The notes beneath the pieces are model-generated. The model did not search any database. It had not been told where the DNA came from and saw only the letters and a list, made by a program, of their open reading frames with translations. The position numbers were made by a program, and so were the translations under genes. A DNA stretch of 64,000 bases, from contig NZ_JAPKNH010000005.1 of assembly GCF_026344005.1 (NCBI RefSeq), positions 124,001-188,000 of the forward strand, read 5' to 3'. Position 1 is the first letter of the stretch. The number at the start of each line of letters is the position of its first letter. Of the stretch, positions 1-64,000 are shown in pieces. This DNA comes from Kaistia terrae (GTDB lineage: Bacteria > Pseudomonadota > Alphaproteobacteria > Rhizobiales > Kaistiaceae).

Positions 1-943
1 GTTCCACCAGGAGATTGATGATCCACGGTATAGAGGCAATGGTCGAACGCGTGGTGATCACCACCATCAGCAGCGGCTGGAACGCCTTGATGGTGGACCA
101 ATATCCTCGGCGGGAGCGGACTGCGACGATCATGACCGCCGCGATCATGACGACCAGCGTCGAAAGGCCCATCACGACCAGAAAGCCGCCCATAAGGGTC
201 AACGGCTCCGGCCCGACCTGTGCGGTCTGCTCGGCGATCAGGATGAAGGTGGCGATCGGCAGGCCCCAGACGAACCAGTTGGTCAGGATGATGCAGGCGC
301 GGTAGATCGCGTCGAGGCCCTGAGCCAGGCTGGCGGCGGATTTTTGCGGAACCTGGCCGACGGCCAGGCCGAAGAGCAGGCAGAACAGCAGTACCTGGAT
401 CGTTTCGCCCTTGGCCAGCGCGCCGAAAACGTTGCTGGGCACGAGATGGAGGAGGATACCCAGCGGACCGGAATTCTGGCTGACCTCCTGCGGTGCTGCC
501 AGGGATAGTTGCAAGTCGGTCGACACGGCGCCTTGGGAATTGATGAACATGCCGAGCCCGATGCGCGTCTGCGGATCGTCGATCTGGCCGGGTTGCATGA
601 GCAACGACAGGGTGCCGCTCAAGGCGACACCGAGGACCGAAACGATCACGACCGCAAGCGCGATGCGTGGCAGGTATCGCACCGATTGGGGATTCTGCAC
701 CATCGAGGTGATCGAGAAGATCACCGACGAGACCAGCAGTGGCAGAACGACCATCGTCAGCAGGTTGAGATAGACCTTGGCGACGGGCGCCAGCGCATGG
801 GCGATCGCCGGCGCATGGATGCCGCAGACGATTCCGGCCGCGATCAGCACCAGCGTGGTGAACGGCGAACGCAGGACGCGCTTGAGCAAGGTGAAGGTAT
901 TGAAACGTGGCGCCGGCGCGGGGAGGATCTCGTCCGTTGACAC
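1..943 (-). CDS. Dicarboxylate/amino acid:cation symporter (DAACS family), 3' end beyond window
   Basis: Inner-membrane secondary transporter expected to couple dicarboxylate or acidic amino-acid uptake to Na+ or H+. About 314 residues are visible and the C-terminus lies outside the window. The frame is open from a GTG start to the edge and encodes several hydrophobic helices. Family landmarks are visible: LLTMVVLPLLVSSVIFSIT near residues 60-80, LHLVPSNVFGALAKGETIQV in mid-protein, and TRSTIASIP near the window edge, at the place of the family's serine-rich re-entrant loop. The GTG lies three bases past the TGA of the upstream solute-binding gene, so the two are translationally linked. Pairing a DAACS carrier with a periplasmic binding protein is unusual, because these carriers normally work alone. 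Substrate cannot be told. Confidence 0.85.
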   Translation of the reverse strand, partial: MSTDEILPAPAPRFNTFTLLKRVLRSPFTTLVLIAAGIVCGIHAPAIAHALAPVAKVYLNLLTMVVLPLLVSSVIFSITSMVQNPQSVRYLPRIALAVVIVSVLGVALSGTLSLLMQPGQIDDPQTRIGLGMFINSQGAVSTDLQLSLAAPQEVSQNSGPLGILLHLVPSNVFGALAKGETIQVLLFCLLFGLAVGQVPQKSAASLAQGLDAIYRACIILTNWFVWGLPIATFILIAEQTAQVGPEPLTLMGGFLVVMGLSTLVVMIAAVMIVAVRSRRGYWSTIKAFQPLLMVVITTRSTIASIPWIINLLVE

Positions 944-946
944 GCG

Positions 947-1798
947 TCAAACCCCCTTGCTGGCGCGATACTGCGCGATGATTTCATCGGTCTTCAGGAC
1001 GGCGCCGCCCTGCGAAATGTCGAGGAACAGATCGACGAAAGCGGCCAGGTGCGTGGCGTCCGGCCGAATGCCGATCGCCAGCGTGTCCGTCTTGTCGTTC
1101 AAAGTGATCGAACGCGCGACGACGGTAAGAGAGGGATCATCGACGAGCAGCTTCTTGATCTCGAAATCGTCCCGATAGGCCATGTCGATCTCTTCGGCAC
1201 GAACCGCGTCGATCATCGACGTCCAGTCGGCGAACTCGCGGATGCTGGCCTTGGGGAAGCTCGTGCTGGCAAACTCGGCGAAGGCCGAATGGCCGATGAC
1301 GCCCAGCACGCCGCTGAAATCGCGTATGACCTGCTCGATCGGCTGGCTGCCGGCCATCCGCGCCAGCCTTGTGCGATTGGCGATGAGGCCGTGATTGAAC
1401 ACCGCGTAAGGGCGTGAGTAGCGGATCAGGCGCCCGCGGCGCACGGTGCGGCTGAGTTTGCATATCGCCAGATCGGCGGCGCCGGCGGCGATCAGATCGA
1501 CGGCCTCGTCGAAGGTTCCCGGCTGCCGGTCAAAGGTGACATTAACCTCCAGCATGCGGGCGATCGCCTGGCTGAGGGTGACGTCGATGCCTGCGTTATC
1601 CGCCCCCGAGGCCTCGAAGAAGGGAGGCGACGCGAAGCGCGGCATGGCGATCCGCAGCGGCTGGTCGCGATAGATGCGGGAGAGATCGCTCAGCGGCTCT
1701 GCGAACGCGCGCGGCGCGGCGATGGCAGCCAAGGCGCCGCCCAGCAAGGCGCGCCGGGACAGATTCATGGGTCGCCGCATTGCCAACATCGATGTCAT
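947..1798 (-). CDS. Periplasmic solute-binding protein, amino-acid type (SBP_bac_3-like)
   Basis: A 283-residue secreted protein. The N-terminus has a Tat-like leader (SRRALLGGALAAIAA, cleavage near PRAFA), followed by a two-lobed binding-protein fold: PLRIAMPRFASPPF at the first strand, NAGIDVTLSQAIARML, GTFDEAVDLIAAGAADLAIC, and a C-terminal DTLAIGIRPD segment. This is the pattern of ABC amino-acid receptors and their relatives. No ABC permease or ATPase is adjacent; the next gene is a DAACS symporter three bases downstream. It may therefore deliver ligand to, or sense ligand for, that carrier, which is inference. A second ATG ten codons in (1768) would still keep the leader. Neither start has a strong ribosome-binding site. 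Confidence 0.8.
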   Translation of the reverse strand: MTSMLAMRRPMNLSRRALLGGALAAIAAPRAFAEPLSDLSRIYRDQPLRIAMPRFASPPFFEASGADNAGIDVTLSQAIARMLEVNVTFDRQPGTFDEAVDLIAAGAADLAICKLSRTVRRGRLIRYSRPYAVFNHGLIANRTRLARMAGSQPIEQVIRDFSGVLGVIGHSAFAEFASTSFPKASIREFADWTSMIDAVRAEEIDMAYRDDFEIKKLLVDDPSLTVVARSITLNDKTDTLAIGIRPDATHLAAFVDLFLDISQGGAVLKTDEIIAQYRASKGV

Positions 1799-2341
1799 GG
1801 AGCCAACAGCCGGATCGGAAGAAGAGCGACGTCGATTTTTTCGGCGCCCAATGGTTTGGCTAAGAAGCTTTCACCCTGCAACGGGGAGGCGCCCTCGATC
1901 CTGATATCGGATGAGGTGGAGAGGCCATGAATGGATGCGGTAGCAATCCCCCGGCTCAATTCCATGGGCTTTGTTCCCGTCGACCTTGCGCAGAATGACG
2001 TTTCACATGGGTCAAAGCTCTCTCACGCTCCCCGAGAATCCATTGTCGACTAAATCGTATGGCTGCCAAGTCAGGCAGTTTCCTTGGTAGGCTTACCTAG
2101 CGCAAGGTGCCGCATCGAACATTCTGCGGCGATGGGCAGCGCCCGCGCTAGCCAGAGAGCTCGCCTGAGAGACGTCTCGCGCTCGAGCAACGCGGCGCGG
2201 AAGCGATGGAGCAGGGGAACTCGATCGGCGTCGATGCTGCCGGACTGCCCGGATCAGGGTCCGTTGGCGCGAGGTTGCAAGCCATGCCAGTGTCTTCCGA
2301 GCGAAAGCAGTGAGTCTCCGTATCCGGCAAAGGTTTTTCAG
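1799..2341. other. Intergenic gap between divergent genes
   Basis: No gene can be supported in these 543 bases. An open frame runs into the epimerase gene from 2084, but its extra 86 residues are Arg/Ser/Cys-rich and unlike any SDR N-terminus. The gap should hold the divergent promoters. A short inverted repeat, CTGCC-N6-GGCAG, lies near 2062-2077; I cannot assign it a role. Confidence 0.5.
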
Positions 2342-3322
2342 ATGGCACTGAGCATTCTCTTCATCGGCGGTACCGGCCAGATTTCCTTTCCATGCGTCGA
2401 GCGCGCCGTCGCGCAGGGGCACGATGTCAGCGTCTTCAATCGCGGCAAGCGGGAGAACGCGCTGCCCTCAGGCGTCACGTCCATCGTCGGCGATCTGGCG
2501 GGCGCAGAGTATGCCGATCTGGCCAAGGAGAACTTTGACGTCGTATGTCAGTTCATTGCCTTCACGCCCGATCAGGTGGCGCGGGACATCGAAATATTCA
2601 CCGGCCACTGCGGGCAATACATCTTCATCTCTTCGGCTTCCGTTTATGAAAAGCCGGCGCGCCATTATGTGATCACCGAGAACACGCCGGCGATCAATCC
2701 TTTCTGGCCCTATAGCCAGGCCAAAATCGCCTGCGAAAAGCTGCTGGAGGATTCCCAGGGACTGAATTGGACCATTGTGCGACCCAGCCATACGGTTCGC
2801 ACCGGCCTGCCGATCATGATGGGCGACAGCGATATCATGGCGCGCCGCATGCTGGACGGCGAGCCCACCATTGTCGCCGGAGATGGCCATACGCCCTGGA
2901 CGCTGACCCGATCGGTCGATTTCGCCGTGCCGTTTGTCGGGCTGTTCGGCAACAAGGCCGCGCTGAATGACGTTTTTCACATCACCAATGACCGCGCCCA
3001 TATCTGGGACGATATCCAGAAGGCCATTGCTCGTCTGCTTGGCGTTGAAGCCAGGATCGTGCATGTCCCGACCGATACGCTGGTCCGCTACAACCCGGAG
3101 TGGATCGGCCCGCTGACCGGCGACAAGGCTTGGACGGCGATCTTCGATAATTCCAAGATCAAGAGCGTGGTCGGTGACTTCAGCTGCGCCGAGAGCCTCG
3201 ACGAAATTCTGGCCGAGCCGATCGCACACCTCAAGCAACGCCTGGCAACGCAACGCCCTCCCAAAGGCGAGTTCGACGCCCTGGTAGATCGGATTTGCCG
3301 GGAGCAGGCGGCGCTGGGCTAA
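2342..3322 (+). CDS. NAD(P)-dependent epimerase/reductase, extended SDR family
   Basis: A 326-residue cytoplasmic oxidoreductase or sugar epimerase. The nucleotide-binding motif is at the very start (FIGGTGQIS, residues 6-14), followed by VFNRG typical of NADP/NAD-binding SDRs. Further on are ISSASVY and the active-site pair YSQAK (Y and K spaced by three), then IVRPSHT. This is the order of an extended SDR. I chose the ATG directly before the Rossmann strand; the upstream in-frame extension does not look like protein. The gene is monocistronic and ends at a clear intrinsic terminator. Substrate is unknown. The carbohydrate genes next door make a nucleotide-sugar or sugar-lactone role possible, but this is inference. 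Confidence 0.82.
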   Translation: MALSILFIGGTGQISFPCVERAVAQGHDVSVFNRGKRENALPSGVTSIVGDLAGAEYADLAKENFDVVCQFIAFTPDQVARDIEIFTGHCGQYIFISSASVYEKPARHYVITENTPAINPFWPYSQAKIACEKLLEDSQGLNWTIVRPSHTVRTGLPIMMGDSDIMARRMLDGEPTIVAGDGHTPWTLTRSVDFAVPFVGLFGNKAALNDVFHITNDRAHIWDDIQKAIARLLGVEARIVHVPTDTLVRYNPEWIGPLTGDKAWTAIFDNSKIKSVVGDFSCAESLDEILAEPIAHLKQRLATQRPPKGEFDALVDRICREQAALG

Positions 3323-3369
3323 GTCCAGCGCAAGGGCGCTTGTCACACTCGATGCGGCTACGCGCCGCT

Positions 3370-3412
3370 CAGATCTCCGGCGTAGGTTCGTGCCGGAGAT
3401 CTGTTTGTTTCT
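3370..3412 (+). terminator. Intrinsic terminator of the SDR gene
   Basis: A perfect 12-bp stem (CAGATCTCCGGC / GCCGGAGATCTG) with a 10-base loop is followed by TTTGTTTCT. It sits 47 bases after the SDR stop and before the end of the convergent AraC gene. Confidence 0.8.
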
Positions 3413-3446
3413 GCGGCACGAACTCGGTTCGCCTTTGATCTAAGCC

Positions 3447-4475
3447 CTACCTTTGAGCCGCGATTGCTCTTGGCGCGTAGCCGTAGCGCTTGCGAAACGC
3501 GTAGGAAAAATACTGGCTGGAGTTGAAGCCGCAGGCCATCGCGATGTCGGTGATGCTGGGGCGCTTGGCGCCCTGCAGCATGACGGTCGCCCGTTCGAGC
3601 CGCAGATGCTGGAGGTATTGCAGCGGGCTCATATTGGTCAGCAATTTGCAGTAGTCGGCGAACCGCGTCCGCGAGAGCCCGCATTCCTCGGCCATTCCCT
3701 CCAGCGTCCAGCCTTCCTCGGCGCGTGCGGGCAGGCGACGGAGGAAGATCGCAACGGTGTGCCGGGCAGTCGACAAATTGGGGTCGAGCGCCGGCGCCTG
3801 TTCCATCATGCGGTCGATCAACGCGAGCATGACCGTATTGATCGCCACCTTGAGCCGTGTTTCGCCGGTCTCCGGCGTCCGGTTGGCGAGGATCGGCGCG
3901 ATGGCTTCGAATGCACTGCCAAGCTCGCTGTTGCCGTCCCAGACGGGCTGTTCGTTCTGGGTCAGGATTTTGCCGAGCGTCCTGGCCTCGTCTTCGGAGA
4001 ACACCATCCACTCGGGCCAACTCCAGCTTTCGTTCGGTCGCCGCAGTCCGCCGTCGAGAATGAGCCACAACAGGCGGCTGGGACCCACGACCGGATCACC
4101 GATCGAGTGCAACTGCCAGGGGCGGATGACGATGAACTGGCCCTGCCGAAGCAAGTGTTCCGTTTCGTCCACGACCAGCCGAAGGCTTCCGCGTGACAGA
4201 AACGCGATCTTGAAGCCCTCGTTGCAATGGCGCTTCAGTCCCCAGGTCTGCTGGAACTTCGCGTCCCAGTAGCCGGTGGTACAGATGCCCGGCAGTCGCT
4301 CGCCCAGCGATGTTCCGGGATAGCTTCCGCGCGTCCAGGCGCGCAGCTCCACCTCGCCCTGGCCGGCCGCGATCTGAAGGTCCCGGCAATTGTCCGAATA
4401 CATCAGCGAGTTCGGCTGGCGGAACACCGTGAGCCTGGGCTTCGGATCGATATTGGCGCCGATTTGTGTGTTCAA
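3447..4475 (-). CDS. AraC-family transcriptional regulator
   Basis: A 342-residue DNA-binding regulator. The N-terminal half is a cupin-like sensor region (FLSRGSLRLVVDETEHLLRQ, FIVIRPWQLHSIGDP). The C-terminal ~100 residues form the double helix-turn-helix: WTLEGMAEECGLSRTRFADY, then LQYLQHLRLERA, then SITDIAMACGFNSSQYFSYA and FRKRYGYAPRAI. I chose a TTG start because it follows GGGAGGGG by six bases; a longer frame reaches back to 4556 without such a site. It is divergent from the epimerase/ABC importer operon and is its likely ligand-responsive activator. The 137-base shared intergenic region would carry its operators. Confidence 0.88.
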   Translation of the reverse strand: MNTQIGANIDPKPRLTVFRQPNSLMYSDNCRDLQIAAGQGEVELRAWTRGSYPGTSLGERLPGICTTGYWDAKFQQTWGLKRHCNEGFKIAFLSRGSLRLVVDETEHLLRQGQFIVIRPWQLHSIGDPVVGPSRLLWLILDGGLRRPNESWSWPEWMVFSEDEARTLGKILTQNEQPVWDGNSELGSAFEAIAPILANRTPETGETRLKVAINTVMLALIDRMMEQAPALDPNLSTARHTVAIFLRRLPARAEEGWTLEGMAEECGLSRTRFADYCKLLTNMSPLQYLQHLRLERATVMLQGAKRPSITDIAMACGFNSSQYFSYAFRKRYGYAPRAIAAQR

Positions 4476-4612
4476 GGTCCCCTCCCAAAGCCAAGACGGT
4501 TTTAAGCTATTTACCAATGTTGATTGTTGCAAGCCACGATTCCGGCGATGTGGCAACGTCGATTCGTTGACTGGGAGGTCGTTGCAATGCGCGTATCTGG
4601 GAGTGGCCGGCG

Positions 4613-5491
4613 TTGAAGGTCGCGTTCAATCTTCTTGTTCTCGGCGCCGAGATCACGGCTGACCATGCGCCGGTGCTCGAACGCCTCAAGGCGCTGGGCT
4701 ATGACGGCGTCGAAGTGCCGGTCTTCACTGGGGACGTCCAACGCTATGCGGCACTGGGTGCGTTGCTGCGCGACATCGGCCTATCTGTGGCGACTGCGGG
4801 CACCGTTCCGCCGCAGGCCAATCCGATCAGTTCCGACCCTGCGGTGCGGGCCCGCGCCCGCGACCATCACAGCTGGCTCGTCGATTGCACCCATGCGATG
4901 GGTGGCGAGATCATTGCCGGCCCGGTCCATTCGCCAGTCGGTCACTTTACCGGCCTCGCTCCGACGTCGGACGAACTGGCCTGGTGCGTCGAGGCAATGC
5001 GGTCCCTGGCGGAATACGCTGCACCGGCGGGCGTCCGGATCTCGGCCGAAGCCGTCAATCGATTCGAATGCTACGTCATGTCGACGATGGCTGAGGCCTC
5101 CGCCATCTACCGGCGGGTGGACCATCCCAACTACGGCTACATGTTCGATACGTTCCACGCCAACATCGAGGAAAAGCACCCGGTCGCGACCTACGAAGTT
5201 TACCACCGCGAGATCAATCACTACCATATTTCGGAGAACGACCGCGGCGTGCCGGGAACCGGGCACGTGCCGTTCCCAGCCCATTTCGATGCGCTCCGGC
5301 GCTGCCGCTATGATGGCTGGCTGACCGTCGAGGCGTTTGGTCGTTCCGTTCCCGAGCTTGCCGGCGCGACGCGTGTCTGGCGCGATCTGTTCGAGGATCG
5401 GGACCGCCTGTTCTTGGACAGCATCGGCATGATCCGGCGCGAATGGCAGGCGGCGGGCGAGCGGCTGGCGGCAGGCACGGTGGTTGCATGA
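4613..5491 (+). CDS. Sugar isomerase/epimerase, TIM barrel (ketose-3-epimerase-like)
   Basis: A 292-residue xylose-isomerase-like TIM barrel. The putative metal ligands stand in the order known for D-tagatose/D-psicose 3-epimerases: Glu in EAVNRFE, Asp in MFDTFHANIEE, His in HYHISENDRG and Glu in TVEAFGRS. These enzymes epimerise ketoses at C3 through a Mn2+ or Mg2+ enediolate. The start is TTG, nine bases after GGGAG. The stop overlaps the start of the ABC ATPase gene (ATGA), so it is the first gene of the importer operon. The sugar taken up is therefore probably isomerised at once. A second paralogue with the same motifs lies at 45533-46381. The exact sugar cannot be read from sequence. Confidence 0.85.
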   Translation: MKVAFNLLVLGAEITADHAPVLERLKALGYDGVEVPVFTGDVQRYAALGALLRDIGLSVATAGTVPPQANPISSDPAVRARARDHHSWLVDCTHAMGGEIIAGPVHSPVGHFTGLAPTSDELAWCVEAMRSLAEYAAPAGVRISAEAVNRFECYVMSTMAEASAIYRRVDHPNYGYMFDTFHANIEEKHPVATYEVYHREINHYHISENDRGVPGTGHVPFPAHFDALRRCRYDGWLTVEAFGRSVPELAGATRVWRDLFEDRDRLFLDSIGMIRREWQAAGERLAAGTVVA

Positions 5492-7008
5492 CCGCCGTTC
5501 TCGAAATGCGCGGCATCGGCAAGGCCTTCGGCACCGTCAAGGCTCTGGACGCGGTCGATTTCGACTGCCGCGCCGGCGAGGTCCATGTGATCTGCGGCGA
5601 GAACGGCGCCGGAAAATCGACCCTGATGAAGGTTCTCGGCGGCAGCTATCGCCCCGATACAGGCGAGGTTCTCCTCGATGGCGAGCCCGTCCGTTTCCAG
5701 CATCCGGCCGAGGCGCGCGCCGCCGGTATCTCGATCGTGCATCAGGAACTGAGCCTGCTGCCGTTCCGAACGGTAGCGGAAAACATCTTTACCGGCATGG
5801 AACCGACGCGATGGGGCCTGCTCGACCGGCGCCAGATGGACGAACGCGCGCGCTCGCTGCTGGATCGGCTCGGATCCTCGATCTCGACAAGCGCCCTGGT
5901 CGCCGATCTCTCGATCGCCGAGCAGCAACTGGTCGAGATCGCCAAGGCGATGCTGGTGAATGCCAAGGTGCTGGTGATGGACGAGCCGACAGCGGCTCTC
6001 GACGATCATGATGCCCACTCCCTGCTCAAGCTGGTCGGGCGCATGAAGACTGAAGGCGTGGCGATCATCTACATCTCGCACCGCATGCCCGAAGTGATGG
6101 CGATTGCCGATCGGGTGACCGTGCTCAAGGACGGCCGTCACATTTGGACCCGCGATCGCCGGGATGTGACGATCAATGCCATCGTGACCGCCATGGTCGG
6201 TCGCGAGTTGCAGGATTTCTATCCGGCGCGCGGCGCGACCGAGCCGGGCTCGCCGGTGTTGGAGATTAGCGGCGGCCAGAGCCGGTATCTGCGCGACATC
6301 AACTTCTCGGCCCGCGCCGGGGAGATCGTCGGCGTCGCCGGGCTCGAGGACTCGGGCAAGGGCGCGCTGGCAAGAGCCTTGTTCGGCGACTCGCCGCTTG
6401 CAGCCGGCGAGGTGCGGATTTCAGGCCAGCCAGTGTCGCTCCATTCGCCCCGTCAGGCGGCGGCAGCCGGAATTGGCTATCTGCCCGGCGATCGCAAGCG
6501 AGAGGGAATCGCGCCGCGTCAGTCGGTTCGCGACAACGCGCTGCTGACCTTGCAGGCCATGGCGCCCGCGCTCTCTTCGCCAAATGGCGGAGCCCGGTCG
6601 CGGCAGAAGGTGGATCAGAGCCTACGGCACATGGATGTCCGCGCCGGTGATTTCGGCCAGGAGATTTCGACACTCTCCGGCGGCAACCAGCAGAAGGCGA
6701 TCATCGCCCGCTGGCTGATGCGTAATCCACGCGTCTTCGTCTTCGTCTTCGTCGAACCGACGCGCGGCATCGACGTCGCCGCCAAGGCCGCGATCTACCA
6801 GACGATGCGCGCGCTGGCGAATGAGGGCCGCGCCATCGTCATGATCTCGTCCGACCTGCCGGAAATCGTCGGCGTCAGCGACCGTATCGTCGTCATGCAT
6901 CAGGGCCGCATCGCCGGTGAGCTGCCGGCCGGCGCCGAAGAAGGCGCGGTCATGCAATTGGCGCTCGGCGTCGCCGCCGCTGCGACCGGGCGGGAGATGG
7001 CGTCATGA
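5488..7008 (+). CDS. Ribose-class sugar ABC importer, tandem ATPase subunit
   Basis: A 506-residue RbsA/XylG-type ATPase with two fused nucleotide-binding domains. The first domain is canonical: Walker A GENGAGKST (residues 37-45), signature-region LSIAEQQ and Walker B VLVMDEPTAALD. The second has a degenerate Walker A (GLEDSGKGALA), as is normal for this family, and a good signature LSGGNQQK. Its Walker B is odd: a tandem GTCTTC repeat gives VFVFVFV directly before EPTRGID, so the usual aspartate is Val and the strand looks two residues too long. The start ATG overlaps the epimerase stop and the end overlaps the permease start, both by four bases. It drives uptake together with the two permeases and binding protein that follow. 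Confidence 0.9.
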   Translation: MTAVLEMRGIGKAFGTVKALDAVDFDCRAGEVHVICGENGAGKSTLMKVLGGSYRPDTGEVLLDGEPVRFQHPAEARAAGISIVHQELSLLPFRTVAENIFTGMEPTRWGLLDRRQMDERARSLLDRLGSSISTSALVADLSIAEQQLVEIAKAMLVNAKVLVMDEPTAALDDHDAHSLLKLVGRMKTEGVAIIYISHRMPEVMAIADRVTVLKDGRHIWTRDRRDVTINAIVTAMVGRELQDFYPARGATEPGSPVLEISGGQSRYLRDINFSARAGEIVGVAGLEDSGKGALARALFGDSPLAAGEVRISGQPVSLHSPRQAAAAGIGYLPGDRKREGIAPRQSVRDNALLTLQAMAPALSSPNGGARSRQKVDQSLRHMDVRAGDFGQEISTLSGGNQQKAIIARWLMRNPRVFVFVFVEPTRGIDVAAKAAIYQTMRALANEGRAIVMISSDLPEIVGVSDRIVVMHQGRIAGELPAGAEEGAVMQLALGVAAAATGREMAS

Positions 7009-7991
7009 GCATCGACATCCTTCCCGCCGGCAGGGCGAGGCGAGGTTTTCGCGATGTGCCGGTGCCGGTCGTCGTGATCGCGCTTGCCGCCATCATCTAC
7101 GTGACCGCCGCTGTCATTACCGGCCAGACCAACCAGATATCCTTTGCCGGCCTGACGGGCCTGCTGCAGAGGACGGTCGCGCTCGGGCTTGTCGGCCTCG
7201 GCCAGACCTTCGCGATCCTCGTCGGCTCGATCGACCTTTCCGTCGCCGCGCTGATCAGCACGGTCGCCGTGCTGGCCTCCTATCTGATGCAGGGCGATCC
7301 CGGCATGATCGTTCCGGCGATCGCGGCGTGCCTCGCGCTTGCGCTTTGCGTCGGCGCGATCAATGGCGGCCTGGTCGCCTATTGGGGCATCAATCCGCTG
7401 ATCGCGACGTTGTCGACCGGGCTGATCCTGCAAGGCGTGCTGTCGGCCGGCTTCACCTATCTCGGCGGACGCGTCGCGCCCGAGTATCAGGCCTTGGCCT
7501 ATCAGGGGCTTTTCGGCGTGCCCCTACCGGTGCTGCTGCTGGCGGTACTGGCGCTCGTCGCCTGGTTCGTGTTGGCAAAGACACGGTTCGGTGCCCACCT
7601 CTATGCCGTCGGCGGCAATCCGGATGGCGCGAAGCTCGCCGGACTTCGTGTCGAGCGCTTTGTGCTGGCAGCCCACATCATCGCCAGCTTGGGCGCCTGT
7701 GTGGCTGGCCTCTATCTGGCCGCCCGGCTGCAATCTGGCACGCCATGGATCGGCCGGGACGGCATCTACGATCTCGAATCCATCGCCATCGTCGTCATCG
7801 GCGGCACCGCGCTTTCGGGCGGCAAGGGCGGCGTAATTGGGACCATCGCCGGCGTGCTGCTCTTCGCCAGCCTTGATGCCAGCTTCAACATGTTCGGCGT
7901 CGATGCCTTCCTCAAGCAGGTCCTGCGCGGCGCGATCGTCATCGCGGCAGTCGCTGTCTACGCGGTTCGCAACAAGGGACACGTCGCATGA
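7005..7991 (+). CDS. Ribose-class ABC permease 1
   Basis: A 328-residue inner-membrane permease of the RbsC/BPD_transp_2 family. It shows about nine or ten hydrophobic segments, the early landmark GLGQTFAILVGSIDLSVAALIS, the cytoplasmic loop VGGNPDGAKLAGLRVERF that contacts the ATPase, and a late IVVIGGTALSGGKGGVIGT. All are standard for sugar permeases of this class. Its start and end each overlap a neighbour by four bases. The operon encodes two different permeases, so the channel is probably a heterodimer rather than the homodimer of RbsC. Confidence 0.9.
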   Translation: MSIDILPAGRARRGFRDVPVPVVVIALAAIIYVTAAVITGQTNQISFAGLTGLLQRTVALGLVGLGQTFAILVGSIDLSVAALISTVAVLASYLMQGDPGMIVPAIAACLALALCVGAINGGLVAYWGINPLIATLSTGLILQGVLSAGFTYLGGRVAPEYQALAYQGLFGVPLPVLLLAVLALVAWFVLAKTRFGAHLYAVGGNPDGAKLAGLRVERFVLAAHIIASLGACVAGLYLAARLQSGTPWIGRDGIYDLESIAIVVIGGTALSGGKGGVIGTIAGVLLFASLDASFNMFGVDAFLKQVLRGAIVIAAVAVYAVRNKGHVA

Positions 7992-8971
7992 CCGCCATTT
8001 CCGACACGGCGCGCGCGACGCGGCGCCTCTCGCTCCGAAACATCAACTTCGCGCTGGTGATCTTCGTCGTGCTCTATGCGGCGATCGTGGTCCTGCAGCC
8101 GAATTATCTCGACGCGGCGCTGTTCATGAATTTTCTGCGCCGGGCAGCGCCGCTGATCATCCTCGCCAGCGGACAGCTCTACGTCATCCTGTCGGGCGGC
8201 TTCGATCTGTCGATGGGGGCCGTCGTTACGCTGGTCGTTCTCGCCGCCTCGATGCTGATCGGCGGTGATCCGGAAATGACCTGGGTCGTCATTGCCAGTC
8301 TCTATGCGATGGGGCTGGCTGTCGGGCTGGCCAACGGCTTCATCGTCTCGTTCCTGAAGGTGCCGTCGATCATCGCGACGCTCGGCACGATGCTGCTCGT
8401 CAATGGCTTGGCGCTGGCCTGGTCGGGCGGCGCGCCGCGTGGCGATCTGCCGGACAATTTCCGCAATCTGGGGCGGCTGGTGCTGAAGGATGTCCCGCTG
8501 GTCGGCAGCCTGCCGATCGCCGTCCTTATCCTGGTGGTCGTCACCCTGCTGGCCTGGTGGGGGCTGCACGCCACGGCCTATGGCAAGCGGCTGCTCGCGG
8601 TCGGCGACAATCCGCGCGCCGCCGAGTTGGCGGGCGTTCCGGTCAAGCCGACCCGCATTTCGGCCTTCGTCATCTCGGCGCTTTCGGCCGTCACCGCCGG
8701 CATCCTGATCGGTGGGTTTTCCGGTGTTTCCGTCAATGCAGGGCGCGGCCTCGAATTGCAGGCAATCGCTGCCTGCGTGATCGGCGGCGCGCTGTTGCTC
8801 GGTGGTCGCGGCACCGTCGTCGGCGCGCTGTTCGGTGCGCTCAGCCTGTTCGCGCTTTTCACGCTGCTCAACCTGCTCGGGCTGCCGCAGGCCCTGCGGG
8901 ACAGCCTGCAAGGCGTCATCCTGATTGCGGCCGTGGGGGCGAGTGTCCTGCGCCATCGCCGCTCAACCTGA
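7988..8971 (+). CDS. Ribose-class ABC permease 2
   Basis: A 327-residue partner permease of the same family. Landmarks are LASGQLYVILSGGFDLSMGA, IIATLGTMLLVNGLAL, VGDNPRAAELAGVPVKP (ATPase-contact loop) and CVIGGALLLGGRGTVVGA. It follows permease 1 with a four-base overlap, so it is translationally coupled. A 56-base gap with a strong ribosome-binding site separates it from the binding-protein gene. Confidence 0.9.
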   Translation: MTAISDTARATRRLSLRNINFALVIFVVLYAAIVVLQPNYLDAALFMNFLRRAAPLIILASGQLYVILSGGFDLSMGAVVTLVVLAASMLIGGDPEMTWVVIASLYAMGLAVGLANGFIVSFLKVPSIIATLGTMLLVNGLALAWSGGAPRGDLPDNFRNLGRLVLKDVPLVGSLPIAVLILVVVTLLAWWGLHATAYGKRLLAVGDNPRAAELAGVPVKPTRISAFVISALSAVTAGILIGGFSGVSVNAGRGLELQAIAACVIGGALLLGGRGTVVGALFGALSLFALFTLLNLLGLPQALRDSLQGVILIAAVGASVLRHRRST

Positions 8972-9027
8972 TTGTCCGCCAAGGCGGCAATTCAACAATA
9001 ATTTCGTCAATGGAGAGGAGACCAGGG

Positions 9028-10155
9028 ATGCAATTCAGATCGATTTTGGCGGCAACGCTGGCGGTCGCGTTTTCGACCGCTGCCTATGCCCAGGAATTCA
9101 ACGACCCGGCTGAGTTCAAGAAGCAGCGGGAGCTGCTGTCGACCAAGGCCGAGGGCCCTGAGGGCAAGCCCTGGGAGCAGCATCTCGGCGGCGCGATGAT
9201 CGACACCGCGAAGTTCAAGAAGGACGGACCGCACACGATCTGCTTCTCGAACGCCGGCGTCTTCAATCCCTGGCGCGTGGTCGGCCTCAACAACATGAAG
9301 GGCGAGGCCGCCCTGCAGAAGGATCGGATCCAGGAACTGGTCATCCTCGACGCCGAGGGCAAGGACGACAAGCAGATCTCCGACATCCAGTCGCTGCTCG
9401 ATGGCGGCAAGTGCGACGTGCTGATCGTTTCGCCGACGACGACGGCGGCGCTGACGCCGGCGGTCGAGGCCGCCTGCGAGAAGCTGCCGGTCATCGTCTT
9501 CGACCGTGGCGTCAATACCAAGTGCCCCGTCACCTATATCCATCCGGTCGGCGGTTATGGCTTCGGCATTACCTCGGCGGAATTCATCGCCAGCAAGCTG
9601 CCGAAGGGCGCCAATGTCCTGGCGATCCGCATCGTTCCCGGCGTCGACGTTCTCGAGACCCGTTATTCGGCCGCCAAGTCGATCTTCGACGAAGCCGGCA
9701 TCAACGTGATCGGCTCGGAGTTCACCAGCAGCGATCGCGCCAAGACCAAGTCGGTTGTCGAGGATTACATCAACCGCGGCGTGAAGATCGACGCGGTCTG
9801 GATGGATGCCGGCGACACGGCGACGGCGGCACTCGAAGCCTTCGAGGACGCCGGTCTGCCCTATCCGGTGATCAGCGGCGAGGACCAGCAGGACTTCCTG
9901 CGCAAGTGGCAGAAGGAGAACCTGGTCGCCATCGCGCCGTCCTATCCGACCTACCAGTGGCGCACGCCGATCATCGCCGCGCTCGACATCCTCGACGGCA
10001 AGCCGGTTCCCGGCCCGGAATGGAACCTGCCGCAGCCGGCGATCACCCAGGAGACGCTGGCGAGCTACATCGACGAGCGGATGCCGGCCCTGCACTACAG
10101 CCTCTGCGGCTGTCAGGAACTGCCCGGCTATCCCGAGCAGTGGGGCGGCAAGTAA
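9028..10155 (+). CDS. Periplasmic sugar-binding protein of the ABC importer
   Basis: A 375-residue Peripla_BP-type receptor with a Sec signal peptide (FRSILAATLAVAFSTAAYAQ). It has the ribose-binding-protein fold: ICFSNAGVFNPWRVVGLNNM, DIQSLLDGGKCDVLIVSP, LPVIVFDRGVNTKCP and YPVISGEDQQDFLRKW. The start is preceded by GGAGAGGAG. It closes the importer operon and is followed by a strong terminator. The ligand is presumably the monosaccharide or polyol handled by the epimerase at the head of the operon. Confidence 0.9.
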   Translation: MQFRSILAATLAVAFSTAAYAQEFNDPAEFKKQRELLSTKAEGPEGKPWEQHLGGAMIDTAKFKKDGPHTICFSNAGVFNPWRVVGLNNMKGEAALQKDRIQELVILDAEGKDDKQISDIQSLLDGGKCDVLIVSPTTTAALTPAVEAACEKLPVIVFDRGVNTKCPVTYIHPVGGYGFGITSAEFIASKLPKGANVLAIRIVPGVDVLETRYSAAKSIFDEAGINVIGSEFTSSDRAKTKSVVEDYINRGVKIDAVWMDAGDTATAALEAFEDAGLPYPVISGEDQQDFLRKWQKENLVAIAPSYPTYQWRTPIIAALDILDGKPVPGPEWNLPQPAITQETLASYIDERMPALHYSLCGCQELPGYPEQWGGK

Positions 10156-10178
10156 GACCGAGCTGACACACAATTGAG

Positions 10179-10217
10179 ATGGCCCCGACCGCCTGCCGGT
10201 CGGGGCCATTTTCTTTG
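10179..10217 (+). terminator. Intrinsic terminator of the epimerase/ABC operon
   Basis: The stem ATGGCCCCGACCG / CGGTCGGGGCCAT (13 bp, 5-base loop) is followed by TTTTCTTT. It starts 23 bases after the binding-protein stop. Confidence 0.9.
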
Positions 10218-10291
10218 ACAGGCGCTGATGGTCTTCGCCGAGGCAAAGACGATCCCGCCGGGAGCGCGTGCCGCGCCAAAATCTCAGTCCC

Positions 10292-11569
10292 TCAGCCTGT
10301 CATCTCGATGATCGACAGACCCGCATTCATGTCGGTCAGGTAGAGGATGCCGTTGGCATCGACATAGACGTCATTGGCATGGAGGATCGGCGGGATGCCG
10401 GGGCGATGGTCGAGAATTCGTGTCGGCGCCGCCGGCACGAAAGCGCCGACCTCGACGGGGCGGTATGGATCGCGGATGTCGAAGGCGCGGACGCCGGCAT
10501 TGTTGTAGGTGGCGAAGATCAGCTCCGACGAAACGAAGCCGCCGGGGCGGTTCTCGTGCAGATTATGCGGCCCGAAATGGCCGCCCTTCTTGACGTAGTC
10601 GATCTCGGACGGCGTCGGCATTGTTGAGATCGAGATCGGGTTTGACGGCTCGCGGATATCGAACAGCCAGATGTGCTTGATGCCGTCGGCGCAATCCGTC
10701 AGCACGGCCTCGTCCAGCACGACCAGCAGGTCGCGATCGACCAGCGGCAGAGCATTATGGGTGCCGCCGCCATAGGGCGGGCACCAGTTGCGGTGGGCGA
10801 TCAGCTTGGGCGCCGTTTTGTCCTGGATGTCGAGCAGTGTCACACCGCCATCGCGCCAGGTGACATAGGCCGTGTCGCCGGAGACGAGACCGTGATGGCA
10901 GGAATAGCGCAGCGCCTTGTCGTCCCAGTCCGGCTTTTCGCCGGCGGCGATGTTCATGCCCGGCAGCCAATACTTGCCGGCGATCTTCGGCTGGGTCGGG
11001 TCGGCCATGTCGACGATCAGGAAGATGAAGTCGGAGAAACCGTCCAACATCGCTGACATGTAGGCCCAGCGGCCGCCGACATACCAGATCCGATGCACGC
11101 CGACGCCTTCCACCGGCATGAAGCCGATCTCGCGCGGCGCGGCAGGGTTCTTGATGTCGTAGACCCGGAAGCCGGCGCTGTAGCTTTGTTCCGCCTGAAG
11201 GCCGAGCTTGTCACTCATGGAGCCGACATAATACTTGCGCTCGTCCATCAGGACCGCGTCGCGATAGAGGTCCTTGGCGTTGACGACGAGCAGCAGGTCG
11301 TCATGCGCCTGCAGGTGCAGGGTCCAAGTATTGGGCGGGCTCGGCACATAGGCAACCGGCTTCGGGTTGCGCGGATCGCGCACGTCGATGACGGAAAAGC
11401 CCTGCGAGAACATGTGGCCGATGAAGGCATGGCCCTTGTTGACCATGATCTGGACGCCATCCGGGCGGCCGCCCTGATCGGAATAGCCGATCAGCCGCAT
11501 GTTCTTGGCGTATTCGGCTTTCGGCAGATGATCGTTCGTCACGGCGTCCCTCATGGCTGAGCCGGGCAA
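10292..11569 (-). CDS. LVIVD-repeat protein, predicted beta-propeller
   Basis: A protein of about 425 residues built from repeats with the LVIVD pattern (e.g. FSVIDVRDPRNPKPVA, FRVYDIKNPAAPREIG, VTLLDIQDKTAPKLIA, VRAFDIRDPYRPVEVG). Such repeats form propeller-like surfaces. No export signal is evident, so it is probably cytoplasmic. The TTG start at 11569 has GAGG about 11 bases upstream; an ATG five codons later is an alternative. It is the last gene of the minus-strand sugar-acid operon (GntR regulator, enolase-superfamily enzyme, ABC importer remains). LVIVD proteins have no settled biochemical role. A lactonase-like or sugar-binding function would fit the neighbours but is not shown. Confidence 0.78.
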   Translation of the reverse strand: MPGSAMRDAVTNDHLPKAEYAKNMRLIGYSDQGGRPDGVQIMVNKGHAFIGHMFSQGFSVIDVRDPRNPKPVAYVPSPPNTWTLHLQAHDDLLLVVNAKDLYRDAVLMDERKYYVGSMSDKLGLQAEQSYSAGFRVYDIKNPAAPREIGFMPVEGVGVHRIWYVGGRWAYMSAMLDGFSDFIFLIVDMADPTQPKIAGKYWLPGMNIAAGEKPDWDDKALRYSCHHGLVSGDTAYVTWRDGGVTLLDIQDKTAPKLIAHRNWCPPYGGGTHNALPLVDRDLLVVLDEAVLTDCADGIKHIWLFDIREPSNPISISTMPTPSEIDYVKKGGHFGPHNLHENRPGGFVSSELIFATYNNAGVRAFDIRDPYRPVEVGAFVPAAPTRILDHRPGIPPILHANDVYVDANGILYLTDMNAGLSIIEMTG

Positions 11570-11595
11570 GTCTTCGCTTGCCTCGACGGCTGTTG

Positions 11596-12312
11596 TTATT
11601 GAATGGACCTCTCGTCATCCGGCAGTGTCGTCAGGTAGTGGTCCTCGACGCGGCCGATATGCGAGTTCATGAGCGCGATCGCCTTGGTGACATCGCGATC
11701 CTCGATCGCCTGCACCATGATCGCGTGGTGGCTTTGGGAATCGACGCCATGCCGGGGATCGGCGAAGAACGCGTCCCGGCGCTGGCGCGACATCAGGTAG
11801 AACGGCGTCACCACGCGGACGAAAACGTCGTTCTGGCCGGCGCGGAAGATTGCCATGTGGAATTCGAGGTCCAGATCGGCGATGGAAATTCCAGCGTCGA
11901 TCGCCGCCTGCGAATTGGCGAGGATGAGCTTCAGCGCGGCGAGATCGGCGTCCGTCCGTCGTTCGCAGGCTAGCTGCATCGCTTGCACCTCGAGGATCTT
12001 GCGAACCTCCATGCATTCGACAATCGTGCGCCGGTCGAGCGGTATATTGAGCTTGGAGTAGAGGACGAGCGCCTCGAGGCTGACCTGGTCGGCGACGCCG
12101 GAAAGATAGATGCCGGAATTGCGCCGCCGTTCGATGTAGCGGCTTGCCTCGAGAAAGGTCAGGGCCTCGCGGATGACGCCGCGGCCGACGGAGAAGCGAT
12201 TGGTGAGATCGCGCTCCGATGGCAACCGCTCGCCCGGTTCATAGCCGCGCTGGCGGATGAACGACACGAGGTCGCTCACCGTTTTCAGAACCTGGTTTTC
12301 GCCATCCAACAC
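11596..12312 (-). CDS. GntR-family (FadR/FCD) transcriptional regulator
   Basis: A regulator of about 238 residues. The N-terminal winged helix is clear: LVSFIRQRGYEPGERLPSER, DLTNRFSVGRGVIREALTFL, YIERRRNSGIYL. It is followed by an all-helical FCD sensor domain (VRKILEVQAMQLACE, DLDLEFHMAIFRAGQN, SQSHHAIMVQAIEDRD) whose Asp and His residues commonly bind a metal and an organic-acid ligand. I chose GTG with AGGAG about 12 bases upstream. A longer frame opens at 12411 but adds an atypical Arg/His-rich leader. It probably represses the neighbouring sugar-acid operon. A palindrome TTGGT-AGG-ACCAA before the binding-protein gene is a candidate operator. Confidence 0.87.
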   Translation of the reverse strand: MLDGENQVLKTVSDLVSFIRQRGYEPGERLPSERDLTNRFSVGRGVIREALTFLEASRYIERRRNSGIYLSGVADQVSLEALVLYSKLNIPLDRRTIVECMEVRKILEVQAMQLACERRTDADLAALKLILANSQAAIDAGISIADLDLEFHMAIFRAGQNDVFVRVVTPFYLMSRQRRDAFFADPRHGVDSQSHHAIMVQAIEDRDVTKAIALMNSHIGRVEDHYLTTLPDDERSIQ

Positions 12313-12453
12313 TTTTGTCCCATTCTCCTGTTCGTCGATCCAGCCCGCATGATTAGAGCGTTTTCGAGCGAAGTGTGTGCGGTACGCGTGAAGAAAACGC
12401 GATCCATCCAAGAGGTAGAGCGTTGCGCCGTTTCGATGAAACGGTGAAAGGCC

Positions 12454-13608
12454 CTAGCGTGCGCCCTGTGCCGGCGTCTCGGCATAGGCGAGTCCGTCAA
12501 TGAACGGATGAGCGCGTGCGAAGTCTTCGTCAACGTCGACGCCGATGCCTGGCCGCTCCAGCGGGGAGACGGTCCCGTCGGTGGCGACCGTGTAGGGCGT
12601 CGAGACGAGCTCGTCTCGGAACAGGTTGGCTTCCGAGATGTCGCCCTCGAAATAGCCGGCATTGTCGATCGAGGCGAGGACGTGGATGGTTACTGCCATG
12701 TTAAGGCCAGTCGTCGCCGTGTGCGGACAGATCGGCAACTTCCAGGCGGAGCCGAGTGCCGCGATCCGCAGCACCTCGGTGATGCCGCCCGCCTTGGAGA
12801 GGTCGGGCTGCAGGATGCCCACATGGCCATCCTCGATCAGGCGATGGAACTCGAAGCGGGTATAGTGGTTTTCGCCTGCCGCGAGCGGCACGTTGCTGCG
12901 ATCAGCGGTGGCGTAGCTGCGGTGATCATGCGGGGCGAAAGGCTCTTCCAGCCATTCTACGCCGAGTTCCTCGAAGGCCGGCAATACCTTCAGCACGTCG
13001 GCGACCGTGTAATTGGTGTTGGCGTCGACCATGATGGTGAGATCGTCGCCAAAGGCTTTCCGCACAGCGGCGACGCGCGCGATGTCGCGGGCGGGCGTAT
13101 CGCCGCCCCGCAGCTTGACCGCCTTGTAGTTGCCTTCAAGCGCCTGGGCGACTTCCTCGCAGAGCGAGGCCGGCTCGCTCCAGCCGAGCGAGACGCCGCC
13201 GGCATAGGCCTTGATCTTGCGGGCGGACCCGCCGAGCAGCTTGTAGAGCGGCCAGCCGACCGCCTTGCCGCGGATATCCCAGAGCGCCTGGTCGATACCG
13301 CTCATGGCGATCGAGGTCGCGGCGCCGAGGCCGTGGCTGCGCAACTGCATCGTGTAGATGCGCTGCCAGATGCCGACGACGTCGGTCGCATCCTCGCCGA
13401 TCAGGAAGTAACGCAGCAGGCTGTTGACGACATGGGCGATCGAGCCGGCGGCGCGACCATGATGCGACTCGCCATAACCGACAATGCCATCCTCTGTCTC
13501 GATGCGAACCAGAACCGTGTCGCGGCGCAGCACCTTGCCGATGCCGAAGACGATGCCGTCTTCGACGGGAACCGAGAGTGCCTGAGCCTTGACGTCGACG
13601 ATCTTCAT
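12454..13608 (-). CDS. Enolase-superfamily dehydratase (mandelate racemase/muconate lactonising type)
   Basis: A 384-residue TIM-barrel enzyme that abstracts the alpha-proton of a carboxylate; in this context it is probably an acid-sugar dehydratase. Metal-ligand positions are visible as Asp in MVDANTNY, Glu in WLEEPFAPHD and Glu in LAAGENHYTRFE. The general acid/base candidates are the Lys in YKAVKLRGG and the His in CPHTATTG, preceded by ILQPDLSKAGG. The capping-domain start (DGIVGYGESHHGRAAG) is also present. It sits between a broken sugar ABC importer and its GntR regulator, consistent with catabolism of an imported sugar acid. The specific substrate cannot be assigned from motifs alone. 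Confidence 0.85.
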   Translation of the reverse strand: MKIVDVKAQALSVPVEDGIVFGIGKVLRRDTVLVRIETEDGIVGYGESHHGRAAGSIAHVVNSLLRYFLIGEDATDVVGIWQRIYTMQLRSHGLGAATSIAMSGIDQALWDIRGKAVGWPLYKLLGGSARKIKAYAGGVSLGWSEPASLCEEVAQALEGNYKAVKLRGGDTPARDIARVAAVRKAFGDDLTIMVDANTNYTVADVLKVLPAFEELGVEWLEEPFAPHDHRSYATADRSNVPLAAGENHYTRFEFHRLIEDGHVGILQPDLSKAGGITEVLRIAALGSAWKLPICPHTATTGLNMAVTIHVLASIDNAGYFEGDISEANLFRDELVSTPYTVATDGTVSPLERPGIGVDVDEDFARAHPFIDGLAYAETPAQGAR

Positions 13609-13628
13609 GATGTCCCCCGGGGGTTATT

Positions 13629-14133
13629 CTAGAGCCGCTGACCGGTCGCGCCGTCGAACAGGGACAGGCGTGCCGGCGAGAGGCCGATGGGAAGGAAGCC
13701 CGTCCGCGCCATCGGGCGCTCGGAGCTGATGCGGATGGAGAGCGGTTTGCCGTCGAGCGAGGTCCAGACCAGCGTGTCGGCGCCCATCGGCTCGACCAGC
13801 TCGATGCGGGCCTCGGCCTGGAACGGCTCGCCGGCCGCCTCGTCACCGAGCCGGACATGCTCGGGCCGGACGCCGAGCGTCGCCGGCCGGTCATTCTCGG
13901 GCGCCGCCGCGAAGGCATAACCGTCGATGTCGATCTCGATCGTGTCGCTTTGGAACGTCGTCCGGCCGGCCCGGTGCGCAATGCGACCCTCGACGAAATT
14001 CATGCCGGGCGAACCGAGGAAGCCGGCAACGAAGCGATTGGCGGGAGTCGAATAGACCCGGTCCGGCGCATCCAGTTGCTGGATGATCCCGTCCTTCATC
14101 ACCGCGACCCGATCGGCCAAGGTCAGCGCCTCC
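13629..14133 (-). pseudogene. C-terminal fragment of a sugar ABC ATPase (UgpC/MalK type)
   Basis: Only the last ~165 residues of an ATPase that is normally about 350-370 long remain. They start at EALTLADRVAVMKDG, which in intact proteins comes just after the H-loop, and run through LGSPGMNFVEG, LGVRPEHVRL and a TOBE-type C-terminal domain. Walker A, the signature motif and Walker B are all missing, so the fragment cannot hydrolyse ATP. Directly upstream, in another frame and without any spacer, is the N-terminal part of a permease. This is the mark of an internal deletion, or of an assembly error. The deletion point is about 14131-14136. Confidence 0.85.
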
Positions 14134-14817
14134 CACGGCGATCGCCAGCAGGACGACGGAGGTGACGATCATCGGTTTCAGCTCCGGCAGCACGATGCTG
14201 ACATAGGCGCGCCAGATCGGGACGCCGTCGACGCGGGCAGCCTTCAGGATTTCGGAATCGACGCTGCGAAGCCCGGCCAGCAGCATGACCATGACGAGGC
14301 CGGCGCCCTGCCAGATCGCGGCGATGACCAGCGCGAAGATGGCTGTCTCGGGCCGCGCCAGCATGCCGAAGGCGAAGCTGTCCCAGCCGAGATCCCGCAC
14401 GGCCTGCTCGATGCCGAGCTGCGGGTTGAACAGCCACTGCCAGACCGCGCCGGTGACGATGAAGGAAAGCGCATAGGGAAACAGGTAGATCGTCCGGAGC
14501 GTGTTCTCGAAGCGCACCCTCTGGTCGATGAAGACGGCCAGCAGGAAGCCGAGGACGAGGCAGCCAAGGATATAGCTCGCGCCGTAGATCAGGACGTTTT
14601 CGACGGAGACGGCCCAGCGTTCCGTCCCGAGCAGGCGACGGTATTGCGCGAGCCCCACGAACCGGGTGTTGGGCAGCACCTTGGACGAGGTGAACGAGAT
14701 GAAGATCGTCCAGGCGATGCAGCCGAGATAGATGACGAGCACGAACACCGTCGTCGGCAACATGGCGACGAAGGACGGTGCATGGCTCGAGAGCCGTTGC
14801 GGCTTCACGATGGGCAA
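14134..14817 (-). pseudogene. N-terminal fragment of a MalF-type sugar ABC permease
   Basis: About 228 permease residues are intact: TM1 (FVAMLPTTVFVLVIYLGCI), a membrane core (YLFPYALSFIVTGAVWQWLF) and the EAA loop (EILKAARVDGVPIWRAYVSI). The sequence stops at VVLLAIAV, where the last one or two helices should follow. The frame then enters the truncated ATPase gene out of frame and ends at 13891. Lost between the two fragments are the end of this permease, presumably a whole MalG-type second permease, and the ATP-binding half of the ATPase. The start is 66 bases after the binding-protein gene. Confidence 0.85.
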
Positions 14818-14884
14818 TTCCTTGATGTCGACGGATGGGGCAGAGCCGGCGTGCGTCGGCTCTGCAAGATGCGGTAGGCGCCGA

Positions 14885-16129
14885 CTACTCGACTGTCTCG
14901 AGGACCTTCGCGAGCGCCGTCGTCATTTCCGCAGCCGTCATCGCCGGGTTGTTCCAATAGGCAGTGATGACGTCGCGGACGGCGCCGAGCGCGTCGTTCG
15001 ACATCAGGAACTGCGGATTGGGAACCTGGTTGGCCGTGACCTTCAGCACTTCGGCCGCATGCTGGGCGCACACATCCGTCGCCGAGACATCGATGTCCTG
15101 ACGGATCGGGTTGGAGCCCTTCTTCATGTTGAACTGAAGCTGGGTGTCCGGGGCGAAAAGCACGCTGGCGAGCAGGGTCTGCGCCTCCGTCGCCTTCTCG
15201 TCCTTGAGCTTCGGCATGACGAAGACGTCGCCGCTCATGATCGAGACTTCCTGGCCCGGGAACAGGGTGCAGCCATATTCCTTGCCCGGCGTCAGACCCG
15301 CGGCGGCAAATTCGCCCTTGGCCCAGTCGCCCATGATCTGGAAGCCGGCCTTGTTGGTGATGACGAGATTGGTGGCGTCATTCCATTTGCGGCTGGAGCT
15401 GCCGGGATCGACATAGCCGCGCAGCTTGCCGAACACTTCGAACGCTTCCTGGACCTTTGGATCCTGCAATGCCGCGACATCGCGATCCCTGAGGATCTTC
15501 AGGTAAAGCTCAGGACCGGCGACGCTGACCAGCACCTTCTGAAACACGAAGCGCTCAGCCCAGGAACCGCCGCCCAGAGCGAGCGGAATGTAACCGGCTG
15601 CCTTGATCTTGTCCGCGGCGGCGAGGAAGTCGCCCCAGCTCTCGGGAGGCTTGCCGATGCCGGACTTGTCGAAGACTTCGGTCGAATACCAGATCCAGTT
15701 CTCGGTCTGCAGGTTGATCGGCACCGCCATGATCTTGCCGTCGCGGGTCACTGCGTCGAGGAAGGTCGGCGGAATGACGGCGGCCCAACCTTCCTTGCTT
15801 GCCACGACATCGACATCACGAAGCAGGCCGGCGTCGACGAGCTCCTCGAATGGTTTGCCGGTATTGAAATGCGAGGCGGAGGGCGGGTTGCCGCCGACGA
15901 TACGGTTCATGGCAGCGGCCATCAGCGCGTCGTTGCCGGCAATAGCGCGGTCGACCCAGACGCCGCCCGCCTTCTGGAACTGCGAGGCGAAGACGCCGGC
16001 CGCGGCCGATTCACCGCCGGATGTCCATGGATGCATTACCTCCACCGACAGTTCCTGCGCGGCGGCAGGCGCCACCGTCAAGAATGCGGACATGGCAGCG
16101 AATGCGCAAAGCTTGGCTCGACTTGTCAC
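14885..16129 (-). CDS. Extracellular carbohydrate-binding protein (family 1) of the broken importer
   Basis: A 414-residue SBP_bac_1 protein with a Sec leader (SRAKLCAFAAMSAFLTVAPAAAQ). Typical elements are VEVMHPWTSGGESAAAGVFA, FNTGKPFEELVDAGLL, WIWYSTEVFDKSGI, LGGGSWAERFVFQ and FQIMGDWAKGEFAAAGL. I chose a GTG start because it follows GAGGAGG; a longer frame extends back to 16225 without a leader. This is the first gene of the minus-strand operon and appears intact although its permease and ATPase genes are not. The binding protein may therefore be an orphan, or served by another importer's membrane parts. A GntR-like palindrome lies about 85-95 bases upstream. Confidence 0.9.
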   Translation of the reverse strand: MTSRAKLCAFAAMSAFLTVAPAAAQELSVEVMHPWTSGGESAAAGVFASQFQKAGGVWVDRAIAGNDALMAAAMNRIVGGNPPSASHFNTGKPFEELVDAGLLRDVDVVASKEGWAAVIPPTFLDAVTRDGKIMAVPINLQTENWIWYSTEVFDKSGIGKPPESWGDFLAAADKIKAAGYIPLALGGGSWAERFVFQKVLVSVAGPELYLKILRDRDVAALQDPKVQEAFEVFGKLRGYVDPGSSSRKWNDATNLVITNKAGFQIMGDWAKGEFAAAGLTPGKEYGCTLFPGQEVSIMSGDVFVMPKLKDEKATEAQTLLASVLFAPDTQLQFNMKKGSNPIRQDIDVSATDVCAQHAAEVLKVTANQVPNPQFLMSNDALGAVRDVITAYWNNPAMTAAEMTTALAKVLETVE

Positions 16130-16212
16130 AGGTTCCTCCTCCCACTCGCAATCGATTGGTCGATCGCATTGGGCTGGAGATTGATGTGGTCGACCGGAAT
16201 TGTCAATCCAAT

Positions 16213-16225
16213 TTGGTAGGACCAA
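16213..16225. promoter_or_regulatory. Candidate GntR operator upstream of the sugar-acid operon
   Basis: An inverted repeat, TTGGT-AGG-ACCAA, lies in an AT-rich patch upstream of the binding-protein gene. It resembles the TTGGT/ACCAA half-sites known for FadR/UxuR-type regulators. A GntR regulator of that family is encoded in the same operon. Assignment is inference. Confidence 0.45.
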
Positions 16226-16421
16226 TTTTATAGCGCCATCGCAGCGATATGTCCCCTTCCGGTGACACCGTCGACGGTATCAAAGTTGATCTCGCGGCTG
16301 GACTGGCCGAGGGCGGGAGACCGGCGGCTCAGTCCGCGTCGACGTCTCCGTCGCTTTCGATACGCTGGCACTGGAGCCGCTGCTGCCGAAGGCGCAGGGC
16401 CATGCGGCGAGGCGTGTCGAG

Positions 16422-16859
16422 CTAGGGTAGATGGTCGAGTTCGACCAGGCCGATCGAAACCTCGCGCGCCAGCCCGACCAGCGCGGCGACGAAGAAAACC
16501 AGGGCCGCCACGAACAGCAATGCGGCGCCAACCTCATGATCGCGGTTGAAAAAGGCCGCGATAAAACTCCACACGATCAGCAGCGTGGTGCTGATGGCGC
16601 TTGCGATGGCGAGCGATATCGAGCGTTGCAGCAGCTTGGCGCGGACCTTCAATCGCGGAATGTCGGTCTTGAGCGGCGAGCGGTCATCGTCGGGATCGCG
16701 GATGCCGTGAATGGAGCGGCTGCGCTCGATGATCACGTTGAGGCGGGCGACTAGCAGGCCGACGAAGGAACCCGTCGCACCGAGCAAAAAAGCCGGGGCG
16801 GTGGCATGCAGCATAACCTGAGACAGTTGCGACAATGTCGGCACGTCTACCATCATCAT
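16422..16859 (-). CDS. DUF2721-type membrane protein
   Basis: A 145-residue protein that matches my memory of the DUF2721 family. It has an N-terminal LSQVMLHATAPAFLLGATGS followed by a first hydrophobic stretch with ARLNVIIERSR on its cytoplasmic side, then two further transmembrane segments (LAIASAISTTLLIVWSFIAA and AALLFVAALVFFVAALVGLA). The family is of unknown function. It is monocistronic between the sugar-acid operon and the HdeA-like gene, with no contextual clue to its role. Confidence 0.75.
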   Translation of the reverse strand: MMMVDVPTLSQLSQVMLHATAPAFLLGATGSFVGLLVARLNVIIERSRSIHGIRDPDDDRSPLKTDIPRLKVRAKLLQRSISLAIASAISTTLLIVWSFIAAFFNRDHEVGAALLFVAALVFFVAALVGLAREVSIGLVELDHLP

Positions 16860-16930
16860 TCGTTTGACCCGGAAAAGACTTTTCCTGAACCGGAGGGTGC
16901 CGACTTGGTCGACGGCCCCCTCCGCAAGGG

Positions 16931-17290
16931 CTATTTCAGCTCGATGCCGAGCTTGGCGCGTTCGTCCTTGAAGACGACGGCGATCGCATCGATGATCTTT
17001 TTGTCGAGATTGGCTTTGCAGTAGACGATGACCTCGTGTTCCACCTGCTTGCCCTTCTTGATGTCATAGTAGTGCTTCCGGGCAAGCCCGTTGTACCAGC
17101 CGCTATACCAGGCGGTGAGCGCGTCTGCGTCCTGCTGATATGTTCCGGCAAGCTGGGCGCAGGTCAGGGCCTGGACGTCCAGGAAGCCATTTTCGTCGGC
17201 ATAGGCGGCAAGTGGCGTCGCGCTCTGGGCGAAGGCGGCAGAACCGCCGGACACCAGGATGGCGCCGGCAAGCAGGACGGTTCGGATCAT
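16931..17290 (-). CDS. HdeA-like periplasmic protein
   Basis: A 119-residue secreted protein. A signal peptide (MIRTVLLAGAILVSGGSAAFA) precedes a small helical domain with the two cysteines typical of HdeA/HdeB acid-stress chaperones (in DVQALTCAQLAGTY and VIVYCKANLD) and the segment WYSGWYNGLARKHYYD between them. HdeA proteins prevent periplasmic aggregation at low pH; that role here is by family only. The ATG start has GGAG eight bases upstream. It is followed by other secreted proteins on the same strand, spaced apart, and so is not clearly an operon. Confidence 0.75.
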   Translation of the reverse strand: MIRTVLLAGAILVSGGSAAFAQSATPLAAYADENGFLDVQALTCAQLAGTYQQDADALTAWYSGWYNGLARKHYYDIKKGKQVEHEVIVYCKANLDKKIIDAIAVVFKDERAKLGIELK

Positions 17291-17344
17291 TGCAGGGGCT
17301 CCGAGGTTGACTTGGTTTCGTCGTGCAGGCACCCGCCGGCCCGC

Positions 17345-18004
17345 CTAGTAAGGCCGATAGGGCGGGTAGTAGGGCGGATAGACCGGGTAAGCCGGGTAGG
17401 GCGCGTAGGCCGGCGGATAGCGATACGCAGCACCCGCCGCGGCCCCTGCGTAGAAGGCGCCGCGATAGGCCGTTCGCCGCGCTGCACCGGCGAAGGAGAG
17501 CGGTGACAGCGGCATGCCGATGATGTCGATGAATACCGATGCCGGGCCGTCCGCATTGCCAAGGTCACCCTCGAGCACGGCGACGTCGAAGACGATGTTG
17601 GCGCCGTCTGCCTTGGGCGACATCAGGGTAACCACGGCGTCCTTGACGCTTGAGCCGTCCTTGTCGAACACTGAAACCGTGGCGTTTGGCGGGTCCTTGG
17701 CGAAGCTGCCGGATCCCTCCGCCCATTCTTCGAGAAGGTGCGCGGTCAGCGCATGGCCGGCGGCGCGCACCGGGCGGTCGGCGAAGATGATCGAGTTGGC
17801 CGCGGCGCCCGTGAGGCTCAGCTTGTTGCCGTCAAGTTTTGCACCCGCGGCGTTCATGACGATGAGGGCGGGTTCGATCTGGGTCTTGGAACTGCCGCCG
17901 ATCGTCTTCTGGGCCGGGCTCTGAATGGCGTCCTGGGCCAGCGCTGCCGGCGCGGTGGCGATGGCGCATAGGATCGCCGCTGTCGACAAGAGGTTTCGTA
18001 GCAT
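17345..18004 (-). CDS. Secreted protein of unknown function with Pro/Tyr-rich tail
   Basis: A 219-residue protein I do not recognise as a named family. It has a signal peptide (MLRNLLSTAAILCAIATAPAALAQ), a middle domain of about 120 residues (LDGNKLSLTGAAANSIIFAD, AHLLEEWAEGSGSFAKDPPN, VSVFDKDGSSVKDAVVTLMS), and an Ala/Gly linker leading to a low-complexity Pro/Tyr tail of about 30 residues. Such tails are common on envelope-associated proteins. The gene lies 54 bases upstream of the HdeA-like gene on the same strand, and the two may be co-transcribed. Confidence 0.7.
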   Translation of the reverse strand: MLRNLLSTAAILCAIATAPAALAQDAIQSPAQKTIGGSSKTQIEPALIVMNAAGAKLDGNKLSLTGAAANSIIFADRPVRAAGHALTAHLLEEWAEGSGSFAKDPPNATVSVFDKDGSSVKDAVVTLMSPKADGANIVFDVAVLEGDLGNADGPASVFIDIIGMPLSPLSFAGAARRTAYRGAFYAGAAAGAAYRYPPAYAPYPAYPVYPPYYPPYRPY

Positions 18005-18643
18005 CCTCGTTCTCCTTGGGTCTTGAATCGAAGCGATAGCGGCCGCCTCACCCGTCTAGTCTGCTCGTCTGTGCGAACGCCGTGCTTTCAGGTACGGCCA
18101 ACGAGGCCGAGCCAATCCTGCCGTCGTTCCGCGCAAGTCCTGTCCGGCCCCGGTCTAGCGCGGACATCACCGTCTCGGCCGTGGCAAGCTGGTCTGAAAT
18201 GTTCCGGGAAGCTCGCTTGCCCGTCTGGCGTCGCAAGGCGGCCTATACCGCAACTTGCGTCGTGCCTGCCCGCGGGACCGAACTCCAACCCGCCATGCAT
18301 TCTTCCCGTGTCATGGGGCCATCCCTGAAGCGCTGACAAAGCTCGGCCAGCGATTGTTCAGGCAAGCTGAAGCAATCGGTCCATGCAGCTCTTGCAGTGT
18401 CCGCTGAAGTCAGGGCGTCGTTGGAGCCAGACGGCTCAGGGACAGATCACATCCGTTGTCCCACCTGCGCCAATCGACTTGCAACTCGACAGCCCACCCG
18501 AGGAGGACTGGCTACTCTGGCAGGCCGACAAAATCGAAGCGCAGGCGATAATAACCCAAATGATCTTCATATTGCCTCCGTCTATAGCGATTGATGCTCC
18601 GACAATGTCGGCCTTCGTTCTGTTACGAAGGCCGACATGAAGG
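18005..18643. other. Intergenic gap, no supported gene
   Basis: I read all six frames in these 639 bases. None has a start with a ribosome-binding site and a credible protein. One minus-strand frame of about 60 codons (roughly 18250-18450) lacks a plausible start. The 3' end carries the inverted repeat listed separately. Confidence 0.5.
18606..18637 (-). terminator. Inverted repeat after the DUF1254 gene, possible terminator
   Basis: A perfect 12-bp stem, TGTCGGCCTTCG / CGAAGGCCGACA, with an 8-base loop lies seven bases past the DUF1254 stop. No U-run follows on the minus strand, so it may stabilise or attenuate rather than terminate. Confidence 0.5.
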
Positions 18644-20266
18644 TTATTTCACTTCGACTATTTCGCTAAGCCGCCAGCTCTTGTCGAAGAACGACGGCAA
18701 CGGGCTGTAGAGGCGCAGGAGTGTGAACCAGCCCTTGTCGGGATTGGTCTGGATCCAGTTGCCGCGCGCCACGCCTTCCGGTTGGGTGGGGCCGAAATAG
18801 ACGGTGGTCGATCCATCGTCGGCGGCCTCCGCGGCGGGCGAAGGATAGCTCTGGCTACCGGCGCGCGGATATTTTTGCGGCGTCTGCAGCATCGAGCGCG
18901 TCTGGTTGTCATAGAGTGTGAGGGACCAGAATGCCTCGGCAGGAATGCCCTTGGGCAGCGTCACCTTGTAGGTCTTGGCGCCATCGAAGGGAGTGCCCTC
19001 GGGATCGAGGAAGCTCATCAGGTACTGCGAGCCGACGCCGGGAATGCGCATGATCATGCCCGGCGAGTCGAGCGTGTAGCCGTAGTAGAAGGCTATGCGG
19101 GAATCGAGCGTCCGCGCGCCGGTCGGGGGCAGCGGCTCAAACTTGCCGTCCTTGAAGATCGGCGGCGGGGTTTCGAAATACGCGCCGCCTTCCCACAGCA
19201 TGCTGCCCCATTGCGAGCCTTCGTAATAGGCCCAATCCGGGTGCTGCATGGCGTAGCGCCAGTTGAGCGCACGGCCGGTCGCCTGGCCGACCAGCGCCGC
19301 CTCCGACAGGATCTTCTTCATCCGTTCGTCGGGCGCGAACTTCTTGCCGTGCACGATGCCGATAGCGGCGAACTGGCCCGCCAGTTCAACATCATAGCTG
19401 GTGGCGGGTTCGCTCTGGACGTTCTCGTTGAGCAACTCGAAGAAGCCGTAGTCGCTTGGCGGGATTGTATTGAAGGACTTCCCGCTACCCTCAATGAACT
19501 TCATTTCGGGGATCTTGGGCTCCCCGGCGAGGCGTACCTTGCCTTCGAGAGCCTGGGCAAGGCTCGTCCCGAACGAGCCCGGCTGATAGGGGTAGACCTT
19601 CAGGTTCTTCTTGACGTTCTCAACCGCCGGCTTGGGATCATTGTCGACGAGATAGGCGCGTGCCGCATAGAGAGCGAAGTTCGTCTTCGAATGGGCGACG
19701 AAATAGCCGCCCTCTGGCAGCGGGCCGTCATAATCGGGCCCGACGATCAGATACTTGCCGCCAAGCCCGCGATCGGGACCGGGGCCACCGATGTCGACGA
19801 TCCACGAGAACCACATGTCGTTGATCGTGCCGACGGCGTTCGACGGCTGCTCGATTACCACCGGGCCCTTACTCAAATCGAGACCGGTGAGATAGTAAAC
19901 CGTATCGGCATTGGCCGTCAGGAACAGCGAGTTCGAGTCCATCAGCTCGGAAAAAATGACGACATCGCCGGGCTTGGCTCCGATGCCCTCGAAACCTTTG
20001 ACGATCGCCAGGGCCGAGGCGCCGCGAAAACTGTTGTTGTAGACATTGAGCGCCCGGGTGAAATCGAGCGTGTCGTAGATCTTGCTGGCCGTTTCGGCGG
20101 TCGGGGCGCCGTCCTTGAACTCCAGAGTGCCGGCCCGCGTCTGCGCCGTTTCGGGAGCGCCGAGACTCCGGACGGTCTCGGGCGCCACCTGCGCCAGAAC
20201 AGCGGTGGTGGGCAAAGCAAGAGCAGCGACCAACGTGGCGCCGGCCAATCTCAGATAGCGTTGCAT
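18644..20266 (-). CDS. DUF1254/DUF1214 domain secreted protein
   Basis: A 540-residue exported protein with a signal peptide (YLRLAGATLVAALALPTTAVLAQ). The N-terminal half is the DUF1254 region (FTRALNVYNNSFRGASALAI, SNSLFLTANADTVYYL, GKYLIVGPDYDGPLPEG). The C-terminal end is the DUF1214 region (FWSLTLYDNQTRSMLQTPQK, STTVYFGPTQPEGVARGNWI, PDKGWFTLLRLYSP). Length and domain order are normal for the family, which has no established reaction. The gene is followed upstream, on the same strand, by a small Cys-rich secreted protein and a beta-barrel-like protein, so an envelope role is likely. No regulation is visible beyond the AraC gene at the far end of the cluster. Confidence 0.85.
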   Translation of the reverse strand: MQRYLRLAGATLVAALALPTTAVLAQVAPETVRSLGAPETAQTRAGTLEFKDGAPTAETASKIYDTLDFTRALNVYNNSFRGASALAIVKGFEGIGAKPGDVVIFSELMDSNSLFLTANADTVYYLTGLDLSKGPVVIEQPSNAVGTINDMWFSWIVDIGGPGPDRGLGGKYLIVGPDYDGPLPEGGYFVAHSKTNFALYAARAYLVDNDPKPAVENVKKNLKVYPYQPGSFGTSLAQALEGKVRLAGEPKIPEMKFIEGSGKSFNTIPPSDYGFFELLNENVQSEPATSYDVELAGQFAAIGIVHGKKFAPDERMKKILSEAALVGQATGRALNWRYAMQHPDWAYYEGSQWGSMLWEGGAYFETPPPIFKDGKFEPLPPTGARTLDSRIAFYYGYTLDSPGMIMRIPGVGSQYLMSFLDPEGTPFDGAKTYKVTLPKGIPAEAFWSLTLYDNQTRSMLQTPQKYPRAGSQSYPSPAAEAADDGSTTVYFGPTQPEGVARGNWIQTNPDKGWFTLLRLYSPLPSFFDKSWRLSEIVEVK

Positions 20267-20309
20267 GGGCTTGATCCTTTATCGCCGTCTTTCGTAGGTC
20301 CGATGGAAG

Positions 20310-20708
20310 CTATCGCGGGCAGACGTCCCAAAAACCGCTCGTCCGGTTGGGCGTCGTGTAGTACCAGCAGTATCCAGGCTTGGGCGGGGTGCCGGCGATC
20401 GCAACGGCTGTGGCGCCCGCGATGAATCCCATGGCCGCCCCTGCGGCAACCGCGCCTCCGGGCCGCCAATAGCGATGCGGGTTCACCACGACGACACCGC
20501 GCGGGCGGTATCCCGGGACGCCATAGCCCGGCCTGACCGCACCGGCTGCGCATCCGCGCGGGCCGCAGCCGGCTGCCGCGCAGCCTCGGGGTCCACAGGC
20601 TGCACCGCCAGACCGGTAGGCCTGAGCCGGTGTGCTCAAGAGCAATGGCATGGCCAGCACAGCTGCAACCCCCGCCGAAACGAGCGATAACTTAAGCATC
20701 TTTAGCAC
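20310..20708 (-). CDS. Small secreted Cys/Gly-rich protein with CGPRGCAA repeats
   Basis: A 132-residue protein of unknown function. A signal peptide (LKLSLVSAGVAAVLAMPLLL, cleavage near AQA) is followed by two CGPRGCAA repeats, a Pro/Tyr/Arg-rich stretch, a Gly/Ala-rich hydrophobic patch (GAVAAGAAMGFIAGATAVAI) and a C-terminal YCWYYTTPNRTSGFWDVCP. Small glycine-zipper-like envelope proteins with this ending are frequent in Rhizobiales. It lies 43 bases upstream of the DUF1254 gene on the same strand. Confidence 0.7.
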   Translation of the reverse strand: MLKMLKLSLVSAGVAAVLAMPLLLSTPAQAYRSGGAACGPRGCAAAGCGPRGCAAGAVRPGYGVPGYRPRGVVVVNPHRYWRPGGAVAAGAAMGFIAGATAVAIAGTPPKPGYCWYYTTPNRTSGFWDVCPR

Positions 20709-20813
20709 GGAAATTGCCTTCTACTATCTATGTCGAGTTGAAACGCTCGAATTCAACTTGCTGAGTGAAAAGCGCCGCGAGAGCCAGTTCAGCGATCGCA
20801 GCCTGATGCGCAC

Positions 20814-21635
20814 TCACTTTTTGGGAAACAGGAACTGCAGCTGCGCGCGGATCTGCCATTGCGGCCCAACATCGTCTGGCGCGATGACATTGTAGTAAGC
20901 GCCGAGCTGCGCATTGATGGGTTGCTTGCCGACTCGAAAGACACGGCCAAAAGACCCGCCGACCGGCAAAGTCCAGCGATTGTCATCCTCTGCCATCCAG
21001 TTCGCCGTGACGAGCGGGGACGACGAAGCATACCAACCTTCCTTGAAGTTGTAGTTGAGGAACGGCTGCAGCGTCATCTGGTTGACATCCTTCCGGCTCG
21101 TATCGCCGGCAAACGACCAGATATTATTCACCAGGGCGCCGTAGACCCACGGCCCATCCATGATGAGACCGACGGCTGACGGGCCTGCGCCCCACTTTCC
21201 CGATCCAAGGTCGTCGTCGGTCGCGGTCGGCAGCAGGACGGCCGGGCCAACGCCCCAGATAAACTTGCCGGAGTGAGCGGGCGAAAGAAATGCGCTGATT
21301 GTCGTGTCGCCGAGGCCGAAGGTTCGGTTGCTATCCGGATAGAGTTGCGGCTGGGAAAGTACGGGGACGATCGTCCTGGTTATCAAATTCCAGTCCGGCG
21401 AGAGACTAATCGGCACAACCGGCTGTATATTGATGACTTCCTGTGTCTCCTTGTAGGGACCGTAGCCGAAGTTCGTGTTGAACTGGAACGGTAAGCTTAT
21501 CATGTCGGCAACTGGATTTTGAGCCGCCTTAGCAAGTTCCTCAGTGCTGGTCGATTTGTCTTCGGCGAAGGCTATGCCGGGCCGCGACAAAGCCGCGATC
21601 AACGCCAACGCGAATAAAAACTGATCGATTTGCAT
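20814..21635 (-). CDS. Predicted outer-membrane beta-barrel protein
   Basis: A 273-residue exported protein with a signal peptide (IDQFLFALALIAALSRPGIAFAE). The mature part alternates short amphipathic strands rich in Trp, Tyr and Phe (FQFNTNFGYGPY, WNLITRTIVPV, FIWGVGPAVLLPTA, GWYASSSPLVTANWM) and ends in LQFLFPKK. This is the look of a transporter-like barrel of the type often annotated only as hypothetical. The open frame extends to 21884, but the added N-terminus lacks a leader, so I chose the ATG at 21635. A decayed fragment of a paralogue lies near 37560-37650. Confidence 0.7.
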   Translation of the reverse strand: MQIDQFLFALALIAALSRPGIAFAEDKSTSTEELAKAAQNPVADMISLPFQFNTNFGYGPYKETQEVINIQPVVPISLSPDWNLITRTIVPVLSQPQLYPDSNRTFGLGDTTISAFLSPAHSGKFIWGVGPAVLLPTATDDDLGSGKWGAGPSAVGLIMDGPWVYGALVNNIWSFAGDTSRKDVNQMTLQPFLNYNFKEGWYASSSPLVTANWMAEDDNRWTLPVGGSFGRVFRVGKQPINAQLGAYYNVIAPDDVGPQWQIRAQLQFLFPKK

Positions 21636-21922
21636 CGATCTGCATTTCCCGACGAATCCAAATATTGTATCGCCCCCTGGGAACTCAGCGGCATCCGTAG
21701 AGGACAGGGTGGATTTTGCTTGAATCCGTCCAAGGCGGCGATTGACTAGCATGAACATCGTCATCACAGTCACGGTCGAAACGCCCCCCGGCAATATTCG
21801 AAGTTGTGCCGGCAGCCAAGGAGCATCTCCTTGGCTTGGCGCACGTCTACTAAAAAGCGGCATGCCGACTTCGAGACCACTCATTTTGCGCCACCGTCGC
21901 GCTTTTTAGGGAAATAGCGGGC

Positions 21923-22927
21923 ATGGCCGAGATCCCGGTTATCTCCAGTCACATCCTGCACGGCATGCCGGACTTCGTGCGTCGGGAAGTCGGGGCGAAG
22001 GCGCTATTGCATGCCAATCGCGCCGCCGGCTTCGATCTCGAACTGGTCGAAGGCCGGAATTGTTTCATCCCCCACGCGGCCGTTCTCGGCTTCGTCAATG
22101 CAGCGGCACGGGCTGCGGGCGAACGAAATCTCGGGGTCCTGATGGCACCCCAGATGAACGCCGCCAATTACGGCAGTTTTGGGCGCTATGTGGTCGGCGC
22201 CGACACGCTCGGCGAATCGATCGGGCGCGCCATCGCGGCCCTGCGTTTTCACAGCACGGCTGACAGGATGGGGGTGGATATCGTGGGCGACGAAGCGCGC
22301 TACAGCTACCGCTTCGCCTTGGCGGGGCGCGAGGGCTACGAGATGATCGCCACCGCCGCGGCCGGTGTACTGTTGAGCATCTTCAGGGCCTACCTGCCCG
22401 TTGACTGGAGGCCGCTGCGGATCGAACTCGATATCGGCAAGCCGCGCCAGGCTGCCCTTCTGGAAGATGTCTTCGACTGCCCGGTCCATTTCAACGCTTC
22501 GGCGGTGGCCATTGTCGCGGAACGCCGATACTTGTCCGTTGGATTGAGACACGTGCCTTCGCCGATTGTCACCATCGAGGATGTGGAGCGAGATCGGCAG
22601 GGTGGGGCGCCGCGAGATTTGCTCGACGTGGTCCTGGAGCAGATTCGTGCTCAGGTCCTCGCCGGCAGCGTCTCCATCGATAGCGCGGCCCAATCGATGG
22701 ACACGAGCGTGCGAACCCTGCAACGCGAGCTGAATCGGCTTGGCGCCGATTTTCGCAGCCTGGCGAACGCAATGCGGTATCAGCGCGCGATTGAACTGCT
22801 ACGTCACACCAATGGATCGATCACCCGTGTCTCGGCGGAGATGGGATATTCTTCTCCCGCCAACTTCGCGCGTGCCTTTCGAAAAGCGAGTGGCGGCCCA
22901 CCGCGAGATTTTCGCTCCAAGCCATAA
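21923..22927 (+). CDS. AraC-family regulator with arabinose-binding-type N-terminal domain
   Basis: A 334-residue regulator. The N-terminal ~200 residues resemble the AraC 'Arabinose_bd' (PF12625-like) sensor: MAEIPVISSHILHGMPDFV, GFDLELVEGRNCFIPHAAVL, GVLMAPQMNAANYGSFGRYV. The C-terminal HTH has SIDSAAQSMDTSVRTLQREL, then MRYQRAIELLRHTNGSITRV, SAEMGYSSPANFARAF and FRKASGGPPRDFRS. It is divergent from the beta-barrel/DUF1254 cluster, which is its most likely target, and lies upstream of a peptide-type ABC operon. Related regulators control lipid, alkane or virulence genes in other bacteria; the ligand here is unknown. Confidence 0.87.
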   Translation: MAEIPVISSHILHGMPDFVRREVGAKALLHANRAAGFDLELVEGRNCFIPHAAVLGFVNAAARAAGERNLGVLMAPQMNAANYGSFGRYVVGADTLGESIGRAIAALRFHSTADRMGVDIVGDEARYSYRFALAGREGYEMIATAAAGVLLSIFRAYLPVDWRPLRIELDIGKPRQAALLEDVFDCPVHFNASAVAIVAERRYLSVGLRHVPSPIVTIEDVERDRQGGAPRDLLDVVLEQIRAQVLAGSVSIDSAAQSMDTSVRTLQRELNRLGADFRSLANAMRYQRAIELLRHTNGSITRVSAEMGYSSPANFARAFRKASGGPPRDFRSKP

Positions 22928-23135
22928 AAGGCAGCATGCGGCCATTCGGCATCGGCAACGTCGATCGGCAACTCAGCCAGCAAGAGGCGGCACGGTCACC
23001 CGACGGAATGCTTTCTTCTGGGATCCTATAGTCACAAGTCCTTCACGAGAGGTTCGTAAGACTGATACATAATTTGAGCATAGGAGCGGCAGATGTCCGC
23101 TGGACGTCGCTAAATTGTCCAATCGAGAGATACCT

Positions 23136-24767
23136 ATGCTCATCACTCGCCGCCAATCTCTAGGCCTTTTCGGCGCTGCCGCCGGAGCCCTTGTATTGCC
23201 CCGAAGCCTGATGGCCCAGGGCGCACGTCGCTCGATTACCATCGCGGTTCAGAAGATAACCAATAACGGTACGCTCGATATCTGGAACGAGCAGTCGAAC
23301 GTCGGTGAACGCGTGTTCTTCCCGAATCTGTGGGAAGGTCTGATCGAACGCGACTGGATGGGCAATCAGGGCCCGGTGCCCGGCCTCGCTACGGAATGGA
23401 AGCGTATCGACGACAAGACGATTGAGCTCAAGCTGCGTCCGGGCGTGAAATTCCACAATGGCGACGAGATGACCGCCGAGGATGTGGTTTTCTCCTTCTC
23501 GGACGAGCGTGTCTTCGCCGGCACGAAGCCGTCGAATGGCACGACCCTCTACGAGGAAAACTTCAAGCCCCAGACTGCCAAGGAACTGCCGGCTGTCGTT
23601 CCCGGCGTCGCGCGCCGCCTTTGGCCTGCGCTGCGCGGCGTGGAAGCTGTCGACAAATATACCGTCCGTTTCCACAACGCGACGCCGGACGTGACGTTGG
23701 AGGGCCGCCTCTATGCCTTCGGATCGCAGATCACCTCCAAGCGCGCCTGGGACGAGGCTGCCACCTACGCCATCTGGGCCGCGAAGCCAGTCACCACCGG
23801 CGCCTATCGGGTCGAGGAATTCCGTCCGGACGTCTCGCTCACCCTCGTTGCCTTTGACGAATACTGGGGCGGTCGGCCCCCGCTGGAGCGCATCCGCTTT
23901 GTCGAGGTTCCGGAAGTCGCTGGCCGGGTGAACGGTCTGCTCTCGGGCGAATACGACTTCGCCTGCGACTTGCCGCCGGACCAGATCGCTGCCGTGCAGG
24001 CGGCCCCGGGCCTGGAAGTCCAGTCCTCGACGATCTGGAACCACCGGATCACGACCTTCAACACCCAGAATGAAGTCCTGCGCGATCCGCTGGTGCGCCG
24101 CGCTATGACCCATTCGATTGACCGCCAGGCGATCGTTGATGCGCTTTGGGGCGGCCAGACGGTCGTTCCGGCCGGCCTGCAGTTCGAGAGCTTTCGAACG
24201 GCCGATATGTTCGTCGAAGGCTGGTCGGTGCCTGAATACAATCCCGAACTGGCCCGCGATCTGCTGAAGCAGGCCGGCTACAAGGGCGACGTGATCCCCT
24301 ATCGCCTGCTGAATAACTACTACACCAACCAGACGCCTTCGGCGCAGATCCTGGTCGAGATGTGGAAGCAGACCGGGTTGAACGTCGAAATCCAGATGAA
24401 GGAAAACTGGGGTCAGATCCACGATCCCGAAGGCACCAAGGGCGTCCGGGACTGGTCGGCCTCCAATACCATCAACGACCCGATCACGCCGCTGGTGGTA
24501 CAGTTCGGGCCGAACGGCGAAGCCCAGCAGAAGCGCGACTGGTCCAATGCGGAGGTCAACCAGTTGGCCGCCGTGATGGAGACCTCGACCGACCGCGCCG
24601 TCCGCAAGAAGGCATTCGCCCGCATGCTGGAAATCTGCGAGCGCGAAGATCCCGCCTACACGGTTCTGCACCAGAACGCAGTCTTCACCGGCGTGAAGTC
24701 GGAACTGAAGTGGAAGGCCGCTCCGGCGTTCGCCATGGATTTCCGGCCTTCGAACTGGAAGCTCTGA
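23136..24767 (+). CDS. Oligopeptide-class (family 5) periplasmic binding protein
   Basis: A 543-residue DppA/OppA-type receptor. A Tat-like leader (TRRQSLGLFGAAAGALVLPRS) is followed by FFPNLWEGLIERDW, ELKLRPGVKFHNGDEMTAED (the family signature region), RRAMTHSIDRQAIVDALWGG and DLLKQAGYKGDVIPY. The ATG has a GAGAG site; a TTG seven codons earlier is also in frame. Five co-oriented genes follow: two ATPases, two permeases and a glycerophosphodiester phosphodiesterase. The ligand may therefore be a glycerophosphodiester or similar small molecule rather than a peptide; this is inference from context. A strong hairpin separates it from the ATPase genes. Confidence 0.88.
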   Translation: MLITRRQSLGLFGAAAGALVLPRSLMAQGARRSITIAVQKITNNGTLDIWNEQSNVGERVFFPNLWEGLIERDWMGNQGPVPGLATEWKRIDDKTIELKLRPGVKFHNGDEMTAEDVVFSFSDERVFAGTKPSNGTTLYEENFKPQTAKELPAVVPGVARRLWPALRGVEAVDKYTVRFHNATPDVTLEGRLYAFGSQITSKRAWDEAATYAIWAAKPVTTGAYRVEEFRPDVSLTLVAFDEYWGGRPPLERIRFVEVPEVAGRVNGLLSGEYDFACDLPPDQIAAVQAAPGLEVQSSTIWNHRITTFNTQNEVLRDPLVRRAMTHSIDRQAIVDALWGGQTVVPAGLQFESFRTADMFVEGWSVPEYNPELARDLLKQAGYKGDVIPYRLLNNYYTNQTPSAQILVEMWKQTGLNVEIQMKENWGQIHDPEGTKGVRDWSASNTINDPITPLVVQFGPNGEAQQKRDWSNAEVNQLAAVMETSTDRAVRKKAFARMLEICEREDPAYTVLHQNAVFTGVKSELKWKAAPAFAMDFRPSNWKL

Positions 24768-24780
24768 TCGAGCCTCCTTT

Positions 24781-24815
24781 GGCAGGGTGGGCAATTGCCC
24801 TCCCTGCTTCTTTCC
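24781..24815 (+). terminator. Hairpin after the binding-protein gene (attenuator or mRNA stabiliser)
   Basis: A near-perfect palindrome, GCAGGG-T-GGGCAATTGCCC-T-CCCTGC, is followed by TTCTTTCC. It lies between the binding-protein and ATPase genes. In binding-protein operons such structures commonly lower downstream expression or protect the upstream mRNA. Confidence 0.65.
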
Positions 24816-24839
24816 TGTGTTGAGCGTCAGGTGGGCCAG

Positions 24840-25829
24840 ATGTCCTTTATCTCCATCCAAGGGCTGACTGTGGCCTTCGACGGCACCCAGGTGCTGCATG
24901 GCATCGATCTCGAGATCGGCCGAGGCGAGGCGCTGGGCCTTGTGGGCGAAAGCGGATGTGGCAAGTCGGTTACGTGGCTTGCCGCCCTCGGGCTTTTGCC
25001 GGGCAAGGCGCGCGTCGGCGGCTCGGTCAAGATTGATGGCGAGGAACTTATCGGCGCCAGTCGCACGCAGGTGGAGCGCGTGCGCGGCAAACGGATCGCG
25101 ATGATCTTTCAGGATCCATCGTCCTCGTTGAACCCGGTCCATCGCGTCGGCCGGCAGATCATGGAAAGCCTGACCCTGCACCGTGGCTTGAAGGGGCAGG
25201 CGGCAAAGGCCGAGGCGATCCGATTGATGGATCTCGTGGGCATTCCCTCGGCCGCGACGCGGATCGACCTCTATCCGCATGAGTTTTCAGGCGGTCAGTG
25301 TCAGCGGGTCATGATTGCGATGGCCTTGGCGGGGGAGCCCGATCTGTTGATCGCGGATGAACCCACTACGGCGCTTGATGCGACGATTCAGGCGCAGATT
25401 CTCGACCTGCTGTCGCAAATACGTGCCGAGACCGGCATGGCGATGGTTCTGATCAGCCACGATCTGGGGGCCGTGTCGGCGGTCTGCGACCGGGCAGCCG
25501 TGATGTATGCCGGCAGGATCGTGGAAATGAACGATACGGCCGCGTTGTTTTCGGCGCCCCGCCATCCCTATACGCGCGGACTCTTCGATGCGATTCCGGA
25601 GATCGATGGCGACCGGGGGCGGCTCAAGCCCATTCATGGCACGGTGCCCGACCCCAGGGCCCTGCCTCAGGGCTGCGCTTTCGCGCCGCGCTGTGGCTCG
25701 GCCGACACGCGGTGCCACACCCGATCGCCAGAGCCGCAGGCAGGACGCGAAGGCGGCCTGCTCGCCTGCTTTCATCCCGTTGCATGGGCGGTCCCACTCA
25801 TGACCAGCCCGCAAGGGATCCCGGCATGA
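24840..25829 (+). CDS. Oligopeptide-class ABC ATPase 1 (DppD-like)
   Basis: A 329-residue cytoplasmic ATPase. Walker A is GESGCGKSVTW, the signature region FSGGQCQRVMIAMALA, Walker B LLIADEPTTALDATIQAQ and the H-loop LISHDLGAV. The C-terminal oligopeptide-transporter extension has its cysteine cluster (ALPQGCAFAPRCGSADTRC), which in relatives binds an iron-sulphur cluster. The signature reads SGGQC where SGGQR or SGGMR is usual, which is tolerated in relatives. Its stop overlaps the next ATPase start by four bases. Confidence 0.9.
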   Translation: MSFISIQGLTVAFDGTQVLHGIDLEIGRGEALGLVGESGCGKSVTWLAALGLLPGKARVGGSVKIDGEELIGASRTQVERVRGKRIAMIFQDPSSSLNPVHRVGRQIMESLTLHRGLKGQAAKAEAIRLMDLVGIPSAATRIDLYPHEFSGGQCQRVMIAMALAGEPDLLIADEPTTALDATIQAQILDLLSQIRAETGMAMVLISHDLGAVSAVCDRAAVMYAGRIVEMNDTAALFSAPRHPYTRGLFDAIPEIDGDRGRLKPIHGTVPDPRALPQGCAFAPRCGSADTRCHTRSPEPQAGREGGLLACFHPVAWAVPLMTSPQGIPA

Positions 25830-26806
25830 CCGCCTTGCTGCTGGAGGCTCGGGGCCTTGTTCAACAATATGACACGAGCCGTGGCCTGTTCGGCCGAGCC
25901 ACCTCGGTACGGGCGGTCGATGGCGTGGACCTTCAGGTGAACCGGGGCGAAATCCTCGGCATCGTCGGTGAATCCGGCTCCGGCAAGTCCACGCTGGGTC
26001 GAATGCTCCTGGGCCTTGAGCGTCCGCATGACGGCCAGGTGCTTTGGCAGGGTCAGCCGCTTCCTGCCCCCTATTCCGCGGCATGGCGTTCGCTGCGGGC
26101 GCAGATGCAGTTGATCTTCCAGGACCCGCTGGCCGCCCTGGATCGGCGCATGACCATCGCCGATCAGATCGGCGAACCGTTCATCATCCATGGCCTTGCC
26201 AAGGGCGCGGAAGCGATGGCCAAGGTGGCTGGACTCATGGCTCGCGTCGGCCTGCGTCCCGATCAGGCCGGGCGCTATCCACACGAATTGTCGGGCGGTC
26301 AGCGGCAACGCGTCGTGATCGCTCGCGCGCTTGCCAGCAGCCCGCGCTTTATCGTCTGTGACGAGCCGGTCTCGGCCCTGGATGTTTCGATCCAGGCGCA
26401 GGTGGTGAACCTGCTGCGCGATCTGCAGGAGCAATCGGACCTGACCATGGTTTTCATCAGCCATGATCTCAAGGTCGTGCGCAATATCTGCGATCGGGTC
26501 GCCGTGATGTACCTCGGTCGTATCGTCGAGGAGGGTCCCTCGGACGTGATCTTCTCCGATCCGCGCCATCCCTATACCCAGGCGTTGGTGTCTTCGATTC
26601 CAAAGGCCGGAACGGGTCTTTCCCATCGCGTCATCCTGCAGGGAGAGCCACCGAACCCCGCCGCCCGGCCGACGGGCTGTGCTTTCCATCCGCGCTGCGG
26701 CGCAGCCGATCGCGCCTGCGCGCTCGAAGTGCCCGTCCTTGAACTCAATCGCGGTCGTTTGACTGCGTGCCTGAAACTGCGCGCCACCGGCGCTCAGGCC
26801 GCCTGA
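25826..26806 (+). CDS. Oligopeptide-class ABC ATPase 2 (DppF-like)
   Basis: A 326-residue ATPase pairing with the preceding one. Walker A is GESGSGKST, the signature LSGGQRQRVVIARAL, Walker B FIVCDEPVSALDVSIQAQ and the H-loop FISHDLKVV. It has the same C-terminal cysteine motif (RPTGCAFHPRCGAADRAC). Start and stop spacing (four-base overlap upstream, ten bases to the permease) show tight operon coupling. Confidence 0.9.
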   Translation: MTALLLEARGLVQQYDTSRGLFGRATSVRAVDGVDLQVNRGEILGIVGESGSGKSTLGRMLLGLERPHDGQVLWQGQPLPAPYSAAWRSLRAQMQLIFQDPLAALDRRMTIADQIGEPFIIHGLAKGAEAMAKVAGLMARVGLRPDQAGRYPHELSGGQRQRVVIARALASSPRFIVCDEPVSALDVSIQAQVVNLLRDLQEQSDLTMVFISHDLKVVRNICDRVAVMYLGRIVEEGPSDVIFSDPRHPYTQALVSSIPKAGTGLSHRVILQGEPPNPAARPTGCAFHPRCGAADRACALEVPVLELNRGRLTACLKLRATGAQAA

Positions 26807-26816
26807 GGTCCGCAAC

Positions 26817-27746
26817 ATGCCGAAGTTCATTCTTGCCAAGCTGGCGCGGGCCTTTCTCACCATCATGATGGTGATGACCTTCGCTTTTATCGTTCTGCGG
26901 CTTTCAGGCGATCCGGCCCAGGTTCTGCTGGGCCCCGACGCGCCCCTCGACGCGGTCATAGCCTTTCGTGAACGCTGGGGGCTCAATGATCCGATCTGGA
27001 AGCAGTACCTTGCCTATCTGACCCAGATCATGCGGCTCGACTTCGGCGTCTCGATGCGCAGTCAGACGCCTGCCATCAACCTCGTGCTCGAACGCGTGCC
27101 GGCAACCCTTGCCCTGACGATTCCGGCGCTGATCCTGAAGCTCGGCATCGGTATCCCTGCCGGCGTCTATGCGGCGCTCCACCGGGGCAGCCTGGCGGAC
27201 CGGGGTGTGATCATGCTGTCGATCTTCGGCTTCACCATTCCCTCGTTTGTGCTGGGACTGGTCCTGGTGCTGATCTTCGCGGTCAGCCTGACCTGGCTGC
27301 CATCGGGAGGGCAAGACACCTATTGGCATGCGGTCCTGCCCATCATCACCCTGTCTATTGGGGGGATCGGCATTCTGGCGCGGTTTTCCCGTTCGGCCAT
27401 GATCGAGGTGCTGGGCCAGCCTTATATCCGCACGGCGATGTCGAAGGGCCTGCCATGGCGCGACGTCGTCTGGAAACATGCTTTGCCCAATGCCGCCGTG
27501 CCGATCGTCACCTTGGTGGGCTTCATGGTCGGCGCTCTGATCGCCGGCGCGGTGGTGGTCGAAAGCATCTTCGCCTGGCCCGGAGTGGGGCGCCTGATCG
27601 TGATTTCCGTCGCCAACCGGGATCTGGCTGTGGTGCAGGCGCTGCTGCTGGTCATCGCCGCGTCGATGGTCATCGCCAATCTTCTGGTCGATGTCGCCTA
27701 TGGCCTGCTGGACCCGCGCCTGCGCTCCAAGCGCGCTGCTCACTGA
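26817..27746 (+). CDS. Oligopeptide-class ABC permease 1 (DppB-like)
   Basis: A 309-residue inner-membrane permease. The DppB N-terminus (FILAKLARAFLTIMMVMTFA, FIVLRLSGDP) is followed by GLNDPIWKQYLAYLTQIMRL and DFGVSMRSQTP. The EAA loop region is RTAMSKGLPWRDVVWKHALP, then AGAVVVESIFAWPGVGRLI. Six hydrophobic segments fit the family. Confidence 0.9.
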   Translation: MPKFILAKLARAFLTIMMVMTFAFIVLRLSGDPAQVLLGPDAPLDAVIAFRERWGLNDPIWKQYLAYLTQIMRLDFGVSMRSQTPAINLVLERVPATLALTIPALILKLGIGIPAGVYAALHRGSLADRGVIMLSIFGFTIPSFVLGLVLVLIFAVSLTWLPSGGQDTYWHAVLPIITLSIGGIGILARFSRSAMIEVLGQPYIRTAMSKGLPWRDVVWKHALPNAAVPIVTLVGFMVGALIAGAVVVESIFAWPGVGRLIVISVANRDLAVVQALLLVIAASMVIANLLVDVAYGLLDPRLRSKRAAH

Positions 27747-27758
27747 GAGAAGCTTTCC

Positions 27759-28619
27759 ATGTCCCTCGCAATCGCCGCGCCCAAACCTGGGATCTTCACC
27801 CGCTTGCGACTGAAGGTCCCGTTCCTGATCGCTGTCGCCATCGTCTGGCTGTTGATCATCGTGTTCGTGGCGGTCTTTGCTGACGTCATCCGCCCCTATC
27901 CGATCAGCCAGATGAACTTGGCGCATCGCTTGGCCCCGATGGGCACGCCGGGCTATTGGCTCGGTACGGACGAACTTGGCCGCGATGTGCTGTCGCGATT
28001 GATCCAGTCGATCCGCGTCTCGCTGGTCATCGCGTTCGGGGCGACGATACTCTCCGCGGTCTTCGGCACCGCACTTGGATTTCTGGCGGCGCAGTTTCGC
28101 GGCTGGGTCGAGCATGTCGTGGTGGCCATGGCGGACTTTCAGGCCGCCCTGCCATTCATGATCATGTCGCTGGCGGTCTTGGCCTTCTTCGGGTCCTCGA
28201 TGGTGCTGCTGGTCTGCCTGATGGGCTTTTACGGCTGGGAGCGCTACGCCCGCATTGCCCGGGGGCTGGCGATTTCGGCCTCCGCCCAGGGCTATGCGAG
28301 TGCCGTGGTCCAGCTAGGCGCCAAGCCGTCCCGCGTTTACCTCCGTCATATCCTGCCCAACGTCGCCTCGACCCTGATCGTCTCCATGACGCTGACTTTC
28401 CCGGAAGTTATCCTGATGGAATCCGGCCTCAGCTTCCTGGGCCTTGGCGTGCAACCGCCCGAATCCTCGCTTGGCAACATGGTGGGGTTTGGCCGGGAAT
28501 ACTTGACCCGGGCGCCCTGGATCATGCTCGCCCCCTCGCTCGTGATCGTGATGACGACGCTGTCCATCTCGCTTCTGGGCGATTGGCTGCGTGACCGGCT
28601 CGATCCGACCATCCGTTAA
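27759..28619 (+). CDS. Oligopeptide-class ABC permease 2 (DppC-like)
   Basis: A 286-residue partner permease. It opens with a cytoplasmic leader and TM1 (FLIAVAIVWLLIIVFVAVFA), then LGTDELGRDVLSRLIQSIRV (hallmark of DppC proteins). The EAA loop is YASAVVQLGAKPSRVYLRHI, followed by LMESGLSFLGLGVQPPESSL. It is 12 bases downstream of permease 1 and completes the importer. Confidence 0.9.
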   Translation: MSLAIAAPKPGIFTRLRLKVPFLIAVAIVWLLIIVFVAVFADVIRPYPISQMNLAHRLAPMGTPGYWLGTDELGRDVLSRLIQSIRVSLVIAFGATILSAVFGTALGFLAAQFRGWVEHVVVAMADFQAALPFMIMSLAVLAFFGSSMVLLVCLMGFYGWERYARIARGLAISASAQGYASAVVQLGAKPSRVYLRHILPNVASTLIVSMTLTFPEVILMESGLSFLGLGVQPPESSLGNMVGFGREYLTRAPWIMLAPSLVIVMTTLSISLLGDWLRDRLDPTIR

Positions 28620-28653
28620 TTCCCAACCCGATCCGAACTGAAAGTCGAACGAT

Positions 28654-29412
28654 ATGTCTGAAATCATGGCCCATCGCGGCGCGCGCAATCTCTGGGCGGA
28701 AAACTCCTGCCTGGGCTTTCGCGAGACCCTCAAGCACGATTTTGAGGCGATCGAGTTCGACCTTCATCTGACCGACGCGGGTGAACTGGTGGTCATCCAC
28801 GATGCCACGCTCGATCGCACGACCACGGGAACAGGGCCGGTCCGTTCCCTCACATCCGAGAGCCGCAAGGCGATACGGCTGAAGGGTCCGGATGGCGCTT
28901 TGATCGATGAAGGCGTGCCGATTTTCGAGGACGTGCTTGAGATTTTCAGGGATCACCCGAACACCCAGCTCTATGTCGAGTTGAAATCGGATGGCGAAGG
29001 CCGTCCCTATCCGGGGATCGTCGCCAAGGCGGCGGAAATGCTGCGCGCCTACGGCTTGGTGGATCGCTCCTGTCTGCACAGCTTCGACATCCAGGTGGTG
29101 CGCGACGTTCGTGATCTGGCGCCGGAATTCATGCGACTTATCTCGGTCGATCGGGTCTGGGCCGAGCGCCAGGGCGGGCTTGAGGCCTTCATGACCGAGG
29201 TCGATGACCTGGTCGACGTGATCGGGATCCACCATGAGTTGTTCGAAGCCGAATTCGACACAATCGTCCGCGTGCGTGGGCTGGACAGGGTTTCGGTCTG
29301 GACCATCAATGATCCGGACCTGATGCGCCACTGGATCGCGCGCGCGCCGCGTTGGCTGGTCTCCGACAATCCGGTCTTGCTACGCGAACTCATGCGGAAA
29401 GCCCACGCATAA
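28654..29412 (+). CDS. Glycerophosphodiester phosphodiesterase
   Basis: A 252-residue GDPD-family TIM barrel that hydrolyses glycerophosphodiesters to glycerol-3-phosphate and an alcohol. Catalytic landmarks are near the start: MAHRGARNLWAENS (His-Arg and Glu), FEAIEFDLHLTDAGELVVIH (Glu, Asp, His) and DATLDRTTTG. Further down are YVELKSDGEG, LHSFDIQVVRDV and VSVWTINDPDLMR. No signal peptide is visible, so it should be cytoplasmic. It is the last gene of the oligopeptide-class importer operon, which implies that the importer brings in its substrate. Confidence 0.88.
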   Translation: MSEIMAHRGARNLWAENSCLGFRETLKHDFEAIEFDLHLTDAGELVVIHDATLDRTTTGTGPVRSLTSESRKAIRLKGPDGALIDEGVPIFEDVLEIFRDHPNTQLYVELKSDGEGRPYPGIVAKAAEMLRAYGLVDRSCLHSFDIQVVRDVRDLAPEFMRLISVDRVWAERQGGLEAFMTEVDDLVDVIGIHHELFEAEFDTIVRVRGLDRVSVWTINDPDLMRHWIARAPRWLVSDNPVLLRELMRKAHA

Positions 29413-29438
29413 GCCGCTTTGATCGACGTCGAGCCAAT

Positions 29439-29463
29439 GGGCGGTGCCGCGAGGGCGCCGCCC
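29439..29463 (+). terminator. GC-rich hairpin after the GDPD operon
   Basis: A ten-base-pair stem, GGGCGGTGCC / GGCGCCGCCC, with a 5-base loop lies 26 bases past the phosphodiesterase stop. It has no U-tract, so termination is possible but not certain. Confidence 0.4.
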
Positions 29464-29587
29464 GGAGTGCGAGGAAAGCGTCGCGGCCGGCCGTTCATAT
29501 CCATGTTGCCCCTAGGTGAAGGAGCGCTTCCGCCGCGGTTGCGCGACTGCTAGGCTCACGCGGAAAACGACTGCCGGGGAGGCACAC

Positions 29588-30364
29588 GTGCAGGCTGCGT
29601 TCGGGCTGTCCTATGAGACAACGGTGGCGCTCCTGACCTTTCTTTGCCTCAGCGCCGCATCGCTGGGCACCCTCTTGGTTTATGACCGCCTGCCGGCGCA
29701 CCATCGCGATGACAAGACCCTCGACACGGTCCGGCTCGTCGCCAACATCTTCGTCATGCTGAGTTCGCTGGTGCTTGGCCTCATGGTCAGTTCAGCAAGC
29801 AGCAATTTCGCGGAGGTCGACAAGGCGGTCCATGCCTACGCGACCGAAATCATCCTGCTCGACAGAGCCTTGCGCGGCCTTGGTCCCGACGGCGATCCGG
29901 CCCGGGCCGAACTCCTAAGCTATGTCACGGTTATCGTGGGTTCACGCGGTGTCGAGAGGCCCGCATTGCCCGCCGAAAACAAGTCTGCGGAGGCGACACT
30001 TCGCGACATCGGCGTTAAGCTGGCGGCGCTCCGGCCGAGCGACCCGGAGATGATATCGGGGCGCGAGCAGGCGAAGGCGCAGGTCAACACGCTGTTGCGC
30101 TCCCGTTGGGGACTCGTCGATCGAACGGAAGGCTCCGTCCCCTTTCCATTGGTCGTGTCGCTGGTTCTTTGGCTCAGCATGACGATGGCAAGCTTCGGCT
30201 ATCGCGCCCCGAAGAACGCGGTCGTGATGACCAGCTTCGTCGTTGCATCCATGTTGCTAGCCGGAGCGATCCTCCTGATCCTCGACATGGCCAAGCCGTT
30301 CGATGGTCCCATCCAGGCCTCGTCAGAACCCTTCATTCGCGCGCTCGCCGAACTGAAACTTTAG
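29588..30364 (+). CDS. DUF4239 (bestrophin-like) membrane protein
   Basis: A 258-residue inner-membrane protein with a TM segment at each end of the N-terminal region (TVALLTFLCLSAASLGTLLV and LVANIFVMLSSLVLGLMVSS). A soluble stretch of about 110 residues follows (VHAYATEIILLDRALRGLGP), then two TM segments (PFPLVVSLVLWLSMTMASFG and VVMTSFVVASMLLAGAILLI). Arrangement and length fit DUF4239. I chose GTG, which follows GGGGAGG; a longer frame begins at 29516. Function is unknown. It is monocistronic, upstream of the signalling block. Confidence 0.72.
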   Translation: MQAAFGLSYETTVALLTFLCLSAASLGTLLVYDRLPAHHRDDKTLDTVRLVANIFVMLSSLVLGLMVSSASSNFAEVDKAVHAYATEIILLDRALRGLGPDGDPARAELLSYVTVIVGSRGVERPALPAENKSAEATLRDIGVKLAALRPSDPEMISGREQAKAQVNTLLRSRWGLVDRTEGSVPFPLVVSLVLWLSMTMASFGYRAPKNAVVMTSFVVASMLLAGAILLILDMAKPFDGPIQASSEPFIRALAELKL

Positions 30365-30636
30365 ATACGAGCTGTGGAAAGGCCTGGCCGCGGAATCGTG
30401 CCAGAATCCTCGATATAGCCCGGTGTCGGGCGTCTCGTTCAATTTATCAGCGCATAAATAGCGACTAGATCGAGAAGGCAGGCTACCGCTTGTCGAAACG
30501 TCGGCGTACACACATAAAGTCGATATCGATCACACTCGTCCGCCGTTTCCAACAACTCTGGTGCAGCGCGGTTGTTGACGTTCACGTGCCAATGCTACCG
30601 TAAGAGGCCTTCTGTGTTTCTAAGGCGCCAGCACCG

Positions 30637-32808
30637 ATGCCCAAGATAGTCATTGTCGACGACAGCTCGACCAATCAGCGCATCTATTCGAAGCTGGCGA
30701 GGCAGCTGGAGTCGGATCCGGACATCCGTACGTTCGGAAATCCTCGGAAGGCGCTTGAGTGGCTGGCCGAGAACACGGTTGATCTGATCATCACCGACTA
30801 CAAGATGCCCGCGATGTCAGGCGCGGCTCTCGCTGCGGCCATCCGGGAGGATGCCCGCAACTGGGACGTCCCGGTCATCGTCATCACGGCTTATAGTGAT
30901 CAGGAGTTTAGGGTCACCGCGCTCGAGGCTGGCGCGACGGATTTCCTGCTCAGCCCGGTGGACCATGTCGAATTCCTGGCGCGAGCCAAGAATCTCCTGA
31001 AGCTCCGGGCCCAGCAACTGCTCATCGCCAAGCGGGCAGACCAGCTGGAGTCGAACCTGAACATCAAGGAGCAACTGCTGCGGGAAAGCCGCGAGGCGCT
31101 GGCCCAGGTCATCGACACGGTCCCGGCCATGATCAATGCTACCGACCGCGATGGACGTTGCGTCTTCGTCAACGCCCATCAGGCCGCCTTTTTCGGCAAG
31201 GTACCTGGGGACCTGGTCGGCCAGCCCATCGAGGCGCTTCTGGGCGAGGAGCGGGCTCATATCAGCCGTCGGCTCGACCAACTGGTGCTCAAGACGGGTC
31301 GCTCGATCTCTTCCCGCCAGGAGGATGTCTGGGCACCCAATGGCGAGCATCGGATCTACCTGACGAGCAAGGCTCCGCTCTATGATGGGATGGGAGAGAT
31401 CGCGAGCGTTCTCTCGACATCGATCGACATCACCGAGCAGCGCCACGCCGAGCGACGCCTGCTTCATATCGTCAACCATGATCCGCTCACCGGCCTGCCG
31501 AACCGCCTGATGCTGCGCGACCATTTGCGGCGCGAACTGGCGCGCGGCCGGCGCGGCGACCAGAATTTTGCCCTGCATTTCATCGATCTCGACCGCTTCA
31601 AGGCCGTCAATGATGCGCACGGCCATCACCGGGGTGACGAACTGCTGCAGCGTGTCGCCGAAGCGCTGACGGAACTGGTCGGTGACAACCACACCGTGGC
31701 GCGACTTGGCGGTGACGAATTCGCCATTCTTCAGCCCGACATCGACGGGCCGGATGATGCCGGTCGTCTGGCCCAGTCGATTCTCGATTTGCTCAATAGC
31801 GAAGAAAACAGTCCGCTTTCCCTCAACATCGGCGCCAGCATCGGCGTCACCCTGGCCCCCCTCGACGGGACGGACCCGGACGAACTGCTGAAGAATTCGG
31901 ATCAGGCGATGTATCTCGCCAAATCCCTGGGCGGCGGCACATGGCGCTTCTTCGCGGCTGATATGCGCCCGCGCGCATCCCAGACGGCGCACCTCGAAAC
32001 CGAGCTGCGCGGCGCGCTTTCGCGTCGGGAATTCGTGCTCCACTACCAGCCGCAGATCGATCTGCGCACCCAGAAGGTCGTCGGCGTCGAGGCGCTATTG
32101 CGCTGGCAGCACCCGCAGCGCGGTCTGCTGGCCCCCGGCTCCTTCCTGGGACTAGCAGAGGAGACGGGCCTGATCCTGCCCATCAACGAATGGGTCCTGA
32201 ACGAGGCCTGCCGCCAGGGCGCGGCCTGGGAGGCCTCCGGCCTTGGCGACCTGCGCGTCGCGGTCAACATGTCGCCCATCCAGTTCAAGCGTCAGGGCGT
32301 GGAAAGCCTGGTCAAGGATGCCCTGCGGGCCAGCGGCATGCGGCCAACCTCGCTGGAGCTGGAACTGACGGAAGGCATTCTGCTCGGCCATGACGAGCAG
32401 ATCGTCAAGCAGATGAATGTGCTGCGGTCGCTCGGCGTCACCCTGTCGGTGGACGATTTCGGTACCGGCTATTCCTCGCTCAGCTATCTGCGCAGCTTCC
32501 CACTGCACCGGCTGAAGATCGATCGTTCCTTCGTGCAGGATTTGGGAAGCGATCCCAGCGCGCTGGCGATCGTGCGGACCATTATCGACCTCGGCCATAT
32601 CCTGCATCTCCAGGTCCTCGCCGAAGGTGTCGAGGCAGAGCACCAGCTTTCGCTTCTGCGCCTCGAGGGGTGTGACGAGGTGCAGGGGTACTATTTCAGC
32701 CGGCCGATCCCGGCCGATGCATTCGCCGTCTGGATGATGCAGTATGTCAGCGTAAACTCCGGGCCCGCGCCGGGCTCGACGGAGAATGAGCATGCGAGCG
32801 CCGGCTAG
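30637..32808 (+). CDS. Response regulator REC-PAS-GGDEF-EAL (cyclic-di-GMP output of a DSF-type system)
   Basis: A 723-residue cytoplasmic protein with four domains. Residues 1-125 are a receiver: acidic VDDSS, phospho-acceptor Asp54 in IITDYKMPAMSG, and a conserved ITAY segment. Its wording (FGNPRKALEWL, EAGATDFLLSP, LLKLRAQQ) recalls the receiver of RpfG. A short coiled linker leads to a PAS domain (about 150-275). The GGDEF domain follows, with intact active site RLGGDEFAI (about 356-364). The EAL domain has GVEALLRWQHP, LTEGILL, DDFGTGYSSLSYLRS, KIDRSFV and AEGVE, so both diguanylate cyclase and phosphodiesterase residues are kept. The RpfC-like sensor gene overlaps its 3' end, which marks it as the cognate output. 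A PAS-GGDEF-EAL protein is the DSF receptor RpfR in Burkholderia; here a receiver is added. Confidence 0.88.
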   Translation: MPKIVIVDDSSTNQRIYSKLARQLESDPDIRTFGNPRKALEWLAENTVDLIITDYKMPAMSGAALAAAIREDARNWDVPVIVITAYSDQEFRVTALEAGATDFLLSPVDHVEFLARAKNLLKLRAQQLLIAKRADQLESNLNIKEQLLRESREALAQVIDTVPAMINATDRDGRCVFVNAHQAAFFGKVPGDLVGQPIEALLGEERAHISRRLDQLVLKTGRSISSRQEDVWAPNGEHRIYLTSKAPLYDGMGEIASVLSTSIDITEQRHAERRLLHIVNHDPLTGLPNRLMLRDHLRRELARGRRGDQNFALHFIDLDRFKAVNDAHGHHRGDELLQRVAEALTELVGDNHTVARLGGDEFAILQPDIDGPDDAGRLAQSILDLLNSEENSPLSLNIGASIGVTLAPLDGTDPDELLKNSDQAMYLAKSLGGGTWRFFAADMRPRASQTAHLETELRGALSRREFVLHYQPQIDLRTQKVVGVEALLRWQHPQRGLLAPGSFLGLAEETGLILPINEWVLNEACRQGAAWEASGLGDLRVAVNMSPIQFKRQGVESLVKDALRASGMRPTSLELELTEGILLGHDEQIVKQMNVLRSLGVTLSVDDFGTGYSSLSYLRSFPLHRLKIDRSFVQDLGSDPSALAIVRTIIDLGHILHLQVLAEGVEAEHQLSLLRLEGCDEVQGYYFSRPIPADAFAVWMMQYVSVNSGPAPGSTENEHASAG

Positions 32809-35299
32809 GGTGCTCCAGGCGTTGGCCGCACCGTTCCGCTGGATGGCTGCACGATTGCGGGGCCGACCTGACAGCGAGCACGAGATGAGCTTTAACCGGC
32901 TCGTCTTCGCCATCATCATCGTCATCGTGCTGCTCGTAAACCGCAGCAGCGATGCCATGGATTATTCCCTGGACGTGATGGCGCTTTACTTCTTCCTGGC
33001 GTTGGGCGTGCTTGGACATATCCTGCTGTATCCGGGCAGTTCGCGCGGCAGGCGCATCTTCGCGCTGTTGATGGATTGCGGCTTTCTCTCCTGGCAATTG
33101 CATCTGGGCGGTGGCGTCGCCGCGCTTTTCTTCCCAATCTACCTCTGGGTCATCTTCGGTAACGGCTTCCGGTTCGGCCTGACCTCGCTCGCCATCGCCA
33201 TCCCTGTCGCGACCGTCTGTTTCGGCGTCGTGGTCCTGACGACGCCGTTCTGGTTCGAGCGCTGGCATCTCTCTGTCGGATTGCTCGGAGGGCTCGTCAT
33301 CCTGCCCGCCTATGCCGGCACGCTGATCCGCAAGCTCTCGCTGGCGACCCAGGCCGCCGAGGAGGCCAGCCAGGCCAAGAGCCTGTTCCTCGCGAGTGTC
33401 AGCCACGAACTGCGCACGCCGCTTACCGCTATCGTCGGCATGACGGGGCTGCTTCGCGGCACGCCGCTCGGCGCCGAGCAGCGCGATATGGTCGAGACGG
33501 TGGATGTCGCGACCCGCTCGCTCCAGTCGCTGATCAACAGTCTTCTCGACCTCTCCCGTATCGAGGCGGGGCGCATGCCGGTGTCGAACGGAGCGGTCGA
33601 CCTGCTTGCGCTGCTCGTCGATGCGCGCCGACTGGTCGAAAGCCAGGTGCGCGAACGGGGGCTGACTTTCGGCATCTACGTCACGCCGCGCACGCCGCTG
33701 CACCTCTTCGGCAGCCGGCAGCACCTGCACGAGATCCTGGTCAATCTGGTCGGCAACGCCGTGAAGTTCACGCGCGAGGGCGGCGTGAGCATCGCGGTCG
33801 ACGGCCACCTGGAGGAGGACGGCAGCCTTCGTCTGATCATGGAGGTCACCGATACCGGCATCGGCATCGCGCCGAAGGACCAGGAGCGCATCTTCGAGGA
33901 CTTCACCCAGGCCAATTCCAGCATCATGAACCGCTTTGGCGGCACCGGCCTTGGGCTGGCCATCGCGCGGCGACTGGTGGAACTGCTGGGCGGTTCGATC
34001 TCGGTGGAAAGCGTGCTGGGTGAAGGCAGTACCTTCCGCTTCGACATCGCCGCCTTGCCGCTGCTGGATGAACAGCCATTGGCGGACGAGTCATGGCGCG
34101 AGCGCGGTGTCGTGCTGGTCTGCCGGGATCCCGCACCGCTGGCGGGACTGGTGAGCACACTTTCCTCGCTCGGCGTGACGCCCCTGATCGCCGATCCGCG
34201 CCTTGGGCCGGCGCGCATGTTCCCCTCGCAGGCCGCCAGCGCCGTTCGCCTGCTGTTCGATCCCGATAGCCAGAACCTGCCGCTGGCGTCCACCGGCGCA
34301 AGCGGGTCCTCGTCGAAAGTCGTTGTGATCCAGCCGCAGGCTGACCCAACGCTGCCTGGTATCGCGATCCGGCAGCGTTGCGTCAGCCTGCTTTCGGAAC
34401 ACCCGACGGAGGCGGAACTGCGCGGCGCCTTGACCATCGCCTGCCGGCTGGCCGCGCCTGCGCTATCGCTCGCCCAACCCGCGACACCGCGTCCGGTTCG
34501 GCCGAGCCGGCCCCGCCGGATCCTGCTGGCGGACGACAATCGCATCAACCAGCGCGTCTTCTCCCGTATCCTGGAGGCGGCGGGTCACTCCGTCGTGCTG
34601 GCGGAGACGGGAGATCAGGCGCTCGACCTGCTGGAGGAAAGGGCGGATCGGCTCGACATCGTGCTGATGGACTTCAACATGCCCGACACGGACGGGCTCG
34701 AAGCCACCAAGCTCTACCGCATGATGGCCACGGGCGACCGCCGGCTTCCGATTGTCGGTCTGACGGCCGACGCCACCGCCATGAACGACAATCGCTGGCG
34801 CGAGGCCGGCATGGATGACTGCCTGATCAAGCCGGTAGAACCCGCCGCGCTGCTCGCTGCCATCGACAGGATCGCTGGTGACGGGCCCGACAAATTCGTT
34901 CCTGGCGAAGCGCCGCGGCTCACCCTGGTTCGTACGACAGCTCTTCCCAGCTTGGACGAAAAGGCGACGGAGAGACTGCAGAGGCTCGGCAGCGCGGAAT
35001 TCGTGCGCGAACTGATGGAGGATTATCTCGCCGACGCCGAGATCATTCTCGACAGCTTGGTCAAAAGTGTTGCCCGCGGCGACCTGGAGTCCTTCCGCAG
35101 TGAAGACCATGCGTTGCAGAGCAGCTCGGCAAACATCGGCGCTCTCGCTCTCGGCAGCATTTGCGCGCCCTGGAGAGGGCTGCGCGGCGAAGAACTGCAA
35201 GCTGGCGCCGAAGAATTCACGCGGCTGGCCAGGGCGGAGCTGAGGCGGACGCAGAAAGCCATGCGCGTCTATTCGGCGCGCGAGGCTGGTCTGGGGTAA
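32786..35299 (+). CDS. RpfC-like hybrid sensor histidine kinase (DSF receptor candidate)
   Basis: An inner-membrane hybrid kinase of about 835 residues. The N-terminal ~180 residues hold several TM helices (FAIIIVIVLLV, ALYFFLALGVLGHILL, PVATVCFGVVVL). The HisKA domain carries His207 in ASVSHELRTPLTAIVG, followed by an HATPase with LHEILVNLVGNAVKFT, DTGIGIAPKDQ and GGTGLGLAIARRL. A receiver has ILLADDNRINQ and the phospho-Asp in VLMDFNMPDTDG. The C-terminus is an Hpt domain with its His in EDHALQSSSANIGAL. This TM-HK-REC-Hpt order is that of RpfC. It overlaps the upstream regulator by about 20 bases; the ATG at 32792, seven bases after GGAGA, may be the true start. It ends in a convergent hairpin shared with the rpfF-like gene. 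Confidence 0.88.
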   Translation: MSMRAPARVLQALAAPFRWMAARLRGRPDSEHEMSFNRLVFAIIIVIVLLVNRSSDAMDYSLDVMALYFFLALGVLGHILLYPGSSRGRRIFALLMDCGFLSWQLHLGGGVAALFFPIYLWVIFGNGFRFGLTSLAIAIPVATVCFGVVVLTTPFWFERWHLSVGLLGGLVILPAYAGTLIRKLSLATQAAEEASQAKSLFLASVSHELRTPLTAIVGMTGLLRGTPLGAEQRDMVETVDVATRSLQSLINSLLDLSRIEAGRMPVSNGAVDLLALLVDARRLVESQVRERGLTFGIYVTPRTPLHLFGSRQHLHEILVNLVGNAVKFTREGGVSIAVDGHLEEDGSLRLIMEVTDTGIGIAPKDQERIFEDFTQANSSIMNRFGGTGLGLAIARRLVELLGGSISVESVLGEGSTFRFDIAALPLLDEQPLADESWRERGVVLVCRDPAPLAGLVSTLSSLGVTPLIADPRLGPARMFPSQAASAVRLLFDPDSQNLPLASTGASGSSSKVVVIQPQADPTLPGIAIRQRCVSLLSEHPTEAELRGALTIACRLAAPALSLAQPATPRPVRPSRPRRILLADDNRINQRVFSRILEAAGHSVVLAETGDQALDLLEERADRLDIVLMDFNMPDTDGLEATKLYRMMATGDRRLPIVGLTADATAMNDNRWREAGMDDCLIKPVEPAALLAAIDRIAGDGPDKFVPGEAPRLTLVRTTALPSLDEKATERLQRLGSAEFVRELMEDYLADAEIILDSLVKSVARGDLESFRSEDHALQSSSANIGALALGSICAPWRGLRGEELQAGAEEFTRLARAELRRTQKAMRVYSAREAGLG

Positions 35300-35311
35300 C
35301 CGAAGACGGCT

Positions 35312-35337
35312 GGCGATGCGCCCGGGGGCGCATCGCC
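35312..35337. terminator. Bidirectional hairpin between rpfC-like and rpfF-like genes
   Basis: The inverted repeat GGCGATGCGCCC / GGGCGCATCGCC sits midway in the 46-base gap between the two convergent genes. U-tracts are weak on both sides. Confidence 0.6.
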
Positions 35338-35345
35338 AATCGGAC

Positions 35346-36314
35346 CTACTCGGCAGCCACGAGCGCGGGCATGCTGGTGTGCAGGTTTGCGAGGCGGCGG
35401 TTCTGAGCCGAGCAGAGCCTGTCCATCTTCCGAAGGTCGGCTTCCGTCAGGTTCAGCGCCGCTTCCGCCCAGATGTCGACGACGTCGATGAGTTCGTCGA
35501 GGGTAACCGGGTTGACGCGCCGGCGAGCCTTGTAGAGGGCCTGATGCGCGTTGTGCTTGCGGTTGTGACGCGCAATGTAGTCGAGCACGGCCGCCTGGCC
35601 CTGGCCGTCCTCGGCCAGCACATCCACCACACCCATCTCATACAGTTCTTCGGCGGTATGGACACGGCCCGACAGGATCAGCGCTTCGGCCTTGTCGCGC
35701 GACATACGCCGCGACAAGAAGCTGTAGGCGCCCATTCCGGGGAACATGTTGAACAGGATTTCGGGCAGGCCCATCTTCGCGCTGCGTTCGGCGACGATCA
35801 GGTCGAACGACAGAGCGTGCTCGAAGCCACCGCCCAGAGCATCGCCCTGCACCAGCGCCATGGTCACGACCGGCGCGTCGAATGCCACCGCATTGCGGTG
35901 AATGGCCTCGACGGCGACATGGCCGTAGTGGCGCATGGCCTTCAGATCACGACTGCGAATGCGCTGCGCGAAATGGCCGAGATCGCCGCCCAGATTGTAG
36001 ATGCCGGGTACGGCGGAAGCCATGACGAACCAGGAGAAGGGCTTGGCGGTCGGATCGGGCAGGTTCGCGAAGGTCTGGGTGATGGCCGTCTGCATCCGGC
36101 TGATGTCCTGCATCAGCTCGTGCGTATAGGAGGGCTTGCCGACTGGATCCATGTAGCACCAGCAGGTTGCGTTGAGCGTATCGATATCGAGATGAAGGTT
36201 ATCATAGCCGATATCGTTGATCGCCCTGGCCGCAGCGGCCATTGCAAGGCTGCTAGGGCCGGGGTTCAGGCTGTTGATTGCAACGGGATCATTATTCATA
36301 CGAACTGAAGTCAT
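35346..36314 (-). CDS. rpfF: RpfF-like enoyl-CoA hydratase/thioesterase, DSF synthase candidate
   Basis: A 322-residue crotonase-fold enzyme. In Xanthomonas and Burkholderia RpfF makes cis-2-unsaturated fatty-acid signals from acyl-ACP using two glutamates 20 residues apart. Both are present here: Glu165 in GDALGGGFEHALSFD and Glu185 in MGLPEILFNMFPGMGAYSFL. The oxyanion region WFVMASAVPGIYNLGGDL fits too. The protein is somewhat longer than Xanthomonas RpfF (about 290), mainly at the N-terminus. A GGAGAAACAAG ribosome-binding site precedes the ATG. The gene is convergent with the RpfC-like kinase, as in Xanthomonas. The assignment rests on motifs plus context, and the product has not been shown. 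Confidence 0.85.
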   Translation of the reverse strand: MTSVRMNNDPVAINSLNPGPSSLAMAAAARAINDIGYDNLHLDIDTLNATCWCYMDPVGKPSYTHELMQDISRMQTAITQTFANLPDPTAKPFSWFVMASAVPGIYNLGGDLGHFAQRIRSRDLKAMRHYGHVAVEAIHRNAVAFDAPVVTMALVQGDALGGGFEHALSFDLIVAERSAKMGLPEILFNMFPGMGAYSFLSRRMSRDKAEALILSGRVHTAEELYEMGVVDVLAEDGQGQAAVLDYIARHNRKHNAHQALYKARRRVNPVTLDELIDVVDIWAEAALNLTEADLRKMDRLCSAQNRRLANLHTSMPALVAAE

Positions 36315-36821
36315 CTTGTTTCTCCATCTGTGGAATGGACGGTGGGCCCGTCATGCGGGAGGATGCCGCGAGGACAACCGCCAACACATTAGGCGCAAGG
36401 AAACACGACAAGAGCGAGAAAGTAATGGGCTTCGAACCGCCTCAATGAATCGCAGAATCTGATGCGCTTGCGCACAACAGCGCCACGCCATCGCGTGAAT
36501 CCAGTGTAGCGATGCGCCTGGCGCTTCGGCCGCCTTGGCCACCAACGAGCTCGGATCGCTCGGAACTACCGTCAGACGCCGTGTCGCTAGCAATTTTTTG
36601 GGTGCAAAGGAGCTTGGTCAGGGGCCTCTTGCTAAGTGCGCTCTTTGCTCGATCTTTGAACACCATGCCCCCAGGCGCGCCGCGACAGGCGCAGGGGGCG
36701 CTTGTATTTCCATCCATGTTGGCCAGTGTTAGCCTTGCATGTCGCGCACGGAAGGCAGAATAAATGCCCGAAGTCTGGCGCGCTTGAGTGGATTTATCAT
36801 CCGTCGCCGAGGTTGCGGACC
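36315..36821. other. Intergenic gap between divergent rpfF-like and peptidase genes
   Basis: These 507 bases should carry the promoters of the two divergent genes. No gene is supported: the short open frames have no ribosome-binding sites and unlikely composition. A possible hairpin, GCCCCC...GGGGGC with inner GCGC pairs, lies at 36667-36699. I recognise no operator. Confidence 0.5.
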
Positions 36822-37520
36822 ATGAGCGTGCGTGTGCTTTCGCTCGTTGCGATTTGCCTGGCATTGCCCGCTGCGGCGGAGGCAGATCCGTCGGTTGCGT
36901 TCACAGCCCGCATTGAGGTCCTCACAGACGCTCAGCGCGCGAAGATGAGCGGGCTCTCCTGGCATGAGGGTTGCCCCGTACCGCTGGATGATCTCGTCTC
37001 CATACATCTCAAGCACTTTGGCTATGACAATGCCGTCCATGACGGCTTGCTCGTCGTTCACCGCCGGGTAGCCAAGGAGATCGCCGCGGCGTTCCAGGAA
37101 CTCTTTGCGGCGCGATTTCCAATCGAGAGAATGCAACCCTACGAGGATTTCGCGGTCGCGGAATATGCGCTCAGCAACGACACGGTCGGCTTCTATTGCC
37201 GGCCGGCACAGGACAACCCGAACGAATTCAGCTGGCATGCATACGGCTTGGCCATCGACGTCAATCCGATGACCAACCCATACCACGATCCCAAAGGATG
37301 GTGGCCCAAGGGTTCGAACGGCGAGCGCGCACGCTCGGCATCCGGGCTGCTGAACGAGAGTTCAGGCGCCATCCGGATCTTCATGAACCACGGTTGGCAA
37401 TGGGGCGGCTGGGAAGTTGCGCCGGATTACATGCATTTCGGAAAGGTCACTGTCGGTGACGATGACAACCCGCTCAAGCGCAACGTGTGGGCGTCTCAGT
37501 TGCAGTTCGCGCCAGACTGA
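36822..37520 (+). CDS. Secreted M15-type D-Ala-D-Ala carboxypeptidase-like protein
   Basis: A 232-residue exported protein with a signal peptide (VRVLSLVAICLALPAAAEA). The peptidase M15 (VanY/endolysin-like) zinc motif is visible: SWHAYGLAIDVNP gives His and Asp in HxxGxAxD spacing, and DYMHFGKV gives the third ligand. The region EYALSNDTVGFYCRP, before the first motif, is part of the same fold. Such enzymes trim peptidoglycan peptides in the periplasm. A longer frame begins at 36702 without a leader, so I chose the ATG at 36822. It is monocistronic and borders the DSF module, but there is no evidence that it belongs to it. Confidence 0.82.
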   Translation: MSVRVLSLVAICLALPAAAEADPSVAFTARIEVLTDAQRAKMSGLSWHEGCPVPLDDLVSIHLKHFGYDNAVHDGLLVVHRRVAKEIAAAFQELFAARFPIERMQPYEDFAVAEYALSNDTVGFYCRPAQDNPNEFSWHAYGLAIDVNPMTNPYHDPKGWWPKGSNGERARSASGLLNESSGAIRIFMNHGWQWGGWEVAPDYMHFGKVTVGDDDNPLKRNVWASQLQFAPD

Positions 37521-37554
37521 CAGCCAGCAGCGGCATGCTCGCAAGCGAGTAGGG

Positions 37555-37650
37555 CGCTCTCGCGCAATGGCGCTGTACCAGGCGCCGAGCTGTACGTTGA
37601 CCGGTTGCTTTCCGAGCTTGAACGCCGGCCGGTAGCGGAGCGGCTTCGTT
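37555..37650 (-). pseudogene. Decayed fragment of an outer-membrane beta-barrel gene
   Basis: Read on the minus strand, this stretch encodes RYRPAFKLGKQPVNVQLGAW followed by YSAIARE. It matches RVFRVGKQPINAQLGAYYNV in the intact barrel protein at 20814-21635, both in residues and in many bases. There is no start, and the frame leaves the homology after about 30 codons. It is a relic of a paralogue, perhaps lost when the neighbouring genes were inserted or deleted. Confidence 0.7.
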
Positions 37651-37717
37651 GTCCGCCTCTTCGGCGAGGCTGTGGCGACGAAGCAGGGCTATCGGCCGAC
37701 TATCAATAGAACCGCCG

Positions 37718-38278
37718 TCAGGCCGGCGAGAGGCGCGATGCCCAGGCCTCGACCGCGTCGCCGCTGCTCAGGTCAGGCTGAACAAGCCCGTCGATCATGA
37801 ATGTCGGCGAGACGTGGATGCCGTTCTGGCGCGCATATTTGCAATGCCACTTGATCTCCCGGTCGAGATCCGGAATGGCAAAAGCCTCCTTGAGCGGGAC
37901 GCCGCTGAAACCTTCCAGGCGCTCGATGAGCTGGTTGGGCGTGACATCCATGTTCGGACCGCCGGCATGACGGGTGAACTCGAATGCCTCCCGATGCGCG
38001 GCGACAGCGGCCATGACCTTCTTGGCCGTCTCCTTGCCGCCTTCAAGTGTCGAGGCCGCGAGGATGCAGCGAACGACCACGCCCGAATATAAATGCCAGG
38101 GCTGCGATTGCAGGCGAATGGCGATGGTGATGTTGTTCTCGCCAGCCAGCGTCAGGAGTTCGTCGAGCTTGTTGAAGGCCCTGACGGAATAGGGGCAGGT
38201 CGGCTCGAGGAAGACTTCAAACATGCGCGCCCCGCTTCCCCATACGAGGGGATCGGCGCGCCAGACGGTCGCTGTCAT
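37718..38278 (-). CDS. DsbA-like thioredoxin-fold protein
   Basis: A 186-residue cytoplasmic protein with a thioredoxin fold. MFEVFLEPTCPYSVRAFNKL holds the position of the active site, but only one cysteine (CPYS) is present, where CxxC would be needed for dithiol oxidation. The helical insert includes FEFTRHAGGPNMDVTPNQLI. The cis-Pro segment is NGIHVSPTFMIDGLVQPDLS, as in the DsbA/2-hydroxychromene isomerase group. A monothiol role or glutathione-linked isomerase activity is therefore more likely than oxidase activity. The ATG is preceded by AAAGGA. It is monocistronic. Confidence 0.72.
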   Translation of the reverse strand: MTATVWRADPLVWGSGARMFEVFLEPTCPYSVRAFNKLDELLTLAGENNITIAIRLQSQPWHLYSGVVVRCILAASTLEGGKETAKKVMAAVAAHREAFEFTRHAGGPNMDVTPNQLIERLEGFSGVPLKEAFAIPDLDREIKWHCKYARQNGIHVSPTFMIDGLVQPDLSSGDAVEAWASRLSPA

Positions 38279-38422
38279 GGAAATTCCTTTTCGGGGTGGC
38301 AAGGCGAGGTTGGGTTAGCCAAGCCTAGGACATCCAGTTCCGAAAGGCATGCGGGATCTGGATAGGCCCAGCGACGCAGAAGCGCTTTGCGACGCATTCG
38401 ATGCAAACTCGATTTCGTCGAC

Positions 38423-39187
38423 CTAGGCGGCGGGTGGATCGAGAAGGTCGCCCAGCAGGCTGAGGGTGTTGCGCAGCGAGGTGTCGAGATGCACCCGCAT
38501 CGCTTCCATCGCCTGCTGCTCGTCCTTCGCCGCAAGCGCCGCCAGGATAGCCTGATGCTGGGCGATGGTTGTCTCGCCAGATCCGGGCTTTGGCAGCGCC
38601 ATGTAGCGACCGCGATCCATCTGTGCCTTGGAGATATCCACGGCGCGCCAGAGCATGGAGAGGTTGTTGATCTCGGCGATGTAGCGATGGAACTGGTCGT
38701 CGAGGCGGATGGCGTCGGTGTAGCGCTTCCGGCCTATCGCCGTCTGGTGCTGGCCGACAATGTCTTCCAACTGCTCGAGATGGAACGCACTGATCTGCGT
38801 CGCGGCGCGGCGGACACTTTCGACTTCGAGCGCGTTGCGGATGATGTAGGCCTCTTCCAGCGCGGCGCGCGAGATCGCCGCGACGAAGGTGCCCGTCTGC
38901 GCATAGACGTTGATCAGCCCCTCATCGCTCAGTCGCTTGACCGCCTCGCGAACCGGCGTGCGCGAGACACCGAGTTGCTCGGCAATCTCGACCTCGTTGA
39001 CGGACTGGCCTGGCCGTAACTGACCGATGATGATCAGCGTGCGGACGATCTGATAGATCTGGTCGCGCAGGGGCGACTTACGGTCGAGGTTGACCAGCTG
39101 CAATTGCAGTAATGCCGCTTCGGCCACCCGCTCAGACCCTCCCACCAAAATCGCCGGCGCCAGCTCGACTGAGCCGGGTCCGCGCAT
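38423..39187 (-). CDS. GntR-family (FCD) regulator of the rare-sugar locus
   Basis: A regulator of up to 254 residues. The winged helix reads LRDQIYQIVRTLIIIGQLRP, GQSVNEVEIAEQLGVSRTPV, REAVKRLSDEGLINVYAQTG. An FCD-type helical domain follows, with metal/ligand candidates Asp and His in RLDDQFHRYIAEINN, AQHQAILAALAAKDEQQAME and RVHLDTSL. The first ~30 residues are poorly conserved-looking and the true start may be later. It is divergent from the isomerase/ABC importer operon. A 13-base motif, ACTAATATAACAG, occurs once before each of the two divergent genes and is its probable operator. Confidence 0.87.
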   Translation of the reverse strand: MRGPGSVELAPAILVGGSERVAEAALLQLQLVNLDRKSPLRDQIYQIVRTLIIIGQLRPGQSVNEVEIAEQLGVSRTPVREAVKRLSDEGLINVYAQTGTFVAAISRAALEEAYIIRNALEVESVRRAATQISAFHLEQLEDIVGQHQTAIGRKRYTDAIRLDDQFHRYIAEINNLSMLWRAVDISKAQMDRGRYMALPKPGSGETTIAQHQAILAALAAKDEQQAMEAMRVHLDTSLRNTLSLLGDLLDPPAA

Positions 39188-39235
39188 CAGGCCGGACCGC
39201 GCCGCTTGCGCGGCCGAACGACCCAGCTTGCGTTA

Positions 39236-39248
39236 CTGTTATATTAGT
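39236..39248 (-). promoter_or_regulatory. Operator/promoter element copy 1 (facing the GntR gene)
   Basis: On the minus strand this reads ACTAATATAACAG, about 50 bases upstream of the GntR start. The same 13 bases recur facing the sugar operon. TAATAT could also serve as a -10 box. Autoregulation by the GntR protein is inferred. Confidence 0.5.
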
Positions 39249-39435
39249 CTGGTGCATCGTCGCAAGCGGAGCCGCCTTGGGTGGTGCGTGCCGGCAGCCC
39301 CGAGCCTTTCCGGTTGAGCGTGCAAGAAGTTGATCGTTATCAACGATATGGCAGATAAAACCATACTACAATATTCAAGAATTAAATCTTCGACTGCGTG
39401 CCCAACCGGGCGTTGAAGCCTGCTTGACACGTTAC

Positions 39436-39448
39436 ACTAATATAACAG
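39436..39448 (+). promoter_or_regulatory. Operator/promoter element copy 2 (facing the sugar operon)
   Basis: The same ACTAATATAACAG as copy 1, now on the plus strand, a few bases after TTGACA. It overlaps a small palindrome GTTA-N8-TAAC (39431-39446). It is a candidate GntR operator controlling the isomerase/ABC operon. Confidence 0.5.
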
Positions 39449-39651
39449 AGAGTGCCGTTGCGTTCCGGTCAATAGAGGTAGCGGCCGGGGCGCGCAGGGG
39501 AGGAGACCCTCGCAATGTGGTGCAATCTGAACGGAGTCCGGTGGGACTGCCGGCGGTGGAGTGCGCCTGTACAGCGAGTGTGTTGCTTCCCCGGCATGCA
39601 GGAAGGGCCGTCGCCGTACAGAAGGCGAGTCCGATAGGGAGGAAGAGCACC

Positions 39652-40704
39652 ATGGCGGATCCGAACAACTATCCGAAGCTGCACAACGCCGCGTGGCCCG
39701 GCGTCGTCGGCAAGGGCGGGGAGGGCGGCGATCCGATCGTCCCGCTGGATACCCTGTTGGAGCTGACCTCCAAGGCGGAAGTCGACGGACAGAAGTTCGA
39801 CGGCATCGATCTCTGGCTTGCCGATCCGCATCTGTCGATCGATAGCGACCGCGATCAGGTCAAGCGCATGGTCGACCACATTGCTAGCTACGGCCTCAAG
39901 GTCGGCTCGTTCGTGGCGCCGATCTGGGGTGGCGCCGGGGGCGGTTCCGCCATGGGCTCGGCCGACGATCGCAAGCGTTTCGTCTCGCAGGTCCGCAAGG
40001 CTGCCGCGATTGGTGAGCAGATGCGCGAATTCGGCATTCGCCCGACCGGCGGCATCCGCATCGATTCCTCGACGGGCGTTGCCGATTGGGACAAGGATCC
40101 CGTCGGCAACACCAAGATCATCGCCGAAACGTTCCGCGAGGCCGGCAAGGCGGCGCAGGATCACGGCGAGTTCCTCGTCGCCGAGGGCGAGATTTGCTGG
40201 GGCGGCATGCAGTCCTGGCGCGAGAATGTCCGCCTGCTCGAAGAGGTCGGCATGCCCGGCATCGTCGGCTACCAGGCCGACATGGCGCATTCGATGCTGT
40301 TCACGCTCGGCTACAACGCCGAGCAGGACCGCCTGCTTCCCGAGGGCTATGACTGGCAGGATCGCGCGGTCCTCGACGCGGCCTACAAAAAGGTCGCCGA
40401 CGCGCTGCGTCCGTGGACCTACGATTTCCACGTCGCCCAGAACGACGGCACCGTCTTCGGCTCCGGCGACCACGAGAAGACTGGCCGCCACGTTCAGGTC
40501 ACCGATCCGAACGGCAAGCTCGATGTCACCAAGCATGCCGGCTACTGGCTGCGCGACGACGCGGGCAACCTCACCAAGAAGATGCGCCACATCGCCTGGG
40601 ACGGCTGCATGTTCCCCAATTCCGTGATGACGGCGCAGCAGACCTGGAACGACGTTCTGGGCGCGATGATCAAGGTGCGCGACGCCCATGGCTGGCGCGA
40701 ATAA
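39652..40704 (+). CDS. Xylose-isomerase-like TIM-barrel sugar isomerase
   Basis: A 350-residue protein of the AP-endonuclease-2/xylose isomerase-like superfamily. Recognisable elements are the early FDGIDLWLADPHLS, SYGLKVGSFVAPIWGGAGGG, FLVAEGEICWGGMQSW (Glu ligand candidate), IVGYQADMAHSMLF (Asp/His) and YDFHVAQNDGTVFGSGDH (His). It is longer than the smaller 3-epimerase-type paralogues at 4613 and 45533. The ATG has a strong GGGAGGAAG. It opens an operon with a dehydrogenase, ABC importer, second isomerase, dehydratase and mutarotase, so it probably acts on the imported sugar or a derivative. Confidence 0.82.
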   Translation: MADPNNYPKLHNAAWPGVVGKGGEGGDPIVPLDTLLELTSKAEVDGQKFDGIDLWLADPHLSIDSDRDQVKRMVDHIASYGLKVGSFVAPIWGGAGGGSAMGSADDRKRFVSQVRKAAAIGEQMREFGIRPTGGIRIDSSTGVADWDKDPVGNTKIIAETFREAGKAAQDHGEFLVAEGEICWGGMQSWRENVRLLEEVGMPGIVGYQADMAHSMLFTLGYNAEQDRLLPEGYDWQDRAVLDAAYKKVADALRPWTYDFHVAQNDGTVFGSGDHEKTGRHVQVTDPNGKLDVTKHAGYWLRDDAGNLTKKMRHIAWDGCMFPNSVMTAQQTWNDVLGAMIKVRDAHGWRE

Positions 40705-40725
40705 CGGTTTCAGGGATCCATCCAA

Positions 40726-41868
40726 ATGACCAAGAAAAAGCTGAACATCGGTCTGGTCGGCGCCGGCTTCATGGGCCGCACCCATTCCAACGCCTTCCGT
40801 CAGGTTGGCCAGTTCTTCAACAGCGAGTATGAGCCCGTTCTGAAGGCGATCGCCACGCGCAACGCCAAGGGCGCCGCCGATTTCGCCGAGAACTGGGGCT
40901 ATGAAAGCTCCGAGAGCGACTGGCGCAAGCTGATCGAGCGCAAAGATATCGACCTGATCGATATCGCCAGCCCGAACGACACCCATGCCGAGATCGCCAT
41001 CGCGGCGGCCCAGGCCGGCAAGATGGTGATGTGCGAGAAGCCGCTCGGCCGCAACGCCGCCGAGGCCGAGAAAATGGTCGCGGCCGTCGAGGCGGCCGGC
41101 GTCGCCAACATGGTCTGGTATAATTATCGCCGCGTGCCGGCGGTGACGCTCGCCAAGCAGATGATCGAGGAGGGCCGGCTCGGCCGCATCTTCCACTATC
41201 GCGCCAAGTTCCTGCAGGACTGGACGATCTCGGCCGACGTGCCGCAGGGCGGCATGGGCACCTGGCGTCTCGATGCCAGCGTCGCCGGCAGCGGCGTCAC
41301 CGGCGATCTGCTGGCGCATTGCATCGATACCGCGCTCTGGCTGAATGGCGGCATCGACAGCGTCACGGCGGCGACGGAAACCTTCGTCAAGCAGCGCGCG
41401 CATGCGGTCAGCGGCAAGGTCGAAGAGGTCAAGATCGACGACGCCAGCGCCTTCCTTGCCCGTTTCCAGAATGGCTCGCTCGCGACCTTCGAGGCGACCC
41501 GCTACGCCCGTGGCCACAAGGCACTCTATACGCTGGAGATCAATGGCGAGAAGGGCTCCATCGCCTGGGACCTGCACGACCTGCACCGGCTGTCCTACTT
41601 CGACTACAGCGACGAGGGGCATCTGCGCGGCTGGCGCTCGATCCACATCACCGATGGTGACCACCCCTATATGAGCCAGTGGTGGGTGCCCGGGCTGCAG
41701 ATCGGCTACGAGCATTCCTTCATCCATCAGGCCGCCGATTTTCTTGCCGGTCTCGCTTCCGGCACGCCGGCCGCGCCGACTTTCCGCGAGGCGCTCCGTA
41801 CCGACTACGTCACCGACGCTGTGCTGGCCTCGGCGAAGTCGGGCCGCTGGGAAGCGGTTCAGGGCTGA
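40726..41868 (+). CDS. Gfo/Idh/MocA-family dehydrogenase
   Basis: A 380-residue NAD(P)-dependent oxidoreductase acting on sugars, inositols or related polyols. The Rossmann motif is [12 protein letters not shown] (about 8-19), followed by [20 protein letters not shown] and the catalytic [15 protein letters not shown]. The C-terminal domain shows [19 protein letters not shown] and [20 protein letters not shown], with candidate catalytic Asp and His. It lies 21 bases after the isomerase gene and 14 before the ATPase gene. It likely oxidises the imported sugar at a ring carbon or C1. Confidence 0.9.
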
Positions 41869-41882
41869 GTGGCGGATCTGCA

Positions 41883-43403
41883 ATGACCCTCGATACCCCG
41901 CTCGCAATCCAGGTACAGGGCGTGACCAAGAGCTTTCTTGGTCAGCGCGCCCTTGATGACGTCGACTTCGAGGTTGCGCGGGGCGAGGTCCATGGGCTGG
42001 TCGGCAAGAACGGCGCCGGCAAGTCGACCTTCATGAAGATCCTGTCGGGCGCGCAACCGCCCGACAGCGGCCAGATCATTGTCGGCGGCACCGCGTTCAA
42101 GGCGCTCAATCCGGCCGAAGGGCGCGCCGCTGGCATCGCCATCGTCTACCAGAATCCGGAACTGCATCTGGATCTCTCGGTCGCGGCCAATATCTTCCTC
42201 GGCGCCGAACCCCGCAAAGGTTTTGGCATTCTCGACGACAAGGCAATGGCGGCGCGGGCGAGCGAGCTTCTGGCCCGGCTCGGCCTCAATCTGCCGGTCA
42301 ACCAGCGGCTCGGCGATCTCGACATTGCCGACCGTCAGCAGGTCGCCATCGCCAAGGCTGTGCGCGAGAAGGCGCATGTGCTGCTGCTTGACGAGCCGAC
42401 GGCGGCGCTCAACAAGGCGCAGGCCGAATTCCTGTTTCGGCTGATCCGCGATCTCGCCAGGCAGGGCATGGCGGTTGTCTATGTCTCGCATCACCTCGAC
42501 GAGGTGCTGGCGATCTCCGACCGTATCACCATCCTCCGCAACGGCCGCAAGGTCGCCGTGGTCGAAGGCAGGAGCGCTGACAAGGACGGGCTAATCTCGA
42601 TGATCGTCGGCCGCACGCTCGACGCGGTCGAGACGCATCGAAGCGAGCGCCCCAAATCGGAACCCTTCCTGGTGATGGACGCAGTGTCCAGCCCGGGCGG
42701 TCTCGACGATGTTTCGCTCACGGTCACCAAAGGCGAAATTGTCGGCGTCACCGGGTTGATCGGTGGCGGCGCCAACGCGCTCGCCGCCGTCATTGGTGGG
42801 CTCGACCATCGTCACGTGGCAGGCAGCATGTCGCTGGGCGGCCAGCCCTATGCGCCGCGCGCCGTCCGCGAGGCGATTGCTCGCGGCGTGCTGTTCATTC
42901 CCGAGGACATGCGTGGTCGCGGCCTGGTGATGAGTCTTTCCATCGCCAAGAACATCTCCCTCGCGGCCTTGAAATCGCTCTCGAATCTGGGCTGGCTGAA
43001 GCTCGCCAAGGAGACCGACGTCGCGACCGAGATGTCGGAGCGGCTGGATCTCAATCCGCGCGCGCCAGGCCGCGAAGTGCGGTTCCTGAGCGGTGGCAAC
43101 CAGCGCAAGGCACTGCTCGGCCGCGCCATCTTCGCCGATGGCCAACTCTTCGTGCTCGAGGAGCCGACGCAGGGCGTCGACGTCGAATCCCAGCGCCAGA
43201 TCCATGACCATCTGCGTGGCCTTGCCGCGAAGGGCGCGACCATCGTTTTCGTGTCGACCGACCTCGAAGAGCTGATCGCGCTGGCCGATCGAATCCTCGT
43301 CCTTCGGGATGGCCGCATCGAGCAGGAGTTGTCGCCGGATCGGCTCGATCCGCAGCAACTGCTCTCCGCCATCCAGACCCAAAGCACCCGGAGCGTGAAT
43401 TGA
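41883..43403 (+). CDS. Ribose-class sugar ABC importer, tandem ATPase subunit
   Basis: A 506-residue double ATPase of the RbsA/XylG type. Domain 1 has Walker A GKNGAGKST (residues 41-49), LDIADRQQVAIAKA and Walker B VLLLDEPTAALN. Domain 2 has a degenerate Walker A (GLIGGGANALA), signature LSGGNQRKALLGRAI and Walker B LFVLEEPTQGVD, in which Glu replaces the usual Asp. The start is the ATG just after the dehydrogenase stop. The stop overlaps the permease start (TGATG). It energises the importer of the rare-sugar operon. Confidence 0.9.
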   Translation: MTLDTPLAIQVQGVTKSFLGQRALDDVDFEVARGEVHGLVGKNGAGKSTFMKILSGAQPPDSGQIIVGGTAFKALNPAEGRAAGIAIVYQNPELHLDLSVAANIFLGAEPRKGFGILDDKAMAARASELLARLGLNLPVNQRLGDLDIADRQQVAIAKAVREKAHVLLLDEPTAALNKAQAEFLFRLIRDLARQGMAVVYVSHHLDEVLAISDRITILRNGRKVAVVEGRSADKDGLISMIVGRTLDAVETHRSERPKSEPFLVMDAVSSPGGLDDVSLTVTKGEIVGVTGLIGGGANALAAVIGGLDHRHVAGSMSLGGQPYAPRAVREAIARGVLFIPEDMRGRGLVMSLSIAKNISLAALKSLSNLGWLKLAKETDVATEMSERLDLNPRAPGREVRFLSGGNQRKALLGRAIFADGQLFVLEEPTQGVDVESQRQIHDHLRGLAAKGATIVFVSTDLEELIALADRILVLRDGRIEQELSPDRLDPQQLLSAIQTQSTRSVN

Positions 43404-44374
43404 TGTCTTCTCCCACCGCAACGGCAGGCAAGCCGGCGAACCGAAAGCTTGGCGGTCTTCAAGGACGGGATCTTGGCCGTTACACGCTCCTGATCGTACT
43501 GCTGCTGATCGTCGTGGTCACGGCCATTGGCAACCCGCGATTCCTTTCCGTCAACAACCTGATGAACATCCTGTTCCAGGTTTCGGCGCTTGGCATCGTC
43601 GCCTCAGGCCAGACCATTCTGTTGATCGCCGGCGGTCTGGACCTGTCGGTCGGCGCGGCGCTTTCGGTGGCCGGCCTCGCGACGGCCCTCACCATCATGC
43701 ATACCGGTTCGGTGGCGCTTGGCATTCTCGCCGGCGTGGTCGCCGGTTGCGTGATCGGCGCTATCAACGGCATGCTGGTCGCGACCAACCGCGCCACGCC
43801 CTTCATCATCACGCTCGGCACGATGACCTTCCTGCAAGGCGTCGCCATCCTGATGTCCGGCGGCAGCCCGATCAACGGCACCGGCGCGCTGTTCGACGTG
43901 TTCGGACTTGGCGATTTCCTCGGCGTGCCATGGCCGGTCTACGCCATGTTCGCATCGATCCTCGTCATGTTCGTGGTCCTGCGCTTCACGACGCTCGGCC
44001 GCTATGCCTTCGCCATCGGCGGCAATGAAGAAGCGGCGCGGCTTTCCGGCATCCCGGTCCGGCGTATCAAGATCGCGCTCTACGCGCTCAGCGGACTTTT
44101 CGTCGGCGTCGCCGGCGTCATCCTCACCGGCGTCCTCGATTCCGGCCTGCCCAGCATGGGCACGGGCTACGAGCTCCGCGCGATCGCGGCGGTGGTCATC
44201 GGCGGCACGCCGCTGATCGGCGGACGCGGAACGGTCATCGGCACGCTGGGCGGCGTCCTGCTGCTCGGGCTGGTGAGCAACAGCATGAACCTTCTCGGCG
44301 TCGGTGCGAATTTCCAGAGCGCCGTCCTGGGATTGATCATAACGGCGGCGGTCCTGCTGCAGAAAAAAGCCTAA
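43403..44374 (+). CDS. Ribose-class sugar ABC permease
   Basis: A 323-residue RbsC-type inner-membrane permease with about nine hydrophobic segments. Landmarks are IVASGQTILLIAGGLDLSVG, RATPFIITLGTMTFLQGVAI, IGGNEEAARLSGIPVRRIKI (ATPase-contact loop) and VVIGGTPLIGGRGTVIGT. It is the only permease in this operon, so a homodimeric channel is expected, unlike the importer at 7005-8971. Confidence 0.9.
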   Translation: MSSPTATAGKPANRKLGGLQGRDLGRYTLLIVLLLIVVVTAIGNPRFLSVNNLMNILFQVSALGIVASGQTILLIAGGLDLSVGAALSVAGLATALTIMHTGSVALGILAGVVAGCVIGAINGMLVATNRATPFIITLGTMTFLQGVAILMSGGSPINGTGALFDVFGLGDFLGVPWPVYAMFASILVMFVVLRFTTLGRYAFAIGGNEEAARLSGIPVRRIKIALYALSGLFVGVAGVILTGVLDSGLPSMGTGYELRAIAAVVIGGTPLIGGRGTVIGTLGGVLLLGLVSNSMNLLGVGANFQSAVLGLIITAAVLLQKKA

Positions 44375-44417
44375 CCGGCACGCCGCTTCAGGGACATTGC
44401 AACGGAGGAGACGAGCA

Positions 44418-45428
44418 ATGAATATCACGAGGAGAGCCCTCGCCGTACTGGCGCTGGGAGCGGCGGTCATCGCGCCGAGCCTGTCGCAGGCGGCGGAAAA
44501 GACCATCGCCTTCATGCGCGGCGGTCCGGACCCTTACTACCAGTTCGGCATGAACGCGGCCCAGGCCGCCGCCGACAAGCTCGGCGTCAAGCTGATCACC
44601 TATTCGGCCAATAACGATCCGACCCAGGAACTTGCCAACGTCCAGGACGCGATCACCAAGGGCGTCGACGGCATCCTGATCTACGCCGTGTCGCTGTCGT
44701 CGGAAAAGGCCGCCATCGCCCAGGCCAAGAAGGCCGGCGTGCCGATCTTCTTCCAGTATGGCTATGACGAGTCGATCCTGGCGGATTCGGCCGGCATCAT
44801 GCAGGTCGATCTCTACCGGTTCGGCGAGCCCGTCGGCGAGGCGATCGGCAAGCTGCTGCCGGAGGGCGAATACGCCACCATCACCGGCAAGCTCGGCCGC
44901 GGCGACGCGGAAGCCTTCGTGCAGTCGTTCAAGAACGGCATCGCCAAGTCCGGCTCCAAGGCCGTCAGCGTCGCCGACCTCGCCGCCGACTGGGACCGCC
45001 AGAAGGCCATGGATGCGGCCTCGCAGATCCTCGTGGCGCATCCGAACGTCAAGGCGATCTATGCCGCCAATGACGACATGGCCGTGGGTGTCGCGATCGC
45101 CATCGAGCGTGCCGGCAAGACCGGCCAGATCCTGATCGGCGGCAATAACGGCGCGCCCTATGGCGTCGAACTGATCGAGAAGGGCCAGATGACCCTGACC
45201 GGCAGCAACCCGCCCTCGATTGCCTCGGTCAATGCGCTGCGCCTGCTGCTCGGCGTCATCGATGGTTCGGTCAAGCCGGGCCAGTTCTACTACGCGCCGA
45301 GCCAGGTGATCACCAAGGACAATCTGGCTGATGCCGCCCCCTGGGACGCAAAGCCCGAGATGGTCAGCAAGTGGCTGGAAGAGCCGCTGCCGCAGGGTGC
45401 GGCTCCGCCGGTCCCGCCGACCAACTGA
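44418..45428 (+). CDS. Periplasmic sugar-binding protein
   Basis: A 336-residue Peripla_BP_4-type receptor with a signal peptide (MNITRRALAVLALGAAVIAPSLSQAA in two parts: basic ITRR, hydrophobic core, AxA site). The mature protein starts TIAFMRGGPDPYYQFGMNAA. It continues with DAITKGVDGILIYAVSL, GVPIFFQYGYDESI and VKAIYAANDDMAVGVAIAIE, the hallmark hinge-side region of ribose-type receptors. GGAGGAG precedes the ATG. A stable hairpin follows the stop. Confidence 0.9.
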   Translation: MNITRRALAVLALGAAVIAPSLSQAAEKTIAFMRGGPDPYYQFGMNAAQAAADKLGVKLITYSANNDPTQELANVQDAITKGVDGILIYAVSLSSEKAAIAQAKKAGVPIFFQYGYDESILADSAGIMQVDLYRFGEPVGEAIGKLLPEGEYATITGKLGRGDAEAFVQSFKNGIAKSGSKAVSVADLAADWDRQKAMDAASQILVAHPNVKAIYAANDDMAVGVAIAIERAGKTGQILIGGNNGAPYGVELIEKGQMTLTGSNPPSIASVNALRLLLGVIDGSVKPGQFYYAPSQVITKDNLADAAPWDAKPEMVSKWLEEPLPQGAAPPVPPTN

Positions 45429-45435
45429 TCGTCGC

Positions 45436-45472
45436 GGCCGGTGGACCAGACTTGGCCCACCGGCCTCTTCCG
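45436..45472 (+). terminator. Hairpin after the binding-protein gene
   Basis: The stem GGCCGGTGG / CCACCGGCC with a 12-base loop is followed by TCTTCC, eight bases past the stop. Downstream genes are probably still transcribed, so it may attenuate or stabilise rather than fully stop transcription. Confidence 0.55.
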
Positions 45473-45532
45473 ACGGCGCGGATGCGAACCGTCGCGCTGT
45501 TGGCCTGCATGACAAGAACCAGGAAGACCTCG

Positions 45533-46381
45533 ATGAAGATCGGCTTCAATCTCCTGCTCTGGACCGCGCATGTCGAACCGCGACACTGGCCGATCCTCGA
45601 GGATTTGAAACGTTGCGGCTATGACGGCGTCGAGATCCCGATCTTCGAAGGTACGCCGGATCACTACGCCGAGCTTGGTCGCGAACTTGACCGGCTCGGT
45701 CTCGACCGTACCGTGATTTCGCTGTTCCCAGCGACCGAGATGAATCCGCTCGGCGCCGAGGAAGCTCAGCAGGAAGCCGCGCGCCGCCACATGGCGTGGA
45801 TCCTCGATTGCTCGGCAGCGCTTGGCGCCAAGGTCGTTGGCGGCCCCCTGCATTCGACGCTTGGCCACTTTTCCGGCGATGCGCCGACCGCTGAAGAGCG
45901 TCAACGCGGCATCGCCTTTCACCGCGACGCCGGCGACATGGCCCGCGCCAGGGGCATTACGCTGGTGCTGGAGGCGGTCAACCGCTTCGAATGCTATTTC
46001 GTCAACACGATGCACGATCTGGCGAGCTATCTCGCCGAGGTCGCTCACCCGAATGTTGCTGGCATGTACGATACCTTCCACGCCAATATCGAAGAGAAGG
46101 ATCCGATTGCCGCCGTGGCCGCCATTGCGCCGCATCTGGCGCATGTGCATGTCTCGGAGAACGATCGCGGTACGCCCGGCAAGGGGCATATCGATTTCGC
46201 CAGTACCTTCAAGGCGTTGAAGCAGGCCGACTATGACGGCTGGATCACCATCGAGGCGTTCGGACGGTCGATGCCGCTGCTGGCGGCGGCGACGCGAATC
46301 TGGCGTGACCTCTTCCCCGCCGCCACCGAAGTCTACAGCGACGGCTTCACGCTCATCCGCGATGGCTGGCGTTCAGCCTGA
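45533..46381 (+). CDS. Sugar isomerase/epimerase, TIM barrel (ketose-3-epimerase-like), second copy
   Basis: A 282-residue paralogue of the enzyme at 4613-5491. It has the same putative metal ligands: Glu in EAVNRFECYF, Asp in MYDTFHANIEEKD, His in HVHVSENDRGTPGKG and Glu in TIEAFGRSMP. AGGAAG precedes the ATG. An upstream extension of the frame overlaps the binding-protein gene and is not needed. It lies inside the rare-sugar operon between the receptor and the dehydratase. Two isomerase families in one operon suggest at least two isomerisation steps, or action on two epimers. Confidence 0.85.
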   Translation: MKIGFNLLLWTAHVEPRHWPILEDLKRCGYDGVEIPIFEGTPDHYAELGRELDRLGLDRTVISLFPATEMNPLGAEEAQQEAARRHMAWILDCSAALGAKVVGGPLHSTLGHFSGDAPTAEERQRGIAFHRDAGDMARARGITLVLEAVNRFECYFVNTMHDLASYLAEVAHPNVAGMYDTFHANIEEKDPIAAVAAIAPHLAHVHVSENDRGTPGKGHIDFASTFKALKQADYDGWITIEAFGRSMPLLAAATRIWRDLFPAATEVYSDGFTLIRDGWRSA

Positions 46382-46429
46382 GACCCGCGCAACGGCGGCT
46401 GCCCACGTGGCCGCGATAGGATCGATACC

Positions 46430-47983
46430 ATGAACGAGGCAGCCCCCATTCCGGCCCAGCCGCGCACGCTTCTCCTCAATGGCGAAGACAACATCGCCGT
46501 CGCGCTCGGCAATCTCGATGTCGGCATAACGACGGCGCAGGGCGTCACCATCGTCCGGCGCGTGCCGCGCGGCCACAAATTCGCAATCCGGCCGATTGCC
46601 TCGGGCGAACCGATCCGCAAGTTCGGCCAGATCATCGGCTTCGCCAAAAGCGACATCCCGGTCGGCGACTGGGTGCATGAGCATAATTGCGGCATCGGTG
46701 AAGAACATGGCGCCTTCGAGCGTGACTACGCCTTCAGCGAGGGCGTGGTGCCGACGCAGTTCGTGCCGAAGGAATTCCAGGCGACATTCCAGGGCTTCCG
46801 GCGCGCCAATGGCAAGGTCGGCACGCGCAACTATGTCGGAATCCTCACCTCGGTGAACTGCTCGACGACCGTGGCCGGCTTCATCGCGACCGAGATCGAG
46901 CGCTCCGGCATTCTCAACGACTATCCGAACATTGACGGCATCGTCGCTCTCAAGCAGGCGAATGGCTGCGTCATCGACTATCGCGGCGTCATCTTCGACA
47001 CGCTGAAGCGCACCACCTGGGGCTATGCCACAAACCCGAACATGGGCGGTGTGGTGATGGTCGGCCTCGGCTGCGAGGGCTTCCAGATCCCGCGCTTCAA
47101 GGATGCCTACAAGGTCGAGGAAAGCGAGACGTTCCGCACCATGACCATCCAGGAGGTCGGCGGCACGCGGAAGACGGTCGATGCCGGCGTAGAGGCGGTC
47201 AAGGCGATGCTGCCGATCGTCAATGCCGTGAAGCGCGAGACGGTGCCGGCGAGCGAACTGATGCTGGCGCTGCAATGTGGCGGCTCCGACGGCTATTCCG
47301 GCATCACCGCCAACCCGGCGCTAGGCGTCGCGGCCGATATTCTCGTGCGCAATGGCGGCACCGCGATCCTCTCGGAAACGCCGGAGATCTATGGCGCCGA
47401 GCATCTGCTCACCCGCCGCGCCGTGTCGCGCGAGGTCGGCGAGAAGCTCGTCAACATCATCCATTGGTGGGAGGATTACGCCGAGCGTAACCTCATGGAG
47501 ATGAACAACAATCCGTCGCCCGGCAACAAGCAGGGCGGTTTGACGACCATTCTCGAGAAGTCGCTGGGTGCTGCTGCCAAGGGCGGCACCTCGCCGCTCA
47601 CCGCCGTCTATGGCTATGCCGAGCCGGTGACCGAGAAGGGTTTTGTCTTCATGGATACGCCGGGCTACGACCCGGTCTCGGCGACGGGGCAGGTGGCGGG
47701 CGGCGCCAACATCCTCTGCTTCACCACCGGCCGCGGCTCGGCCTATGGCTGCAAGCCGACGCCCTCGATCAAAATCGCCACCAATTCCGAGATCTACGCC
47801 AAGATGATCGACGACATGGACATCAATGGCGGCGACGTGCTCGACGGCAAGTCTCTGGAGACCAAGGGGCAGGAGATCTTTGACCGGATCCTCGAAGTTG
47901 CCTCCGGCGACAAGAGCAAGTCGGAACTGCTCGGCTATGGCGACAACGAGTTCGTGCCCTGGCAGATCGGCGCGACGTTCTAG
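46430..47983 (+). CDS. UxaA/GarD-family sugar-acid dehydratase
   Basis: A 517-residue altronate/galactarate dehydratase-like enzyme. The N-terminal SAF-type domain (about 15-95) has DNIAVALGNLDVGI and HNCGIGEEHG. The catalytic domain follows: FRRANGKVGTRNYVGILTSV, GIVALKQANGCVIDYRG, MVGLGCEGFQIPRF, LALQCGGSDGYSGITANPAL and MDTPGYDPVSATGQVAGG. Fusion of both domains in one chain is normal for UxaA. Family members remove water from aldonic acids to give 2-keto-3-deoxy acids, usually iron-dependent. Here it should act on the acid formed from the imported sugar by the dehydrogenase. Confidence 0.88.
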   Translation: MNEAAPIPAQPRTLLLNGEDNIAVALGNLDVGITTAQGVTIVRRVPRGHKFAIRPIASGEPIRKFGQIIGFAKSDIPVGDWVHEHNCGIGEEHGAFERDYAFSEGVVPTQFVPKEFQATFQGFRRANGKVGTRNYVGILTSVNCSTTVAGFIATEIERSGILNDYPNIDGIVALKQANGCVIDYRGVIFDTLKRTTWGYATNPNMGGVVMVGLGCEGFQIPRFKDAYKVEESETFRTMTIQEVGGTRKTVDAGVEAVKAMLPIVNAVKRETVPASELMLALQCGGSDGYSGITANPALGVAADILVRNGGTAILSETPEIYGAEHLLTRRAVSREVGEKLVNIIHWWEDYAERNLMEMNNNPSPGNKQGGLTTILEKSLGAAAKGGTSPLTAVYGYAEPVTEKGFVFMDTPGYDPVSATGQVAGGANILCFTTGRGSAYGCKPTPSIKIATNSEIYAKMIDDMDINGGDVLDGKSLETKGQEIFDRILEVASGDKSKSELLGYGDNEFVPWQIGATF

Positions 47984-48096
47984 GACATCGCGACGAGGCC
48001 CGGTCCGCTTCTACGCCGCAATCGTCTGGAGCGGGCCGGGTCACTCACCTCAGACCGGCAGCCATTGCCAAGACTGATCTCATCGAAGGACAAGAC

Positions 48097-48528
48097 ATGC
48101 TCAAGGGACTTTCGCCGATCCTCTCGCCGGATCTGCTCTGGACGCTGCGCGCCATGGGCCATGGCGACGAGATCACCATCGTCGACGCCAACTATCCGGG
48201 CACTAGCGCTGGGCCGGAATTGATCCGCATCGATGCCGCCACCGCGCCGCAGGTACTTGACGCCATCCTGTCGCTGCTGCCGCTGGATCAATATGACGAT
48301 GTCGCCGCGATCTCGATGCAGGTGGTGGGCGATCCGGACAAGCGCGAGCCGATCGTCGACGAGTTCGAGGCGATCGTTCAAAGGCACGAGCCCGAGCACA
48401 AGGTTCACTCGCTGGAGCGCTTCGCTTTCTATGAGCGCGCCAATGCCGGTTATGCCATCGTCCAGACCGGCGAGACCCGCCAATATGGCAATTTGATCCT
48501 CAAGAAGGGCATCGTCCGTCCGGCTTGA
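48097..48528 (+). CDS. RbsD/FucU-family sugar mutarotase
   Basis: A 143-residue protein of the RbsD/FucU family, closer to FucU (L-fucose mutarotase). The start MLKGLSPILSPDLLWTLRAM is followed by the active-site region GHGDEITIVDANYPGTS with the conserved His and Asp. Later come VVGDPDKREPIVDEFEAIVQ and ERFAFYERANAGYAIVQTGE, typical of FucU. It speeds interconversion of sugar anomers before metabolism. It ends the rare-sugar operon, 12 bases from the convergent aspartase-family gene. A FucU-type member suggests a fucose-like or deoxy/galacto sugar as substrate; this is inference. Confidence 0.88.
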   Translation: MLKGLSPILSPDLLWTLRAMGHGDEITIVDANYPGTSAGPELIRIDAATAPQVLDAILSLLPLDQYDDVAAISMQVVGDPDKREPIVDEFEAIVQRHEPEHKVHSLERFAFYERANAGYAIVQTGETRQYGNLILKKGIVRPA

Positions 48529-48540
48529 CGGAATGCTCGG

Positions 48541-49989
48541 CTACGGCTTGGTGACAGGTGGACGCCGCCGAAGCCGCGAAGGTCGCGTCAGCGCGTCGAG
48601 GTCGAACACCTGGTCGATCATCTCCTCGGACAGGAGCGGATCTTCGACCAGAAGCTCGCGCAACGTCTTGCCGCTCGCCAAAATCTCCTTGGCGAGCTGG
48701 GCGGCCCGCTCATAGCCGATCAGCGACACCAGCCCCGTGGCGAGCGCTGTGCTGGCCTCGAGGTTCTTGCGGCACGTGTCCGGGTTGGCGGTGATGCCGG
48801 TGACGCATTTTTCCGTCAGTGTGTGGATGGCGTTGGTCATCAGCGACAGCGACTGCAGCAGGCTGAACACGATCACCGGTTCCATGGCGTTCAGCTGCAA
48901 TTGGCCGGCTTCCGACGCCAGCGTCACGGTCAGGTCGGCGCCGATCACGTGAAACGCCACCTGGTTGACCACCTCGGGAATGACCGGGTTGACCTTGCCG
49001 GGCATGATCGAGGAGCCCGGCTGCTGTGGCGGCAGGTTGATCTCGCCGAAGCCGCCGCGCGGACCGCTCGACAACAGGCGCAGATCGTTGGAAATCTTCG
49101 AAAGCTTTACCGCCGTGCGCTTCAGCGTGGCGGAGAAAGAGACAAAGGCGCCGGTGTCCCAGCAGGCCTCGATGAGGTTCTGCGACATGACGAAGGGGCG
49201 GTTGGTCAGACGGCCGAGCTCCTGCACGACGATCGCCGCATAGGCTGGGTCGGCCGTGATGCCGGTGCCGACAGCGGTACCGCCGAGATTGACCTCCAGC
49301 AGCAGCCGCGACGCTTCCTCCAGCCGCAGTACATCCTCGCGCAGCGTGACGGCGAAGGCCTGGAATTCCTGGCCCAGCGTCATCGGCACGGCGTCCTGCA
49401 TCTGCGTGCGGCCGAGCTTGAGGATATGGGCGAATTCCGCCCCCTTCGCATCGAAGGCGGCCGCCAATTGCTCCAACGCAGCGGAAAGGCTGCCATAGCT
49501 CATCAGCAACGCCAGCCGGATCGCGGTTGGATAGACGTCGTTGGTGGACTGGGAGAGGTTGACGTCGTTGTTGGGATGCAGCGCTCCGTAATGTCCGCGC
49601 GGGTGGCCCAGGATCTCGAGGCCCCGATTGGCGATGACCTCGTTGGCGTTCATGTTGGTCGAGGTGCCGGCGCCGCCCTGAAAGACGTCGAGTTGAAACT
49701 GGTCGTCAAACTTGCCGTCCAGAATCTCCAGGCAGGCCTGCTCGATTGCCGCGTATTTCTCATCCGGGAGATCGCCCAAATGCCGGTTGGCGCGAGCGGC
49801 TGCCAGCTTGACTGTCGCCAGGGCGCGGATCAATTCCGGGTAGTGGCGGATCGGCGTGCCGGAGATACGGAAATTCTCCATCGCCCGGGCGGTCTGTGCG
49901 CCATAATAGGCGTGGGCCGGGACGGAGACGGGGCCGAGCGAATCCTGCTCGATGCGATGAAGCGGGGAGGGCGGAGATGTCGAAGGCAT
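48541..49989 (-). CDS. aspA: Aspartate ammonia-lyase family enzyme
   Basis: A 482-residue member of the fumarase/aspartase superfamily. The signature GSSIMPGKVNPVIPEVVNQV is intact, as are FQGGAGTSTNMNANEVIANR, HPNNDVNLSQSTNDVYPTAI and GRTQMQDAVPMTLGQEF. Aspartase converts L-aspartate to fumarate and ammonia; class II fumarase shares these motifs. The wording GTAVGTGITADPAYA and TALATGLVSLIGYERAAQLA favours aspartase, but a fumarase or a related lyase is not excluded. It is monocistronic and divergent from the MipA/OmpV gene. Confidence 0.85.
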   Translation of the reverse strand: MPSTSPPSPLHRIEQDSLGPVSVPAHAYYGAQTARAMENFRISGTPIRHYPELIRALATVKLAAARANRHLGDLPDEKYAAIEQACLEILDGKFDDQFQLDVFQGGAGTSTNMNANEVIANRGLEILGHPRGHYGALHPNNDVNLSQSTNDVYPTAIRLALLMSYGSLSAALEQLAAAFDAKGAEFAHILKLGRTQMQDAVPMTLGQEFQAFAVTLREDVLRLEEASRLLLEVNLGGTAVGTGITADPAYAAIVVQELGRLTNRPFVMSQNLIEACWDTGAFVSFSATLKRTAVKLSKISNDLRLLSSGPRGGFGEINLPPQQPGSSIMPGKVNPVIPEVVNQVAFHVIGADLTVTLASEAGQLQLNAMEPVIVFSLLQSLSLMTNAIHTLTEKCVTGITANPDTCRKNLEASTALATGLVSLIGYERAAQLAKEILASGKTLRELLVEDPLLSEEMIDQVFDLDALTRPSRLRRRPPVTKP

Positions 49990-50207
49990 GGCTGGGCCAA
50001 TCGATCTGCGGCGGGAACCTCATTGGATACGGAAGTCCGCATTCCGGCAAGGCGTCCGACCTTCGGTTGCATCGTGCAGAGACGGACACTTCGTAACGCA
50101 ATGTTCAGCAGTTTTCGTGATATGTGCTTAACCAAGCCCATCGGGCGGCGATCGCTGGCCAGCAGGCCTTTTTTCGCCGAGTAAGTGATCCGGAGTACCC
50201 TGCCTTG

Positions 50208-51023
50208 ATGCGACGTCAGACCGCCAGCACGCTGGCTGCCTCGTTCCTTACCCTTGCCGCGACCCTTTCCGTTCAGGCCGCAGAGAAGCGGCCCTATGGC
50301 GACGTCGACCTGGTGATCGAGCTAGGCGCTGGCGGCAAGTTTGTACCGAGCTTCCTCGGCTCGAAGGACCTGCTGTTCACGCCCTATCCTATCGTCTCGA
50401 TGTCGTATTTCCGGTTGCCGGGCGTGTTCGAACTCGGCGGCGGCCCGAAGACGGCGCTGAACTTCGGTCCGTCCTTCCGCATCATCGGCGAGCGGGACCC
50501 CAACGACGAGCCGGGCCTGGCCGGCACGCGCGGACTCGACGCGACTTATGAACTGGGCGTCAAGGCCGGTTACGAATTCAACTTCGACGAGGTCTATGGC
50601 GCGGAAGTGCTGGGCGAGGTTCGCGGCGCCTTCGGCGAGGCCAGCGGCGTCGTCGGCAGCTTCGGCGTCGATGGGATCGTTCGGCCAACCAAGCAGATCG
50701 AGCTGAAGCTGGGCCCGCGCGCCAATTTCGGCTCCAGCGGCTTCACCAGCACCTATTTCAACGTCTCTGAAGCCGAGAGCATCGCCAGCGGCGGCAACCT
50801 CGCCGCCTATGATGCTGGTGGCGGCATCTATTCGGTCGGCCTCAAGGCATCAGCGCGCTACGAGTTCAAGCCGGACTGGTTCCTGAACGCCGATGCCGGC
50901 TACGATCGTTTCGTCGGCGACGCCAAGGATTCACCGATTGTCGCGACGGCCGGCAGCGAGAACCAGTACACCGTCGGCCTCGGCATCTCGAAGCGCTTCT
51001 CGGTCGATCTTTTTCGCGACTGA
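50208..51023 (+). CDS. MipA/OmpV-family outer-membrane protein
   Basis: A 271-residue secreted beta-barrel protein. The leader (MRRQTASTLAASFLTLAATL, cleavage near VQA) is followed by DVDLVIELGAGGKFVPSFLG, FRLPGVFELGGGPKTALNFG, GLDATYELGVKAGYEFNFDE and a C-terminal strand QYTVGLGISKRFSVDLF. The MipA/OmpV family is a porin-like scaffold group linked to peptidoglycan machinery or osmotic adaptation; its function here is unknown. CGGAG lies upstream; TTG at 50205 is an alternative start. Confidence 0.82.
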   Translation: MRRQTASTLAASFLTLAATLSVQAAEKRPYGDVDLVIELGAGGKFVPSFLGSKDLLFTPYPIVSMSYFRLPGVFELGGGPKTALNFGPSFRIIGERDPNDEPGLAGTRGLDATYELGVKAGYEFNFDEVYGAEVLGEVRGAFGEASGVVGSFGVDGIVRPTKQIELKLGPRANFGSSGFTSTYFNVSEAESIASGGNLAAYDAGGGIYSVGLKASARYEFKPDWFLNADAGYDRFVGDAKDSPIVATAGSENQYTVGLGISKRFSVDLFRD

Positions 51024-51189
51024 GGCCGGATCTCTCTACCGGAATTCGGTCGCGTCCGCTTGACGTTGGGGCGGCCGGCTGCTCGACTTGAGGCGAAGCT
51101 GCGGGCCGGTCCGACGCGCCAACGGGACCGGTCGCGGCGCATCTTCGGATCGCGCCGACGCAGACCGATCAAGTCGAGGGAGAGAGACG

Positions 51190-52236
51190 ATGACACTTCG
51201 GAGGGGCGCCCTTGTCGGGTGCGGGTTCTTCGCGCGCAATCACCTGAATGCCTGGGGCGAACTCGCCGACCGCGCGAAAATCGTGGCGGTCTGCGATGTC
51301 GACGGCGAGAAGGCGGCGGCTGCGGCAGCCGATTTCGGCGTGCCGGCCTTTTATACCGATTTCGAAAAGATGCTGGCGACGGAAAAGCCCGATTTCGTCG
51401 ACATCGTCACGACGGCGCCGTCGCATCGGGCGCTGGTCGAGGCCTGCGCCCGGCATGGCGTGGCGGCGATCGTGCAGAAGCCGCTGGCGCCCGACTGGGA
51501 GGATTGCCGCGCGCTGGTCTCGGCCATGGACCGGGCCGGCCGGCCGCTGATGGTGCATGAGAATTTCCGCTTCCAGGCGCCGCTGCTGCGCGCCGCCGAG
51601 ATCGCCCGTTCGGGCGTGCTGGGCGAACCGACCTGGGGCCGCTTTGCCTTCCGCACCGGCTACGACATCTATAAGGGCCAGCCCTATCTGGCCGAGGTCG
51701 AGCGCTTCGTGCTGCTCGATATCGGCGTGCATGTACTGGATGTGGCCCGCGTCTTCATGGGCGAGGCCACGACGGTCTATTGCCTCGACCAGGCGATCAA
51801 GCAGGGCATCAAGGGCGAGGACCAGGCGACGGTGATGATGCGCCACGCCAATGGCGCCGTCAGCGTATCGGAATGCAGCTATGCCAGCCGCCAGTCGCCC
51901 GACCTGTTCCCGCAGACGCTGATCCATTTCGAAGGCACCAAGGGCTCGATCCGGGTCGAGGCAGATTGCCGGCTGGTCGTCACCTCGCCGGATGGCAACT
52001 TCACCGAAATCGCCGCGCCAAAACCGCTGTCGTGGGGTGGCGAACCTTGGCTGCTGATCCAGGATAGCGTCGTATCGACCCAGCGCCACTGGCTCGACAG
52101 CCTCGACGCCAACAGCGCGCCGGCAACGTCCGGCCATGACAACCTCAACACCTTCGCGCTGGTCGAGGCGGCCTATAAGTCGATCGAGACGGGCGGCCCG
52201 GTCACGCCCGAAACGTTCGAAGCGGTGGCAGCTTAA
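51190..52236 (+). CDS. Gfo/Idh/MocA-family dehydrogenase, second copy
   Basis: A 348-residue oxidoreductase. The Rossmann motif is ALVGCGFFARNHLNAW, then KIVAVCDVDGEKAAAAA and FVDIVTTAPSHRALVEACA. The catalytic segment reads VQKPLAPDWED, in which Gln replaces the common Glu of EKP. The C-terminal domain has HENFRFQAPLLRAAEIARSG and LDIGVHVLDVARVFMGEATT. GGGAGAGAG precedes the ATG. It stands alone near the rare-sugar operon and is followed by a hairpin. It could complement that pathway, but no regulatory link is visible. Confidence 0.88.
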   Translation: MTLRRGALVGCGFFARNHLNAWGELADRAKIVAVCDVDGEKAAAAAADFGVPAFYTDFEKMLATEKPDFVDIVTTAPSHRALVEACARHGVAAIVQKPLAPDWEDCRALVSAMDRAGRPLMVHENFRFQAPLLRAAEIARSGVLGEPTWGRFAFRTGYDIYKGQPYLAEVERFVLLDIGVHVLDVARVFMGEATTVYCLDQAIKQGIKGEDQATVMMRHANGAVSVSECSYASRQSPDLFPQTLIHFEGTKGSIRVEADCRLVVTSPDGNFTEIAAPKPLSWGGEPWLLIQDSVVSTQRHWLDSLDANSAPATSGHDNLNTFALVEAAYKSIETGGPVTPETFEAVAA

Positions 52237-52251
52237 CAGTTTCGGGCCTTG

Positions 52252-52288
52252 CGGGCGTCGCTTGTTCTACGGAATCGTGCGACGCCCG
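52252..52288 (+). terminator. Hairpin after the second Gfo/Idh/MocA gene
   Basis: A perfect 10-bp stem, CGGGCGTCGC / GCGACGCCCG, with a 17-base loop starts 16 bases past the stop. The following bases are only moderately U-rich. Confidence 0.5.
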
Positions 52289-52362
52289 GAATTCCATTTC
52301 TTGGAAGTCCTGTCCGTTCCCGTGATGATAATCGCGTTGAACGGAACGGAGACTTTTTCGGC

Positions 52363-52509
52363 ATGGCCCACACCACGAACAGCGCGGTATCCCTCCCGCC
52401 GAGCGGTTGCGGCACCTGCCGGAACTGCAGCTCGCTGTTCTGGGGCATCGGTGCCGCCACCGGCCTGCGCTGCGTCGGCGAAGCCGGCAAAAGCAGGGCG
52501 GCCCGCTGA
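52363..52509 (+). CDS. Small Cys-rich protein, 48 residues
   Basis: A possible small gene. It encodes a short polar start, then SGCGTCRNCSSLFWGIGAAT and GLRCVGEAG, ending in KSRAAR. Four cysteines (CxxCxxC and one more) with a Trp/Gly-rich core look like a small redox or metal-binding domain. GGAG lies about 12 bases before the ATG. I have a faint memory of similar short ORFs in Rhizobiales genomes but cannot name a family. Chance coding is possible at this length. Confidence 0.45.
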   Translation: MAHTTNSAVSLPPSGCGTCRNCSSLFWGIGAATGLRCVGEAGKSRAAR

Positions 52510-52529
52510 GGCCGCCGCCCCACCTCCGC

Positions 52530-52645
52530 CGTCATCCTCGCGCAGCCGATTATCCATGCAGCGGAGTTTTCGGGCGGTGTTGGATGGTCCTTCGCAATTC
52601 CTCAGGAATCGGCTGAATGGGTCCTCGCCTGCGCGAGGATGACGC
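52530..52645. repeat. REP-like palindromic element
   Basis: Inverted arms GTCATCCTCGCGCAG (52531-52545) and CTGCGCGAGGATGAC (52629-52643) bracket about 83 bases. The second arm also forms its own small hairpin (TCCTCGC...GCGAGGA). Paired 'CCTCGCGC/GCGCGAGG' modules in intergenic DNA are typical of dispersed extragenic palindromes in alphaproteobacteria. No other copy was found in this window by eye. Confidence 0.5.
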
Positions 52646-52673
52646 CGCGCGGGTGGCTGCGGTTTCGCCAGAC

Positions 52674-53471
52674 TCAGCTCACCAGCAGCGCGTCGTCGTC
52701 GAGGGTCTGGCCGCCGCGGGCCTTGCGGAACATCTCGATCAGATCCTCGATCGTCAGGTTCTTGCGGTTGTCGCCGACCACGTCGAGGATGACCTTGCCG
52801 CCATGCAGCATGACCGTGCGCGTGCCGTAATCGAGCGCCTGGCGCATTGAATGCGTGACCATCAGCGTCGTCAGCTTGTGCTTCTCGACTAGCGACTGGG
52901 TCAGTTCCATCACGAACTCGGCCATGCCGGGATCGAGCGCCGCCGTATGCTCGTCGAGCAGCAGCACCTCGCTGCCGGCCAGCGTCGCCATCACCAGCGA
53001 CAGCGCCTGACGCTGGCCGCCGGAGAGCAGGTCCATCCGATCGTCCATCCGGTTCTCGAGGCCGAGCTTCAGTTCGGCGACGCGCGAGCGGAATTCGTCG
53101 CGACGATTGCCGCCTATGGCGAGGCCGAAGCCGCGACGGCTGCCGCGCGCGGCGGCGAGCGCCAGGTTTTCCTGGATCGTCAGCGCGCCGCAGCTGCCGG
53201 TCAGCGGGTCCTGGAAGACGCGTGCCACGTATTTCGCCCGCTCGGCGGTAGTGATGCGCGTGACATCGCGGCCACCAATGGAGACACGGCCGGAGGTCGG
53301 GATGACGTCGCCGGCCAGCACGCCGAGCATGGTCGACTTGCCGGCACCGTTCGAGCCGATGACGGTGACGAAAGACCCCGTCTCGATCGCGAGGTCGAGG
53401 CCGGAGAGCGCCTGCTTTTCGAGCGGCGTGCCGCGTCCGAAGACGACGGAGAGATTGGAAAGCTCGATCAT
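52674..53471 (-). CDS. ABC ATPase of a TrpXYZ-like importer
   Basis: A 265-residue single-domain ATPase. Walker A is GSNGAGKSTML, the signature LLSGGQRQALSLVMATL, Walker B VLLLDEHTAALDPGMAEFVM and the H-loop VTHSMRQALDYGTRTVML. DEHTAALDP instead of DEPTxxLDP, and MVTHSMRQAL, are characteristic of the ATPases paired with ABC_sub_bind receptors. The start overlaps the permease stop by four bases. It is the last gene of a three-gene minus-strand operon (receptor, permease, ATPase). Confidence 0.88.
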   Translation of the reverse strand: MIELSNLSVVFGRGTPLEKQALSGLDLAIETGSFVTVIGSNGAGKSTMLGVLAGDVIPTSGRVSIGGRDVTRITTAERAKYVARVFQDPLTGSCGALTIQENLALAAARGSRRGFGLAIGGNRRDEFRSRVAELKLGLENRMDDRMDLLSGGQRQALSLVMATLAGSEVLLLDEHTAALDPGMAEFVMELTQSLVEKHKLTTLMVTHSMRQALDYGTRTVMLHGGKVILDVVGDNRKNLTIEDLIEMFRKARGGQTLDDDALLVS

Positions 53472-54349
53472 GCCGATGCCCTCCCGCGACGTAGGCGGGG
53501 CAGGATGAGCGCACCTGCGACGAGGACGGCGGTGACGAGGTTCAGGTCCGAGGCCTTGAGGCCGAGGATGTCACTCGAAAGCGCCAGCTGGATGGCGATG
53601 CGGTAGAGCACCGAGCCGATGACGCAGCCGATCAGCGCCCAGATGATCAGGCGCGAATGGAACAGCGTCTCGCCGATGATGACGGCGGCGAGGCCGACGA
53701 CGATGGTGCCGACGCCCGAGGTCACGTCGGCGAAGCCGTTGGTCTGGGCGAAAAGCGAGCCGCCAAGCGCGACGAGCGCGTTGGAAAGCGCCATGCCGAG
53801 ATAGATGTGCAGGCTGGTCTTGACGCCCTGGGCCCGCGCCATGCGCGGATTGGCGCCGGTCGCCCGCATGGCGAGGCCGAGATCGCTGGCGAGGAAGCGC
53901 CAGACCAGGAATACCGCGATGACGACCAGCACGCCGACGAAGAGCGGCCGGACGTAGAATTCGGAAAGGCCGTGGCCGAAGAACGGCGACAGCATCGTGT
54001 CCTGGTTGATCAGGGCTACGTTCGGTTTGCCCATGACGCGCAGATTGACCGAGAACAGCGCGATCATCGTCAGGATCGAGGCGAGCAGGTTCAGGATGCG
54101 GAACTTGACGTTCAGTGTCGCGGTGACGAGGCCGGCGGCGGCACCCGCCGCCATGGCGACGGCGGTAGCGAGCCACGGGTTCCAGCCGGCGATGATCAGC
54201 ACGGCGGCAACCGCGGCGCCGAGCGGGAACGAGCCGTCGACGGTCAGATCCGGGAAGTCGAGGATGCGGAAGGCGAGATAGACGCCAAGCGCAACGAAGG
54301 AGAAGACGAGGCCGAGTTCAACCGCGCCGAGGAAGGCAATTTGGCTCAC
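53468..54349 (-). CDS. ABC permease of a TrpXYZ-like importer
   Basis: A 293-residue permease of the BPD_transp_2 family with eight or so hydrophobic segments. Elements are ELGLVFSFVALGVYLAFRIL, DFPDLTVDGSFPLGAAVAAV (characteristic of this subgroup), MRATGANPRMARAQGVKTSL (ATPase-contact loop) and VGLAAVIIGETLF. It overlaps the ATPase gene by four bases. A terminator-like hairpin separates it from the receptor gene. Confidence 0.88.
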   Translation of the reverse strand: MSQIAFLGAVELGLVFSFVALGVYLAFRILDFPDLTVDGSFPLGAAVAAVLIIAGWNPWLATAVAMAAGAAAGLVTATLNVKFRILNLLASILTMIALFSVNLRVMGKPNVALINQDTMLSPFFGHGLSEFYVRPLFVGVLVVIAVFLVWRFLASDLGLAMRATGANPRMARAQGVKTSLHIYLGMALSNALVALGGSLFAQTNGFADVTSGVGTIVVGLAAVIIGETLFHSRLIIWALIGCVIGSVLYRIAIQLALSSDILGLKASDLNLVTAVLVAGALILPRLRRGRASA

Positions 54350-54465
54350 GAAAGCGGCCTCTCCGATGAAGCCCGCCCTGTTCTTCGCGGGGCCGGGCTC
54401 TTGTTTGTCGTTTCCGGCAGACGTCCGGACGGCTGGCTTTTGCCGATCGTTCGTCTCGCCGTGAA

Positions 54466-54490
54466 GAAAGGCCCGGCTCTGGGCCGGGCC
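54466..54490 (-). terminator. Hairpin between receptor and permease genes
   Basis: On the minus strand GGCCCGGC / GCCGGGCC (8-bp stem, 5-base loop) is followed by TTTCTTC, nine bases after the receptor stop. Partial read-through would give more receptor than permease. Confidence 0.65.
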
Positions 54491-54499
54491 GTCCTTCGA

Positions 54500-55453
54500 T
54501 TACTTGATCACCTTGGTGGCGCGATCGACGACCGACTTCGGCAGCGTCAGGCCGATCTTCTCGGCGGCGGCCGGGTTGATCACCAGATCGGTGCCGGCGG
54601 CGACCTTGATGTCGATGTCGCCCGGCTTCTCGCCGTTCAGGATGCGGACGACGATGGCGCCGGTCTGCTTGCCGACGTCATAATAGTTGAAGCCGAGAGC
54701 CGCGACGGCGCCGCGCGAGACCGAGTCGGTATCGGCGGTGAAGAGCGGCAGCTTGCTCTCGATCGCCACCGTGACAGCCGATTCCAGCGCCGAAACGATG
54801 GTGTTGTCGGTCGGCACGTAGATGGCGTCGACGCGGCCGGCGAGCGCGCGGGCGGCGTTCTGGACTTCCGACGAGCGGGTCGCGGCAGACTCGACGACGG
54901 CGATGCCCTGCTCGGCGCCATACTTCTTCAGCAGTTCGACCAGCGTGACCGAATTGGTCTCGCCCGGGTTGAACAGCACGCCGATGGTCTTCACCGACGG
55001 GATGATTTCCTTGATCAGCGCGACGTGATCGGCAACCGGCGACAGGTCGGAGAGGCCGGTGACGTTGCCGCCCGGGGCCTGCAACTGCTTGACCAGCTGC
55101 GCGCCGACCGGGTCGGTGACAGCCGAGAATACGATCGGGATGTCGCGCGTGGCGGAGACCACGGCCTGCGCCGACGGCGTCGAGATCGGAACGATGATGT
55201 CCGGGCCGTTGCCGATGAACTGGCGGGCGATCTGCGCGGCGGTGCCGGGATTGCCCTGAGCGGATTCATAGTTGAACGTCAGGTTCTCGCCGACCTTGAA
55301 GCCGGCTTCGCCGAGCGCGTCCTTGACGCCGTCGCGGACGGCGTCAAGCGCCGGGTGCTCGACGATGGCCGTGACATCGACGGTCACGTCGCGCGCGAGG
55401 GCAGGCTGGACGAAGGCGAGGGATGCGATCGCGGCGGCAGTCAGGAATTTCAT
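54500..55453 (-). CDS. ABC_sub_bind periplasmic receptor (TrpX-like)
   Basis: A 317-residue protein of the ABC_sub_bind family (PF04392 by memory). The signal peptide is MKFLTAAAIASLAFVQPALA. The mature part has VDVTAIVEHPALDAVRDGVK, LTFNYESAQGNPGTAAQIAR, DIPIVFSAVTDPVGAQLV, TIGVLFNPGETNSV and a C-terminal TADTDSVSRGAVAALGFNYY. Characterised relatives bind tryptophan or tyrosine; the ligand here is not known. The start follows a GGGGGG site; a longer frame opens at 55525. It is the first gene of the importer operon. Confidence 0.88.
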   Translation of the reverse strand: MKFLTAAAIASLAFVQPALARDVTVDVTAIVEHPALDAVRDGVKDALGEAGFKVGENLTFNYESAQGNPGTAAQIARQFIGNGPDIIVPISTPSAQAVVSATRDIPIVFSAVTDPVGAQLVKQLQAPGGNVTGLSDLSPVADHVALIKEIIPSVKTIGVLFNPGETNSVTLVELLKKYGAEQGIAVVESAATRSSEVQNAARALAGRVDAIYVPTDNTIVSALESAVTVAIESKLPLFTADTDSVSRGAVAALGFNYYDVGKQTGAIVVRILNGEKPGDIDIKVAAGTDLVINPAAAEKIGLTLPKSVVDRATKVIK

Positions 55454-55888
55454 CAAGTGGCCCCCCTTGGTGGCTTTTTGTAATTTGTTTGTTCGGTCAA
55501 AAGGTGAAACCAGCCCCCGGCGCATAAGTCAACATTGATGCGGATTTCATGATTACGGCCGAATGAGATGCGCTGGCTTAGCGCGGCGCGTTTTGTCCAC
55601 CTGTCGCCGTGATGACGCCGACAATGATTGCTAGATGTGTCGGCATGGGCCGCGCCCGCCGAAAGCTTCAAGGGGAGCCCACCTGGTACGCGTGTTTTCG
55701 TCATGGCGCATTCCTCCTGGAGCCTGCCGCTTTAGCGCGTCACTTGCGACTCGCAGGCCAGCGCTCCCATAGGCGGAATGGCCGGTCAAGCGCATTGGCC
55801 GGCCCAGGTACGCTCCGTGCGAAGTCCTTTTCATTTCAAGAAGTTGGCAACGGTCTTCGGCTACCGAAAGCGACGCGCCTGTCGGCGA
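55454..55888. other. Intergenic gap upstream of the TrpX-like gene
   Basis: No gene is supported in these 435 bases between two minus-strand genes. The part nearest the receptor gene carries a possible promoter listed separately; the rest shows nothing I can interpret. Confidence 0.5.
55504..55532 (-). promoter_or_regulatory. Possible sigma-70-type promoter of the TrpXYZ-like operon
   Basis: On the minus strand TTGACT is followed after 17 bases by TTTCAC, about 50 bases upstream of the receptor ATG. The -35 is good and the -10 weak, so confidence is low. Confidence 0.3.
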
Positions 55889-56563
55889 TCAGCGCATGCT
55901 TTCGATCAGGTCCTCGGCGTCGGCGTCGGCGTGGCGGTTGGCAAGCTGGAAGGCGGCTTCCGCGTCGCCATTGCAGATCGCGTTCACCAGCGGCTCGTGC
56001 AACTCGATGATGTCGAGCGGGTTCTGATAAAACTTGTCGGTCAGCCGCAGGAACATCCGCGTCTGCCCTTCCAGCCGGTTGTAGACCTCCATCAGCCGGC
56101 GATGGCCGGAGATCTCGATCACCGTGCGGTGGAAGTCAAAATCGAGCTCGGTCAGCCGCGCCCGGTTGCCGTTCTGCGCCGCCGTGCGCATCGCCTGCAG
56201 CAACGACTCCAGCGCCTTGCGGCCCTTGTCGTCGATCCGCTTGGCCGCCAGCCTCGCGCCGAGCGATTCCAGCGCGTCTCGCAGCATCGAGATCTCGTAG
56301 ATATCGGCCTTTTCGACCGTGATGACGAAATTGCCTCGACGTGGGCGATACTCGACCAGTCCCTCGGCCTGCAAGAATTTCAGCGCTGCGCGAATGGTTC
56401 CCTGGCTGACATTGAAGTGGGTTGCCAGCTCCAGTTCGATCAGGCGTGCGCCTGGAGCCAGTTCGCCATCCAGGATCGAGGTCCGAAGCGCGTCGCCAAT
56501 TTCTGACTCAAGGCTTGCATGCGTATCGCCGGATACGGGCTTCTTGGTCTGGCGGCCCATCAT
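55889..56563 (-). CDS. GntR-family (FCD) regulator of the aminotransferase/TRAP genes
   Basis: A 224-residue regulator. The winged helix reads LESEIGDALRTSILDGELAP, GARLIELELATHFNVSQGTI, RAALKFLQAEGLVEYRPRRG. The FCD domain follows: ISMLRDALESLGARLAAKRI, LDFDFHRTVIEISGHRRLME, IIELHEPLVNAICNGDAEAA. The Asp and His residues are in positions used for metal/ligand binding. A second ATG follows the first directly; AGGA lies nine bases upstream. It is divergent from the class-III aminotransferase. Three copies of a CAATAAnCGA motif occur in the control regions of this gene set and are the likely operators. Confidence 0.87.
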   Translation of the reverse strand: MMGRQTKKPVSGDTHASLESEIGDALRTSILDGELAPGARLIELELATHFNVSQGTIRAALKFLQAEGLVEYRPRRGNFVITVEKADIYEISMLRDALESLGARLAAKRIDDKGRKALESLLQAMRTAAQNGNRARLTELDFDFHRTVIEISGHRRLMEVYNRLEGQTRMFLRLTDKFYQNPLDIIELHEPLVNAICNGDAEAAFQLANRHADADAEDLIESMR

Positions 56564-56748
56564 CGGATTGTTCCTGCACGGCGCTGGTAAGGGAAGTCGC
56601 AAAGGCGGCGTCCGTCCATCGGTCGTCCCGTCACGCGCCCCGCTGCAGGGTTCATGCCCCGTCGCGCAGGCCTCGATCCGTACCTTGCCTTCATGCGCTC
56701 CAGCCAGTTCCCCGTGGATCGGTCTGCCTATCAGGCGTTGAAAAATAA

Positions 56749-56765
56749 CAATAAACGATATTTTG
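56749..56765 (+). promoter_or_regulatory. Operator-like motif copy 1 with TTGACC
   Basis: CAATAAACGATATTTTG runs into TTGACC (56763-56768). It matches copy 2 in 12 of the first 13 bases. It lies 186 bases upstream of the GntR start and so may serve autoregulation. Confidence 0.5.
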
Positions 56766-56878
56766 ACCACGACTAGGCCGGGCGTTCCTTCGTCCCGCAT
56801 CTTAAGCGCGATAGGTTGCTCAATCCGGGCCTGCCCACCGAACGGGCAACTTCCTGTCTTTCGGGCCTGGCATTTTAT

Positions 56879-56893
56879 CAATAATCGATATTG
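56879..56893 (+). promoter_or_regulatory. Operator-like motif copy 2 overlapping a -35 box
   Basis: CAATA-ATCGA-TATTG is an inverted repeat whose right arm overlaps TTGACA (56891-56896). A poor -10 (GATCTT) follows at 17 bases. A repressor bound here would block the aminotransferase promoter. The FadR/FCD GntR protein encoded next door is the obvious candidate. Confidence 0.55.
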
Positions 56894-57010
56894 ACACGGG
56901 TCCAAACTCGCTGGATCTTTCGCGCCGTCCGGAGCGCCGACTTGGGACAACAGACCAAGCCGTCCAAGACGCCGCCGCAAGATCGGCGCACGCCCCAGCA
57001 GGAGAGCCAG

Positions 57011-58330
57011 GTGTCGTCGATATTTTCCCGGGATTATGCATCCGAGCTCCCGACCGCCATTCGTGGCGAAGGCGTCTATCTCTACGATGCGGACGGCAAG
57101 GCCTATCTCGACGGCATGGGCAGCGCCGGCGTGGTCGGCATCGGCCATGGCCGCACCGAGATCTACCAGGCGCTGGCCGCGGCGGGCGACAAGGTCACCT
57201 TCGCCTATTCGGCCCAGTTCACCACGCCCTGGCAGGAAGAATTCGGCAAATCGATCCTCTCGGTCGCGCCGAAGGGGATCGAGTCCGTCTATTTCGTCTC
57301 CGGCGGCTCCGAGGCCAACGAGACGGCGCTGAAGCTGGCGCGGCAGTATCATCTCGAGCGCGGCGACACGCAGCGCCAGAAGATCATCTCGCGCTGGCAA
57401 AGCTATCACGGCGTCACCATCGCGACGCTGTCGCTGTCGGGCCGGACCAGCTGGCGCGCGCCCTACACGCCCTACATGCTGCCGGTGATCCACATCGCGC
57501 CGCCCTACGAATATCGCTGCGCCTATTGCAAGGACAAGGGCGGCTGCACGCTGGATTGCGCCGACGAACTGGAGCGCGCGATCAACCTCGAAGGCCCGGA
57601 AACCGTCTCCGCCTTCTTCGCCGAGACCATCGTCGGCACCACCGCTTCTGGCCTGGTTCCGCGTCCCGATTACTACAAGCGCATTCGCGAGATCTGCGAC
57701 CGCTACGGCATCCTGTTCGTTGCCGACGAAGTGCTGGCAGGCTATGGCCGCACCGGTCGGCCGTTCGCGATCCAGGACTGGGACGTCGTTCCCGACATGA
57801 TCACCTGCGGCAAGGCGATCGGCAGCGGTTACGCGCCACTCGGCGCCGTCCTGATCAACGACAAGATCACGAACTTCTTCCGCGATAGCCGCAAGCGCTT
57901 CGTGCACGGCTTCACCTATAGCGGCCACCCGACCTCCTGCTTCATCGGCCAGCAGGTGTTCGAGATCATGTCGAAGGAGGGGCTGTTCACCCGTGCCGGC
58001 GAGATCGGCAAATACCTGCATGCCCGCCTCGACGCCTTGCAGCAGCGTCATCCCTGCATTGGCGAGGTGCGCGGTCGCGGCCTTTATGGCGGCGTCGAAT
58101 TCGTTGCCGACCGGGCGACGCGGGCGCCGTTCCCGGCCGAGAAGAGTTTCACCTCGCGACTGGTTTCCGGCATGAAGGATCGCGGTGTCATCATCGGCGG
58201 TGGCGTGCCGGGCGCCAATTTCGGCCAAGGCGGCGACCACATCCAGATCACGCCGCCCTTCATCGTCAGCGAGGCCGAGATCGACATCCTGGTCGACGCG
58301 CTGGACGACACGATCGGCGAGATTGCCTGA
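57011..58330 (+). CDS. Class-III PLP-dependent aminotransferase
   Basis: A 439-residue fold-type I aminotransferase. Landmarks are YLYDADGKAYLDGMGSAGVV, YFVSGGSEANETALKLARQY, the PLP-phosphate/Asp region LFVADEVLAGYGRTGR (Asp binding the pyridine N), and the Schiff-base Lys in MITCGKAIGSGYAPLGAVLI. An insertion RCAYCKDKGGCTLDCADELE with four cysteines is seen in pyruvate-type omega-aminotransferases. I chose GTG behind AGGAGAG; the upstream frame is unlike the family. Such enzymes transfer amino groups from omega- or beta-amino acids or amines to pyruvate or 2-oxoglutarate. The TRAP importer downstream probably brings in the amino donor or a linked acid. Confidence 0.87.
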   Translation: MSSIFSRDYASELPTAIRGEGVYLYDADGKAYLDGMGSAGVVGIGHGRTEIYQALAAAGDKVTFAYSAQFTTPWQEEFGKSILSVAPKGIESVYFVSGGSEANETALKLARQYHLERGDTQRQKIISRWQSYHGVTIATLSLSGRTSWRAPYTPYMLPVIHIAPPYEYRCAYCKDKGGCTLDCADELERAINLEGPETVSAFFAETIVGTTASGLVPRPDYYKRIREICDRYGILFVADEVLAGYGRTGRPFAIQDWDVVPDMITCGKAIGSGYAPLGAVLINDKITNFFRDSRKRFVHGFTYSGHPTSCFIGQQVFEIMSKEGLFTRAGEIGKYLHARLDALQQRHPCIGEVRGRGLYGGVEFVADRATRAPFPAEKSFTSRLVSGMKDRGVIIGGGVPGANFGQGGDHIQITPPFIVSEAEIDILVDALDDTIGEIA

Positions 58331-58442
58331 CCGGAGCGGGCGGTTTCCGATCGCGCGGAGCCGGAAGCGTCGTTCTCGATGGCAGATGGGATTGCCCGGT
58401 TAATGGGCAAGGGACTGCCGAGGAGACGGACTTGCAGACTAT

Positions 58443-58458
58443 CAATAATCGAGTATCG
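58443..58458 (+). promoter_or_regulatory. Operator-like motif copy 3 upstream of the TRAP genes
   Basis: CAATAATCGAGTATCG shares CAATAATCGA with copy 2 and has a one-base insertion before TAT. It lies 122 bases before the DctP-like start, so the TRAP genes probably have their own promoter under the same regulator. Confidence 0.5.
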
Positions 58459-58564
58459 TTTTCCTGGCCTGACGACAGGAACCGGCGCTGGATCGGACGA
58501 GCAGGCCGGTGCGTGCGCGAATGCGGCGTGGCGGAAAAAGAAAAACCACTGAGGGGAATACAGC

Positions 58565-59521
58565 ATGTTGAAGAGACTTCTGGCTGCCGTCTGTGTCGCA
58601 GCGATCACCACCGTCTCGGCCCAGGCCGGCGTCACCATCCGCATCGGCGGCGCGGGCTCCGACGACAGCCCGGACACGAAGGCCATGCAGGTCTTCAAGG
58701 AGAAGATCGAGGCCGATCTCGGCAGCGACGTTGCGATCGAGCTGTTCCCGGGTTCGCATCTCGGCACCGTCGACGAGATGGTCGAGCAGGTGAAGGGCGG
58801 CGTGCTCGAATGCATGTATGAGAGCGTCGGCGATCTTGGCTCGTTCCATCCGGCGGCGAATGCCGAAGGCGTCGCCTATCTCTACCGCGACGAAGACCAC
58901 TTCTTCCGCATCTGGCGCGGTCCTGTCGGCCAGGAGATCATCGAGTCGATCGCCAAGGACGCCGGGTTCCGCGTCATCGGACCGGCCTATCATGGCTTCC
59001 GCCAGTTTCTGGTGACCAAGCCGGCCGACAGCCTCGACGATTTGCAGGGCCGCAAGATCCGCGCCCCCGGCATCCCGGCCTATATCGAGTCGATCCGCGC
59101 GCTCGGCGCCAATCCGGCCACCGTTCCGTTCGAGGAAGTCTATACGGCCATCCAGCAGGGCGTCGTCGACGGTGTCGAGCAGCCGCTGGTCGCGATCAAG
59201 GACAAGCGCTTCTACGAAGTCGCCAAGCATCTCGTCATGACCAACCACATGGCCGAGACGATGGGCTTCATGTGCGGCGAGGAATGGTACCAGGCGCAGG
59301 ACGAGCGCACGCGCACGGCCTTCACGAAGGCCGCCGAGGCCAGCGCCGACTGGTATCGCGACTACACCAACAAGTCGCAGGCCGACGTGCTGGCTTCGCT
59401 GGTCGCCGATGGCGTCATTGTCCACAAGCCCGACCTGGCGCCGTTCATGGCCAAGGCCGCCACGGCGACCTATGACCCGGCCCTGCAGCCGATCATCGCC
59501 AAGATCCGCGCAGTCCAGTAA
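58565..59521 (+). CDS. dctP: TRAP transporter periplasmic receptor (DctP-like)
   Basis: A 318-residue extracytoplasmic receptor. The signal peptide is LKRLLAAVCVAAITTVSAQA. The DctP landmarks are RIGGAGSDDSPDTKAMQVFK, LFPGSHLGTVDEMVEQVKGG, GRKIRAPGIPAYIESIRALG (with the conserved carboxylate-binding Arg) and EEVYTAIQQGVVDGVEQPLV. It delivers carboxylate-bearing ligands to the two membrane subunits that follow. Context suggests an amino or keto acid related to the aminotransferase reaction. Confidence 0.9.
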   Translation: MLKRLLAAVCVAAITTVSAQAGVTIRIGGAGSDDSPDTKAMQVFKEKIEADLGSDVAIELFPGSHLGTVDEMVEQVKGGVLECMYESVGDLGSFHPAANAEGVAYLYRDEDHFFRIWRGPVGQEIIESIAKDAGFRVIGPAYHGFRQFLVTKPADSLDDLQGRKIRAPGIPAYIESIRALGANPATVPFEEVYTAIQQGVVDGVEQPLVAIKDKRFYEVAKHLVMTNHMAETMGFMCGEEWYQAQDERTRTAFTKAAEASADWYRDYTNKSQADVLASLVADGVIVHKPDLAPFMAKAATATYDPALQPIIAKIRAVQ

Positions 59522-59527
59522 CACCCG

Positions 59528-59561
59528 GCCCGCCGCGCTCGCGTGGCGGGCTCTTCTTTCC
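59528..59561 (+). terminator. Hairpin between dctP- and dctQ-like genes
   Basis: The stem GCCCGCC / GGCGGGC, extended by inner pairs, is followed by TCTTCTTTCC. It lies seven bases after the receptor stop and probably limits expression of the membrane subunits. Confidence 0.6.
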
Positions 59562-59574
59562 TCTGGGGGTATCG

Positions 59575-60129
59575 ATGACGCGCATCCTCGTCCAGACCGG
59601 CAATCTGTTGCGCCGGTTGCTCACTTTTCTGGTCGGGGCGATGCTGCTCGCGATCGTCCTTCTCGTCTGTGTGCAGGTCTTCTCACGCTATTTCATCGGC
59701 GCAGCAACGCCGGGCATGGCGGAAATCTGCCGGCTGCTATTCATCTGGCTGACCTTCCTCGGCTCGGCCCTGTTGATCAGCCGGCGCGAGTTGATCGTCA
59801 TCGACTTCCTGCATGACCGGCTGAATGCCGATCTGTTCAAGCGGCTCGGAATCGTCATCGACCTCGCCACCGCCGTCTTCCTCGTCATGCTGATCATCTA
59901 TGCGCGCCATCTGATGATCGTCGTCGGCCAGAAGATCGCGCCGGCGACCGGGCTGCCCTTTGCTTGGTTCTATGGCTCAATCGTCGCCTTTGCCGGGCTC
60001 GGCCTGTTCTTCATCATCGAGCGCATCCTGACGCCGCGCGCCTCGGCAGAACGCGAGGCCGCGTTCCGGGCACAGGCCGATGCCGCCACTGCCGGCCACG
60101 CCGTCTCGACCGAAAGCACCGCATCATGA
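59575..60129 (+). CDS. dctQ: TRAP transporter small membrane subunit (DctQ-like)
   Basis: A 184-residue protein with four TM segments. It includes LTFLVGAMLLAIVLLVCVQV, FSRYFIGAATPGMAEICRLL, FIWLTFLGSALLISRRELIV (a DctQ hallmark) and the last helix FYGSIVAFAGLGLFFIIERI. It pairs with the large subunit whose gene overlaps by four bases. Confidence 0.88.
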   Translation: MTRILVQTGNLLRRLLTFLVGAMLLAIVLLVCVQVFSRYFIGAATPGMAEICRLLFIWLTFLGSALLISRRELIVIDFLHDRLNADLFKRLGIVIDLATAVFLVMLIIYARHLMIVVGQKIAPATGLPFAWFYGSIVAFAGLGLFFIIERILTPRASAEREAAFRAQADAATAGHAVSTESTAS

Positions 60130-61406
60130 TCATGCTCGGCGTCCTCTCCGTCACCTTCTTGGCGCTCGCCCTGCTGGCGGTGCCGATTGCCATCGCGCTC
60201 GGCGTCTCGGCCCTGATCATCGTCGCGATCTGGGGCATGCCGGGCTTCATCCTGGCGCAGAAGATGGTCAACGGCATCGATTCCTTCCCGTTGCTGGCGG
60301 TGCCGTTCTTCATCCTCGCCGCTTCCGTCATGAACAGCGGCGGCATCACCACCCGCGTCGTCGACCTGTTCTCGTCGGCGCTGGGCCGCATTCGTGGCTC
60401 GTCCGGCGTCGTCAATGTCGGCACCAACGTCTTCCTCGCCGGTATCTCCGGTTCGGCCGTGGCGGACGCATCTGCCTCCGGCGCGCTGCTCATCCCGGAG
60501 ATGCGGAAAGAAGGCTATTCCGGCGGTTTCGCGGCGGCGCTCACCGCCGGTGCCGCTGTCATCGGCCCGATCATCCCGCCGAGCATTCCGCTTGTCATCT
60601 ACGGTGTTATCGCCCAGGTCTCGATCACCAAGTTGTTCGTCGGCGCCTATATTCCGGGCCTGATGATCGCCTCGGCGTTGATCGCCTATGTCATCTTCTA
60701 CGCCAAGAAGCACAATCTTCCGGCGCGCGGCCGCCGTCCCTGGGGCGTGATCGGCAAGCAGTTCAAAGGCAGCGCGTGGGCGCTTTCCATGCCGCTCCTC
60801 CTGATCGTCGGGGCCAAGGGCGGGCTCTTCACCGTGACCGAACTCGGCGCGGTGCTGGTGCTTTATGCGATCTTCGTCGGCTGGGTGATCCACCGCGAAT
60901 TCAAGTGGCGCCTGTTCCCCGGCATGCTCACTGAGGCGGGGCTGCAGACCGCGAACATCATGCTGGTCGTCGCCGTCTCGTCCTTCATCGCCTATCTGGT
61001 CGTCGTGCACGGTATCCCGCGCGATATCCAGGCGCTGCTGCACGGCGCGGATCTCGCGCCTTGGGAATTTCTGCTGATCGTCAACGTGATCTTCCTGGTC
61101 GCAGGCATGTTCCTCGATTCGACGCCGGCGACGATCATCCTGGTGCCGATCTTCCTGCCGGCCGCGACGAGCTTTGGCATTGATCCCACCCATTTCGGCT
61201 TGGTTATCGTGCTGAACCTGATGGTCGGATTGATCCATCCGCCGCTCGGCCTCAACCTGCTGATCACCCAGTCGATCGCCAAGGTTCCGATGCGCGAAGT
61301 GCTGTGGGCCAGCTTGCCGATTGTCGGCATCGTGCTCTGCGTGCTGCTGGTCATCACCTTCGTGCCGCAGACCGTGCTCTGGTTGCCGCACGTCATGGGC
61401 ATGTGA
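60126..61406 (+). CDS. dctM: TRAP transporter large permease subunit (DctM-like)
   Basis: A 426-residue DctM-type permease with about 11-12 TM segments. Landmarks are IDSFPLLAVPFFILAASVMN, GTNVFLAGISGSAVADASAS, ALTAGAAVIGPIIPPSIPLV and VGLIHPPLGLNLLITQSIAK, which form the ion and substrate sites in the family. The ATG overlaps the DctQ stop (ATGA). It drives uptake with a Na+ gradient. A strong terminator follows. Confidence 0.92.
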   Translation: MIMLGVLSVTFLALALLAVPIAIALGVSALIIVAIWGMPGFILAQKMVNGIDSFPLLAVPFFILAASVMNSGGITTRVVDLFSSALGRIRGSSGVVNVGTNVFLAGISGSAVADASASGALLIPEMRKEGYSGGFAAALTAGAAVIGPIIPPSIPLVIYGVIAQVSITKLFVGAYIPGLMIASALIAYVIFYAKKHNLPARGRRPWGVIGKQFKGSAWALSMPLLLIVGAKGGLFTVTELGAVLVLYAIFVGWVIHREFKWRLFPGMLTEAGLQTANIMLVVAVSSFIAYLVVVHGIPRDIQALLHGADLAPWEFLLIVNVIFLVAGMFLDSTPATIILVPIFLPAATSFGIDPTHFGLVIVLNLMVGLIHPPLGLNLLITQSIAKVPMREVLWASLPIVGIVLCVLLVITFVPQTVLWLPHVMGM

Positions 61407-61426
61407 TCGGACCAGTCTTGATAACG

Positions 61427-61468
61427 AAAAGGGGCCGCTCTCCTGCCGGAGGGCGGCCCCTTTTGTTT
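61427..61468. terminator. Bidirectional intrinsic terminator
   Basis: A 13-bp stem GGGGCCGCTCTCC / GGAGGGCGGCCCC (one G-U pair) with a 4-base loop has AAAA on the left and TTTTGTTT on the right. It serves the TRAP operon and the convergent sugar ABC operon. Confidence 0.9.
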
Positions 61469-61487
61469 GGCTTGTACCGTCGAATGG

Positions 61488-61733
61488 CTAGCCGCGCCTG
61501 ATTATTATGACGCCCACCACGATCGAGATCGCCGTTGCGACATAGATCGACAACGACTGTTCGACGAAGCGCATCCAGAACAAATGGATGGCGACGAACA
61601 GCACGACCGCGATGAAGATGCGGTCGAACAGGTTGGTTTCGATCGGCAGGAAGCCGTCGGGGCGAACGGCGCGCTTTAGCGCGCCGTTGGTGTTTGCAGA
61701 CTTGCCAGGGGAGCCGGTGAGGTTGCTTGCCAT
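61488..61733 (-). CDS. Small two-helix membrane protein in a sugar ABC operon
   Basis: An 81-residue protein of unknown function. A polar N-terminus (GALKRAVRPDGFLPIETN) is followed by two TM segments (IFIAVVLFVAIHLFWMRFVE and SLSIYVATAISIVVGVIIIR). It starts five bases after the MalG-type permease stop and has a GGGG site, so it is co-translated with the importer. Small membrane proteins of this size sit in some glycerol and sugar ABC operons of Rhizobiales (e.g. DUF2160 types). This one resembles them in position, though I cannot confirm the family. Confidence 0.7.
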   Translation of the reverse strand: MASNLTGSPGKSANTNGALKRAVRPDGFLPIETNLFDRIFIAVVLFVAIHLFWMRFVEQSLSIYVATAISIVVGVIIIRRG

Positions 61734-61738
61734 CTCGT

Positions 61739-62575
61739 TCACCCCTTCACGGCGCCGAAGGTCAGGCCGGCGACGATGTGCTTCTGCACCAGCGCCAGGA
61801 AGGCGATCGCCGGGATCAGGGTCAGCATCGCGGTCGCCGCCATCTGGCCCCAGTTGGTGCCGGTAACGGTGACGAATTCGGCGAGGCCCGTGGTGATGGT
61901 GCGGGCATGCACGCTCGTCAGCGTCGCGGCGAACAGATACTCGTTCCACGCGAACACCCAGGTCAAAATGCCGGTGACGGCAAGGCCGGGTTTCGCCAGT
62001 GGCAGGATGACGTACCAGATCACCTGCCAGGTCTTGGCGCCATCGACATAGGCCGCCTCGTCCAGTTCGTGCGGAATCGCGTCGATAACGCCCCGGAGCG
62101 TCCAGATCGCGAAGGGCAGGTTGAACACGCAATAGAGCAGGATCAGCCCGGTGCGCGTGTCGAACAGCTTCCAGTCTCCGACGACGAAGACCTGCGTGTA
62201 GAGCAGGAACAGCGGCAGCAGGAAGGCCGCCGGCGGCGCCATGCGGTTGGTGATCGTCCAGAAGAAGATGTTCTCCTTGCCGTGCAGCTTGTAGCGCGTC
62301 AGCGCATAGGTGGCGAACAGCGCCAGCACCGTCACGAGGAAGGCGTTCGACGTGGCGACCACGATCGAATTGAACATGTATTTCTGGAAGGTCGGGTCCG
62401 TCAGCGTCTTGATGTAATTCTCGGAGAAGAACGTCGTGATGATGAAGTTCGGCTTGCCGAACAGCTCGACGCGGCTCTTCGCCGAGACGATGAACATCCA
62501 GTAGATCGGGAACAGCGTCACCAGGCTGGAGACGGTCCAGAACAGGATCGACAGAAGCGGGCGTTGACGGGTCAT
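61739..62575 (-). CDS. Sugar ABC permease (MalG-like)
   Basis: A 278-residue permease with six TM segments. TM1 is [20 protein letters not shown], followed by [20 protein letters not shown] and [20 protein letters not shown]. The EAA loop reads [20 protein letters not shown], and the end is [17 protein letters not shown] as in MalG proteins. The ATG overlaps the MalF-type stop by four bases. Confidence 0.9.
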
Positions 62576-63453
62576 TCTGGCCTCTTCAGATCGCGGCGCG
62601 CGACGAGACCGGCATAGAGCAGCCAGCACATCACGATGGTGAGGTAGAGCGTGATCAGCGACATGGCCGAGCCATAGCCGTAATCCGTCTTGGGAAAGAC
62701 GACGCGCCAGATATAGAGGCCGATATAGCGGGTGGCCGAGCCGGGGCCGCCGCCGGTCAGCATCCAGACCTCGTCGACGGTGCGCATGGCGTCCATCAGG
62801 CGGATGAAAACGGCCGACAGGATCGCCGGCTTCAGCATCGGCAGCGTCACGTACCAGAAGGTCTGGACGCGGTTGGCGCCGTCGATCTGCGCCTGCTCGA
62901 ACGGCTCCTTCGGCATCGAGGACAGCGCCGCCAGCAGCGTCAGCGTGACGAGCGGGGTCCAATGCCAGATGTCCATGATCACGGTGGTCATGAAAGCCTG
63001 GCCGACATAGCGGCTGATCAGGAATTCATAGCCGAACCATTTGTCGAGATAATAGGGGATGGGCCCCAGGCCGGGCACCGTCATCAGCCGCCAGGTGGCG
63101 CCGACGGCGACGGGGGCGATCATCAGCGGCAGCGTATGGACCGTCCGGAAGAAGCCCTTGAACGGGAAGTTCTTCATGAACAGCTGCGCCAGCAGATAGC
63201 CCAGAATGACCTGGCTCACGACGGCGAAGACGCCGAATTTCAGCGTGTTCCAGAGGGCCATCAGGAAGCCCTTGTCGAACATCAGCTCGCGATAATTGTC
63301 GAGGCCGGCAAAACGCATCGTCGGGTCGGCGGCGAAGCTGTTCCAATGGAAGAAGCTGATCACCGTCACATAGACGAAGGGCCAGACGCCGAAGACGAAC
63401 AGGATCAGGAGGGTCGGGGCGAGAAACAGCCAGCCGACGGTTTGGGAGCGCAT
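62572..63453 (-). CDS. Sugar ABC permease (MalF-like)
   Basis: A 293-residue permease. TM1 is [20 protein letters not shown], followed by [19 protein letters not shown] and [19 protein letters not shown]. The EAA loop is [20 protein letters not shown], and the family end motif [20 protein letters not shown] is present. I chose the ATG behind GGAGAACC; a longer frame opens at 63561 with an unlikely leader. It follows the binding-protein gene after a stable hairpin. Confidence 0.9.
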
Positions 63454-63570
63454 GAAGCTGGTTCTCCAGTGGCCACGGGATCTAGGTGTGGCGTAGGCCC
63501 GGCGAGGCGGGGCCGTTCCGGCCGGCGCGGTGGCGGCGTCGAAACAGCATGGCAGCGGCAAAACGGATGA

Positions 63571-63602
63571 GGCGGACGGGTTTCACGTGAATCCCGTCCG
63601 CC
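63571..63602 (-). terminator. Hairpin between binding-protein and permease genes
   Basis: The stem GGCGGACGGG / CCCGTCCGCC continues into an inner palindrome TTCACGTGAA. It lies 12 bases after the binding-protein stop and has no clear U-tract on the minus strand, so mRNA stabilisation or partial termination is likely. Confidence 0.55.
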
Positions 63603-63613
63603 GTCGTTCCGTC

Positions 63614-64000
63614 TTACTTGCGGTAGCCGAGCTTGGTCAGTTCGGCTTCGGAGGCCGTTGCCATCTGGTCGAGCGCGTCGGAGGCGGAGAGTTCACCCGT
63701 GATCGCCTGATAGAAGATCGGGGCAACCGTCTCGCGAAGCTGGTTGTGGAACGGATAGGGCGGTGCGCCGGCGAACAGCTTGCCCTGGTCGCGCATCAGC
63801 GTGTAGTAGCCGTCCGTCTTGGCATCCTGCGCCACGACCTTCGGATCGTCATAGGTTCCCTGGAGCGTGATGCGGGAACCGGCGACGGCCCAATCGGCCT
63901 GGACAGAAGGCTGGGCGATGTACTGCAGGAACAGCGCTGCCGCTGCCTTGTTCTTCGACGAGTGCGGGATGCCGAAGGCGCCGCCATCGTAGTAGCCGAT
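63614..64000 (-). CDS. Extracellular sugar-binding protein (family 1), 5' end beyond window
   Basis: The C-terminal ~128 residues of an SBP_bac_1-type receptor are visible: [60 protein letters not shown] and [20 protein letters not shown]. This is the usual end of carbohydrate receptors. It is the first visible gene of the MalFG-type operon; its ATPase gene is not in the window. Confidence 0.88.

Follow-up and report, generated by a model that had tools for sequence, protein, structure and literature searches.

In Xanthomonas, DSF signalling runs through RpfF-RpfC-RpfG, in which the RpfF-family synthase gene is convergent with an operon ending in an RpfC-type kinase, the kinase carries REC and Hpt domains and an R-x-D-S-E-H motif, and the c-di-GMP output protein is of the REC-HD-GYP type. 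In the RpfF-RpfR system of Burkholderia and Cronobacter (DfsA-RpfR, BDSF), the synthase is instead found near a PAS-GGDEF-EAL protein, RpfR, which lacks a REC and binds RpfF through an N-terminal domain. RpfR is described as binding the signal directly (PMC4504480). An rpf set tied to c-di-GMP is also described outside pathogens, in Leptospirillum, where rpfFCG is unidirectional and has an HD-GYP output (PMC8357829). For the alphaproteobacteria, RpfC-RpfG is listed in a KEGG-based survey (PMC8895600). Neither an experimentally studied alphaproteobacterial DSF system nor an RpfC-linked REC-PAS-GGDEF-EAL protein was named in the titles and abstract beginnings among the matches listed from the open-licence literature, a coverage that is no proof of absence.

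The window, a 64,000-nucleotide stretch of the genome of Kaistia terrae, contains three genes that, judged from their sequences, likely form a complete DSF-type signalling cassette, with a synthase, a membrane receptor and a c-di-GMP output via GGDEF-EAL. The locus resembles that of Xanthomonas in the convergent RpfF-family synthase, the sensor motif, the REC and Hpt domains of the kinase, and a c-di-GMP output protein whose REC is akin to that of RpfG. Unlike in Xanthomonas, the output protein is REC-PAS-GGDEF-EAL, the sensor residue Gln22 is a Met, and no rpfB- or rpfH-like gene was found among the immediate window neighbours scanned. A PAS-GGDEF-EAL protein near the synthase recalls RpfF-RpfR, but here this protein begins with a REC domain and adjoins a membrane kinase. 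The Leptospirillum set is alike in its link to c-di-GMP outside pathogens, and differs in gene orientation and output domain. Within the same order, two further genomes (L160 and L161) have a REC-less PAS-GGDEF-EAL protein as a neighbour of RpfF.

Features of the three-gene locus, in window positions
Feature	Coordinates	Strand	Details
Response regulator REC-PAS-GGDEF-EAL	30637..32808	+	723 aa; in RpfG's place as output partner
RpfC-type hybrid kinase	32786..35299	+	837 aa; assigned by Pfam, motif positions, kinase tree and sensor profile
N-terminal membrane sensor region	32786..33373	+	residues 1-196 of the kinase
Sensor-motif codons R27-P-D29-S30-E31-H32-E-M34	32864..32887	+	aligned with the Xanthomonas RpfC motif
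Putative RpfF-type DSF synthase (crotonase)	35346..36314	-	322 aa; catalytic pair E165/E185

The overlap of the regulator and kinase genes, recorded in an earlier note on this DNA made from the letters alone, amounts to 23 bases. The crotonase gene points towards the kinase gene from the opposite strand, in the convergent layout that the note also described. The locus scan kept 80 of 171 relatives. Of 118 loci inspected, three of them duplicates of others, 80 yielded the full set of three genes. Regulator and kinase lay on the same strand with the synthase convergent in 77 of these 80 three-gene loci, so that the arrangement is not one of chance, and the synteny survey that the note had proposed came out in favour of a conserved neighbourhood.

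The crotonase belongs to family NF006452 (PRK08788), on which it scored 383 bits (cut-off 177), compared with 396 bits for a piece of Xanthomonas RpfF and 360 for a piece of Cronobacter RpfF. On NF053515, the narrow NCBI RpfF equivalog requiring at least 550 bits, it reached 209 bits and is therefore not filed under that equivalog; the Cronobacter and Xanthomonas pieces, which lose some score as pieces, gave 176 and 523 bits. Alignment with PDB 3m6m (E=2.4e-51) showed 102 identities in 245 aligned residues. The two glutamates E165 and E185, whose spacing of 20 residues had been likened to that of RpfF, aligned without gaps with E141 and E161 of the Xanthomonas enzyme, and all 11 catalytic and pocket residues named in the available text of two papers (PMC9864630, PMC9040811) were identical. 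Phylogenetic analysis split five catabolic crotonases (hydratases) from the RpfF group at a branch with SH-aLRT 100, the separation that the note had put forward as a check. The exact place of the characterised synthases in this tree is unsure because their branches are long (1.68 and 2.65); all trees were single quick searches with SH-aLRT only, in which the program flagged long branches. When the crotonase model was ranked against PDB folds, RpfF-family chains took the first 12 places, with E from 4e-24 to 1e-20 and TM of 0.91-0.94 on the target; hydratases followed from E 2e-14.

The fold and a match to Pfam ECH_1 would also suit an ordinary enzyme of fatty-acid catabolism that adjoins the kinase by chance. 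This reading is extremely improbable and was rejected on the tree, the fold ranking and the linkage in two genome samples given below, with the eleven kept residues also against it. The RpfF-type identity proposed in the note is thus upheld by family score, residues, tree and fold. From its sequence, the crotonase very probably makes a fatty-acid signal, the predicted product being a cis-2-unsaturated acid.

The kinase has the domain order of RpfC, as had been noticed, and Pfam placed HisKA (197-262), HATPase (311-421), REC (579-693) and Hpt (742-813) behind a hydrophobic membrane input, with phospho-site motif residues H207, D629 and H775. The Hpt assignment is marginal, as its 24.0 bits (E=4.7e-5) fall 0.6 under the Pfam cut-off of 24.6; the Hpt of a gammaproteobacterial relative (L085) gave 46.6 bits. 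The kinase tree comprised 88 RpfC-type kinases. In RpfC of X. campestris, five membrane-adjacent residues including Gln22 are reported as essential for DSF sensing (PMC5391125). At the site of the Xanthomonas motif R15-A-D17-S18-E19-H20-A21-Q22, the window kinase has R27-P-D29-S30-E31-H32-E-M34, in which R15, D17, S18 and E19 are kept as R27, D29, S30 and E31. Q22 is replaced by M34, and the protein is therefore labelled RpfC-type and not RpfC proper.

Among receptors with a letter at the Gln22 place, Met was found in 48 of 52 EAL-linked ones, and Gln in 18 of 20 HisKA-linked and 11 of 11 HD-GYP-linked ones. In Xanthomonas, replacement of Gln22 by Ala, Glu or Asn impaired sensing, according to the same source (PMC5391125), and the loss of Gln22 could mark a changed ligand, with the synthase making a related lipid (of other chain length, or a 3-hydroxy or trans acid) to which the receptor is tuned. 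Such a change is somewhat unlikely, since neither the catalytic pair nor any of the 11 named residues has changed and the Met may be neutral. Indeed, a coupling of Met to the EAL output was weakened by five exceptions, three EAL-linked receptors with Gln (L146, L151, L152) and two HisKA-linked receptors with Met (L132, L148), each of which follows receptor lineage and not output type. A cis-2-unsaturated acid is the preferred product.

The AlphaFold model of kinase residues 18-196 contained six long helices, with a charge pattern that points to a cytoplasmic location of the R-x-D-S-E-H motif. On this model, the membrane part of the receptor may consist of six helices and have its sensing motif in the cytoplasm, contrary to the five-helix periplasmic model. 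No Pfam family matched the sensor region of the window kinase at E<=1 and Foldseek returned no match to the sensor model at E<=0.001. As to a possible likeness to the six-helix domain of membrane adenylyl cyclases, adenylyl cyclase 8 reached TM 0.56 on the query at E=1.6 and Rv1625c 0.31 at E=0.29, and the one hit of a sensor profile among PDB sequences (E=0.65) looked like chance.

A cytoplasmic motif would agree with a unit that reports on the membrane or on fatty-acid synthesis within the same cell instead of population density, a reading that is distinctly improbable. Free acids of the DSF kind are taken to cross membranes, which speaks against it. The substrates of RpfF are given as cytoplasmic acyl-ACPs (PMC9864630), as self-monitoring would have it, but added DSF is reported to stimulate Xanthomonas RpfC through the same motif (PMC5391125). 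A receptor for a released signal is the preferred reading of the window kinase.

The regulator matched Pfam REC (81 bits, residues 4-116), PAS_4 (62), GGDEF (145) and EAL (244), with the motifs TDYKMP from residue 53, RLGGDEF at 356-362 (GGDEF 358-362) and EALLR at 485-489. It is not RpfG, as it contains no HD domain or HD-GYP and its REC is followed by PAS-GGDEF-EAL, and the REC likewise rules out RpfR. The c-di-GMP regulator of the earlier note thus stood as a GGDEF-EAL protein on an RpfG-like REC, without the HD-GYP domain that would make it RpfG. Phylogenetic analysis grouped 86 rpf-locus regulator RECs with three output types in one clade (SH-aLRT 95), the window regulator among this RpfC-partner lineage, apart from 15 RpfC RECs and 33 other RECs of the host genome; part of the clade reflects selection, since the regulators were chosen by REC match. 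All REC-HD-GYP proteins in the tree came from rpf loci, and the host control covered 30 of 50 places, with two module RECs set aside.

In 49 aligned regulators, D54, the presumed phospho-acceptor, and GGDEF were invariant, and the EAL signature residues E485, N544, E576, E579, D606, D607, K627, E663 and Q683 were at least 90% conserved. With the GGDEF also intact, net c-di-GMP synthesis is possible. The same cassette could then act in the opposite direction, the phosphorylated REC stimulating GGDEF, with a rise in c-di-GMP on signalling and attachment in place of dispersal. The promotion of Methylobacterium biofilm by culture fluid of Kaistia sp. 32K (PMC7563137), in which a role of the cassette is a candidate only, would fit such a direction. 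It is nevertheless unlikely given the conservation of the EAL residues, the best three NCBIfam matches of the regulator, which are named phosphodiesterases although all below their cut-offs, and the replaced outputs HD-GYP (RpfG) and EAL (RpfR), which are described as phosphodiesterases (PMC4504480, PMC8357829). A net hydrolysis of c-di-GMP is therefore preferred here.

Synthase and sensor occurred together across genomes. In 385 alphaproteobacteria (at most six synthase and eight sensor candidates scored per genome), the synthase was found in 24, the sensor in 24 and both in 22 (Fisher p=2e-31), and in 101 relatives the numbers were 17, 15 and 15 (p=5e-16). Both p-values treat genomes as independent, ignoring kinship, and the two sets partly overlap (e.g., G000). 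Of the genomes with both genes, 17 of 22 in the first set and 15 of 15 in the second had them no more than 4 kb apart on the same contig, and matches to the sensor profile were almost confined to genomes with the synthase. These results bear out the claim of a complete, self-contained unit in an alphaproteobacterium, linked and conserved across relatives. The cassette was patchy, being present in 10 of 14 Kaistia genomes and in none of the 14 genomes from elsewhere in the family.

Comparison of 17 window genes with nine related loci revealed that only the three unit genes were present in all nine, and the flanking genes were ruled out as members of the unit. K. granuli (L006) had four and K. 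defluvii (L007) three of the 14 flanking genes at 83-98% identity, with distance, side or orientation changed, and the other seven loci had none beyond weak matches (30-39%). An M15 gene was found in two and a relative of the bestrophin-like gene in 11 of the 14 Kaistia genomes, and the two genes adjoined the unit in the host genome only. An AHL synthase was detected in one of the 14 Kaistia genomes, a genome without RpfF, and in none of those carrying the cassette.

Beside RpfC, one REC lineage was joined to three outputs: HD-GYP in gamma-, beta- and zetaproteobacterial lineages, HisKA in 19 of the 24 alphaproteobacteria in the even sample that have the receptor, and PAS-GGDEF-EAL in Kaistia (window), Ancylobacter, Acetobacteraceae and others. 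Output types were assigned from phmmer matches and motifs, and Pfam was applied to five of 11 HD-GYP, seven REC-HisKA-type and two REC-PAS-GGDEF-EAL proteins, the window's included.

In the proposed mechanism, the crotonase would take an acyl-ACP intermediate and release a cis-2-unsaturated fatty acid, which would reach the kinase, where the motif that opens the first membrane helix would help in sensing. The kinase would autophosphorylate at H207 and pass the phosphate to D629 of its REC, to H775 of Hpt and finally to the adjacent regulator, at its REC. Once phosphorylated there, the regulator would change its GGDEF-EAL activity, most probably by switching on c-di-GMP hydrolysis by EAL, the reaction carried out in Xanthomonas by the unrelated HD-GYP domain of RpfG. 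More broadly, there is about an even chance that DSF signalling is a module with an exchangeable output, in which one RpfF, one RpfC-type receptor and one partner-REC lineage were kept and the output was replaced in evolution, the alphaproteobacterial trio moving as a cassette without an AHL synthase alongside in Kaistia and with a receptor that is perhaps six-helical with a cytoplasmic motif.

The factor by which Kaistia sp. 32K fluid raises Methylobacterium biofilm is not identified in the available text of the paper, whose authors suppose homoserine lactones for this exchange and had earlier ascribed the effect of strain 32K on motility to exopolysaccharide; fluid of K. adipata raises the motility of M. 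radiotolerans (PMC7563137). The genome of K. adipata (L009) has the cassette, and a search for an AHL synthase in it found none, which makes a DSF-type acid no more than a candidate for the factor behind the biofilm effect.

The cassette is a real variant of DSF signalling, with an output enzyme that differs from the textbook version. Accounts of quorum sensing in alphaproteobacteria centre mostly on homoserine lactones, and the locus would extend fatty-acid quorum sensing to soil and water members of this class. It also provides a series from nature that keeps the receptor and the signal synthase constant and varies the output enzyme, so that it can be asked what the DSF receptor necessarily does.

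Domain searches found three genes at 30637-36314 of the window, precisely where the earlier note had placed a putative DSF module. The regulator and kinase genes overlapped, as claimed, by 23 bases, and the crotonase gene was convergent with the kinase gene. Both glutamates claimed for the crotonase were there, and the kinase carried the domains attributed to it, with a marginal Hpt (24.0 bits, slightly below the Pfam cut-off of 24.6). The genome comprised 37 contigs (5.59 Mb). A bestrophin-like membrane protein (29516-30364), with relatives elsewhere in other Kaistia genomes, lay directly upstream of the unit, and the downstream region (38423-47983) looked like sugar-acid catabolism (GntR-FCD regulator, ABC transporter ATPase, galactarate/altronate dehydratase).

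Genes of the three-gene unit and the basis of their assignment
Feature	Position	Strand	Basis
Response regulator, REC-PAS-GGDEF-EAL	30637-32808	+	Domain search
Hybrid kinase: hydrophobic input, HisKA, HATPase, REC, Hpt	32786-35299	+	Domain search
Crotonase, E165 and E185 present	35346-36314	-	Domain search, motif positions

The crotonase is an RpfF-type synthase. Its closest named relatives, at 90 to 87% identity, were those of Kaistia granuli, K. defluvii, K. soli and K. adipata, which points to a Kaistia or a near relative as the host. NCBIfam NF006452 gave the crotonase 383 bits (cut-off 177); on the narrow RpfF equivalog NF053515 it reached 209 bits, below the cut-off of 550. As calibration, fragments of two characterised synthases were cut from PDB alignments and scored on both models: Xanthomonas RpfF gave 396 and 523 bits, respectively, and Cronobacter RpfF 360 and 176 bits, indicating that the window crotonase and the Cronobacter enzyme match the NF006452 family equally well, and that NF053515 suits the Xanthomonas type. 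The top PDB sequence matches were RpfF 3m6m (E = 2.4e-51), 7zq7, 6dgn and 5fus, followed by human AUH (9e-15). With Xanthomonas RpfF, 102 of 245 aligned residues were identical, including all 11 residues named for catalysis or the pocket in two papers (G85, G86, L136, G137, G138, E141, E161, G169, M170, W258, and L276; PMC9864630, PMC9040811); the 16-residue offset between chain and paper numbering was set by us and agrees with all 11 letters. In a phylogeny of 117 sequences, a comparison proposed in the earlier note, a branch with SH-aLRT 100 split off five catabolic crotonases (AUH and four of this genome), ruling against an ordinary catabolic crotonase; the four PDB RpfFs sat among the remaining 112 rows on long branches. 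RpfF-family chains occupied ranks 1-12 of a fold search with the AlphaFold model (pLDDT 87; E 4e-24 to 1e-20), hydratases followed from 2e-14, and Pseudomonas DspI appeared only at rank 22, which places the crotonase with RpfF and DfsA and not with DspI.

The kinase is of the RpfC type. Alanine scanning of X. campestris RpfC by Cai and colleagues found the membrane-adjacent residues R15, D17, S18, E19, and Q22 to be required for DSF sensing, with R15K and S18T tolerated and Q22E and Q22N not (PMC5391125). The corresponding motif of the window kinase was R27-P-D29-S30-E31-H32-E-M34, in which methionine takes the place of Gln22 of the Xanthomonas receptor. Among 88 receptors surveyed (four without a visible regulator), those with a HisKA-type partner (n = 20) retained R, D, E and Ser/Thr in 20/20 each; those with an EAL-type partner (n = 53, one gapped at the motif) had R in 45, D in 49, Ser/Thr in 45 and E in 52; and those with an HD-GYP partner (n = 11) had R in 2, D in 5, Ser in 5, and E and Q in all 11. 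The Xanthomonas motif was thus better preserved in the sampled alphaproteobacterial receptors than in the sampled HD-GYP ones, Gln22 excepted. Methionine occupied the Gln22 place in 48 of 52 EAL-linked receptors, glutamine occurred in three EAL-linked receptors of the other branch, and methionine in two HisKA-linked ones within the EAL branch; on these sequences, the residue tracks receptor lineage more than output type.

The sensor had no Pfam family at E ≤ 1. Its predicted structure (pLDDT 90) contained six long helices, with the motif where the first begins. Mean net charge over 44 sensor rows was +1.9 at the N terminus, +0.8 in loop 2-3, +1.0 in helix 4 with its end and +1.1 at the C terminus, against -0.25, -0.8 and -0.4 in loops 1-2, 3-4 and 5-6. 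Together, the alternating charge and the model suggest a six-helix membrane domain whose N terminus is inside. The alternation was weaker in the window sensor itself (loop 1-2 +1, C-terminal stretch 0). In the published scheme for RpfC (PMC5391125), there are five helices and the N terminus is putatively periplasmic; a simple hydropathy scan of the window sensor gave five segments, and helix 3 was weakly hydrophobic (mean 0.68). The modelled sensor (32837-33373 in the window) also resembled membrane adenylyl cyclases in fold, though very weakly (AC8, TM 0.56 on query, E = 1.6).

The unit is conserved and linked. In a survey of synteny, also suggested earlier, 77 of 80 loci with all three genes (from 118 examined, three duplicates included) kept the regulator and kinase co-stranded and the synthase convergent; the synthase was co-directional in L040 and L041, and the regulator lay on the opposite strand in L132. 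A scan of GTDB genomes for the synthase found 171 relatives, of which 80 were retained, and 62 of these loci had an RpfC-type gene within the examined stretch. Of the other 18, six (L024, L037, L044, L058, L077, and L079) end at a contig edge on the kinase side, L059 is broken in the assembly, and L038, L051, and L074 lack the gene despite having sequence there. The remaining eight make up a gammaproteobacterial group (L062, L064, L065, L069, L071, L072, L075, and L080) with RpfF but no visible RpfC; some of the stretches are short, with at least 2 kb past the synthase available in five only. Seven of these eight had a GGDEF-EAL match about 3 kb upstream; that of L062 contained GGDEF and EAL but no REC by Pfam.

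Co-occurrence was examined by searching identical genome sets with the synthase family and a profile of the RpfC-type sensor region alone (A1). Among 101 relatives, 17 had the synthase and 15 the sensor above the cut-off; these 15 were all among the 17, and each of the 15 pairs lay at most 4 kb apart on one contig. Of 385 evenly sampled Alphaproteobacteria, 24 had the synthase, 24 the sensor and 22 both, with the synthase alone in G382 and G244 and the sensor alone in G145 and G415; 17 of the 22 pairs lay within 4 kb, four were on separate contigs, and one was 4.3 Mb apart (Fisher p 5e-16 and 2e-31 for the two sets, kinship ignored in both). In genome G447, the RpfF gene adjoined a REC-PAS-HisKA_2 protein (L164:7849-9384), with the RpfC-type gene 4.3 Mb off. 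Genome G114 had a second hybrid kinase (L145:10142-12487, 782 aa) with a weaker RpfC-sensor match, across rpfF from the first. In G040 and G054, of the same order, an RpfF-family gene adjoined a REC-less PAS-GGDEF-EAL protein (L160:7493-9820, L161:3910-6195), resembling the Burkholderia RpfF-RpfR pair, and the RpfC sensor profile had no match in either genome.

Of 90 loci that carried an RpfC-type gene (counts including three duplicates later removed), 86 showed a regulator with a matching REC: 11 REC-HD-GYP, 54 REC with GGDEF-EAL, and 21 REC with a HisKA-type kinase. The other four showed none, and two of these stop at a contig end. In Pfam scans, HD-GYP-type domains were confirmed in 5/5 loci and REC-PAS-HisKA in 6/6, the remainder being called by phmmer and motif. 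The 11 HD-GYP loci were labelled gamma-, beta- or zetaproteobacterial, with Methylobacillus counted as beta. Of 24 sensor-positive genomes in the even sample, 19 had the HisKA kind, four the EAL kind (window included) and one no regulator beside the receptor; all five sensor-positive relatives outside Kaistia had the EAL kind.

In a tree of 134 RECs, the 86 from rpf loci formed one clade (SH-aLRT 95), separate from 15 RpfC RECs and 33 other RECs of this genome. This closeness is partly selection, because regulators were chosen by REC score, although a matching REC did exist in 86/90 loci. The receptor tree (88 rows) required four changes for the three output types, versus a mean of 28 with shuffled labels. 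HD-GYP rows made up one side of a branch (99). The EAL branch contained two HisKA rows, and three EAL rows fell among the HisKA ones, implying at least two changes each for the EAL and HisKA types on well-supported branches. Of the 54 GGDEF-EAL outputs, 50 were in one clade (96), and four from sphingomonads were separate. Most simply, a single RpfC-REC pair would have been inherited and its outputs replaced, with some later exchange.

Most likely, the synthase would turn acyl-ACP into a cis-2-enoic acid, the kinase would sense it via the membrane motif, and a phosphorelay would carry phosphate to the REC of the regulator, raising EAL activity and lowering c-di-GMP. Both the GGDEF motif and the EAL signature residues are preserved, so the sequence fits either sign of output. 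By analogy with RpfC (PMC9864630), the kinase REC may also keep the synthase inactive at low density. The receptor schemes described as core are RpfC with RpfG, and RpfR (PMC4504480). The window shares an RpfC-type receptor and an RpfG-like REC with the former, whereas its output domains are RpfR-like, here on the RpfG-like REC. No description of such an arrangement was among the matches listed from open-licence literature, where most subscription papers are missing.

Synthase matches above the cut-off occurred in 10 of 14 Kaistia genomes; the rest of the family had none in 14 genomes, and elsewhere in the order 7 of 73 genomes had one. When 17 window genes were compared with nine related loci, only the three unit genes were present in all nine; two Kaistia loci shared flanking genes at altered places (four in L006, three in L007), and the other seven had no convincing flanking gene in common with the window. 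Kaistia and Ancylobacter clustered with Acidocella, apart from other Hyphomicrobiales (SH-aLRT 98 for the synthase, 100 for the receptor), a grouping that would fit horizontal transfer of the cassette.

Of 14 Kaistia genomes, a single one yielded an AHL synthase (PF00765; G005:C7:80490-81014), and that genome is without a DSF synthase. A PF00765 search of the K. granuli, K. defluvii, K. soli and K. adipata genomes found none; its controls were silent too, and the model itself had matched in the 14-genome search. One system may stand in for the other in Kaistia. According to Usui and colleagues (PMC7563137), culture fluid of Kaistia sp. 32K increases Methylobacterium biofilm and that of K. adipata increases M. 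radiotolerans motility; the biofilm effect was presumed due to AHLs, and the 32K motility effect had earlier been attributed to exopolysaccharide. For the 32K biofilm effect, a DSF-type acid is an alternative candidate worth testing.
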